Made by a program: the position numbers and the translations under genes
Virus record (IMG/VR): IMGVR_UViG_3300047376_000522
Coordinates: 1-34,861 of that record
Source: a virus
Reading direction: 5' to 3' (one strand)
DNA: 34,861 nt
The notes under the pieces: model-generated
What the model was told of the DNA's origin: nothing
What the model saw: only the letters and a program-made list of their open reading frames with translations
Database searches by the model: none
In this document: one piece after another, positions 1 to 34,861 of the stretch
How the letters are laid out: every line of letters starts with the position of its first letter
Position numbering within the stretch: the first letter of the stretch is position 1

Positions 1-70
1 ATAGTGTGCATTTAAACCAGTTAGGAAAGTTAGGATGGATGACTGTTGTTATACCATTACGTTATAGAGA

Positions 71-547
71 TCAGTGGGTTGTCTCATCGGGTAGCATCAG
101 CTCACCCTGCACCTCACGTGATGGCAGTACCTCATGACGTTGATCTGATACCAGCCTGATCGTAACGTCTTGATTACCTTGAGCTTTCTCTGCCTCACCT
201 GTGATAGCCTCGGCTGCGAGTGACTGTGGTATCAGCCTAGCTACCAGCCCGGCTAGTACCTCAGGCTTCTCGCTGGCCAGATGGTCCATGATCTCGTCAC
301 CACGCTGCGACCAGAGCCGCTCCATCGTGCTAATAACCTGCTGATTGAGCTTATCCTTGCTGCCTTTGGGCCTGCCTCCGCCCTTCCAACCAGCCACAAA
401 CTGGCCAGTCTTGGGGTCTCTGCCCTCCTGCTTTCCATCCTGTTTAATGGCCATTTCTTGTGGGATTTCTTGGACATCATCAGTGTCCATATCATCTGAC
501 ATGTGATCCATATCGTTGACATGATCAGTGTCTAATTCACCTGTCAT
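71..547 (-). CDS. Terminase small subunit-like protein
   Basis: This 158-aa protein probably recognises phage DNA for packaging. It has an acidic Asp/Met-rich N-terminus (residues 1-40), then a basic segment of the type RDPKTGQFVAGW followed by GGRPKGSKDKL (about 43-67). Basic GRPKGS segments like this are common near the N-terminus of small terminase subunits and DUF5681-type phage proteins. A helical region follows (LNQQVISTMERLW...). It is the last gene of the leftward group; the large terminase would lie just beyond the left edge. Its start overlaps the end of the upstream small membrane protein by 4 bp. The assignment rests on the basic motif and position, not on a full-length match I can verify. 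Confidence 0.55.
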   Translation of the reverse strand: MTGELDTDHVNDMDHMSDDMDTDDVQEIPQEMAIKQDGKQEGRDPKTGQFVAGWKGGGRPKGSKDKLNQQVISTMERLWSQRGDEIMDHLASEKPEVLAGLVARLIPQSLAAEAITGEAEKAQGNQDVTIRLVSDQRHEVLPSREVQGELMLPDETTH

Positions 548-660
548 AGCGCACCATTGATACGAGCCAGATAGACCAGTGCATATATGCCACCTATCAC
601 TGCTATTGACGTAGCAATTAGTATGATTGTCTCGATTGGGTCGTTGGGAAACTTATCCAT
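544..660 (-). CDS. Small single-span membrane protein
   Basis: This is a 38-aa protein with a short charged N-terminus (MDKFPND) and one long hydrophobic stretch (IETIILIATSIAVIGGIYAL) that should cross the membrane, then LARINGAL. The ATG at 660 is chosen because it overlaps the stop of the upstream gene by 8 bp, as elsewhere in this operon; a longer upstream reading would run deep into that gene. Its place beside a lipoprotein gene and a terminase gene allows a holin or holin-accessory role, but the sequence shows only a membrane segment. Confidence 0.5.
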   Translation of the reverse strand: MDKFPNDPIETIILIATSIAVIGGIYALVYLARINGAL

Positions 661-919
661 TGCCGGCTGCCTTGGCGTCGTCATCGGCTGTCGGACCATC
701 GACCGTGGCCTCTTCATACTGCTCGCAGCACTCAATGAAAGCCTGCAGCTTCTCCACCATCTTCTCTGCCTGCGCCTTCATGGTCGCGTCGAAGCGCGGC
801 TCAAACTCAGCCAGTGCATCCTTAGCAGATCCGCCATAGATAATTCCGTAGCGCACCAAGCGCGAAGGTATGCGTGGAACGCTGTGGAACATGTCGTCAA
901 AGTATCGATTGATCAGCAT
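653..919 (-). CDS. Hypothetical late-operon protein
   Basis: This is an 88-aa soluble protein of unknown function. Its middle (residues 30-70) is probably helical, with charged heptad-like spacing (KDALAEFEPRFDATMKAQAE and on), and its end is acidic and alanine-rich. ATG at 919 is preferred because a GAGGG sequence lies six bases upstream; an in-frame GTG at 922 is the alternative. It overlaps the secreted-protein gene upstream and the small membrane-protein gene downstream, so the three are probably translationally coupled. Confidence 0.6.
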   Translation of the reverse strand: MLINRYFDDMFHSVPRIPSRLVRYGIIYGGSAKDALAEFEPRFDATMKAQAEKMVEKLQAFIECCEQYEEATVDGPTADDDAKAAGNG

Positions 920-1656
920 CACTTACCCTCAACGTATGCGCTGTGGATCTCTTGCTTGCTGAAGCCTAGGTTGTACAGTGACTCGACCAGATCACCCAGC
1001 TTGACCACACGGTCCATAAAGTTGGATGTCATGAACCTGCGCTCGTAGTCGCTGATGCCCTGATCACCCACCGCACGTGCAGCTAGACGGCTGTTGAGTA
1101 CGTTCACTGCGTGCGTGTAGTTCCCCGGCTGGAAGCGTGCCATGCTGGTCAGATCTGCCAGTGTCGCTGTGTCGTCCTGTACGAAGACGTAAGCGTTATA
1201 AAGAGTCGCCTGCTCCGTTGGCCCACCTAGGTTGATAGAGCCGTCAGCGTTGACTGTGACGCCATCTGGCAGGCACTGCTTTCCCGGCTCGCTGGGGTTG
1301 TAGTCAAAGATGCAGTTGTCGACAGGAGTTGGGTTGCTGCAGGGGTTGAGGTCGAAGTCGTTGGGGCTGCACTCCTCGTCAGCCACTACCACCCCAGTCT
1401 CTGCCACCTCAGTCTCCGCTACCACTGTGTCTTCTAATTTGTAGCCATACTCGCCCACCACGGGCTTCTGACCGGTGAACACAACAACGTCGTCGCTGCT
1501 GTCCATGCCGTACAGCTCACTGCCTGAGACGTATACGGACTCACCGTCTGCAAGCTCGTAGCTAGTACCGTCATCGAAATATATGATCTGAGCGGCAGCG
1601 TCAGCTGCAGCGATCAGTAGGAAGGCGGTTAATAAGTAGGTGATTGACTTAGGCAT
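919..1656 (-). CDS. Secreted four-cysteine hypothetical protein
   Basis: This is a 245-aa protein with a clear signal peptide: MPKS, a hydrophobic core (YLLTAFLLIAAADA) and an AAA-type cleavage region near residue 22. It should therefore be exported to the periplasm or cell surface. The mature part begins with a short beta-like segment, has a Thr/Val/Glu-rich linker (residues about 80-95), a compact region with four cysteines (DEEC, NPC, DNC, KQC) that could form two disulfides, and a helical C-terminus. ATG 1656 has GGAG six bases upstream; ATG 1668 is in frame but lacks it. A lysis accessory role or a superinfection-exclusion role are both possible; I do not recognise the family. Confidence 0.6.
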   Translation of the reverse strand: MPKSITYLLTAFLLIAAADAAAQIIYFDDGTSYELADGESVYVSGSELYGMDSSDDVVVFTGQKPVVGEYGYKLEDTVVAETEVAETGVVVADEECSPNDFDLNPCSNPTPVDNCIFDYNPSEPGKQCLPDGVTVNADGSINLGGPTEQATLYNAYVFVQDDTATLADLTSMARFQPGNYTHAVNVLNSRLAARAVGDQGISDYERRFMTSNFMDRVVKLGDLVESLYNLGFSKQEIHSAYVEGK

Positions 1657-1849
1657 CTGGCACTCCATTGCTGATGATTGTGATGTTTACGGGGTTCGGA
1701 CACGCGGCTGGTGGCGCTTCCTGCGCGCTTGGTAGCCTTTTCTCGATAGCGTGCTTGACGCTGTCCTTTGCCACCGATGCGCAGCCAGACAGGGTAAGGA
1801 TTAAGGCCACACAAAGGGTGGCCGTTAGTATTGAGAGTTCACTTTTCAA
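1649..1849 (-). CDS. Short outer-membrane lipoprotein (possible Rz1-like o-spanin)
   Basis: This is a 66-aa lipoprotein. The N-terminus is a lipoprotein signal peptide with lipobox LSGC (Cys at residue 23), followed by a mature part of about 44 residues with a proline patch (QEAPPAACPNP). Small proline-containing lipoproteins in phage late operons are often outer-membrane spanin subunits. The start is a TTG at 1849 with GGAG about eight bases upstream; no better in-frame start lies before the signal peptide. Its end overlaps the secreted-protein gene by 8 bp. No inner-membrane spanin partner is visible next to it, which weakens the spanin assignment. Confidence 0.5.
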   Translation of the reverse strand: MKSELSILTATLCVALILTLSGCASVAKDSVKHAIEKRLPSAQEAPPAACPNPVNITIISNGVPDA

Positions 1850-2054
1850 AATGGCGCTCCAAGACGGTCAGAATGCCCTCGTACTCGTGCATTTCGGCTA
1901 GCTTGTCCTCGACCTCTTGGAAGTACCCGGAGTGACCGGCCACGAAGATGGGGTTGTCCACCATGATGTCCACCTCTGCCTTGAGCATGTTGAGGTGGCT
2001 CTTGCAGTGTTCCTTGATGGCGTACAGGCGCGACTGACGCTGTGGTGATGGCAT
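1839..2054 (-). CDS. Hypothetical protein, first gene of the left-end late group
   Basis: This is a 71-aa protein of unknown function. The N-terminal half is basic and helical (MPSPQRQSRLYAIKEHCKSH); the C-terminal half is acidic (YFQEVEDKLAEMHEYEGIL). There is no signal peptide or membrane segment. The start is ATG 2054 with GAGGG five bases upstream; the frame stays open for another 150 bases upstream, but that part lies in the control region and has no RBS. It is the first gene leftward of the divergent control region. Confidence 0.6.
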   Translation of the reverse strand: MPSPQRQSRLYAIKEHCKSHLNMLKAEVDIMVDNPIFVAGHSGYFQEVEDKLAEMHEYEGILTVLERHFEK

Positions 2055-2080
2055 CGGTACCCTCGATAGACTTGTGGCCA

Positions 2081-2105
2081 CGCCGCCACTACGGAGAGTG
2101 CGGCG
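2081..2105 (-). other. Hairpin in the late-operon leader
   Basis: CGCCG (2081-2085) and CACT (2087-2090) pair with AGTG (2097-2100) and CGGCG (2101-2105), leaving one bulged C and a six-base loop. It lies 27 bases upstream of the first leftward start codon and would be in the leader of the late transcript. No U tract follows. Confidence 0.5.
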
Positions 2106-2163
2106 ATATTGAATAGTTCTCCCCGCAACGCAGGGATAGTGGTGAGTGGGCCGTGCTGTCTTC

Positions 2164-2179
2164 GGCGCTTGGGAGCGCC
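2164..2179. other. Hairpin in the control region
   Basis: GGCGCT and AGCGCC form a perfect six-pair stem around a TGGG loop. No T run follows on either strand, so it is not a typical terminator. It may be part of a structured leader. Confidence 0.4.
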
Positions 2180-2276
2180 TGACGGTCAACGTTTCCCTCT
2201 CTCTCACTACTATTTCCGCATCGCAGGTACTTCTTGGTAATTTGTCACAGATAATGGGGGTATTGCACCATATTGG

Positions 2277-2292
2277 TGACGTAGTAAACTAC
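2277..2292 (-). promoter_or_regulatory. Operator-like dyad, copy A (repressor gene)
   Basis: GTAGTAAACTAC (2281-2292) is an inverted repeat GTAGT-AA-ACTAC; on the minus strand it continues into GTCA. The same arrangement occurs at 2744, 3345, 4119 and 4908. It sits 26 bases before the repressor start codon, where autoregulation would act. Binding by the repressor is inference. Confidence 0.55.
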
Positions 2293-2317
2293 ATCCGTAC
2301 ATTTGTTGGAGATGATC

Positions 2318-2647
2318 ATGGACCTTTCGACAGTGGTAGCCAATAACCTCAAGCGTGTCTGCATCGAGCACGACATATCGACCAGAGACCTTGCGCAGCG
2401 CATGGGTGAGAAGAGCCAGAAGAGCGTGTGGAACGCCCTCAACAACGAGCACTCGCCGAGGCTATCGACCCTCGAACCTATATGTCGCGTGCTCATGGTG
2501 AGCCATCAGGCCGTTGTGACGCCCAATATCGACACCGCACTGCTGGTATCTAGGCGCCTGCCCCGGCTGATAGAGAGCTACAACCGCATGACCCCGGTGC
2601 AGCGGGACAATCTGGAGGATGTGATCGCCCAGATGAAGCTGGAATAA
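2318..2647 (+). CDS. Helix-turn-helix transcriptional regulator (probable phage repressor)
   Basis: This is a 109-aa DNA-binding protein with an N-terminal HTH of the Xre/Cro-cI type: residues 6-60 include NNLKRVC, ISTRDLAQRMG, the recognition-helix region KSQKSVWNALNN, and then SPRLSTLEPICRVL. The C-terminal part (65-109) is short and helical with no LexA/S24 autocleavage domain, so induction would not be by RecA-stimulated self-cleavage. ATG 2318 is chosen because GGAG lies six bases upstream; ATG 2312 is too close to it. A palindromic element lies just upstream. It is most likely the lysogeny repressor or a Cro-like early regulator; no second regulator gene is visible to tell which. Confidence 0.75.
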   Translation: MDLSTVVANNLKRVCIEHDISTRDLAQRMGEKSQKSVWNALNNEHSPRLSTLEPICRVLMVSHQAVVTPNIDTALLVSRRLPRLIESYNRMTPVQRDNLEDVIAQMKLE

Positions 2648-2743
2648 GGGGGAAAATTATGAGGCTGATCAATGACTTACGGATTCGGCGCGTTAGTTAG
2701 TGTAGGGACATGAAAATTAATTAAAAAAATTTGGAATAAGTTA

Positions 2744-2759
2744 GTAGTTTACGCCGTCA
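2744..2759 (+). promoter_or_regulatory. Operator-like repeat, copy B
   Basis: GTAGTTTACGCC followed by GTCA. It matches the consensus GTAGTNNACTAC-GTCA except at two right-half bases. It lies in the 137-base gap after the repressor gene, 25 bases before the next start codon. The preceding sequence (TTGGAATAAGTTA) resembles that before copy C (TTGGGAATAAACTA), so the two probably share a promoter architecture. Confidence 0.5.
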
Positions 2760-2784
2760 TATACCTGCAAACAGGGAGAACGAA

Positions 2785-2982
2785 ATGGAACTGAACATTG
2801 ACGGACTAAGAGGCAGGCTTCAGGACGAGTACCTGCGCTACGACGAGATCATGCAGGCCATGCCGAAGGCAATGGACAGCATGGAGCACAAGCGAGCCAT
2901 CGCGAAGGCTGACTGCCAGCGAGGCAGACTCGAAGGGCTGGAGCTGGCGCTGAACATTCTGGAAGGGAGGGCGCGAGCGTAA
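2785..2982 (+). CDS. Small early protein, unknown
   Basis: This is a 65-aa charged, helical protein (MELNIDGLRGRLQDEYLRYD at the start). The centre (EHKRAIAKADCQRGRLEGLEL) suggests a coiled coil or helical hairpin. The start has AGGGAGAA upstream. It is the first gene downstream of operator-like copy B and probably opens the early rightward unit. I do not recognise the family. Confidence 0.6.
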   Translation: MELNIDGLRGRLQDEYLRYDEIMQAMPKAMDSMEHKRAIAKADCQRGRLEGLELALNILEGRARA

Positions 2983-3007
2983 TGGGCAGGATTGGGAGAT
3001 AAAGCGC

Positions 3008-3325
3008 ATGGACAACAGCACGACATTTGACTACCAGTTGAGCCAGTTCGGGTCTTGGTACCTGCTGGCCGGCATTGAGTGCTACTTGGAGACCGCAGAC
3101 GCGGCCTGTGAGTGCGACGCGCTGCTGCGGGAGCTGGACCGTGTCGAGAGCTGGGAGCGCGACAACGGCGGGTACTACCACCAAGAGTACACCAGAATGC
3201 GGTTCGACTCGCTGCGTGACCGCATTGCCGAGCGCAAGGCCGACATCGAGGCGTTCGAGTCCCACTACTGGGCCGAGCGCGCTCGGTCAGAGCTCACCGT
3301 CATCGAGGGCGGTAAAAAAAATTGA
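3008..3325 (+). CDS. Small early protein, unknown
   Basis: This is a 105-aa acidic soluble protein rich in aromatic residues (YQLSQFGSWYLLAG near residues 7-20; ESHYWAERARSEL near 82-95). Two cysteines in the middle (AACECDALL) are not arranged as a zinc site. GGGAG lies about nine bases before the ATG. It follows the 65-aa gene by 25 bases and is followed by operator-like copy C. Function unknown. Confidence 0.6.
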   Translation: MDNSTTFDYQLSQFGSWYLLAGIECYLETADAACECDALLRELDRVESWERDNGGYYHQEYTRMRFDSLRDRIAERKADIEAFESHYWAERARSELTVIEGGKKN

Positions 3326-3344
3326 AATAGTTGGGAATAAACTA

Positions 3345-3360
3345 GTAGTTGTCTACGTCA
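3345..3360 (+). promoter_or_regulatory. Operator-like dyad, copy C
   Basis: GTAGTTGTCTAC is an inverted repeat GTAG-N4-CTAC followed by GTCA. It lies in the 68-base gap before the gene at 3394. Upstream are a poly-A run and TTGGGAATAAACTA, closely matching copy B. Confidence 0.55.
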
Positions 3361-3393
3361 TCTATATGTAAACCAACTGAGAGGAAGAGAAAT

Positions 3394-3600
3394 ATGCAAG
3401 ATTTAGCGATTGGTGGGTTGGACTTGGGTGGAATGGACGAGGATCAGGTCGCGGTTGTCCTGCGTCTGGCCCTTAACGCCGAGGTCGAGTACGACCGCTG
3501 CGGCAGGACTGAGCTGGCCAACCAGTGCATGACCCTGCGTAATCGGGCGCGTGACGTCCTTGAAGCCTTGATTGAGGCTAGGGAGTTGGATGGTGAGTGA
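3394..3600 (+). CDS. Small early protein, unknown
   Basis: This is a 68-aa protein that begins MQDLAIGGLDLGGMDEDQVA and continues as amphipathic helices (VVLRLALNAEVEYDRCGR, then NQCMTLRNRARDVLEALIE). The ATG at 3394 has GAGGAAGAG upstream. It ends inside the next gene, so the two are probably coupled. It has no recognisable domain. Confidence 0.6.
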   Translation: MQDLAIGGLDLGGMDEDQVAVVLRLALNAEVEYDRCGRTELANQCMTLRNRARDVLEALIEARELDGE

Positions 3601-3805
3601 CCTGAACTTGGACCGCATGGTGCGCAGCGCCACCTCTGGGTGGGCAGGAGAGCCCTACTGCGCGATGATCGTGTCGTGCCTATGGCAGACCAAGGGCTGG
3701 CTCGACATGTCCGTGGCGGACATTGAAGCCTTCTGGGTGGGTGCTGCCAAGTCGGACCTGACCGTCCGGGAGTTCATTGACGCGAAGCGAGGGGAGTTGA
3801 AGTGA
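3590..3805 (+). CDS. Small early protein, unknown
   Basis: This is a 71-aa protein (MVSDLNLDRM...) with a central Trp/Cys-containing part (EPYCAMIVSCLWQTKGWLDM) and a helical acidic end (VREFIDAKRGELK). ATG 3590 lies 11 bases inside the upstream gene with AGGGAG before it; GTG 3593 is possible. Its stop overlaps the next start (TGATG), so three genes in a row are coupled. No family recognised. Confidence 0.55.
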   Translation: MVSDLNLDRMVRSATSGWAGEPYCAMIVSCLWQTKGWLDMSVADIEAFWVGAAKSDLTVREFIDAKRGELK

Positions 3806-4011
3806 TGGACAGCTGGTTTTTCTGGAAGGTTTTAAACCCCGTGCTGGAAGTTATCGCCGGGGCTGTAGGTGCCGCGCTGGCTGTCGCCGTTCTTGGGGCT
3901 GTCGGCTTTGTTGTTGCCGCCCTGCTGGGCGTTACGTTGCCCGCCGTGGCTTCCGTGTCGCCGATGACTTGGGTCATCACCCTGCTGGTCCTAATCCTGC
4001 TTAAAAGGTAA
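3805..4011 (+). CDS. Small two-span membrane protein
   Basis: This is a 68-aa very hydrophobic protein. One segment (VIAGAVGAALAVAVLGAVGF, extending into VVAALLGV) covers about residues 17-45 and a second (MTWVITLLVLILL) ends just before the terminal KR, giving two likely membrane spans. GGGGAG precedes both GTG 3802 and ATG 3805. It ends an early unit, because a probable terminator starts at its stop codon. A holin-like or superinfection-exclusion role is possible; an early position after the repressor fits exclusion somewhat better than lysis. Confidence 0.6.
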   Translation: MDSWFFWKVLNPVLEVIAGAVGAALAVAVLGAVGFVVAALLGVTLPAVASVSPMTWVITLLVLILLKR

Positions 4012-4035
4012 CCGGAGGGCTTGCTGGTTTTTTTT
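4011..4035 (+). terminator. Probable rho-independent terminator
   Basis: ACCGG (4011-4015) can pair with CTGGT (4024-4028), with one G-T pair, and is followed by a run of T to 4035. It directly follows the membrane-protein stop codon and would end the transcript before operator-like copy D. Confidence 0.6.
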
Positions 4036-4118
4036 CGACCTGTAGCTTTACGCGACACAGAGTCTAGCAAGGCAGTGTACAGCAGTGAATAGGTGGAGAC
4101 ACCTGATCGTTTATACAG

Positions 4119-4134
4119 TTAAATAACTACGTCA
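4119..4134 (+). promoter_or_regulatory. Operator-like repeat, copy D
   Basis: TTAAATAACTAC followed by GTCA. The right half and the GTCA are exact; the left half is degenerate. It lies 15 bases before the ATG at 4149, after the terminator at 4011-4035, and so seems to open a new transcription unit. Confidence 0.5.
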
Positions 4135-4148
4135 CATTGGAGGTGGCT

Positions 4149-4334
4149 ATGAGCAGAGTAGATTCTTGGCACGTTGTGAGTGCTGGCGGTTCGGACTTCG
4201 TGGAGAGGTTGAGTTCTAGCGAGGAGCTGCGGCTTCTGGCTGGCGGGGAGCGCAACATCTGGGGGCAGGACCCTTCGGTGCTGCTGGAGGCCGCCGAGTG
4301 CGGCGGGTTGGACTGCCTGAGTGAGGTGGAGTAA
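4149..4334 (+). CDS. Small early protein, unknown
   Basis: This is a 61-aa acidic protein (MSRVDSWHVVSAGGSDFVER and on) with a Leu/Glu-rich middle and GGL/CL residues near the end. The start is set by GGAGGTGG eight bases upstream of ATG 4149. It is the first gene after copy D, and its stop overlaps the next start (TAATG). Confidence 0.6.
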   Translation: MSRVDSWHVVSAGGSDFVERLSSSEELRLLAGGERNIWGQDPSVLLEAAECGGLDCLSEVE

Positions 4335-4627
4335 TGCCCAAGGTGAGTAATGCCGCCAAGCTGGCGGAGGTTCAGGGCAAGGCGGTTGAGCGCCTGCTGG
4401 CCAAGGCTCGGCGCATCGTGCGCGAGGTCCGGGTGTCTGAGGAGCGTGGTGAGGAGCGCATGGGCAACCTGCTGGACGTTGCCGGCAAGCTGGCGCCCTT
4501 GAACGCCTCTGCGGAGGCGATGGCCGAGTACTGGGGCCTCGTGGAGGTCGCGCAGTCTCAGCTGGAGCACCTGTGTGGCTCAGAGCGTGTCCGCTACGTC
4601 GAGGAGGCAGAGGCCGAGCTGGCGTGA
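4334..4627 (+). CDS. Small early protein, unknown, helical
   Basis: This is a 97-aa protein rich in Ala, Glu, Arg and Leu with no aromatic core until late. Long helices are expected from residue 5 to 45 and 60 to 95 (AEVQGKAVERLLAKARRIV; EYWGLVEVAQSQLEHLC). It could be a small coiled-coil host-interaction protein. It is translationally coupled to the upstream gene through TAATG. No family recognised. Confidence 0.6.
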   Translation: MPKVSNAAKLAEVQGKAVERLLAKARRIVREVRVSEERGEERMGNLLDVAGKLAPLNASAEAMAEYWGLVEVAQSQLEHLCGSERVRYVEEAEAELA

Positions 4628-4647
4628 GCAATGACAAGGAGGAAGAG

Positions 4648-4764
4648 GTGAAGATCAACAACTTGGTGGCGAAGCACTCGCCACACCGTGCGGCAACGCA
4701 CAAGGACCGCAAGCGTGACAGCAAGCGCGTGCGCGGCGGCAAACACAAGACTAAGGAGGTCTGA
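4648..4764 (+). CDS. Small basic conserved phage-type protein
   Basis: This is a 38-aa very basic protein: NLVAKHSPHRAATHKDRKRD then a Lys/Arg/Gly tail ending GGKHKTKEV. Short proteins with an NLVAKH...HKDRK pattern recur in many phage early regions; their function is unknown to me. GTG 4648 is chosen because AAGGAGG lies five bases upstream; an earlier GTG at 4624 would overlap the upstream stop. The net charge suggests nucleic-acid contact. Confidence 0.6.
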   Translation: MKINNLVAKHSPHRAATHKDRKRDSKRVRGGKHKTKEV

Positions 4765-4765
4765 G

Positions 4766-4903
4766 ATGGACACAAGGAAGCAGGGTAAGCAGTACGTTTC
4801 GTGCCCCAAGTGCGGCCAGTCGGTTCGCAGTGAGGCTCGGCTCAAGAACCATCTGGTTCGGTGTCTGGCCACTGGCCAATGGCGGAAGAAGCGTTCCGCC
4901 TAA
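4766..4903 (+). CDS. Small zinc-finger protein
   Basis: This is a 45-aa basic protein with a C2HC-type finger: CPKC, then EARLKNHLVRC, giving Cys-x2-Cys-x11-His-x3-Cys. This is the usual spacing of a classical C2H2-like finger with Cys as the last ligand. The remaining residues are basic (TRKQGKQ; WRKKRSA), so DNA or RNA binding is likely. AAGGAGGT precedes the ATG, and the gene follows the 38-aa basic gene by one base. It might be an early regulator. Confidence 0.65.
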   Translation: MDTRKQGKQYVSCPKCGQSVRSEARLKNHLVRCLATGQWRKKRSA

Positions 4904-4907
4904 TCAA

Positions 4908-4923
4908 GTAATTAACTACGTCA
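4908..4923 (+). promoter_or_regulatory. Operator-like repeat, copy E
   Basis: GTAATTAACTAC followed by GTCA. It differs from the palindrome GTAGTNNACTAC at one left-half base. It lies 14 bases before the ATG at 4937, with AGGGAG between. It is the last copy seen in the early region. Confidence 0.55.
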
Positions 4924-4936
4924 CAGGGAGATGTGA

Positions 4937-5173
4937 ATGAAAGCAAGAACCTATTTAAGGCACGTTAAGCCCATGTATCAGCATGGCAACGACTGGTTTC
5001 AGGTGAAGCCCGGCACAGCCGCCGTGGCGGTCGCTGAGACGACGCCGACGGAAGTAATGCAGTTCGCTGGGGAGATCCACGACATGACCTGTATGGACCC
5101 TGCTGACCTTCTGGAGCGCTTCGAGGAGTACGAGGACCCAGAGTTTGATGGTGAAGATTGGGGGATTCTGTAA
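4937..5173 (+). CDS. Small early protein, unknown
   Basis: This is a 78-aa protein. The N-terminal half is basic and beta-like (RTYLRHVKPMYQ, then DWFQVKPG), and the C-terminal third is strongly acidic (ERFEEYEDPEFDGEDWGIL), a charge pattern seen in phage DNA-mimic and host-inhibitor proteins but not diagnostic. RBS AGGGAGATG precedes the ATG. The stop overlaps the next start (TAATG). Confidence 0.6.
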   Translation: MKARTYLRHVKPMYQHGNDWFQVKPGTAAVAVAETTPTEVMQFAGEIHDMTCMDPADLLERFEEYEDPEFDGEDWGIL

Positions 5174-5676
5174 TGCCGGCAGCTAAGTGGGATTTTGATT
5201 CAGTGTGCGCGGAGGCGCGCAAGTACAAAAGCAAGACCGAATTTAAGTACGGCAGCTCTGGAGCATTTGAGTGGGCTGTCCGAAATGAAATGGTCGACGA
5301 GGTCACGGCATTTATGTCAGAGATCACCGACCCAGAGGTATTACTCACCAAGATCGAGCAGGAGGTGGGCACCGCCGCGAGGCACGCCAAGGTAGCCAAG
5401 GACATATGGGATGCGGAGCCCTCGCCGTTCTTTGAGGTGAGCGCGGACCCAGAGTCCATCAGTGCCGGCACCTATCTGGACTTCGACGCCCAGATGTATG
5501 ACCAAGCCGCCTATGAGCGCAGCGACCGGGCACTGGACCACATCGAGGCACTGCAAAAGTACGGTACGCCTGAGCAGGTCGCGGTCGCTTGGGACATGTA
5601 CCTGAAGTACCAAACAGGCAGCTGGGAGGTGGGTTCCTGCGATGCGGAAATATATATGCAGGGAGAGAAATCATGA
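5173..5676 (+). CDS. Early protein, unknown
   Basis: This is a 167-aa acidic soluble protein, the largest unknown in the early block. The N-terminal 30 residues (AAKWDFDSVCAEARKYKSKT and the following EFKYGSSGAFEWAV) resemble an alpha-helical repeat of the kind found in nuclease-associated or HTH domains, but I cannot name it. The middle is helical (KIEQEVGTAARHAKVAKDIW) and the C-terminus is Asp/Tyr-rich. It is coupled to both neighbours by overlapping starts and stops. Confidence 0.6.
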   Translation: MPAAKWDFDSVCAEARKYKSKTEFKYGSSGAFEWAVRNEMVDEVTAFMSEITDPEVLLTKIEQEVGTAARHAKVAKDIWDAEPSPFFEVSADPESISAGTYLDFDAQMYDQAAYERSDRALDHIEALQKYGTPEQVAVAWDMYLKYQTGSWEVGSCDAEIYMQGEKS

Positions 5677-5834
5677 CAGCACTGGAGAAGCTAAGGGCGG
5701 GCTACGCTGCCACCCCACAGCTCTGTATGGACTTCCTTGAGGACCTCGGCTACTGCGTCGAGCCCCTTGGGAACGAGGAGATTTTGCAACTCACGGAGGA
5801 GATTCTAAATGAGATGGACGCGGAGGAAATGTGA
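5673..5834 (+). CDS. Small early protein, unknown
   Basis: This is a 53-aa acidic helical protein (MTALEKLRAGYAATPQLCMD ... TEEILNEMDAEEM). The start overlaps the preceding stop (ATGA), and its end overlaps the helicase GTG start (GTGA). Translation may be coupled to the helicase, which suggests a replication-linked role, but that rests on position only. Confidence 0.6.
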   Translation: MTALEKLRAGYAATPQLCMDFLEDLGYCVEPLGNEEILQLTEEILNEMDAEEM

Positions 5835-6856
5835 TTGACGAGCTGGAGATGCTCACCAGCCTCGGCCTTAACAAGTTTCTCGATCCTTCTAATCTTGTTG
5901 ACGCTGTTATGGACCGGCGAAACAACCCGAGGCGGGACATTGAGGCCCCTTGGTCCAAGCTCCACAACCTGTTTGAGATACCGCGACAGGGCGTGACGCT
6001 GATCGGTGGCTACTCCGGGCACCAGAAGTCGACCATGACAAACCAGTGGGCGCTGCACGCCGCAGCAAGCGGGCATGTCGTCTGCTTGGCGAGCTTGGAG
6101 CTTACGCCGGACTACTTATTCGACATGCTGTCGGGTCAGTCTGCGTGCAAGCAGAACATGCACGAGGACTACCTCAATCGCTTCGGGAGGTGGCTGGACG
6201 GGAAGATGTACATCATCGACCACGCCGATGTCATGAGCCCCGAGGAGGCCATACAGCTGATCATCGACAGCAAGCGGATGATGGGCTGCGACCTGTTCGT
6301 GCTGGACTGCCTGATGCAGATCGACTTGGGCGGCGAGCTGGAGAACGAGAAGCGGTTCATGGCAAAGCTGGGTGCGGTGGCGCGTGAGTACGACATGGCG
6401 ATTGTCGTCGTGCACCACATGCGCAAGCCGCAGGGGCCGGAGGGCGAGAGAAAAGTACCGGGGCGTGAGTCTTTCATCGGATCGAGTCACTTGGTCAACG
6501 CCGCAGCTGGGGTGCTGATCCTTTGGCAGGACGCCGAGAAGGCCGCAGCCAGACACAACGGGGAAGAGGTCGACGACGACAGGCCATGCTTTGTTCTGTC
6601 TGTCGCGAAAAACCGCTTCCGGGAATTTCAAGGAAAGGTAGGGCTCTACGCCCACCGTGAGGCACGCCTGCTGTGCAACAGCCGGCTGCGTCAGTACAAG
6701 CCAATCGTTATGGAGGAAGAATGCAGGTATTCAGAGTCAGCCAAGGTAATCACGTTAGGTGGTTTACCGGAGAAGATGAAGCAAGACAGTACGCCGACGA
6801 CAGGTACGACAAGCACCTCGACGGCGTCCCATTCATCGAACCCATTGATGCCGTAG
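5831..6856 (+). CDS. DnaB-like replicative helicase (RecA-fold ATPase)
   Basis: This is a 341-aa protein that matches the C-terminal ATPase domain of DnaB/Twinkle-type helicases and probably unwinds the phage replication fork. The P-loop is at residues 59-68 (GGYSGHQKST), Walker B at about 155-159 (LFVLD), the motif-3 region at 192-200 (VVVHHMRKP), and the H4/arginine-finger region at 257-269 (SVAKNRFREFQGK). The P-loop has Gln where the second Gly of GxxxxGK[ST] is normal. There is no DnaB N-terminal domain or primase/zinc domain, so the protein is only the motor part. GTG 5831 is preceded by GGAGG. Residues from 297 onward overlap a second gene in another frame and look low-complexity. Confidence 0.8.
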   Translation: MIDELEMLTSLGLNKFLDPSNLVDAVMDRRNNPRRDIEAPWSKLHNLFEIPRQGVTLIGGYSGHQKSTMTNQWALHAAASGHVVCLASLELTPDYLFDMLSGQSACKQNMHEDYLNRFGRWLDGKMYIIDHADVMSPEEAIQLIIDSKRMMGCDLFVLDCLMQIDLGGELENEKRFMAKLGAVAREYDMAIVVVHHMRKPQGPEGERKVPGRESFIGSSHLVNAAAGVLILWQDAEKAAARHNGEEVDDDRPCFVLSVAKNRFREFQGKVGLYAHREARLLCNSRLRQYKPIVMEEECRYSESAKVITLGGLPEKMKQDSTPTTGTTSTSTASHSSNPLMP

Positions 6857-6921
6857 AGATGTTGGTGCGGCTTAACGAGCTGGAGTCTAGCAAGAAGCTA
6901 GGCAGCGAATTTTGTACCTAA
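6721..6921 (+). CDS. Small protein overlapping the helicase 3' end
   Basis: This is a 66-aa protein (MQVFRVSQGNHVRWFTGEDE...) with balanced composition: an aromatic/basic beta-like start, an acidic centre (ARQYADDRYDKHLDG) and a hydrophobic helical end (VEMLVRLNELESS). ATG 6721 follows GGAGGAAGA. It overlaps the last 136 bases of the helicase reading frame. Because this frame looks more protein-like than the helicase tail there, it is probably a real gene. Function unknown. Confidence 0.6.
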   Translation: MQVFRVSQGNHVRWFTGEDEARQYADDRYDKHLDGVPFIEPIDAVEMLVRLNELESSKKLGSEFCT

Positions 6922-6952
6922 TGCGAGTAGAAAACTTAATCGAGGAAAAAGC

Positions 6953-7051
6953 ATGTTTGAGTTAATAGTTATGACACTGACCGTTCTGGTCGTGTGCGGC
7001 GGCGTTCGCCGCGAGGTTGTACGGGTACTGGAGGCCACCGTCAATGAGTGA
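6953..7051 (+). CDS. Tiny membrane-anchored peptide
   Basis: This 32-aa peptide starts with a hydrophobic segment (MFELIVMTLTVLVVCGG) and continues with a charged tail (VRREVVRVLEATVNE). GAGGAAAA precedes the ATG and the end overlaps the RNR start by 8 bp. The RBS, start and coupling support it as real; the function is unknown. Confidence 0.45.
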   Translation: MFELIVMTLTVLVVCGGVRREVVRVLEATVNE

Positions 7052-8939
7052 GATGACTAATTACCAGCAGATCGTGGCAGTTAGCCGGTACAGCCGATGG
7101 GACGAAGAGAACCAGCGCCGCGAGATGTGGCCAGAAACAGTGGCCCGGATGGTCGACTTCTGGCAGAAGCGGTGCGACCTGACCGACGCCGAGGCAAAGG
7201 AGCTGCGAGACGCAACTACTAACCTCGAAGTCATGAGTTCAATGCGCGGCCTGTGGACAGCGGGCAAGGCCCTAGAGCAGGACGAGGCAGCGATCTATAA
7301 CTGCGCCGCCATCGGCCTGTCAGATCCGCAGCACAGCCTGCCGGAGGTGATGTACCTCCTGATGCTTGGCTGTGGTGTTGGCTTCTCTGTCGAGGATCGC
7401 TTTATCTCTAAGGCGCCCACTGTGGCCGAGGAGTTTCACGACAGCGACTCTGTGATCGTCGTACAGGACTCGCGTATCGGTTGGTGCAAGGCATTCAAGA
7501 CCTTGCTGTCCATGCTGTACGCCGGTGATGTTCCGAAGATCGACTACAGCCGAGTGCGCGAGAAGGGTGTCCCGCTGAAAACATTCGGCGGCCGCGCCAG
7601 CGGCCCCGGGCCACTCAAGGAGCTGTTTGAGTTCACGATCAAGACGTTCCGCAACAGTGCCGGAAAGAAGTTAAGCAGCGAGTGCCTTCACGACCTAGCC
7701 ACAATGACGGGCCAGATTGTCATAGCCGGCTCAGTCCGCCGCAGCGCCGAAATTAGCCTTGGCGACCAAGGGGACGAGAGACACCGACGCCTGAAGACTG
7801 GCGCGTGGGGTGACCTCAACGGGCACCGCGCGATGGCAAACAACAGCGCCGTGTACCAAGGGCGCCCGGATCTGCCTGACCTGATGGGTGAGATGCACAG
7901 CCTGTTCCTGAGTTACTCCGGGGAGCGCGGCATCTTCAATCGTGAGGCGGCGCAGAAGAAGGCGGCAAAGGTAGGGCGTGATCCGAACGTGGACTACCTC
8001 TGCAACCCTTGCGCTGAGATCCTCTTAGATCCTGACGGCGGATTATGCAATCTGTCCGAGGTGGTGATTCGCCCGGACGACAGCCTCGAAGACCTGATTG
8101 GAAAGGTCCGGTTGGCAACCATCTACGGGACCATGCAGTCCACGATGGTGTCGTTTAGGTTCCTCAGAAGGTCGTGGTCTAACAACGCATCTCGACTCAG
8201 ATTATTGGGGGTCTCATTAACGGGCATAGCTGATCACAAGGTGATGAGCGGCCGCAAGGGCGAGAAGGTTCTGGCTGAGTGGCTGACCGCCATGAAGGCA
8301 GAGGCGTACAGGGTCAACAAGGAATGGGCAGCGCGTCTGGGCATTCCCGAGTCGGCAGCAATATGCACAGTGAAACCCAGCGGCACGGTGAGTCAGACCG
8401 CAGCGTGCTCCAGCGGAATTCATCCAGCCTATGCGCCCTTCTACGCCCGGACAATAAGACAAGACGTAAAAGACCCAATTTGCGACTTCCTTATCGACGC
8501 CGGGGTGCAGCACGAGCCGTGCGTCATGAAGCCGGACACTACGATGGTGTTCACGTTCCCGCAGAAGGCACCGAAGGGTGCACTGACAGTGGACGACGTT
8601 GGGACCATCGAGCAGCTAGAGCTGGCCCGGATGTACAACGAGCACTGGGCGTGCCACACGGTTTCCATTACCGCGTACTACGAGCCTCATAACTACTTTG
8701 AGGTCTGCCAATGGGTATATGACAACTTCTCGTACTGCATTGGCCTCTCCTTCCTGCCAAAGGATAACGGGTCATATAAGCAGGCCGTGTACACGCGGAT
8801 CACGAAGGAGGAGTACGACGAGATGGTCGCCAAGGAGAGGCCCATCGACTGGAGCAAGCTGACCGAGTTTGAGCTGGAGGATCGCACTCAGGGAGCACAC
8901 GAGCTGGCATGTGTCGGCGACAAGTGTGAGATCTCGTGA
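7044..8939 (+). CDS. nrdJ: Class II (B12-dependent) ribonucleoside-triphosphate reductase
   Basis: This 631-aa enzyme reduces ribonucleotides to deoxynucleotides with adenosylcobalamin as radical source, supplying dNTPs for phage replication. Visible landmarks are SRYSRW near the N-terminus, Cys87 in YNCAAIGL, NPCAEI with the thiyl-radical Cys323 and Glu325, Cys335 in GLCNLSEV (which with Cys87 forms the active-site disulfide pair), KPSGTVSQ, and a C-terminal CVGDKC tail (Cys623 and Cys628), the expected redox shuttle. The pattern is that of the monomeric RTPR type, which needs no NrdB or NrdD partner; none is present. ATG 7044 has GGAGG nine bases upstream. No cobalamin riboswitch is apparent. 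Confidence 0.9.
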   Translation: MSEMTNYQQIVAVSRYSRWDEENQRREMWPETVARMVDFWQKRCDLTDAEAKELRDATTNLEVMSSMRGLWTAGKALEQDEAAIYNCAAIGLSDPQHSLPEVMYLLMLGCGVGFSVEDRFISKAPTVAEEFHDSDSVIVVQDSRIGWCKAFKTLLSMLYAGDVPKIDYSRVREKGVPLKTFGGRASGPGPLKELFEFTIKTFRNSAGKKLSSECLHDLATMTGQIVIAGSVRRSAEISLGDQGDERHRRLKTGAWGDLNGHRAMANNSAVYQGRPDLPDLMGEMHSLFLSYSGERGIFNREAAQKKAAKVGRDPNVDYLCNPCAEILLDPDGGLCNLSEVVIRPDDSLEDLIGKVRLATIYGTMQSTMVSFRFLRRSWSNNASRLRLLGVSLTGIADHKVMSGRKGEKVLAEWLTAMKAEAYRVNKEWAARLGIPESAAICTVKPSGTVSQTAACSSGIHPAYAPFYARTIRQDVKDPICDFLIDAGVQHEPCVMKPDTTMVFTFPQKAPKGALTVDDVGTIEQLELARMYNEHWACHTVSITAYYEPHNYFEVCQWVYDNFSYCIGLSFLPKDNGSYKQAVYTRITKEEYDEMVAKERPIDWSKLTEFELEDRTQGAHELACVGDKCEIS

Positions 8940-9118
8940 GTAACAAAGCATGGTGGGACAGCCAGCACCCACCAAGACATTTTGCGGCAGCCCTACTTCA
9001 AATGCAGGGCGACCCAGAACGCCAGAGGAGCTTTATGCAGACGCACGTACCCGAGCACCTTCGGGACATCGTGCGCGACCACTACAAAACGGCGATTGCT
9101 CTAGGAGGTAACGAGTGA
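8936..9118 (+). CDS. Small protein after RNR, unknown
   Basis: This is a 60-aa protein that begins from GTG 8936 overlapping the RNR stop (GTGA). It has a Trp/His-rich N-terminus (NKAWWDSQHPPRHFAAALLQ) and a helical second half (VPEHLRDIVRDHYKTAI). The overlap suggests translation from RNR mRNA. I do not recognise it. Confidence 0.6.
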   Translation: MSNKAWWDSQHPPRHFAAALLQMQGDPERQRSFMQTHVPEHLRDIVRDHYKTAIALGGNE

Positions 9119-9345
9119 TGACCAAGGAGACCGACCGGGAAAGGATATCCCGAGAAGTTGCAGCCTTCCTTTCTAGGGGAGGACAGATAGAGGAAGTCGA
9201 GAGCAAGCGGGTGTGCCCAGACCACATGAAGTGGATCGCGCGCCGAGGTATGGATTACAGCGAGTGGGACCAGATAGGCGGGGAGGACTGGTATCGGAGG
9301 GCCGGGGGCTTCCAGCTCGACCCCGAGGACTTTGAGGAGGATTAA
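9118..9345 (+). CDS. Small protein, possible DNA-binding HTH
   Basis: This is a 75-aa protein. Residues about 5-28 (DRERISREVAAFLSRGGQIE) look like the start of a helix-turn-helix of a kind often seen in small phage regulators (an xxREVxxFLxxGGxIExV pattern). The C-terminus is acidic and Trp-rich. ATG 9118 overlaps the upstream stop (TGATG), with AGGAGGT nine bases before; GTG 9115 is the alternative. A regulatory role is inference. Confidence 0.55.
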   Translation: MTKETDRERISREVAAFLSRGGQIEEVESKRVCPDHMKWIARRGMDYSEWDQIGGEDWYRRAGGFQLDPEDFEED

Positions 9346-9348
9346 TTC

Positions 9349-9612
9349 ATGGACGACAAGGAGATTTTCGAGGTGGATTTAGTAGAGGAGTTTGCCTTCG
9401 CGGCGAAGAAGTTTCTGTACGCAGACGGTGGCCCGGTCATCTGCTACGACTGCGAGGCGGTGCTGGAGTACCTAGAGGAGCAGGGCTACGAGGAGGAGGC
9501 TGCCATAGATTACATGGACGAACAGATGGTTGGGTCTCGCTTTGTGTGGCTGCACGACCTCGACCTCGACGTCAGCTTCTCACCCAAGCCTCACCTGACG
9601 CTCGTTCACTGA
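9349..9612 (+). CDS. Small acidic protein, unknown
   Basis: This is an 87-aa strongly acidic protein (VDLVEEFAFAAKKFLYADGG, then YEEEAAIDYMDEQMVG). Its two cysteines (CYDC) are close but no others complete a metal site. It lies three bases after the preceding gene and its stop overlaps the NinG-like start (TGATG). The family is unknown to me; an acidic DNA-mimic role would be a guess. Confidence 0.6.
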   Translation: MDDKEIFEVDLVEEFAFAAKKFLYADGGPVICYDCEAVLEYLEEQGYEEEAAIDYMDEQMVGSRFVWLHDLDLDVSFSPKPHLTLVH

Positions 9613-10088
9613 TGGGGTTCGGCGGCAAGATTTCACGCAACATCGCAGACAAACATTTTAGCGACGCTATCCGCAAGGCTGCCGAGTGGAAGTGCGCCCG
9701 TTGCGAGAAGGATTACGAGGAAAAACCACAGGGCCTGCAGTGCAGCCACTTTATTAGCCGGGGTCACTGGGCAGTCAGGTACGACCCCAAGAACGCAATG
9801 GCGCTATGCGCCTACTGCCACAATTATCTGGAGGGTTTTCCCACCGCACATCTGAATCTGTGGCGGGAGCACTTCGGGAGCATATACGGGAGGGACAGCA
9901 CGGATGCGGAACTTAACGCGCTTCTTCAAAGGGAAGCCTGCAAAGGAAGAGAGCAGTACGCCCGCAACAACATCAAAGCAATATCAGCCCACTACCGAGG
10001 TGAATCAAAACGCCTCGACGGTGAGCTTGAGCGAAAAGCCAAAGGCAAGGAGGCCGACCTTGAAGTCTACACCTATCTCAGGAAGTGA
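9612..10088 (+). CDS. NinG/Rap-like recombination nuclease (HNH-type zinc protein)
   Basis: This is a 159-aa protein resembling the lambda NinG/Rap family, which cuts branched DNA during phage recombination. It has Cys28-x2-Cys31, then Cys44-Ser-His46-Phe, Arg50, His52, an Arg56 and Asn61 pair, and Cys66-x2-Cys69, which is the family order of a zinc-stabilised nuclease fold. ATG 9612 overlaps the upstream stop. It sits upstream of the metallophosphoesterase, annealing and SSB-like genes, which fits a recombination module. Its C-terminal tail is basic and charged; a general HNH endonuclease is the alternative. Confidence 0.7.
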   Translation: MGFGGKISRNIADKHFSDAIRKAAEWKCARCEKDYEEKPQGLQCSHFISRGHWAVRYDPKNAMALCAYCHNYLEGFPTAHLNLWREHFGSIYGRDSTDAELNALLQREACKGREQYARNNIKAISAHYRGESKRLDGELERKAKGKEADLEVYTYLRK

Positions 10089-10980
10089 CCTGCTGCAGTA
10101 CTGCAACACCCTGAAGCAGGAGCAGGCCGTTACCCTTGTCTACATCGAGGGCATGACCAAGGCGGCCGCAGCCAGAGAGCTGGGCATCGACCGCAAGAGC
10201 CTGAAGGAGCGGCTTGAGCAGGTTGAGAGGCGTGCAGGAAGAATGTCGGGGGCCGTGTCACGGGCTCGTACATATAGGCCGGAGAAGTCTGGGCCAAGCC
10301 GAGTCGGCATCATCGGCGACACCCACCTGCCCTACGAGCTGGACGGGTATCTGGAGTTCTGTCAGGAGACGTTCGATAGATGTGAAGTGGACACCGTCAT
10401 CCACATCGGTGACATGTTCGACAACCACAGCCTGTCATTTCACGACAGCGAGCCGATGCTGCACAACGTCATGGGCGAGTATGAGTCCGCGCTCGAGCGG
10501 GCTCATGGCTGGTACGAGGCGTTCCCAGAGGCGACGCTGATCATGGGCAACCATGACCGCATCCCGGCGCGGCAGCTGCGCAAGCTGGGGATGGAGCCAA
10601 GCATCTACATGCGCCCCATCGAGGACCTGTTCGGTATGCCAGAGGGCTGGACCGTGGCTGACAGCGTTGTAATAGACAACGTCCTGTATCACCACGGCGA
10701 GACCGCTGGAGGCATCAACGGGTTCCGCAAGGACGCGGAGCAACGGATGCGCTGCACGGTGTCAGGCCACAACCACAGCAACGCGGGCATCAGCGCCACG
10801 GCCACCGACCAAGAGCTGGTCTGGGGCTTGGCTGTCGGGTGCGGTGTCAATCACGAGCACATGGCCTTTGCCTACGGCAAGAACTTCGCCAAGAAGCCCA
10901 TCGTGGCCTGCGGCGTTGTCATCGAGGGAGAGCCGCACATTGAGTACATGTCGCTCGGCTCAAAGGTAAGGAGGATTTAA
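10060..10980 (+). CDS. Metallophosphoesterase with N-terminal HTH
   Basis: This is a calcineurin-like phosphoesterase of 306 aa, probably a DNA-directed phosphatase or nuclease. An HTH-like segment comes first (GMTKAAAARELGIDRKSLKE, residues 31-50). The metal-site motifs follow in the usual order: GDTHLP with Asp87 and His89, GDMFD with Asp118, GNHD with Asn164-His165-Asp166, HHGE, and SGHNH with His237 and His239. The TTG start at 10060 is chosen because AAGGAGG lies six bases upstream. An ATG at 9904 would overlap the NinG-like gene by 185 bases and adds a low-complexity extension. The HTH fusion suggests it acts on DNA. Confidence 0.75.
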   Translation: MKSTPISGSDLLQYCNTLKQEQAVTLVYIEGMTKAAAARELGIDRKSLKERLEQVERRAGRMSGAVSRARTYRPEKSGPSRVGIIGDTHLPYELDGYLEFCQETFDRCEVDTVIHIGDMFDNHSLSFHDSEPMLHNVMGEYESALERAHGWYEAFPEATLIMGNHDRIPARQLRKLGMEPSIYMRPIEDLFGMPEGWTVADSVVIDNVLYHHGETAGGINGFRKDAEQRMRCTVSGHNHSNAGISATATDQELVWGLAVGCGVNHEHMAFAYGKNFAKKPIVACGVVIEGEPHIEYMSLGSKVRRI

Positions 10981-11192
10981 TGGACTGGAGATCTGACCAA
11001 GAGATGTCTGAGCTGTGGGAGCTAATCAGCATGGTGAGCGACGTCGAGGATATTCCTATCTCGCACATCAGAGAAATTGCAGACGCCCACGGAATCAGCG
11101 TCGAGCGATTCGTTGAGCAGTGGGTAAAGCTCTGCGACGAAAGCCACATTGTCATCAATCAAGCGGAGGCAAAAATGCATGACATCCATTAA
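10980..11192 (+). CDS. Small protein, unknown
   Basis: This is a 70-aa acidic helical protein: EMSELWELISMVSDVEDI, then HIREIADAHGISVERFVEQW, which resembles a small helical or HTH-like unit. It is coupled to the phosphoesterase (TAATG) with AAGGAGGA upstream, and its end overlaps the DUF3310 start. Function unknown. Confidence 0.6.
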   Translation: MDWRSDQEMSELWELISMVSDVEDIPISHIREIADAHGISVERFVEQWVKLCDESHIVINQAEAKMHDIH

Positions 11193-11505
11193 CGACGCAA
11201 AGCCAAGCGAGTGGGACGACCTGATCAATGACCGTTTCTACGACAACCGGAACTTCGACATCAAGGACGCTACCTGCACCTTGATAAAGCCGGACAACGT
11301 CAACAAGCCACAGCACTACCGAGTAGGCGAGGTCGAGGCCATCGACTACATCGCGCAGCAGCTCGGTACGGGCGTTAAGGATTACCTGCTAGGCAACGTG
11401 CATAAGTATCTGCACCGCCACAGGTTCAAGGGACAGGCACTGGAGGACCTCAAGAAAGCTGAGTGGTATCTGCAGCGCCTGCTAATGGAAGAGCAAGGAG
11501 GATAG
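11179..11505 (+). CDS. DUF3310 family protein
   Basis: This is a 108-aa protein. Residues about 45-105 match DUF3310: PQHYRVGEVEAIDYIAQQLG, then the conserved YLLGNVHKYLHRHR and KKAEWYLQRLL. These proteins are common in phages, often near nucleotide-metabolism or recombination genes, but their activity is not established. ATG 11179 has GGAGG ten bases upstream and lies inside the preceding gene. The N-terminal 40 residues are a variable acidic extension. Confidence 0.75.
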   Translation: MTSINDAKPSEWDDLINDRFYDNRNFDIKDATCTLIKPDNVNKPQHYRVGEVEAIDYIAQQLGTGVKDYLLGNVHKYLHRHRFKGQALEDLKKAEWYLQRLLMEEQGG

Positions 11506-12228
11506 ATGGATAAAGTCAATCGCTACATAGCGTTATCGCGCAAGGACGTCAGCAATGGCATTGAGAGAAAAGGTCAGCTGGATTACTTGAGCTGGGCATT
11601 CTCTTGGAACGCGCTGGTCGAGGAGTATTCAGACAGCACGTACTACTTTGGCGAGCCTGTCACGTTCCCAGACGGGAGCATGATGGTCAAGGCAGGAGTC
11701 ACCGTGAGAGACATCACTCACGAGATGCAATTGCCGGTCATGGATCATCGCAACAAGGCAATAACAACACCCAATGCGAGAGACATCAGCGACGCTCAGA
11801 TGCGCTGCTTCGTCAAGGCAATCGCCATGCACGGCGTGGGCATTGGTCTGTACCTCGGCGACCTGAAGCATGTGGTCGACAGGTCAACATACGAGAAGGC
11901 GGAGCAGTTGATAACCGCACAGGATTCGATGGGCTTTCACGAGTTCGTCCACAAGACCCTCTCCGAGAAGGAGCAGGTCGACACCTTCAACGACGCACCG
12001 CCGGGACGCAAGACCGCGTTCAAGACCGAGTGGCGCGCACTACTGAAGGTTGCGGATAACTTCCTAACGGAGGTTGCCGCGTCTATTACCGATGCAACGT
12101 CGGCGCAGGACGTCTCGCTGTTAGAGGAGACTATAGAGGAGCTGTCTACCTATGAAAGGCAGGCAGTGTGGGGCCGGTTGTCGGCTGAAGAGCAAGAGTT
12201 CGTCAAGCAAGCAAGGAGTGCTGCATGA
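11506..12228 (+). CDS. DUF1071 (Sak-type) single-strand annealing protein
   Basis: This is a 240-aa recombinase resembling DUF1071/Sak single-strand annealing proteins, which pair complementary ssDNA in phage recombination. Diagnostic segments are LDYLSWAFSWNALVEEY (about 26-42), then TTPNARDISDAQMRCFVKAI and HGVGIGLYLGDL (about 87-122). The C-terminal third is helical and charged, probably for oligomerisation or partner contact. AAGGAGG precedes the ATG. It is adjacent to an SSB-like gene, the usual pairing for annealing proteins. Confidence 0.8.
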   Translation: MDKVNRYIALSRKDVSNGIERKGQLDYLSWAFSWNALVEEYSDSTYYFGEPVTFPDGSMMVKAGVTVRDITHEMQLPVMDHRNKAITTPNARDISDAQMRCFVKAIAMHGVGIGLYLGDLKHVVDRSTYEKAEQLITAQDSMGFHEFVHKTLSEKEQVDTFNDAPPGRKTAFKTEWRALLKVADNFLTEVAASITDATSAQDVSLLEETIEELSTYERQAVWGRLSAEEQEFVKQARSAA

Positions 12229-12473
12229 AGCAATTTAAGAAGGTAGTAGCAAGCAACGGTAAGTACACCGACTCGCAGGGTCAGGAGAAGAACCGTTACA
12301 TCACAGTGGGCCGCGCGTTCCTACGGGACGACAAGAGCGTCTGCATCAAGCTGGACTCGATGCCGGTTGGCCCGGAGTTCAGTGGCTGGTTAAACCTGTA
12401 CGACCTCGACGAGGAGCGTCAGGCGCCGGCAGCAGCGCCAGCTGCGAAGGTGGACGAAGACCTGCCGTTCTAA
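12225..12473 (+). CDS. Single-stranded DNA-binding-like protein with acidic tail
   Basis: This is an 82-aa protein. The first 65 residues look like a small beta barrel (KKVVASNGKYTDSQGQEKNR, then GRAFLRDDKSVCIKLDSMP). An Ala/Pro linker leads to the acidic tip DEDLPF, the same type of C-terminal peptide that bacterial SSB uses to recruit partners. It follows the annealing protein with an ATGA overlap. The length is below a normal SSB, so a reduced or alternative ssDNA-binding fold is likely; ssDNA binding itself is inference. Confidence 0.6.
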   Translation: MKQFKKVVASNGKYTDSQGQEKNRYITVGRAFLRDDKSVCIKLDSMPVGPEFSGWLNLYDLDEERQAPAAAPAAKVDEDLPF

Positions 12474-12479
12474 TCAACC

Positions 12480-12495
12480 GGGGCCTTCGGGCCCC
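12480..12495 (+). terminator. Hairpin after the recombination operon
   Basis: GGGGCC-TTCG-GGCCCC is a perfect six-pair GC stem with a stable UUCG tetraloop, seven bases after the SSB-like stop. Only ATAACTTT follows, so it is a weak or incomplete intrinsic terminator, or an RNA-stability hairpin separating early genes from the integrase. Confidence 0.5.
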
Positions 12496-12514
12496 ATAAC
12501 TTTCTGGAGGTGTT

Positions 12515-12637
12515 ATGAACAAAAAGAGAGTGTGGCGTAGGACTAACACCTACGGCATATACCTGCTGGCCGCCGTCATAGCGTCAGTGGTTATTTACAA
12601 CCTGATGGAGCTGTCCCGTGTCTGTAGTGCCCTTTGA
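12515..12637 (+). CDS. Small membrane protein before the integrase
   Basis: This is a 40-aa protein, MNKKRVWRRTN followed by one hydrophobic span (YGIYLLAAVIASVVIYNLM) and a short end. The basic N-terminus predicts N-inside orientation. GGAGGTG precedes the ATG. It overlaps the DUF4224 gene by 20 bases. Function unknown. Confidence 0.55.
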   Translation: MNKKRVWRRTNTYGIYLLAAVIASVVIYNLMELSRVCSAL

Positions 12638-12818
12638 GGCGTTGCAGGATCTGTCAGGATACAAGCAGGCTAACAAGGTCATTGAGTGGCTTCGGGAAAA
12701 CAAGCTAAGATACGTCATAGGCGGGGACGGAAAGCCCCGGACTACTGACGACTTCTTAGCCGAGGACCTCAATGGCAAACCAGCAGAAGAGAAAGCTGCC
12801 CCCGTACGTTTTAGCTGA
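12618..12818 (+). CDS. DUF4224 family protein, integrase partner
   Basis: This is a 66-aa protein with the DUF4224 pattern: FEALQDLSGYKQANKVIEWL and then RYVIGGDGKPRTT. Members are typically encoded just before phage tyrosine integrases and are suspected excisionase-like or integrase-accessory DNA-binding proteins. GTG 12618 has GGAG eight bases upstream. It overlaps the integrase by 47 bases, so the two are co-expressed. The excisionase role is inferred from context. Confidence 0.65.
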   Translation: MSVVPFEALQDLSGYKQANKVIEWLRENKLRYVIGGDGKPRTTDDFLAEDLNGKPAEEKAAPVRFS

Positions 12819-13731
12819 CAAGTACGGATATCGTCTCAAGCCCTACCTAGGCCGTGTCCACGGCAAGACAAAGTGGGGCAAAACAATCAACCTCGCACCG
12901 CCTGACGCCCCCATGTCGGAGGTCTGGCGTGCGTATGAGGAGGCGATTGGGGACGACAGGCAGACTGTTGGGTGGCTCCTCGACCTGTACAAGGATAGTG
13001 ACAGGTTTGGGGAGCTGTCTCCCAAGTCCCAGAAGGAATATGCCAGCGCCATCGAGAAGCTCACAGGAGCCCCTGTGGGCAACGATAGGTTTGGCAGTGT
13101 CAGGCTAGACCAAGTGGATAAGCGTTCGATACGGAGCTATCTGGACACGTATCCGAGCCCTGTGGCGGCTAACCGCCATATCGCCGTGCTGAAGTCGGCA
13201 TGGAACTGGGTTCTGGAGCGCCACGAGGTGCCTGACAACCCCTGTATAGGTGTGACGCTTAATCGTGAGAAGGCGAGAGAGCGGTACGTGACGGATCGCG
13301 AGTTTGAGACGGTGCTACGGATGGCGCCGCCACCTATATCCCAGATGATGGAGCTGGCCTACCTGCTGCGTGCGAGGCTCTCGGAGGTGCAAAATTTACG
13401 TGTTTCGGACGTTTCCGACACCCATGTCCGGCTGATACGCCTAAAGGGGTCTGAGGGAGAGCTTACATGCCTCTCAGAGCGCCTCAGAGCCGCTGTGAGC
13501 GACGTTAGGGGCGGAGACTACGTGGTGTATAGGTACTCTAAGAGCGCCTTCAGGAGCGCGTGGAGACGCCTACAAGCGAAGATGCAAAAGGCCGGGATTG
13601 AGTCGTTTGCCTTCCACGACCTCAAGGCCAAGGGCATCAGCGACCATCAGGACAACTTCGGAGGGCACAGAAGCCCCGCGATGCGTAAGACCTACGTGCG
13701 TGATTTGCAAGAAATCCCTGCTACCAGATAG
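12772..13731 (+). CDS. int: Tyrosine-family integrase
   Basis: This is a 319-aa site-specific recombinase that integrates and excises the phage. The N-terminal arm-binding part (about 10-60) is followed by a core-binding SAM-like domain (about 64-155) and the catalytic domain (170-319). Catalytic residues are Arg202 in ARLSEVQNL, Lys225, the H-x-x-R box as His282-Asp-Leu-Lys285 (FHDLKAKGISD), His299 in GGHRS, and nucleophile Tyr308 in KTYVRD. Lys in place of the second Arg matches an integrase subfamily I recall with HDLKAKG, so it need not mean inactivity. attP begins just after the stop codon. Confidence 0.88.
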   Translation: MANQQKRKLPPYVLADKYGYRLKPYLGRVHGKTKWGKTINLAPPDAPMSEVWRAYEEAIGDDRQTVGWLLDLYKDSDRFGELSPKSQKEYASAIEKLTGAPVGNDRFGSVRLDQVDKRSIRSYLDTYPSPVAANRHIAVLKSAWNWVLERHEVPDNPCIGVTLNREKARERYVTDREFETVLRMAPPPISQMMELAYLLRARLSEVQNLRVSDVSDTHVRLIRLKGSEGELTCLSERLRAAVSDVRGGDYVVYRYSKSAFRSAWRRLQAKMQKAGIESFAFHDLKAKGISDHQDNFGGHRSPAMRKTYVRDLQEIPATR

Positions 13732-13732
13732 C

Positions 13733-13740
13733 TTCGGGAA
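13733..13740 (+). repeat. Arm-type repeat TTCGGGAA, copy 1
   Basis: This is the first of four exact TTCGGGAA octamers flanking the attP core, one base after the integrase stop codon. The other copies are at 13786-13793 (opposite strand), 13940-13947 and 13952-13959. The clustering is as expected for integrase arm-binding sites. Confidence 0.55.
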
Positions 13741-13779
13741 CAAACCCCGCAAACGCACATAGAATGGTAGTAAACTTTT

Positions 13780-13811
13780 CGATCTTTCCCGAAGGTTTCG
13801 GGGCGAAATCG
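13780..13811. other. Inverted-repeat hairpin in attP
   Basis: CCCGAA (13788-13793) and TTCGGG (13797-13802) form a stem with a three-base loop; outer bases CGAT (13780-13783) and ATCG (13808-13811) extend it. It contains the inverted TTCGGGAA copy. It lies 49 bases downstream of the integrase stop and could also help stop transcription, although no T run follows. Confidence 0.45.
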
Positions 13812-13847
13812 GCACAGGTATTAGCTCTTAGAGCCACGACCCTCCGG

Positions 13848-13892
13848 CTGTTAATCAGTGGGTCGCTGGTTCGAGCCCAGCAGGCGGAGCCA
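13848..13892 (+). other. attP: Phage attachment site core (tRNA-Asn 3' fragment)
   Basis: This segment reads as the 3' half of a tRNA-Asn gene: the anticodon loop CTGTTAA (anticodon GTT) at 13848, a T arm GCTGG-TTCGAGC-CCAGC, the acceptor strand AGGCGGA, the discriminator G, and CCA at 13890-13892. The anticodon stem does not pair properly with the upstream bases and no matching 5' acceptor strand exists, so it is not an intact tRNA. It is the crossover core that would restore the host tRNA-Asn 3' end on integration. Confidence 0.75.
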
Positions 13893-13939
13893 ATATCTAC
13901 GCGGCTTACAGGGACGTAGGCCAGTCGAGAGTAGCCCCT

Positions 13940-13959
13940 TTCGGGAAAAGCTTCGGGAA
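13940..13959 (+). repeat. Arm-type repeats TTCGGGAA, copies 3 and 4
   Basis: Two exact direct copies are spaced 12 bases start to start, nearly one helical turn. They lie between the halves of an inverted repeat, AGTAGCCC (13930-13937) and GGGCTACT (13972-13979), the second of which overlaps the end of the ART-like gene. Confidence 0.55.
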
Positions 13960-13974
13960 AACTATGGAGCAGGG

Positions 13975-15234
13975 CTACTTCTTAGCCCTTTCAGCCTCTG
14001 CAAACAGGGAGTTGAGCAACACCCCTGCACCCGCCGTTCCAGACGCCAGCAGCCCAAGCAGCGGCACGGTGGCGTTGCCCATGATGTTGCTGCCGGTGTA
14101 CTGCGGGTCGTATGCGGCGTTCACAGACCTGATCTGGTTCTCTGAGCCGGGGAACATGACCGTGTGGCGGCCTGCGCCCATCGACGGAAACCTTGAGGGC
14201 GCCAGATCATCTACAACGCCGCTCGCGCCACCTCGCGCCATGACCTGTCCAACCACACCGCCAGCACCAACAATATCACCCTCGGGCGTCTCGGCCGCTG
14301 CAGGCCCGATCTTATCCCTTACGTCCTGCCACGTATCGCCCTCATATATCGACTCGACCTGCGACATATCGGCGTCCATATCATTCCCGACGCCAAACAG
14401 GTTCTGATTGGGGCTGTCGTAGTCCTCCCAATTTAATTCCGTAGCGCGCTCCTCTATCTCGTAGAGCACATCCTCGTCATAATCTTCGTTGACGTACTTG
14501 TCATAGTCATAGCCAAGCTCGTCAGCCGCCTGCGCGTTATAGTTGGGCAGCTCAACCTCGTCTTTTACGTTTAGCAGGCCGTCCTGCTTGACGCGAACGG
14601 GATAGATCACTCCATCGTTGGCACCCTTCACCTGCTTTCTGGCTATCGTGCTCGTCAGGGCCGAGGCCAGCAGATTCTCGGACTGCTCGTTAAGCAAGAA
14701 CTCCGGGTGGTCAGGCATGTACACGCCACCGTGAAAAGAAATCAGCCCAGAGTCGTCAGCCCAGCCTCGGACCTTTGCCATGTCATGCTCGTTTAGTCCG
14801 TACTCGTCCTGAATGTCTAGCAAGGTCTCGTTCAAGTCCTCGCTATATCTAACCCTACCCTTTATCTCATCCTCTATTTGCTCTTTCGTGTTCTCTATTC
14901 GATTGGTGAGGTCTGGGCCTTCCCCTGCGTAGTTGGTGCTGGCGTCCCATGTGTCATTCGTCAGGTACGTGCCCTGACCCCAGTCGTTACCGGGGTTGCC
15001 CTGACCGCTGAACTCGGTGATGTCGTGGGTGCTGCCGTGGTACAGCTCGTCGCCGTAGCCCTGAGCTATACGCCTAGCCTCGACGCTCGCAGGGTCCATA
15101 GGCAGCTCGCCCGTGGCGATGCGATTCGCCACAGACTCAGGGAAGCCCCCGACGCGCACTAGGTCCTCTACCGCACCGGCAATGTCGTCGCCTCTGGCCT
15201 TCCGTATGATGTTAACTAACGATAGCGCGCTCAT
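13975..15234 (-). CDS. ADP-ribosyltransferase-like virion protein
   Basis: This is a 419-aa protein at the end of the virion block. Residues 61-103 match the front of an ADP-ribosyltransferase (ART) fold: ELYHGSTHDI with Tyr65-His66, the Gly-Thr-Tyr-Leu-Thr motif at 88-92 and a YA pair at 102-103. The third ART motif is at 365-370 (ENQIRS), followed by AAYDP as in many phage ART domains. The long Asp/Glu-rich middle separates these. The C-terminus (about 388-407) is hydrophobic (VPLLGLLASGTAGAGVLL), suggesting membrane insertion. Encoded with ejection proteins, it may be injected to modify host proteins, as T4 Alt does; that is inference. Confidence 0.65.
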   Translation of the reverse strand: MSALSLVNIIRKARGDDIAGAVEDLVRVGGFPESVANRIATGELPMDPASVEARRIAQGYGDELYHGSTHDITEFSGQGNPGNDWGQGTYLTNDTWDASTNYAGEGPDLTNRIENTKEQIEDEIKGRVRYSEDLNETLLDIQDEYGLNEHDMAKVRGWADDSGLISFHGGVYMPDHPEFLLNEQSENLLASALTSTIARKQVKGANDGVIYPVRVKQDGLLNVKDEVELPNYNAQAADELGYDYDKYVNEDYDEDVLYEIEERATELNWEDYDSPNQNLFGVGNDMDADMSQVESIYEGDTWQDVRDKIGPAAAETPEGDIVGAGGVVGQVMARGGASGVVDDLAPSRFPSMGAGRHTVMFPGSENQIRSVNAAYDPQYTGSNIMGNATVPLLGLLASGTAGAGVLLNSLFAEAERAKK

Positions 15235-16281
15235 CTATTTGGACTCAATGAAGTCAAACAGGGACCGGTGCCCCCTCGGACGGTCATACCATTCTGTGTA
15301 GTCCATCCACGCCGGCTGCTCAGCCCGCTCTCCCGCCTTCAGTCTCCTTCTTAACTCCACGGCGCGTGCCTCTGCCTCTCCGGCGTTCAGGCCGTAGAAG
15401 AACCTAGACAGCTCCTGCTGGTGTGCGTCCGCCGGCCTAGGACTCCCCTCTACTACGTGCGAGTCGAGCTTCTCGGCATCTGTTATGAGCTTGTGCATCA
15501 GGTCTGCCTTGGGGCCCGCCTTTTCTGAGTAGTCGAGGTGCTTTGACAGGAACTCGTCAGGGGTCCACGAGGAGCTTGCCCCGGCAGACATCCCCTCAAA
15601 GTTTTGTATTCCATGCTGCGCCTCGTGCAGCAGGGTTCTGATAAACTCCTCCCTGTCGCCCTCCAGCATGTAGTCCGCGTTCGCCACCATTAAGCCCGAC
15701 TTTGAGCCGGGGTATCGCTTCATTATCGAGGCGGGTATATCAGACGGCGGGACGTATCCAGCAGCAGCACCTCCTATCTCCTCTCCCGTCTGGAATATCA
15801 GCGGCATATCCTTAAAGTCTGGGTAGAGGTTAAACAGGTTGTCGTGCTTTAGCAGCAGGCCAAGCGCGCTGATCATGTCCTCGCCATTGTGCACCTTGTC
15901 CCTAACCATGCCCTGAACGTTTCTATTAAATCTCTTGTCCACCGAGGCGCTGGCGTCGTTAAACTCAAACCTAGGCCGACCGTCTGCGCCGACGAACCAC
16001 CCCTGACGAGAGTTGCCGGCGTCCTTCGACATTAGGTACTGCGCCATCAGGCTCTCATTAGCGTCCTGCAAGTCGTTCGGATTTTTAAAGCTTTTAGGGT
16101 CGATAAAGTCGTCGTAGTATCTGCCCACAGCCGCCATCGCGCCGTCCTTGCTCGCCCCCTTGGCTAACAGGCTCGCAAAGCCAGCATCGGCATCCTCCGA
16201 CTGCGTAGCCGCAGCGCCGCCCACAAGGGCGGGCGCCAGCCACTTCTTAATTATCTGATCTGCTGCAATCTTAGCGGCCAT
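15235..16281 (-). CDS. Zincin-like metallopeptidase domain virion protein (LPD23-like)
   Basis: This is a 348-aa protein with a zinc-protease motif, LLHEAQHGIQNFEG (His219, Glu220, His223), and a downstream GEAEAR (301-306) whose Glu may be the third metal ligand. The flanking pattern (HDNLFNLYPDFKDMPLIF at 146-163, then SGLMVANADYML) agrees with the LPD23-type domain of phage polyvalent proteins. A short Ala-rich hydrophobic N-terminal segment (WLAPALVGGAAA) precedes an acidic DAD motif. The gene directly precedes the ART gene and overlaps the upstream one by 11 bases. Peptidase activity is not proven; a structural role in ejection is possible. Confidence 0.65.
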   Translation of the reverse strand: MAAKIAADQIIKKWLAPALVGGAAATQSEDADAGFASLLAKGASKDGAMAAVGRYYDDFIDPKSFKNPNDLQDANESLMAQYLMSKDAGNSRQGWFVGADGRPRFEFNDASASVDKRFNRNVQGMVRDKVHNGEDMISALGLLLKHDNLFNLYPDFKDMPLIFQTGEEIGGAAAGYVPPSDIPASIMKRYPGSKSGLMVANADYMLEGDREEFIRTLLHEAQHGIQNFEGMSAGASSSWTPDEFLSKHLDYSEKAGPKADLMHKLITDAEKLDSHVVEGSPRPADAHQQELSRFFYGLNAGEAEARAVELRRRLKAGERAEQPAWMDYTEWYDRPRGHRSLFDFIESK

Positions 16282-17272
16282 GATTTAAAAGCCCCTTAAA
16301 TCCTCTTTTAATTCCCGACCCCACGGCGCCCATGCCGATGTAGTCAAGCGGGTTGGTCATGTACTCGGTGGCAATCCCGGCAGCGGCGGCGTCGGTTGGG
16401 TGCCAGCCCCTTTCGAGTGCCCACTGCTCGACCCCGTCCCCGGCAACATCTGCGGGCTGGTTTGAAACCCTGACGCCGGCGTCCCAAGCCTGAGACGGTG
16501 ACTCCCCGGAGAACGCTCCGTACATGCCCCTTCCAACGCCTCTGGCGAACCCTCCAACGCTGTCGTATTGCTCCATCCTCTCTCCTATCTTGCCACCCAT
16601 GTACTGCGCGGGCGCGGTCTGAGACAGGTTGTAAAGGCCCCTAGCGTATGGCGCCAGAGCGTCCCTGTATGTGTCTAGGCTGGTCACCCGGTCCAAGTAG
16701 CTAGGCTGTGGCTCGTAGTCCGACCAAGGCGTAAAGCCCCTCTGCTCTGGAGTCTGGCTCTCTCCCTGCGGGCCAAATGCAGATGGTATCCCCGGCCCCA
16801 GCAATGGCTCTTCCCCTGCGCTGGCGGCCCCTGATCCTGCTACAGCCGCTGCCGCCGCAACAGTGTGCGGCATGGCGTAGCTGCTGTCCCTGCCTACCCT
16901 GCCGTCCCGCCACAGGTTCAGGCCGTCCATCAGATCCTTGTCGACCTTGTCGGGCTCTATCCCATCGAGCAGCATGTCGTAGATGCCTTGGAGCTGGGTC
17001 TTGTAGTGCTCACCTCCGGCACCCTCTACCGCCCGAGATGTCTTCCCTATGTGCTCGTAGTTCGTGTTCTTATGAATCCAGTCGGTGACCGTCCTCTCTG
17101 GAGATATGCCGTTCTGCTTATTCTTGGCGACCAGCTTTCTGAGCTGCGCATAGGGGTGCTGCACACCCTTAACAAACTTCGCAACCGGCATCGCCTCCGC
17201 GTCATCAGACGCAAACAGCCCGCCAAGTGCTGATGCGGCAGCGGCCCCGACTGGCAATAATCCTTTCGGCAT
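16271..17272 (-). CDS. Virion/ejection protein with hydrophobic N-terminus
   Basis: This is a 333-aa protein of unknown function. Residues 1-28 are an Ala/Gly-rich hydrophobic cassette ending in acidic residues (LLPVGAAAASALGGLF, then ASDDAEA). A helical region (about 30-130) precedes a second Ala-rich stretch (TVAAAAAVAGSGAASA), a Pro/Gln linker and a C-terminal helical part rich in Gly and Tyr. GGAGGA overlapping the upstream stop provides the RBS. Membership of the ejection-protein set is inferred from position and composition. Confidence 0.6.
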   Translation of the reverse strand: MPKGLLPVGAAAASALGGLFASDDAEAMPVAKFVKGVQHPYAQLRKLVAKNKQNGISPERTVTDWIHKNTNYEHIGKTSRAVEGAGGEHYKTQLQGIYDMLLDGIEPDKVDKDLMDGLNLWRDGRVGRDSSYAMPHTVAAAAAVAGSGAASAGEEPLLGPGIPSAFGPQGESQTPEQRGFTPWSDYEPQPSYLDRVTSLDTYRDALAPYARGLYNLSQTAPAQYMGGKIGERMEQYDSVGGFARGVGRGMYGAFSGESPSQAWDAGVRVSNQPADVAGDGVEQWALERGWHPTDAAAAGIATEYMTNPLDYIGMGAVGSGIKRGFKGLLNHGR

Positions 17273-18358
17273 CTATTCCTCCATTAACTCTTCGACTAGC
17301 AGCGGCGCCGCAAACAGGCTCGTGCTGCCTGCAGCCAGAACTGCCAGTAGTGCTGGGTTGATGCTCCCGACATCAACGCCACGGTCCTGCAGCTTCTTCA
17401 ATATCTCTGGTGTGATGGTGCCCCTGTAGGGCTTCATCTGCATTGCGCGTATGTCTGCGTCCGCAGGGTTCAGCGGGTCCACGGCGTCGCCTACACGCCT
17501 CTGGTTCTCGCCTATGCGTGCGTCAGGGATGAGGTCAAAGATCGTCATAGGCTGGTCTTCAAGCGTCCCCAAGCCCACTCCCGGCATGTTGTCGGAGTAG
17601 TCGGGGTGCGTGCCGTCGATTATCACAGGCTTGCTGCCGTGCAGCTCGCCCACGTTCATGATTCCAGCGTCTCGCGCATTAGTCTGGCGTGGGTCTGCAA
17701 TAGACAGCCTAGCCTCACCGATGTTCAGGCCGCCACGGTTCCTGAACTGCACATCCATTGCGCTCTTGATTGCCTTGCGGTGCTTGTCGGGCATCGCTTG
17801 GAAGGACCCCACGGCATCTTCGCTATCGAGCCCAGCCCAGCTGTCGTCAATCCCCCTGATGACGGCGTCGAAATGCTTTTTTGTTGCCTTGTCCATGTTG
17901 GACTGTGCGTAGCGGATCATCGTGCCGCCGGTCATGCTGGAGAAGTCACTGCCAGTGGGCGCCATGCGCCACGGTATGAATAGCACATCGTCGCCTTCAG
18001 CCGCGTTCATGTTCTTGGTGACGGCGCCCTTCTGAGAGGCCCACACCTTGCCCGGATTCCAGAACATAAAGTCCTGACCGCCCAGCAGCGGCTGCTCACT
18101 GGCAAGCTCGACACCGTTGATGCTTTGTATAACACCGCCGGCATCGGTCCTGTCGGACATAGAGGTAATGAAGTCGCGACCCTCCAGATCCGACAACTTC
18201 AGCTGCGGAACGTCTGGCTGCGGTGCGTACATCTTCTCGACTATCAGGTCCTGCAGCCTCTGCTGCTCACCAACCCGCTGATCGTACCGGGGGTCGAACT
18301 CGTCGAATGACTGCTTCACATAGTCGAACAGACTCGTGGCTAGTTTCGCCCTGCTCAT
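17273..18358 (-). CDS. Virion/ejection protein, polyvalent-type domain
   Basis: This is a 361-aa protein. The central region (about 50-200) has conserved-looking segments (FITSMSDRTDAGGVIQSING, then QDFMFWNPGKVWASQKGA and FIPWRMAPTGSDFSSM) that recall domains inside large phage polyvalent proteins; I cannot name the family with confidence. A middle part (LHGSKPVIIDGTHPDYS) precedes a C-terminal alanine-rich hydrophobic segment (NPALLAVLAAGSTSLFAAPL) before an acidic tail. It is coupled to the upstream gene (TAATG). It probably travels in the virion. Confidence 0.6.
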   Translation of the reverse strand: MSRAKLATSLFDYVKQSFDEFDPRYDQRVGEQQRLQDLIVEKMYAPQPDVPQLKLSDLEGRDFITSMSDRTDAGGVIQSINGVELASEQPLLGGQDFMFWNPGKVWASQKGAVTKNMNAAEGDDVLFIPWRMAPTGSDFSSMTGGTMIRYAQSNMDKATKKHFDAVIRGIDDSWAGLDSEDAVGSFQAMPDKHRKAIKSAMDVQFRNRGGLNIGEARLSIADPRQTNARDAGIMNVGELHGSKPVIIDGTHPDYSDNMPGVGLGTLEDQPMTIFDLIPDARIGENQRRVGDAVDPLNPADADIRAMQMKPYRGTITPEILKKLQDRGVDVGSINPALLAVLAAGSTSLFAAPLLVEELMEE

Positions 18359-20271
18359 TACTTCATCCCCTCCGTTAGCAGACCAGCCCCGTCCAGAGAC
18401 TTCTTAATCTTGGCAGCATCAGCCGCCATCTTTGCGCCCTGCCCCATCATCGAAAACACTGGTAAGCCGCCGGTCAAGGCTGCCTCGGCGCCGAGCGCGC
18501 CCGCAACTTTTGCGCCACCCAGATCACGAAGCCTTCTTATTAGCTCTCCGGCGGTTCCGGGGTTTACTGCCTGCGGCGGCAGTGACGCGATAGCGTCAGA
18601 CACCTCAACGAGGTCGCGAATGTACTGTGCCTGCTGCGGCCCGAGCATCGTCTCCAGCTTCCCGCTCCGGTCTAAGTCACCCACCTTGCGCTTGAAGGTT
18701 GCAGCCGTCAGCAGAGGCGTACCAGCACCGTCGCTGGTCTGCATCCCGAACGCGCTCTTTCTGATGTCTCGCAGGAACTCCGCCTGCACGCTTCGCCAAG
18801 CGGCCTGACCCTCTGGGGTCGACTCCAGTGTTGCTTTTATCTGCCTAACCTCAGCGTTTGACGAGTTGGCGATCTTCTTTGAGATGTTCTCATCGGCAAC
18901 GCGCGGGGAGTTTGTCTTGCGCTGGTTGGTGTCCAAGTCTCTTGCGACCGGGGAGTTATCAAACTCGTTGTAGTATCGAGAGGCAATGCCGCGCGCGTTA
19001 CTGTACGCAGGCCCCGCATCAACCGAGTCCATTCCACTGTCGATTGCGTTAACGAACAGCCGCCGCTGCCGAGCCTCCTTGGGCACGGTAACGTCGTATG
19101 CGTCGTTTACGAACTGACGGAAGGTCTCCAACGTGTCGGCGTTGGTGGTCTTTAGTGTGCCGTCGTCGTTTATGATGTTGAGCCGCTTTGCCTCTTGGAA
19201 TACGGGCTCGTTCATTGGGTTAATGCCGCGCTTAATCCAAGCCGACTGGAAAATCTCTGTCAGGCCGGCCTCATCAAGAACCTTAGGATCAATGGGCGCA
19301 GACATCTCACCAGCGTCTCTGGCCTCCTGATAGGCGGCATCAACCTCCCGCTTTCTTGATGCCTTGTAGTCGACCAGTGACTGGCGTGCCGCTGCGCCCT
19401 GCTCCTCTAGAGAGCCAAACCGGGGAGCGTTGAGGTCGTCCTCCATCGCGTCAAAGTTCTGGCCAGCGACCACCTGCTGACTGCGGCGGCGGTCAAGCAT
19501 GTCCTTGTTGCCGTCCCTTGCGGCCTCATTCTCGTACTTGATCTGCTCGGAATCGCGGGTAGCCTGACCACGTGTTAGACCGGAGTCGCCCTCAAAAGGT
19601 ATAGGCAGCCCCTGAGACGTTGTAATACGCTCTCTGGCCTTGTCTGTCTCGGCAGCACCCATAGACCTATTGTTAGCAGGCGGAGCTGTAGCGCGCCTGT
19701 AAGCCTCCTGAGCTCCCCTCACGGGTGCAGTTGCCACGTTCTGCGTCTGTCGTAGCGCCTCTCTGGCGACTACTGGCGCACCCTGACTGACGCCCATCAT
19801 ACTTCGGGCGGGGGCAAGCGGAGATCCCGGTATCACGGCCAGCGGCTCAAGTATGCGTGCGTCTTGATCGAAGTCGGCAACCGCCTCAACAGCGGGTCTA
19901 ATTGCCTCCGATGCAGAGTCAAGAACCGCCTGACCGCCGTCAGTATAGGCATCGCCCTTAGAGAACTGATCGGTGACCTCCCCCATCGTCCTGCGGACGG
20001 TGCGAACGCCTTCCTGAGTGCCATAGGTGCCCTCGTCAACGGCGTTGTATAGGCCCTTTGCCAGACCATAGGTTGACCCAGCAATAGTGCCACCCATGTT
20101 GGACAGCACCGTGCCGGCTGCATCGGAGTAGGCGCGGAATGTGTCCATCACGCCCATGTCCCTGCCGCCGCCGGAACTCTTCAGCTCCGCTGCTAACACC
20201 CTAGCCGCATCCGTGTCGCCGGCTAGGTGGGCATTACGCAGAGCCTCCTCCAGTTGTCGTTGTGAAGCCAT
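18358..20271 (-). CDS. Large internal virion / DNA-ejection protein
   Basis: This is a 637-aa protein, the longest of the ejection set. The N-terminus (MASQRQLEEALRNAHLAGDT) has the small helical unit found at the start of many phage internal virion proteins. The middle is helical, with charged Arg/Glu repeats and an extended domain around 270-520, and the end has an Ala/Gly-rich hydrophobic stretch (GGAKVAGALGAEAALTGG). ATG 20271 is used rather than the TTG one codon upstream. No lysozyme or transglycosylase motif is visible, so cell-wall cleavage would need another protein. Confidence 0.65.
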   Translation of the reverse strand: MASQRQLEEALRNAHLAGDTDAARVLAAELKSSGGGRDMGVMDTFRAYSDAAGTVLSNMGGTIAGSTYGLAKGLYNAVDEGTYGTQEGVRTVRRTMGEVTDQFSKGDAYTDGGQAVLDSASEAIRPAVEAVADFDQDARILEPLAVIPGSPLAPARSMMGVSQGAPVVAREALRQTQNVATAPVRGAQEAYRRATAPPANNRSMGAAETDKARERITTSQGLPIPFEGDSGLTRGQATRDSEQIKYENEAARDGNKDMLDRRRSQQVVAGQNFDAMEDDLNAPRFGSLEEQGAAARQSLVDYKASRKREVDAAYQEARDAGEMSAPIDPKVLDEAGLTEIFQSAWIKRGINPMNEPVFQEAKRLNIINDDGTLKTTNADTLETFRQFVNDAYDVTVPKEARQRRLFVNAIDSGMDSVDAGPAYSNARGIASRYYNEFDNSPVARDLDTNQRKTNSPRVADENISKKIANSSNAEVRQIKATLESTPEGQAAWRSVQAEFLRDIRKSAFGMQTSDGAGTPLLTAATFKRKVGDLDRSGKLETMLGPQQAQYIRDLVEVSDAIASLPPQAVNPGTAGELIRRLRDLGGAKVAGALGAEAALTGGLPVFSMMGQGAKMAADAAKIKKSLDGAGLLTEGMK

Positions 20272-20282
20272 CAAATACTCCG

Positions 20283-21338
20283 TTATCTGGTATACTGCTC
20301 GACAAGATCGTTAATGCTTCGGTCTCGTTCATCCCTCGGGTGCCACATATCCTCCGGCTTGATACCGAGTATCTCACCAAACTTCCTGTTCAGCCTTTTA
20401 AGCTCCTCTTCTGTCTGGTCGTCGCTCTGCAAGAAGTCTGTGATCATCGACTGCGCGCTTCTCGCTGCCTCTGCCTCTTGCTCGGTAACCTGACCCTGAC
20501 CCTTCAGCTCGCCGCGTGCGAACATGTAGAGGATGTTGCTCAACCTATCCAGCTTCGCCTTGGCGTTGAGGGACTCGGGTAGTACGGTTGGCGTCCTTCC
20601 ATCAATCGCGCCGTACAGACCTCGGTAGCTCTCGTCATCCAGCAGCTGCATGGTGATGTCGAACGCATCCTGAAGCTGCGGCATACGCGACTCCTCGGTG
20701 ACCTCTGCCGCCGTGTCAAGCTTCGCCCTCTCTGTGGCGGACGTTATGGCGGCTGCTTCTTCCGCCTTTTGCTCGGGCGTCTGACGCCCAGCGACAAAGT
20801 CCATGTCTGCGCGGTCAGCCTCGCTGGCGTTCCTTCTTATGTGCCACCTTCTCGTCTCTGGTGATAGAGACATGAAATCCGTGTATGACATACCTGCAAG
20901 CTGTGCCTGCTGGGCCATGTAGCCGCCCTGATTACCCTGATAATTGCTGGCACCCAAGTCCTGAAGGGGAGTTGGTAGGTTTGCAATGTCGGCAATTGTT
21001 GGGTTGCCCATATTGATGCCGTTGAGCATGGCATCCTCACGCCGCTGCTCGACTTGGTCGTAGTAGTGCTCCAGCTCGGCCTTGTATCGTGCGTTGCCGC
21101 CGATCAGCTCGGGCATAAGGAACGGTGTCAGGCCGGTCATGCCGCCCAGCAACATCTTGCCAAAGGTCTTGCCCTTGCCGTCGCGCTCGATCATCTTCTC
21201 GATGGGGCTCAGTGGCATGGGCAGCAGTGAGTCCGCCATCGCCACGTTGGGGGCGTCCTCGATCATCTGCGGAGTCACGCCTTGCAGCGATAGGAGGCCG
21301 CGATTCCTCTCCGCCTCTTTTGTGTAATCGCGCGCCAT
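20283..21338 (-). CDS. Internal virion / DNA-ejection protein
   Basis: This is a 351-aa helical protein. A Gly/Met-rich hydrophobic segment (FGKMLLGGMTGLTPFLMPEL, about 59-78) near the N-terminus could insert into a membrane. The rest is charged and helical with many Gln and Glu, and it ends in a basic/acidic coil (DERDRSINDLVEQYTR). It lies between small Ser/Gln-rich structural genes and the large ejection protein, and its start overlaps the upstream stop (TAATG). Confidence 0.6.
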   Translation of the reverse strand: MARDYTKEAERNRGLLSLQGVTPQMIEDAPNVAMADSLLPMPLSPIEKMIERDGKGKTFGKMLLGGMTGLTPFLMPELIGGNARYKAELEHYYDQVEQRREDAMLNGINMGNPTIADIANLPTPLQDLGASNYQGNQGGYMAQQAQLAGMSYTDFMSLSPETRRWHIRRNASEADRADMDFVAGRQTPEQKAEEAAAITSATERAKLDTAAEVTEESRMPQLQDAFDITMQLLDDESYRGLYGAIDGRTPTVLPESLNAKAKLDRLSNILYMFARGELKGQGQVTEQEAEAARSAQSMITDFLQSDDQTEEELKRLNRKFGEILGIKPEDMWHPRDERDRSINDLVEQYTR

Positions 21339-21802
21339 TATCGACCCCCTTGCCCGCCGAGGTTCTGGTCTCTCATGTAGTTATTGATGTTGAATCCATA
21401 CGGGCTCTGGCCTTGGGTGGCGTAGAACTGCTGCTTCATCTCCGGCGTAAGGTTCGCCATCCACTGTGGCTCCTGCTGCTGTGGCGCGGCGGGTGCTGGC
21501 GCCACCTCCTGCTGGGGCATCATTGACTTAATTAGGTCTGGCGTCTCAAACTGCATAGGCTGCCCGCCCGTCGCCCTCAGAAAGTTAGCGAGGGCTGGGT
21601 TGTCAGACATCATCTGCTGGCCGCTCTCGATGAGGGGCATAATCGTTCTGGCAATGGTTGAGCCTTGCTCACCCATGAGGCTGTTCAGCCAGCCATTGGT
21701 TCCCGCCTGCGTAGAACTGCCAACCTGCGAAACGGCGTTGGCCATGTTGCTGCCGGCGCTACCGCTGCTCGATGAGCTCTTGCTTTTACTTTTTCCACCC
21801 AT
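21338..21802 (-). CDS. Small Ser/Gln-rich virion protein with MGGK N-terminus
   Basis: This is a 154-aa protein that begins MGGKSKSK followed by a serine tract, then a helical region (NPALANFLRATGG) and a Pro/Gln-rich linker. The C-terminal part (LTPEMKQQFYATQG and on) has a polar fold. Its N-terminus parallels that of the next upstream gene (MGGKNKS), so the two may share a targeting signal. It is probably a minor or ejected virion protein. Confidence 0.55.
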   Translation of the reverse strand: MGGKSKSKSSSSSGSAGSNMANAVSQVGSSTQAGTNGWLNSLMGEQGSTIARTIMPLIESGQQMMSDNPALANFLRATGGQPMQFETPDLIKSMMPQQEVAPAPAAPQQQEPQWMANLTPEMKQQFYATQGQSPYGFNINNYMRDQNLGGQGGR

Positions 21803-21813
21803 TATATCTCTCC

Positions 21814-22731
21814 TTATCCCGCAAAGCTGAAGCTAGGCGGCGCAATGTTCCAGCCGCTAGAATTTCCGCTACCTGAAGAACCGCCAGCGGAGTTGTTGAA
21901 TCCGCCGCCTTGGCTCATGTTCATACCGACGTTCATGCCATTGCTGAAGCCTTGGCTTGAGGAGCTGTTAGAAGAGCCGCCAGAAGACTGCGTCAGCGTC
22001 GTAGGCCCGCCAATGATCTGGCCGTACATGCCGGTTGCGTTCAGACCAGCCATCGCTGGGTTGAACTGGTTCATCGCCGCCTGCTGCATCGCGCCGGTCT
22101 GGCCTACGCCAAACTGCTGATTCCGATCCATCATCCCGGCTAAATTCATCTTGTTAGCGACTCCCTGATTGTGCGCTTGGAAGCCCAGATTATTCATGCC
22201 CTGCATCGTCTGCCTGTCGACGTTGTTTGCCATCTTGTTGGCTGACGAGTGATACCCAGTCGATCCAGACATGCCTGACGCCGCCGCCCTAGCATCCAGA
22301 CCGCCAAGGTTCTGTTGCTTGATAAGGTTGGCGTCGTTCATCATGTCGCCCTTCAGGGCGTTTACATAACTGTTGGGGCCGACCTGACCCTGAAGCCCTG
22401 CCGCGAAGCCGCCCTGAGACTGTGCCGCATTGCCAGCCATTCCCTGAGACGCCGCTTGGCTCACCTGATCCTGAACCTGAGGCTGCATACCGTTGATCGA
22501 GTCAATAGCCTGACCGTACTGGTCAGTGGCGGAGCCGTAGACGTTCTCTAGGTGGGGCGACTGAGTGCCCCATACGTCCTGACTGGAGCTGTTGTAAGAG
22601 CTGCCGCTGGAGCTTGAGTTCTGCCCCGACTGGTTCACGCCATAGTTGACACCCATGCCAGAATTGACATTCTGGCCCGTGGACGCCTGCTGGCTGTTGC
22701 TCTGCTGGTTACTCTTGTTCTTGCCGCCCAT
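21814..22731 (-). CDS. Gln/Ser/Gly-rich internal virion protein
   Basis: This is a 305-aa low-complexity protein, rich in Asn, Gln, Ser, Gly and Met. It starts MGGKNKS, has a helical core (about 65-225; for example SQAASQGMAGNAAQSQGGFA and KLNAAM-type Met/Gln helices) and ends in a Ser/Gly tail closing with PPSFSFAG. The composition and position resemble ejection proteins of podoviruses that form the transient channel. No catalytic motif is visible. Confidence 0.6.
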   Translation of the reverse strand: MGGKNKSNQQSNSQQASTGQNVNSGMGVNYGVNQSGQNSSSSGSSYNSSSQDVWGTQSPHLENVYGSATDQYGQAIDSINGMQPQVQDQVSQAASQGMAGNAAQSQGGFAAGLQGQVGPNSYVNALKGDMMNDANLIKQQNLGGLDARAAASGMSGSTGYHSSANKMANNVDRQTMQGMNNLGFQAHNQGVANKMNLAGMMDRNQQFGVGQTGAMQQAAMNQFNPAMAGLNATGMYGQIIGGPTTLTQSSGGSSNSSSSQGFSNGMNVGMNMSQGGGFNNSAGGSSGSGNSSGWNIAPPSFSFAG

Positions 22732-22734
22732 GAG

Positions 22735-23172
22735 TTAACTCCGTAGGTTTTTTCCGAATATGATTTCTTTGATCTCCCAGCCCACCTTGTCTACTGCATA
22801 CTGGACAGCAGGCATCTGAGCCGAGCGCGTTTCGATTCTCTGGCAGTTGCACTGCCGAGCTACATCCTCGTAGAAGCTGGCGAACGTCACCGCGTTTGCC
22901 CCGCCACGCTCCTTGGCCCATGAGAGCCACAGCAGGAAGGTCCTGTCTCCCGTGAACTCATCGACCTCGATGGTGGCCACGTTGAAGAAGTTGGGGTGTA
23001 CCCAGAGCTGGCTCTCGCCGCCAACGCAGCTGGCATATACATCTTCCGGCCTGAAGGTGAGGTTTGGGTCTAGGTGCAGGATCTCTTCGATCCCCAGCTT
23101 GACCCAGTGCCACTCCTCTCGGATGTTGGCGACCCTCGGGTAAATGATTACGTCAGGTTTAGCTTTTTCCAT
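22735..23172 (-). CDS. GNAT-like structural-region protein
   Basis: This is a 145-aa protein. The middle (ATIEVDEFTGDRTFLLWLSW) and end (FYEDVARQCNCQRIETRSAQ and KVGWEIKEIIFGKNL) resemble a reduced GNAT acetyltransferase fold as often annotated in phage tail-gene clusters, but I see no clear acetyl-CoA P-loop. It may be structural rather than enzymatic. GGAG lies seven bases before the ATG, and the gene overlaps the upstream one by 25 bases. Confidence 0.5.
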   Translation of the reverse strand: MEKAKPDVIIYPRVANIREEWHWVKLGIEEILHLDPNLTFRPEDVYASCVGGESQLWVHPNFFNVATIEVDEFTGDRTFLLWLSWAKERGGANAVTFASFYEDVARQCNCQRIETRSAQMPAVQYAVDKVGWEIKEIIFGKNLRS

Positions 23173-23498
23173 GCGAGATCTCCATTCTCTATTTCAACGC
23201 ATCCGTAAAATCCCATCTCACGAACGTAAACTATTGCACCTATCTCAAGACGCAGGTCTGGCATAACGCGCTCTGGCATACTGCGCTTAGAGGTCCAGCT
23301 AAGGTCGGACGAGCCATTCCAGCTACCCTGATTGTCGTTCCAGCTACCGCCCTCGGAGACATCTCCGCTGCGCTTCGGCCCGACAATGGGGGCCGTGAAT
23401 CGAGACAGGTGCGAATCAATCCCAAAGAACTGCCTGTCTAGGAACTCAGCGAGATCCTCATCGACGCCGTCTGGTACGGGCTCCGCCCTATAGGTCAT
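23148..23498 (-). CDS. Small tail-region protein with Trp-ladder motif
   Basis: This is a 116-aa protein of unknown fold. Residues 50-68 read GGSWNDNQGSWNGSSDLSW, with Trp at 53, 60 and 68, the same spacing as in two other virion proteins here. The last third is a beta-like domain (VYVREMGFYGCVEIENGDLA). ATG 23498 overlaps the upstream stop (ATGA); GTG 23519 is possible but has no better RBS. It is probably an accessory of the adjacent tail hub protein. Confidence 0.55.
   Translation of the reverse strand: MTYRAEPVPDGVDEDLAEFLDRQFFGIDSHLSRFTAPIVGPKRSGDVSEGGSWNDNQGSWNGSSDLSWTSKRSMPERVMPDLRLEIGAIVYVREMGFYGCVEIENGDLAWKKLNLT
23295..23342 (-). repeat. Trp-ladder motif in the 116-aa tail protein
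   Basis: This encodes W-x6-W-x7-W (residues 53-68). Parallel motifs are at 24932-24979 and twice within 30977-31084. The shared features are spacing, Asp/Asn after Trp and Gly-Ser between. Confidence 0.6.
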
Positions 23499-25141
23499 CT
23501 TGAACCAGCCGGTTGCCACTCAACGTCGAGGCCGCTGATATTAAAGTTGCCATTGGCTGGCCCCTCAACGCGCCATGAGTGCAGCTCGCCCGAAGTCCTG
23601 ACATCGATCTTGCGATCCGTCGAGGGAGAAAACTCGCGCTTGTCGCCAGCCCATCGTGCGCCGTCGCCAGCGTAGTGGTGGCTGCCCACCGATACCTTCA
23701 CTGGGGTCTTTCCCTCGACCAGAGGGTAGATCCTAGTGATTGTGCTAACGTCCTCATGACCAACGATAGGCATGTGTGTTCGCTCAATGAAGGTTGTCAG
23801 CCCCTCCTCGTCAGGGTTCTGGGTGTCGAGGTTGTAAACGTCTGGGCCGGAGGCGCCGAGCAGGGCGCCGTCAAACGCCTGCCTGTTGGCAGTCGCCCAA
23901 GTGGCCCGCTCGTCTGCCCACAGACCCTCCCAAGCCTCCCACTCGTAGGTGGCGGTAGGCTTAACGCCGTATGCGGCGTGGGCAAACGTGCGCTCGGTGC
24001 TGAGATCTCTCAGGGCCCAAGTGTTGTCCCTATAGTTGTAGACGTATGCGACATTGGGCTGGTCATAGCCCTCCTCCGCAACGCAGAACCAGATCTCCCC
24101 CATCATCTTGTGGTGCGTGGCGAACGAGGTGTGCCGTGCGTCCTCGTTCAGGGTGCTGCCAAACCGCTTGCGTAATCTGCCGTGCAGTATGCTCTGGGCG
24201 TTGTTGCCGTCGAATACAAGTATGTCCTCGTTGGATATGAAGTAGTGCCGACCAGAGACCTCAACCAAGCCGTCGCGTGAAACTAGGCCGGCGTTCTGGG
24301 TGAGCGTTCGTCTGCGCCACACAAGCGCATCGCCCGTAAAGTCGAGTACATTGAGTGCCTTCTCGCTGTAGATAACAAAGCTGTCGCGCAGACTTTCTGC
24401 CCCAACGATGCGGCCACCCCGGCCAAGCGTCAGGTAGCCCGCTAGGCTGGACGGGTCAACGTCTGGGCCTTCCCACGTGTAGGGTATGCCGTTGGGCTCG
24501 CAGGGGTGCGACCAGCGTACCCTGTCCTCGTAGTAGGCGGTGTCGCCATTGACGGGGTCTGGCTCAGTCATGCCCATCGCAAACAGAAAGTTCTTGTGCG
24601 AGCAGATGATCCGGGCGTACACACCTCTATCTTCCCAAGAGTCGCCGCCTGCCACCCAAGGGAGGTCAATGGCCTGCTCTGATCCCGTAGACCAGTCAGT
24701 AAAGTAGACGGGGTTCAATGAGGGGTTGTTCAGGAACGTGACCTGACCTATCTGGCAGCTAGTCCAAGATAGCTCGTCAACCTCCCTGCCAATGTCAAGG
24801 ATGACCTCAAACTTGTTGTCGGAGTAGCTCTCAACAGTTTTGTTGGTACACGCAAGCCACGCACTGTTCCCCTCAAAGTCACTGCTTTGCAGGATGTGAC
24901 CAATGTTACCGCCAGCTGCGGAGCCTGAACCCCAGCTATATTCGGTTGAGCCATCCCAGCTACCTGTTTGCTCGTCCCACTTGTATGTGACGTTGTCCTT
25001 CTTCGATCCGCCAGACGCCTGAATCTTGCCGGACATGACGCGGAAATTGCGCCCGTCAGTCAATCCGTTGGGCGGCAGTTCCCACGCAGCCACATCTGAG
25101 ATGACCCCGACCTCACCGATTCCGCGTACATTGATTAGCAT
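23495..25141 (-). CDS. Tail hub / DNA-stabilisation-like protein (beta-propeller)
   Basis: This is a 548-aa, beta-strand-rich protein probably forming the tail hub or nozzle near the connector, like podovirus packaged-DNA stabilisation proteins. After an N-terminal segment (ELPPNGLTDGRNFRVMSGKI, about 21-40) comes a Trp-ladder motif (KWDEQTGSWDGSTEYSW, ending at 70). Repeating blades follow (LAGYLTLGRGGRIVGAESLR; GLVEVSGRHYFISNEDILVF; VYNYRDNTWALRD). A degenerate Trp ladder recurs at 401-415. It occupies the tail-hub position between fibres and ejection proteins. Confidence 0.6.
   Translation of the reverse strand: MLINVRGIGEVGVISDVAAWELPPNGLTDGRNFRVMSGKIQASGGSKKDNVTYKWDEQTGSWDGSTEYSWGSGSAAGGNIGHILQSSDFEGNSAWLACTNKTVESYSDNKFEVILDIGREVDELSWTSCQIGQVTFLNNPSLNPVYFTDWSTGSEQAIDLPWVAGGDSWEDRGVYARIICSHKNFLFAMGMTEPDPVNGDTAYYEDRVRWSHPCEPNGIPYTWEGPDVDPSSLAGYLTLGRGGRIVGAESLRDSFVIYSEKALNVLDFTGDALVWRRRTLTQNAGLVSRDGLVEVSGRHYFISNEDILVFDGNNAQSILHGRLRKRFGSTLNEDARHTSFATHHKMMGEIWFCVAEEGYDQPNVAYVYNYRDNTWALRDLSTERTFAHAAYGVKPTATYEWEAWEGLWADERATWATANRQAFDGALLGASGPDVYNLDTQNPDEEGLTTFIERTHMPIVGHEDVSTITRIYPLVEGKTPVKVSVGSHHYAGDGARWAGDKREFSPSTDRKIDVRTSGELHSWRVEGPANGNFNISGLDVEWQPAGSR
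24932..24979 (-). repeat. Trp-ladder motif in the tail hub protein
   Basis: This encodes W-x6-W-x7-W at residues 55-70. A degenerate copy spanning residues 401-415 (W-x6-W-x6-W) is at 23897-23941. Confidence 0.6.
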
Positions 25142-25713
25142 TACGCTTTGCTCTCCACCTCTTGGCTCAACTCTTTAACTGCCTCCAGCAGGAGAACGCA
25201 CAGCCGTGCGTAGTCCACGGCGAGATAGCCGTTGTCTGCCTGATGTACCGCCTGAGGGAATACCGCCTGAACCTGTTGTGCAGAGACGCCTGCCTGCTCG
25301 GTGGCGGCCATCCCGCACTCCACGCCCCGCTCGTTAGGGAGGTACGTGAAGGTGTCAATCGTCTTCACCTTTTCTAGGGCGTTATCTATGGTCGAGCGCC
25401 TCTCCTTCAGTCGCTCATCAGACTGGCTGAACACGTTGCCGGTGGCATTGAGGTTGGCGCACTGGATGTTACCCTCCGTGTCGATCCTGACTCCGTCAGT
25501 CTCCGCCCACTTACCGGCCACGCTATGTACCACCGAGCCTTGCTCCATGCTCGGATAAACAATCGGCGCTTGGGGGGAGCCAGCCTCCGGGAACGTCTCT
25601 TGCAGTACGCGCTTGATAAGGCGAAGATGGTCGTCACCGGAGGATATTGCGTCGTTAGGTGTTGGCCAGCTATTGTCCAGCTCGGTGATGTATTTAGCAG
25701 TCTCAAGACCCAT
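25141..25713 (-). CDS. Tail fibre/spike tip with S74 intramolecular chaperone
   Basis: This is a 190-aa protein. Residues 8-42 (ITELDNSW...GDDHLRLIKRVL) are a virion-attachment module that also occurs in the gene at 26868. A short shaft (45-95) leads to the C-terminal S74/ICD chaperone: FSQSDERLKE with Ser98-Asp99 at the self-cleavage site, then KVKTIDTFTYLP, AGVSAQQVQAVFPQAV and a terminal helix. Such domains trimerise fibres and then cut themselves off. The fibre part is very short, so receptor specificity probably lies elsewhere. Confidence 0.75.
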   Translation of the reverse strand: MGLETAKYITELDNSWPTPNDAISSGDDHLRLIKRVLQETFPEAGSPQAPIVYPSMEQGSVVHSVAGKWAETDGVRIDTEGNIQCANLNATGNVFSQSDERLKERRSTIDNALEKVKTIDTFTYLPNERGVECGMAATEQAGVSAQQVQAVFPQAVHQADNGYLAVDYARLCVLLLEAVKELSQEVESKA

Positions 25714-25888
25714 TGCACTTCTCCAATTTCAACGGGGCGTACCCGCACTCTCTAGTTGTTAGGTTATTGCGGGGCAGGATGTTCCATTCTGTGTTGACGG
25801 CGCATCGTTTTTGCCATCCGCGACCAACGTCTGGCTTCGCGCCCTTGAGGGCAAAGATGATGTCACCGAATAATTGTTCGGCAATCAC
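25703..25888 (-). CDS. Small protein beside the S74 fibre, unknown
   Basis: This is a 61-aa protein (IAEQLFGDIIFALKGAKPDV... ending KLEKCNGS). The start is GTG 25888 with AAGGAGAG upstream and a GTGA overlap with the upstream stop. It also overlaps the S74 fibre start by 11 bases. Three cysteines are spread out with no metal-site spacing. Function unknown. Confidence 0.45.
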   Translation of the reverse strand: MIAEQLFGDIIFALKGAKPDVGRGWQKRCAVNTEWNILPRNNLTTRECGYAPLKLEKCNGS

Positions 25889-26148
25889 AGAACTCTCCTT
25901 GTGAAGTCGGTCATCTCACCGTAGTTTTCATCCTCAAGAATTCTCATTCTCCCGTTGCCTTGATCGGCCACCATCTCTGCCCTCTCCTCCAGAAAATCGA
26001 CCAGCATTAGCGGCGTCTTCGTTGGATCAAAATCTTTGTCGATATTCTTGCCGGCCTTGGTCAGTGCGTCCTTGAAACTACGAGCCTGAAACTTCTTGCA
26101 TCGCGGATGAGCAAAAGCGGGCTTGTACATGACTGCGAAAGTTCTCAT
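25885..26148 (-). CDS. Small tail-region protein, unknown
   Basis: This is an 87-aa protein that begins MRTFAVMYKPAFAHPRCKKF and has a charged helical middle and an acidic end. ATG 26148 overlaps the preceding stop (TAATG); the longer frame upstream lies in the fibre gene and is not used. It may be a fibre chaperone, but there is no recognisable motif. Confidence 0.5.
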   Translation of the reverse strand: MRTFAVMYKPAFAHPRCKKFQARSFKDALTKAGKNIDKDFDPTKTPLMLVDFLEERAEMVADQGNGRMRILEDENYGEMTDFTRRVL

Positions 26149-26852
26149 TAGATTTTCTCGACTGTTACGTTGTGTACTCTTGCATACGAAACGGCGTTGT
26201 AGCCGTAGCCCCCCGGCTGCCACACGCTGAAGCTCATCACTACGTGGCGGTGGTTCTTATCAACCGTAAAGGTATCCTCATACTCGTATATCTTGTTCTT
26301 TTCCCTCTCCTCTCCGACCCCGTGGACGATGTAGTCCTTACGCTCGCCGTCGAGATAGCCGTTGCGGTATCCAAAAACTGCGCCTATCAACATCGCGCCG
26401 TCCGCCCAGCCGTCGACCGTCTCTAGGCTCATCTTTACCTTGTAGTCGCCCGGCTCATTGGCGTACCACCATCCGTTGATATAGACGGCCCCCGGCGTTC
26501 TGTCACTGGGCTGCTGATCAATAAACAGGTAGAAGTACTTGCCTCGCTGGCTGTCACTGTCCCAGTCTGCGTATTGGTCGCTTACGTTAGTAATAGCGCC
26601 CTCTAGTCGCTTGTCGCTGCTCTCTTTACTTAGCTTGTAGATATCGCCGTGAGTAGACCAGTCAAAGTCGTCCAGTTGGTACTGGAGCCCGTAGGCCATG
26701 CCGTTATAGCCCTCTAAGTCGAAGCGGCTACCTATACCAAGCTGGCGCATATCACTGACATAGCGATCAGTGCTTTTGATGTCGCCTTCCTCCCCTTTGA
26801 AGTTCCAGCGGATCTCCTGCATTGATATAGGTAGCTCTTTATTGATACTCAC
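26148..26852 (-). CDS. Putative receptor-binding tail protein
   Basis: This is a 234-aa beta-rich protein with many Tyr, Asp and Gly (GAVYINGWWYANEPGDYKV; DGAMLIGAVFGYRNGYLDGE; VWQPGGYGYNAVSYARVHNV). The N-terminus (INKELPISMQEIRWNFKGEE) looks like a helical attachment segment. This composition is usual for phage carbohydrate-binding tips. The start is GTG 26852 with AAGGG upstream. It lies between two short fibre-like genes. Confidence 0.5.
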   Translation of the reverse strand: MSINKELPISMQEIRWNFKGEEGDIKSTDRYVSDMRQLGIGSRFDLEGYNGMAYGLQYQLDDFDWSTHGDIYKLSKESSDKRLEGAITNVSDQYADWDSDSQRGKYFYLFIDQQPSDRTPGAVYINGWWYANEPGDYKVKMSLETVDGWADGAMLIGAVFGYRNGYLDGERKDYIVHGVGEEREKNKIYEYEDTFTVDKNHRHVVMSFSVWQPGGYGYNAVSYARVHNVTVEKI

Positions 26853-26867
26853 TCTAGTGCTGCCCTT

Positions 26868-27446
26868 TTACTGCCCAGAGTCCATATCTACAACGATAAG
26901 GGTGAACCCAAGCTTCATGCCATCAATTGGAACCCAATCGTTTTCTAACCACTTCCAAGCTATAAAGCCGACAGTTTTAGCCCCGGCGGCGGAAACCTTT
27001 AGTATCACCGGGGAACCAGAGCTATCTACTGCCGAAAAGTTAAACGCAAAATGGGAGTAGTTCTCCCCCATATCAGGAAGCTCGTCGGTAAAGGTGATCT
27101 TAGTCTGAGGTAGCTCTGGAATTCCTGCGGCCTCAACACTTGCGATGTTGTGGCCGTAAACCAGACCCGTTACTCCGTTTACGGAGCCAGTAAAGTCGGG
27201 ATTGAAATAGCAAGACGCCACATTGCCGTGAGCGCCTGCCTCCAAGGCATCAAGCTCGGCCTTGATATTGCCGACTTCATTTAGCTCTGCGGGCGTTGCC
27301 GTTACGGCTGAGTCTATGTTGGGGAAGCTCCCCTTGACCGCGTCCTTGATAAGCCTGATGTGGTCGTCACCCTCGGAAAGGCTATCGCCACCCTCGGGGT
27401 ACTGCGGATCTAACTGCTTGATGTACTGCGCCTGCTCTACTGTCAT
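26868..27446 (-). CDS. Short tail fibre paralogue
   Basis: This is a 192-aa protein that shares an N-terminal module with the S74 fibre gene: YIKQLDPQYPEGGDSLSEGD, then DHIRLIKDAVKGSFP. Here a beta-rich domain (NVASCYFNPDFTGSVNG; KWLENDWVPIDGMKLG) replaces the S74 tip. It probably attaches to the same position in the virion as the paralogue. ATG 27446 is the start; a 48-base gap with no gene lies upstream. Confidence 0.6.
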   Translation of the reverse strand: MTVEQAQYIKQLDPQYPEGGDSLSEGDDHIRLIKDAVKGSFPNIDSAVTATPAELNEVGNIKAELDALEAGAHGNVASCYFNPDFTGSVNGVTGLVYGHNIASVEAAGIPELPQTKITFTDELPDMGENYSHFAFNFSAVDSSGSPVILKVSAAGAKTVGFIAWKWLENDWVPIDGMKLGFTLIVVDMDSGQ

Positions 27447-27494
27447 GGTTTTACCCTCTTGATATTGATTACGTAAAATTGATTGTTGTGTTAA

Positions 27495-28067
27495 TTAGCC
27501 GTTTCCCCTCGCGGCCTCAAATAAGTCGTCAAGCTGTTCATCAGTAATGCCAGCCGCCTCTGCAACCTCAATCACCCACTCATCAAGCCGGTTGATGGTT
27601 GTGGCATAGCCCCAGTGAATGGCGTATGGCGTGACATCTACACCCTCGTACTCAGCCTTGGCATCTAAGGTGGCCACAGCCGCGCTCATAACGCCGTACA
27701 CGCCTATTTGATCTAGCTGTAGTCTGAGGCTCTCGTTGGTCGCTGACATGCCCTCACGGCGCTTCTGGAGCTTGTTAGCCTCGTACTCAGCTATCTGCTC
27801 ATCTACCGTGGCATCCTCTGTGGCAGTGAACATAGGCGCGGTCTTATAGGCCTGCGTCCAGTTACCATTCACCTGAGTGACGGCGTCTCTCACTACCATC
27901 TCATACTCACCAACCTCTGGGCGCTCACCCTCAAGAACCGGATCAACACCCAGCCCCTCACATGTGGCCTGTGTCCAGACCCGTGGCAGTGAGACATTAG
28001 GGTTCATTCGGCGAATCTCGCCTTGGGTATGAACCCCTCCGGTTTCTCGTACTCTGTAATTGCTCAT
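27495..28067 (-). CDS. Tail fibre assembly-like protein
   Basis: This is a 190-aa soluble protein resembling phage tail fibre assembly chaperones: the N-terminal part ends in VTQVNGNWTQAYK (about 65-77), a pattern typical of that family, and the C-terminal 100 residues are helical (TVDEQIAEYEANKLQKRREG; ITDEQLDDLFEAARGNG). It directly follows the large fibre gene, the expected place for a fibre chaperone. Confidence 0.55.
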   Translation of the reverse strand: MSNYRVRETGGVHTQGEIRRMNPNVSLPRVWTQATCEGLGVDPVLEGERPEVGEYEMVVRDAVTQVNGNWTQAYKTAPMFTATEDATVDEQIAEYEANKLQKRREGMSATNESLRLQLDQIGVYGVMSAAVATLDAKAEYEGVDVTPYAIHWGYATTINRLDEWVIEVAEAAGITDEQLDDLFEAARGNG

Positions 28068-28078
28068 AGTTGATAGTC

Positions 28079-30046
28079 CTATGCTATTGCGTAAAAGATG
28101 TATTCAGCGCCGTCAACGCAAAGGTCGCCTGACGTTGAGGTAACCCTGAATCCAGAAGGTACGTCGTTGTAGGTGGACTGATAGTTGACTGGGGCGTCCG
28201 TAGTGTTCAGCTTTGAAAGGATTATGAAAGCGCCCGGGTTGCTCGTAAAATACCAATCCCCTATGTCATCAGTACGCTTGATAAGCAACCAGCGAGCGCC
28301 GTTAGTAAAGCCGCAGTCCACCTCAACCTCTGAACCATTCCCCGTATAGCTCCCCACCTTTGATATGCCGGGGACGGTGGCGAAGAGATAGGCTATATAG
28401 CTTTCGCCAGCCATATTTATATCTTTATTACTGGTGGTGCAGATAAAGGTGTCTTCGGTAACGCCATCAAATTGCGAAGCGACAAACTCGGTGTCTGAGT
28501 TTAGAAGCCCATCGCGGGCCACATCTTTATGCCAGACGGCCCAATTCCTCGCGGATTTCCTGTTCTTTACCCAGAACATCTCTGGCTCAACCCCAAGGCC
28601 GTGCTTGTAAGCCTGCGGCTGTCCACCGATCCCCTCATAACAAACAACATCCATGAAGCCGGGGGCGCGCCTCCACAGCCAGCCATAATCGGCCCCGTTC
28701 GATCCCGACAGGAATCCGTCCATGTAGTCCCACTTGTTAGCAGGCTGATTTCCCTCTGGGTTGTCTGTGTTTGTTTCCAGCCTTTTTGTTCCGGTGAGAC
28801 GGGATGCAATGTCTTTGTCGTAGCCCATAGAAACGCCATCGCTGATAGCCATGTCTACCGGGAATCCGGTCTTAAAGCCGGGATCTCCGTCTGCGAATGT
28901 GTTCGGTAGAGCCGCAAACAACTCCTCTGGCTCAAACTCCTCCGCTGGCTTGGTGGGCCTGCGAATAGCCATGTAGATGAATTTTTCATTTCCCATAGAA
29001 TCACCAGCGTAAGTAGCGGAGCTAATCTCAAACCCGGTAGAGGTGATCCGTATAGGGTAGTCCGACGTTCCTTGCGGCGATTCTGCTTGGGCCGTGTTGG
29101 GCCTTAACGCTTGAGCGGTGTCAGTAGCACCAATGCCCCGCATGGTATCGTAGACAAACCAGTTACTTGTAAAATCTGCGTTCTTAATCAAAAGCCATTG
29201 AGGCTCCCATCCCAAGTCAACAACTCCAACCTCGGTTGGCGCGGTCGGGTTGGGAGGCATAAACGAACCACACTTAATAATCGACTCATCGGAGTCATCG
29301 TGGGCGAATAGGTAGGCGACGTACTCCTCGCCAGATAGATTTGCATCTTTTACGCCGCCTACCGTAAATGCCGAATCAGTAGGTTCCGTGTCATTAAACC
29401 AGCCAGTGGAGACTGAGTCTTGAAACGCATTGTTTTCCTGCAAAAACCCTGATGCAGGCCATGCTGATGCGTGATACACGGCCCAAGAGGTACTACCACT
29501 TGTTGTGTTTTTGATGATGACCATCCCCGGCTTGACGCCAAGGTTATGAGGTATCTCACGCCCCTTAACGCTATTCCCCGTGTACGTCACAACGTCGAAG
29601 AAGTTCTTAGCCTTGCGGAATGTCCATGAGACGTAGTCGTCTCCTATCCGGTTACAGTTCTCATTGTCGTATAAAGAGAATCCATTTGAAAGGTAACTAC
29701 TAGGCCACGGGCCTTCCCCACCGCCGCCATAAATGTCTTGGAGGTATCCATCACTGTTCGTGGCTAAAAAGCTAATTGGATAATATTTATTGACCGGCGG
29801 ATCAATATCAGTTGTCAGCACGCAATGCTGTTGATTGACACTGCGGTCTTTAATCCAAACCATCCCGCCCTCACCGTCGAGGTCAATGCCGTTCTCAATG
29901 GTTTGGTTTGCGCTTTTACCCTCATACAGGTACGTGGAGAACACATCATCAACGCATGTGCCACCAGAGCCGCCACCGGAGTTATCGCCACCGTTGTCAG
30001 GCTCAGAAGCGGCTACGGTTATTCCGCTAAATCTGCGAGTCGGCAT
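28079..30046 (-). CDS. Large tail fibre with duplicated DUF7483-like modules
   Basis: This is a 655-aa beta-rich protein. After a Gly/Ser linker (GDNSGGGSGG) it has two similar modules of the type found in marine phage tail fibres: FFDVVTYTGN...IPHNLGVKPGMVIIKN...SWAVYH (about 150-290), and FMDVVCYEGI...YKHGLGVEPEMFWVKN...NWAVWH (about 465-610). Each is followed by EEYVAYLF or ESYIAYLF. It probably binds the host surface. The gene at 27495 may assist its folding. Confidence 0.7.
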   Translation of the reverse strand: MPTRRFSGITVAASEPDNGGDNSGGGSGGTCVDDVFSTYLYEGKSANQTIENGIDLDGEGGMVWIKDRSVNQQHCVLTTDIDPPVNKYYPISFLATNSDGYLQDIYGGGGEGPWPSSYLSNGFSLYDNENCNRIGDDYVSWTFRKAKNFFDVVTYTGNSVKGREIPHNLGVKPGMVIIKNTTSGSTSWAVYHASAWPASGFLQENNAFQDSVSTGWFNDTEPTDSAFTVGGVKDANLSGEEYVAYLFAHDDSDESIIKCGSFMPPNPTAPTEVGVVDLGWEPQWLLIKNADFTSNWFVYDTMRGIGATDTAQALRPNTAQAESPQGTSDYPIRITSTGFEISSATYAGDSMGNEKFIYMAIRRPTKPAEEFEPEELFAALPNTFADGDPGFKTGFPVDMAISDGVSMGYDKDIASRLTGTKRLETNTDNPEGNQPANKWDYMDGFLSGSNGADYGWLWRRAPGFMDVVCYEGIGGQPQAYKHGLGVEPEMFWVKNRKSARNWAVWHKDVARDGLLNSDTEFVASQFDGVTEDTFICTTSNKDINMAGESYIAYLFATVPGISKVGSYTGNGSEVEVDCGFTNGARWLLIKRTDDIGDWYFTSNPGAFIILSKLNTTDAPVNYQSTYNDVPSGFRVTSTSGDLCVDGAEYIFYAIA

Positions 30047-30048
30047 AC

Positions 30049-30465
30049 TTAAATATCCTTCCCTGCTACCAATCCAACGTAGCTAACGCCAGCATCACTG
30101 GTAGTAAAAATAAAGGCGTCAGTCTTATCTGCTGTAGCTGTAAGCTCAGGCGCACTGCCTCCCGGCCATTTAACCGATGCAGGCCACGTGACCGTGTATC
30201 CACTGCCGCTGGCGTCCTGAGTAACTGCCAGACTAAAACCAGAAGCTCCAGTGGCAGGAGCATCAGCAAAACTGATAGTGGTATTGCCAGATAGCACCAG
30301 AGAGAAGCTCCCCCCAGCATTCATAGATATAGAGGGAGTTGTGCCAGTAAGTACGGTATGCCCTTCTGCTAGGCCACTGCCCTCAATAGATAGGAAGTCC
30401 CCAGCAGGAACCTCTGAAATCTTCTCTGAGGTAGCGTCAACGTATGTAGGGATTCTGTTAGCCAT
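30049..30465 (-). CDS. Small beta-rich fibre/appendage protein
   Basis: This is a 138-aa protein of Ser/Thr/Gly-rich beta strands: SMNAGGSFSLVLSGNTTISF, then SGYTVTWPASVKWPGG and TDAFIFTTSDAGVSYVG. It matches the pattern of a short trimeric fibre head found next to phage fibres (strand-rich, with a WPxSVKW motif). It starts 10 bases after the upstream gene and ends two bases before the large fibre. Confidence 0.6.
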   Translation of the reverse strand: MANRIPTYVDATSEKISEVPAGDFLSIEGSGLAEGHTVLTGTTPSISMNAGGSFSLVLSGNTTISFADAPATGASGFSLAVTQDASGSGYTVTWPASVKWPGGSAPELTATADKTDAFIFTTSDAGVSYVGLVAGKDI

Positions 30466-30475
30466 GTGTTATCTC

Positions 30476-31666
30476 CTATGCGGCCAGCGGCAGCTCAAGC
30501 TCACCGCCGCGTGTCATTACGGCTAACTTTTTGCCGTCTTGTGTTAAGGGGAGCTGTGCGACTCCAGAGCGCAGAACTACAGGGAGCGTGTAGTCAGCGG
30601 AAGGGATAATAATCTCTTCCCAATTTTCTGACTGCCTGCCGTAAAGTTTCCCGTCATCTGGAGCATCAACAAAGCCACCACCATCAGTGATTGAGTCTTC
30701 AATCTGATTCAGCCTGCCCTCAAGGCCGTCTACTTGAGACTGCTGATGCGTGTGAAGCTCCGGGGGGAACTTATCTGGCTTGCCTGTAATCTGATCCCAT
30801 GCGGCAGGGCCACCCGGCAGCTCGCCTTGCCCACCATCCGGCGCGTCTGGGCCTGATGTGCTTTTAGAGCCAATCTTTACGACCTTGCCATCAATGAGGC
30901 GCGTCCATATGTCGCCCGTGTCGTGGTTGAGCTTTAATTCCGCCAGCTTAAGGTCGGCAAAGGGGTCGAAAGATGACCAGTTCACTTCGGACGATTCATC
31001 CCACCCAACTAGGCTCCCATCCCAGTTGCCTGACACCCAGCTATCTTCGGATGAGAGATCCCAGCTCCCAGACTGGCCGTCCCACCCGTCGCCGCCGGGG
31101 AATCCACGGGAAGGCCCGTGCTTGATCTCAATGTAAGTAAAATTGCCGTCAATGTGCGCGAGGTTGATGCCCTCAGAACCAATTGCGCTGATAAGAAAAT
31201 CCAACGCGCTCTGCACGCTGTCTCCCGGCAGCTTCTCGTTGTCCTGATCTACCTGACCAGCATTAACCTCGTGCGGGTTGCCCTTGTCCCAAATGTGCGC
31301 CCAGATGGAGTTGAACGCGACGGCGTTGAATGTGCCTGTGATTGTGCCGCCATTGGGGAATGGGATGGGGGCAACGTCGCCGTCGATGTAGCTGCTTTCA
31401 CGCAGGGTGGCAGTGGTCTCAACCGGGGTGATCGACATGTCGTCCGCGTTGAAGACGCCGTAGCCAGCCTCGCGGTTGCAGTCATCATCAAAGGCCGCGT
31501 AAAAAACCACCTGACCGTTATCGATGCTGTCGGAGAACCTTGAGTAACCCTTGCTGCTGCCGTTCAGGTAAAACTTGCCGACACCGTCAGATGCGCTTCT
31601 TGGCGCAAAGCTCTCAGCGGCCCAGTTACCGGCTACGGCCTGCTCAAATAATTCTTGATTCGTCAT
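30476..31666 (-). CDS. Tail fibre/appendage protein with double Trp ladder
   Basis: This is a 396-aa protein. An N-terminal domain (1-110) is followed by a fibre hinge motif NPHEVNAGQV (129-138), then two tandem Trp ladders (Trp195-202-210 and Trp215-222-230), a Gly/Pro linker, and a helical plus beta C-terminus (LHTHQQSQVDGLEGRLNQIE) typical of fibre shafts. ATG 31666 overlaps the upstream stop (ATGA). It probably connects fibre to the tail or head. Confidence 0.6.
   Translation of the reverse strand: MTNQELFEQAVAGNWAAESFAPRSASDGVGKFYLNGSSKGYSRFSDSIDNGQVVFYAAFDDDCNREAGYGVFNADDMSITPVETTATLRESSYIDGDVAPIPFPNGGTITGTFNAVAFNSIWAHIWDKGNPHEVNAGQVDQDNEKLPGDSVQSALDFLISAIGSEGINLAHIDGNFTYIEIKHGPSRGFPGGDGWDGQSGSWDLSSEDSWVSGNWDGSLVGWDESSEVNWSSFDPFADLKLAELKLNHDTGDIWTRLIDGKVVKIGSKSTSGPDAPDGGQGELPGGPAAWDQITGKPDKFPPELHTHQQSQVDGLEGRLNQIEDSITDGGGFVDAPDDGKLYGRQSENWEEIIIPSADYTLPVVLRSGVAQLPLTQDGKKLAVMTRGGELELPLAA
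30977..31084 (-). repeat. Tandem double Trp-ladder motif
   Basis: This encodes two consecutive W-x6-W-x7-W units (residues 195-210 and 215-230), both with W-Asp and Ser/Glu residues at matching positions. Confidence 0.6.
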
Positions 31667-32325
31667 ACTACAAGTCCGTCCGTGTATGTGCGTAGGGATG
31701 GGCCAGACCATCTCGTCACCTGATCGTCTTGGGCGATGCCCATGAGCGAATCAACGAAGCGACCCTTATATAGCTCGTAGCCGATAGCGTCCTTGGCAAA
31801 GGCGCATATCTCAGCGCACAATCCGAAGATGTATGCGTCAGGGTGCTTGTTGGTGAGCCAGTTAGTATCTTTATCTTCAGCCAGAGGCGGCACGGTCTGG
31901 TAATAGACCACCTCTAGAACTTGGTTGTCGGCTGGTGGTGCTATCTGAATCTGGTTGGCAATCACGGTGTAGTAACGCTGCCGCTCCCGGCGGCTGGTTC
32001 CATTCATCTGCTCTGGGTTGACGTATATAAGCGTCATTCCACCCGCTGGCGAAGGTGCGTAGCCCCTGCTCGTAGAGCCAGACTCTTGGTTTACGAGTTC
32101 AACGTCGCGGAAGCCGCCCCAGTCGCTGGGCAGCCCGTAGTACTCATTGCCGCGCTCCAACCATATCTGCGCCCGCACTGACTGCTCACCCGTCTTCAGG
32201 GCAGTATTGATCTTGGACTCCACCACCTTGGTGAAGCCCGGAATAGCGTTGACCAGTTCCTGATCGTATCGATCAACGTAGGATTGGGCCGCGTCTTTAA
32301 CTTGCTTGTAATTCATATCGGCCAT
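31663..32325 (-). CDS. Head-tail adaptor protein (SU10-adaptor-like)
   Basis: This is a 220-aa protein. The helical N-terminus (MNYKQVKDAAQSYVDRYDQE), a central beta domain (IWLERGNEYYGLPSDWGGFR) and the pattern IQIAPPADNQVLEVVYYQTV with DTNWLTNKHPDAYIFGL fit the SU10-type adaptor that sits between portal and tail. It follows the long fibre gene with a 13-base overlap. An adaptor this close to the tail hub gene fits a short-tailed phage. Confidence 0.7.
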   Translation of the reverse strand: MADMNYKQVKDAAQSYVDRYDQELVNAIPGFTKVVESKINTALKTGEQSVRAQIWLERGNEYYGLPSDWGGFRDVELVNQESGSTSRGYAPSPAGGMTLIYVNPEQMNGTSRRERQRYYTVIANQIQIAPPADNQVLEVVYYQTVPPLAEDKDTNWLTNKHPDAYIFGLCAEICAFAKDAIGYELYKGRFVDSLMGIAQDDQVTRWSGPSLRTYTDGLVV

Positions 32326-34861
32326 CTCCAGTACTGCGGGTATCCAGAACTACCTATATCGTCGTTACTAGTTACCCAGTTTTCATCAGCGTGTATTTTG
32401 ATAGCGGGGATTACTTCGGCCGCTTGGTTGTAATGGCAACCGACATAAAAGGGCTTAGAGTCTGTCTTAGGCGTATACAAGAACGATGGGGTTACGTTTC
32501 CTTTCCGCGACAACGCCCTAGTGCGAATCTCCCAGACCTTTAGGCTAAAGCTATCTCTTGTGCTCTCGTTTACCGGAGGCCGATCTCCGTGACCGTCAAC
32601 GGCCGCGAAGTAAACAAACTTGATGCTGGTTGAGTATTGGTTGTCCACCACCGCACCATTGCCATCAACACAGATGAACCTGCCGGGATGCTCGTGGATG
32701 TTATCTTTGGTTATCTGGTCTGCTATCTTGCCTAGCGTGTAGCTGAACCAGCCATCAAGATTGGCAGGCTTTTTATCCTCGTTCTCAAAGAACTCGAACT
32801 TCGGCATGTCGCCTGACTTGTATGACCCAGAAGATTTCAGGCACGTTACGTCCCAGTACGTTTTACTGCTTAATTCATAGACTCTAGTGCACTGGTACAG
32901 ACCCCAGTTATCTTTATCAAGGAACACCTCAAACTTTGTCCCAAGAGATTCATTAGTTGTGTCTGTTATGGTTTCAGTGAAGTCCTTGCCAGACTGATCA
33001 AGATAACCGTTGCCCCAGTAAAAGCGACCTACCTCTGAAAACTCACCGCTGGACATTGCTGAAGTGCCGCCGTTGGTAGGCATACAGTTTCCGACACTGT
33101 AGTTGGCGTACAGCCTCCAGACGCCTTCGTCCTTGATTGGAACGATAGTGTTCAGTTCCTGCTTCATGAAGTCGATCTGACCCTGAAGTTCAGCATCGCC
33201 TTTATTAGACACGTCGAGCACGCCGTCTATCGACGCGTTTAGCTGGTCGGTGGTGGCGAAGGCAGACGGCTTCCCGCCGTAGTTCATTTCGACCTTTTTG
33301 GAGTCTTTGTTTATTCTTCCATCGTAGTCATTAAGGGTCGCGTAGGCGGGCGTCCCCCTGATGGCCATTACCTCAAAGCGGAACCCATCATAACCATTTG
33401 CCCCGTCAATCTTCTCGACGAACGGGCCTACCTGAACATCAACGTACTGATCCTTGCCAGAGTAAGTGTGCTCTCCGGGTATAAAGAAGTTGAGCCACTC
33501 ACCCTTCTCCAACAATTCGTCCCACTCGGTAAACTCGGTCGATCCATCAACCAAATACTGACCCCTGTTGATATCAAAGTGGGTTGCAGTTGTTAGGTCG
33601 CCAGTGCCGTCGTTATAAAGGTAGAAACTTAGAGACTGCCCCGTTGTAACCATTACTTCTTTGCAATAGAACCACGAGGGTCTTCTTCGAAAGTCAGTCT
33701 CGCCTTCTGGCGGTGGCTCGTTAATGTCTGGGATTTCCAGAGTATCTAGAAACTCATTGATCTCATCGATGCCGCCTTGAAGTTCGGTAAACTCGGGGTG
33801 CGTGTGATCCTTCCGCGCATAGCGGTCATCCAGTTCTGACAGGTCGATACTCTGATCATTCAACTCGAAGAATCGAATCTCGCACGTAGCGTTCACGAGG
33901 AAGTTGTTGCCCTTCTCTTTCAGGGTTACAGGGATCTCGCTGATGCCTTGCCCGTTAGCCTCTCCAGCCACAACAAACAGCACAAAGTTAGCGGGGTTGT
34001 TTATATCGACAAGTTCGACATAGTCGCCCACGCTGATATCACCCATGCCAACCGTCAGACCATTTAGGTCAGTATTGTTCAACTGGATGATGTTGTTACT
34101 GGCGGACAGGTCGTCAGACCCCAGAGCAAACTCGCCGGGGTTGCGGGCCATAACGTCGCCCATAAAGCCAACGTACTTCCACTGGCCGTGAGTTTTTTGT
34201 ACCAGCAACGTATCGAGCGCCAGCGCCAGTTCAGTGATCTCAGCCTGCAACGTGTTGTCGCCAGCTATACGCGCGGAAGTCTCATCAGCCAAATCCTGCT
34301 TGATGCCTGAGTCGTCGTAGGTGGGGTGTACGATCTTGCTGATCTCTTCACCGACGTACTCTTCGGTGGCGTAGCCGTCTAGGCTGGGTATCTGACCCTC
34401 AAGATCTTTTATCGCGTCGCTAACATAAACCTCAGTGGCGTAGTCCTGCTCACCTACCCATGCCTCGGTAGCGTATCCAGTAAGATCTGTCTCGGGGAAA
34501 TCGATCGCATCGATCTGCTCGGTGACCCAGTCCTCTTTAGCGTAGCCGCTGAGGTCTGTGCCATCCGGGAACTCGATAGCCGCGATGGAGTCGTCTACGT
34601 AGGTCTCGGTGGCATAGCCATCAAGATCTGTCTCGGGGAAATCGATGGCATCGATCTGCTCGGTAACCCACTCCTCGGTGGCGTAACCATCTAGGTCTAT
34701 ATCACCGGTCTCGATGTCGGTGATTGCCTCATAGAGGAAATTGTTTACGTCGCGCTGGTTTTCAATGTCGGCCAGCTCCTCTGGGGTTCCCATGAACTGC
34801 CCCTTGGAGTTACGGAAAGGCTCTGGGTTGACCTTGATCGAGTCCGTCGTTAGCTCAAACT
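32313..34861 (-). CDS. Long repeat-containing tail fibre (partial; start outside window)
   Basis: The reading frame is open through the right edge, so the gene starts beyond position 34861; the internal ATG at 34793 is probably not the start, because the upstream codons keep reading plausible protein (VNPEPFRNSKGQF). The visible 848 codons hold a shaft of repeated DGYATEEWVTEQIDAIDFP-type units (about 34,320-34,700), a helical segment, a beta domain with NPGEFALGSD and on, and a C-terminal beta-rich tip (YPQYWRWPI). YAT-[EA]xxV repeats are typical of triple-stranded fibre shafts. It is followed by the adaptor gene. Confidence 0.75.
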   Translation of the reverse strand, partial: FELTTDSIKVNPEPFRNSKGQFMGTPEELADIENQRDVNNFLYEAITDIETGDIDLDGYATEEWVTEQIDAIDFPETDLDGYATETYVDDSIAAIEFPDGTDLSGYAKEDWVTEQIDAIDFPETDLTGYATEAWVGEQDYATEVYVSDAIKDLEGQIPSLDGYATEEYVGEEISKIVHPTYDDSGIKQDLADETSARIAGDNTLQAEITELALALDTLLVQKTHGQWKYVGFMGDVMARNPGEFALGSDDLSASNNIIQLNNTDLNGLTVGMGDISVGDYVELVDINNPANFVLFVVAGEANGQGISEIPVTLKEKGNNFLVNATCEIRFFELNDQSIDLSELDDRYARKDHTHPEFTELQGGIDEINEFLDTLEIPDINEPPPEGETDFRRRPSWFYCKEVMVTTGQSLSFYLYNDGTGDLTTATHFDINRGQYLVDGSTEFTEWDELLEKGEWLNFFIPGEHTYSGKDQYVDVQVGPFVEKIDGANGYDGFRFEVMAIRGTPAYATLNDYDGRINKDSKKVEMNYGGKPSAFATTDQLNASIDGVLDVSNKGDAELQGQIDFMKQELNTIVPIKDEGVWRLYANYSVGNCMPTNGGTSAMSSGEFSEVGRFYWGNGYLDQSGKDFTETITDTTNESLGTKFEVFLDKDNWGLYQCTRVYELSSKTYWDVTCLKSSGSYKSGDMPKFEFFENEDKKPANLDGWFSYTLGKIADQITKDNIHEHPGRFICVDGNGAVVDNQYSTSIKFVYFAAVDGHGDRPPVNESTRDSFSLKVWEIRTRALSRKGNVTPSFLYTPKTDSKPFYVGCHYNQAAEVIPAIKIHADENWVTSNDDIGSSGYPQYWRWPI
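34482..34529 (-). repeat. Fibre shaft repeat, downstream copy
   Basis: This 48-base segment matches 34623-34670 except at two bases, 141 bases (47 codons) apart in frame. It encodes the V-T-E-Q-I-D-A-I-D-F-P-E-T-D-L unit. Confidence 0.7.
34623..34670 (-). repeat. Fibre shaft repeat, upstream copy
   Basis: This is the partner of 34482-34529, nearly identical at nucleotide level, which implies recent duplication or conversion within the fibre shaft. Confidence 0.7.

What the first reader, a model, noticed from the sequence alone, without database searches (positions are those of the whole stretch)
13975..18358. Polyvalent-type domains encoded as separate virion genes: ART, zincin and others
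Four consecutive genes encode an ART-like protein, an HExxH (LPD23-like) protein and two proteins with segments resembling polyvalent-protein domains. In other phages such domains are often fused into one giant injected polyprotein. Here they are separate ORFs with 1-11 base overlaps or abutting ends, next to ejection proteins. This suggests an injected effector set delivered at infection, possibly to counter host defence or modify host machinery.
Basis: partly seen in the sequence, partly recalled or inferred. Interest (0 to 1): 0.65.

Follow-up and report, generated by a model that had tools for sequence, protein, structure and literature searches.

The report
Split set of injected phage effectors
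A temperate phage carries, directly behind its DNA-ejection genes, four separate cysteine-free genes whose parts (an ADP-ribosyltransferase fold, a zinc-protease-like domain and two others) are pieces of large 'polyvalent' injected proteins in other phages, so it most likely sends a swappable set of effector proteins into the host along with its DNA.

Summary
Four minus-strand ORFs lie at the stated coordinates, overlapping by 1-11 bases or abutting. P1 (419 aa) has an ART fold: the 11 best structural rows are all ART-fold chains, the top one an unannotated domain in the solved pre-ejectosome of cyanophage A-4L. Its subfamily keeps H66, Y90 and Y102, but an invariant His (H357) stands where other polyvalent ARTs have Glu. 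P2 (348 aa) belongs to the LPD23/HExxH family; H219, E220, H223 and E302 are invariant in 42 of 42. P3 and P4 have no Pfam family, but each occurs fused to ART, zincin or an ejection-protein N-terminus in relatives. There the modules are fused, split, swapped (GNAT, methyltransferase) or absent; where the contig shows it, they follow P22-like ejection genes. The eight proteins encoded in 13975-22731 (2909 aa) contain no cysteine; other late proteins carry 9.5 per 1000. Known ejected proteins of T7, P22, N4 and A-4L show the same depletion (2 in 9581 aa versus 173 in 21440). The injected-effector reading is well supported by inference; virion presence, host targets, counter-defence and ART activity remain untested. 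New variant of a known kind (polyvalent proteins).

The parts
13975..15234 (-). P1: leader (aa 1-60) + ART-fold domain (about aa 57-373) + hydrophobic tail
   Evidence: PF18760; AlphaFold model pLDDT 82.6 and ART-fold matches
15055..15234 (-). P1 leader, aa 1-60, shared by relatives with different cargo behind it
   Evidence: 78% identity over 67 aa to L003/L002 P1 while the middle differs; found before the P4 domain in L017-L021
14164..15039 (-). Span from conserved ART residue H66 to H357, including Y90 and Y102
   Evidence: 33 of 33 aligned members keep all four; Glu at the H357 position in F116 and other ART-PolyVal
14014..14070 (-). P1 C-terminal hydrophobic segment (aa 389-407)
   Evidence: Hydropathy 1.64; in L173/L003 the corresponding place is a linker leading to the P3 domain or a GNAT
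15235..16281 (-). P2: LPD23 + zincin-like HExxH protein
15613..15627 (-). HEAQH motif, aa 219-223
   Evidence: H219, E220, H223 invariant in 42 of 42
15364..15381 (-). GEAEAR motif, aa 301-306, with third-ligand candidate E302
   Evidence: E302 invariant in 42 of 42
16183..16239 (-). Border element in P2 (LAPALVGGAAATQSEDADA)
   Evidence: Recurrent A/G-rich + acidic element at module borders
16271..17272 (-). P3: border element + small domain + ejection-like C-terminal half (the last by inspection only)
   Evidence: Homologs in L002/L003 (36%); domain fused behind ART in L173
17192..17263 (-). Border element in P3 (GLLPVGAAAASALGGLFASDDAEA)
17273..18358 (-). P4: conserved domain known only from uncultivated phages; model suggests a PUA/YTH/EVE-like barrel (weak)
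   Evidence: 210 relatives in viral contigs, none in 84,980 genomes with the patterns used; model pLDDT 86.3; YTH/EVE rows Z up to 7.0
17294..17350 (-). P4 C-terminal hydrophobic segment (aa 337-355)
   Evidence: Hydropathy 2.04
18358..20274 (-). P5: ejection-cluster protein, homolog of AH02 gp13
   Evidence: 27% identity over 576 columns, E=3e-41; in L172 its homolog lies between the P6 and P1 homologs
20283..21338 (-). P6: P22 gp20-like ejection protein
   Evidence: PHROG 2534 E=1.2e-5, the family that AH02 'P22-like injection translocase' hits at 2e-46
21338..21802 (-). P7: small cysteine-free protein upstream of P6
21814..22731 (-). P8: Gly/Ser/Gln-rich cysteine-free protein; last member of the cysteine-free block
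13848..13893 (+). attP-like stretch, 3' half of a tRNA-Asn (GTT), next to the integrase
   Evidence: 97.8% match to the end of prophage CBW1004C-Prop1

Best explanation
The four ORFs are a polyvalent effector protein taken apart into single genes. They sit as an accessory array at the 3' end of a P22-like ejection operon (P8, P7, P6 = gp20-like, P5). They are translated late, packaged in the head with the ejection proteins and passed through the tail into the host with the DNA. Shown: ART fold of P1, complete zincin motif of P2, fusion of the modules to each other and to an ejection-protein N-terminus in relatives, swapping and loss of modules, operon structure, absence of cysteine. Inferred: packaging, ejection and action in the host. 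Most likely roles, also inferred: the zincin-like protein cuts co-delivered or host proteins, the ART-fold protein acts on host targets or NAD+, and P4 binds nucleic acid.
For: (1) Modules of all four ORFs occur fused elsewhere: leader+ART+P3 (L173), zincin+ART (L181, F116 p60, L111, L114, L139), zincin+P4 (L091), leader/ART-like+P4 (L017-L021), and P6 N-terminus+P4 in one 939-aa ORF (L003). (2) Gene content varies at a fixed place: AH02 has P6-P5 equivalents and then the tailspike, no array; L172 has P6-P5-P1; the window P6-P5-P4-P3-P2-P1; L002 has P4-methyltransferase-P3-P2-(ART-like+GNAT). (3) Zero Cys in P1-P8, 2909 aa; P=9e-13 at the rate of the other late genes. In 182 module ORFs 79% lack Cys versus 27% of 968 other ORFs. 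Control: proven ejected proteins of T7, P22, N4 and A-4L have 2 Cys in 9581 aa versus 173 in 21440 for other proteins of these phages. Lack of Cys in injected N4-type vRNAP is described (PMC3715699, PMC2784036). (4) The best structural match of P1 is residues 1418-1601 of 9k3a_B, Z 9.7, which is A-4L gp27 in a pre-ejectosome; its sequence there carries SLYHGT...GSGTYF. (5) Distances in P6-P1 are 8, -1, 0, -11 and 0 bases, leaving no room for separate promoters.
Against: No virion proteomics. Absence of cysteine goes with ejection but is also seen in some scaffold and head proteins. P3 and P4 have no known family. The ART third residue is His. Similarity of P6 and P5 to known ejection proteins is remote.
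Confidence: 0.75

Rival explanations
1. P1-P4 are structural or ejectosome-building parts: they are packaged and form or line the trans-envelope channel, and the ART and zincin folds serve as scaffolds without catalysis.
For: A-4L gp27 carries an ART-fold domain within a solved pre-ejectosome. The P1 subfamily has His in place of the usual acid. P1, P3 and P4 have hydrophobic segments.
Against: The zincin residues are invariant in 42 of 42, and H66, Y90, Y102 and H357 in 33 of 33, which a mere scaffold would not need. The modules are absent in a related phage that keeps P6-P5.
Confidence: 0.17
2. Lysogenic-conversion (moron) genes: the array lies at the attP end and is expressed in the lysogen, for example against superinfecting phages.
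For: P1 ends 82 bases from the attP-like stretch and next to the integrase. Iyer et al. allow such a use of captured polyvalent proteins (PMC5512222).
Against: No intergenic room for own promoters; same strand as and overlapping or abutting P5-P6. The cysteine-free block includes the ejection genes.
Confidence: 0.05
3. Readthrough of the two TAG codons (P4|P3 and P2|P1 are in frame) makes fused polyproteins as well as single proteins.
For: Both abutting junctions are TAG|ATG in frame.
Against: TAG is an ordinary stop in other genes of the window; the P2/P1 junction in L003 is an out-of-frame overlap.
Confidence: 0.03

Closest known systems
Polyvalent proteins (Iyer et al. 2017, PMC5512222)
   Same: Same domains (ART, LPD23/zincin; GNAT and methyltransferase in relatives), near virion genes, predicted delivery with DNA. 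That paper also notes solo versions of domains and small ORFs with polyvalent domains near the main gene.
   Different: Defined as 2-15 domains in one polypeptide; here one module per gene, in a compact array behind ejection genes, with variable content.
T4 Alt
   Same: Head-packaged, injected ART (PMC5512222).
   Different: R-S-E clade ART; P1 is of the H-Y type with His in strand 5.
Anabaena phage A-4L gp27 (PDB 9K3A chain B)
   Same: ART-fold domain in a pre-ejectosome protein; best structural match of P1.
   Different: One 1717-aa protein; no Pfam ART hit; strand-5 sequence differs.
Pseudomonas phages F116 and AF large proteins
   Same: F116 p60 carries LPD23/zincin followed by ART in one 1649-aa protein; AF gp16 (2213 aa) carries the zincin and no Cys.
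   Different: Fused; the F116 ART has Glu in strand 5.
N4 virion RNA polymerase and P22/T7 ejection proteins
   Same: Nearly or wholly cysteine-free ejected proteins; P6 is in the P22 gp20 family.
   Different: No ART or split effector array.

Membership tests
ART superfamily, ART-PolyVal (PF18760) | Sequence match to the family | tested here: met
   P1 itself is below the curated score (24.5 vs 31.2 bits); 32 of 33 aligned relatives match, best 3e-24
ART superfamily, ART-PolyVal (PF18760) | ART fold | tested here: met
   Model pLDDT about 86-97 over most of the domain; rows 1-11 are ART-fold chains: A-4L gp27 Z 9.7, MbcT 6.9, anti-CRISPR 6kyf 6.8, tankyrase 6.8, RES 5.8, diphtheria toxin 5.5, PARP14 5.2, Arr 5.1
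ART superfamily, ART-PolyVal (PF18760) | His in strand 1 and Tyr in strand 2 | tested here: met
   H66 and Y90, 33 of 33
ART superfamily, ART-PolyVal (PF18760) | Acidic residue (D/E) in strand 5 | tested here: not met
   His (H357) in 33 of 33; Glu at the gaplessly matching place in F116, L114, L121, L196, L224. Position judged from the sequence motif, not from atomic distances. So P1 is an ART-fold relative whose catalysis is open, not a proven ADP-ribosyltransferase
ART superfamily, ART-PolyVal (PF18760) | ADP-ribosyl transfer | not testable with these tools
   Needs biochemistry
Zincin-like MPTase of polyvalent proteins / LPD23 | HExxH plus downstream Glu ligand | tested here: met
   H219, E220, H223, E302 invariant in 42 of 42
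Zincin-like MPTase of polyvalent proteins / LPD23 | LPD23 match | tested here: met
   41 of 42 relatives, best 5e-22; P2 alone 0.005
Zincin-like MPTase of polyvalent proteins / LPD23 | Zincin fold | tested here: inconclusive
Profile gives IrrE at E=0.2, DUF6782 metallopeptidase in 10 of 42
Polyvalent protein | Several such domains in one polypeptide | tested here: not met
   Single-module ORFs in the window; fused in relatives
Polyvalent protein | Encoded among late virion genes | tested here: met
Ejected virion protein | Present in virion and delivered to the host | not testable with these tools
   Only indirect: cysteine depletion and operon position
YTH/EVE/PUA-like fold (P4) | Fold match | tested here: inconclusive
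   Almost all top rows are YTH, plus EVE protein PH1033, but Z at most 7.0 and Foldseek E at least 0.22

The most novel reading that the evidence does not exclude
Phages of this kind have a plug-in delivery array: behind the ejection genes, any cysteine-free effector that carries the shared leader or the hydrophobic-acidic border element can be packaged and ejected, so effectors are swapped as single genes; and its ART uses an H-Y-H active site with altered NAD+ chemistry.
Probability: 0.2. Interest if true: 0.78.

Novelty: new variant of a known kind. Interest (0 to 1): 0.58.

Why it matters
It turns one giant protein that is hard to study into single genes that can be expressed, deleted and tested one by one. 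It gives a simple sequence mark (absence of cysteine) that separates ejected from other virion proteins and could be used to list candidate injected effectors across phage genomes. It links polyvalent-type ART domains to a solved phage pre-ejectosome, and points to an ART subfamily with an unusual third residue.

Tried and rejected
(a) P3 and P4 against named phages: no match. P4 against 84,980 genomes: 18 pattern hits, no relative. (b) A joint alignment of read-through P2-P1 for one structure job failed: HExxH rows were placed on the ART, so P2 was not modelled. (c) PDB sequence profiles gave nothing significant for P1, P2 or P4. (d) Host from the attP: an exact 43-base match lies in one Cellvibrionales MAG contig without a tRNA call and a near match in a prophage record; host not settled. 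(e) The integrase was not found in the record of L003. (f) A stricter regular expression for strand 5 found nothing and was replaced. (g) TAG recoding or readthrough: rejected as unlikely. (h) Direct BLAST of P5-P8 to P22 proteins: nothing significant. (i) A published account of the A-4L pre-ejectosome was not in the library searched. (j) NCBIfam: nothing for P1-P5.
Full report
WHAT IS THERE. The window is a whole IMG/VR virus record of 34,861 bases. Its minus strand carries late genes from about 34.8 kb down to 13,975. Its plus strand carries DNA-metabolism genes (ribonucleotide reductase, a Sak-type annealing protein, an AAA protein) and an integrase. At the end of the late operon lie, in order of transcription, P8 (305 aa), P7 (154), P6 (351), P5 (638), P4 (361), P3 (333), P2 (348) and P1 (419). 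The four last are the finding. From P6 on, the genes are 8 bases apart, overlapping by 1 base, abutting, overlapping by 11 bases and abutting. An attP-like tRNA-Asn 3' half and the integrase follow.

P1 IS AN ART-FOLD PROTEIN. On its own it matches PF18760 (ART-PolyVal) at 5e-5, below the curated score. With 32 relatives found by scanning viral contigs, 32 of 33 match PF18760, best 3e-24. The AlphaFold model has pLDDT 82.6 overall and about 86-97 over most of the domain. Foldseek alone is weak (best E 0.033), but the second alignment puts ART-fold chains in rows 1 to 11: A-4L gp27 residues 1418-1601 (Z 9.7, 152 residues, 3.4 A), MbcT, the anti-CRISPR 6kyf, tankyrase, RES, diphtheria toxin, PARP14 and Arr. 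That these are ART-fold proteins is established knowledge, except for gp27, where it is my inference from this match and the motif. The top row is chain B of 9K3A, a cyanophage pre-ejectosome; its sequence is the whole of gp27 (A4L_27) of Anabaena phage A-4L. That protein has SLYHGT...GSGTYF from residue 1424 and no Pfam ART hit. So an ART-like domain sits in a solved in-virion ejection assembly.

AN UNUSUAL THIRD RESIDUE. H66, Y90, Y102 and H357 are invariant in 33 of 33. H357 begins strand 5 (HTVMF..QIRS). The gapless equivalents in F116 (REFVVFSPEQVKS), L114, L121, L196 and L224 have Glu; a wider scan gives 38 His and 6 Glu. Iyer et al. describe the polyvalent ARTs as H-Y-D with the D in strand 5 (PMC5512222). 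The P1 subfamily is therefore H-Y-H by motif. Invariance argues for function, but whether it transfers ADP-ribose is open.

P2 IS A ZINCIN-LIKE PROTEIN. In 42 aligned relatives H219, E220, H223 and E302 are invariant, with the signature HExQHxIQxxEGF and GExEAR. Of these, 41 match LPD23 (best 5e-22), 10 match DUF6782 metallopeptidase and one Peptidase_M78. The fold was not modelled.

P3 AND P4. P4 has 210 relatives in viral contigs, none in named phages and none in 84,980 genomes with the patterns used. Its model (pLDDT 86.3) matches, among solved structures, almost only YTH domains and the EVE protein PH1033, at Z up to 7.0. This is below the level where a match is safe, so a PUA/YTH/EVE-like barrel is only a lead. 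In predicted viral structures it matches 16 phage proteins at E below 0.001, one of them a 1231-aa 'structural protein' of a Flavobacterium phage. P3 has homologs only in close relatives and in L173.

MODULES ARE FUSED, SPLIT, SWAPPED AND LOST. Profiles of each module were run on all ORFs of about 220 loci. Leader+ART+P3 is one ORF in L173. Zincin+ART is one ORF in L181, F116 and others. Zincin+P4 is one ORF in L091. Leader and a second ART-like domain join P4 in L017-L021. The N-terminal 100 residues of P6 are fused to P4 in L003, whose close relative L002 has them apart. In L002/L003 a methyltransferase gene stands between P4 and P3, and the P1 homolog keeps the leader (78% over 67 aa) and the tail but has another middle and a GNAT; Iyer et al. 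note that GNAT typically neighbours ART. In L172 the P1 homolog directly follows P6 and P5 homologs. Pseudomonas phage AH02 has the P5 homolog (27%, E 3e-41) next to a 'P22-like injection translocase' and then the tailspike, with no array. So the array is accessory cargo at a fixed place.

BORDER ELEMENT. An A/G-rich hydrophobic stretch followed by an acidic xEAEA-like end recurs at module borders: P2 aa 15-33, P3 aa 4-27, between ART and GNAT or P3 in L003, L173 and L174, before P4 in L017-L021, and in L096, L101 and L105. The pattern hits 33 of 263 module ORFs against 7.1 in shuffles and 4 of 1334 other ORFs. The 33 include redundant loci; about 13 distinct strings remain. A processing site, a membrane segment or a plain linker are all possible.

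CYSTEINE ABSENCE. P1-P8 contain no Cys in 2909 aa. Other minus-strand genes have 39 in 4110, plus-strand genes 48 in 2691; the chance of none at the lower rate is 9e-13. The block ends sharply on both sides; in L002 a block of nine ORFs behaves the same. Of 182 distinct module ORFs, 79% have no Cys against 27% of 968 other ORFs; for 150-450 aa it is 94% against 27% (Fisher 2e-30; related sequences are counted as independent there, so the P value is too small). The 'other' set contains unverified ORFs, so the control that counts is annotated proteins: T7 gp14-16, P22 gp7/20/16, N4 gp50-52 and A-4L gp27 have 2 Cys in 9581 aa; other proteins of the same phages have 173 in 21440. For N4-type vRNAP this has been explained by passage through tail and periplasm (PMC3715699, PMC2784036). 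Some scaffold and head proteins also lack Cys, so the mark is not proof.

HOW IT MOST LIKELY WORKS. Shown: fold of P1, motifs of P2, homology relations, operon, composition. Inferred: late expression, packaging with the gp20-like ejection proteins, passage into the cell, and action there. Splitting needs no protease to free the domains, and lets each be gained or lost alone. What the effectors hit is not known; counter-defence and host take-over are both open.

KNOWN OR NEW. The domains and the idea of injected polyvalent proteins are known (PMC5512222), including solo domains and small neighbouring ORFs. Domain swapping among ejection proteins is also known (PMC8954989). New here are the array form with swapped content behind P22-like ejection genes, the His-type ART subfamily, the link to the A-4L pre-ejectosome, and the measured Cys depletion across polyvalent modules. 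I did not find these in the papers searched, which is a limited library.

Noticed in passing
L226 (NC_024358) 20116-25269: Anabaena phage A-4L gp27, annotated 'tail protein', is the 9K3A pre-ejectosome chain and has an ART-like domain near residues 1418-1601 that Pfam misses.
   Followed up: partly
window 13848-13893: attP-like 3' half of a tRNA-Asn (GTT) next to the integrase; near match in prophage CBW1004C-Prop1 and exact 43-mer in a Cellvibrionales MAG contig lacking a tRNA call. Host unsettled.
   Followed up: partly
L003 8267-11086 versus L002 3080-6986: Two closely related phages differ in the ejection region: three ORFs in L002, one 939-aa fusion of P6 N-terminus, an unrelated middle and P4 in L003.
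   Followed up: no
L174 125-2340: Two tandem ORFs share the leader and tail but carry different cargo (ART; ART-like plus GNAT), like a duplicated and re-armed gene.
   Followed up: no
window 25141-25713 and 26868-27446: Two tail genes share a similar N-terminal stretch of about 46 aa, suggesting a duplicated attachment part.
   Followed up: no
L002 6987-7580, L003 11087-11680: Cysteine-free methyltransferase gene inserted between P4 and P3 in relatives.
   Followed up: partly
window 32313-34793: 826-aa late protein with no Pfam or PHROG match.
   Followed up: no
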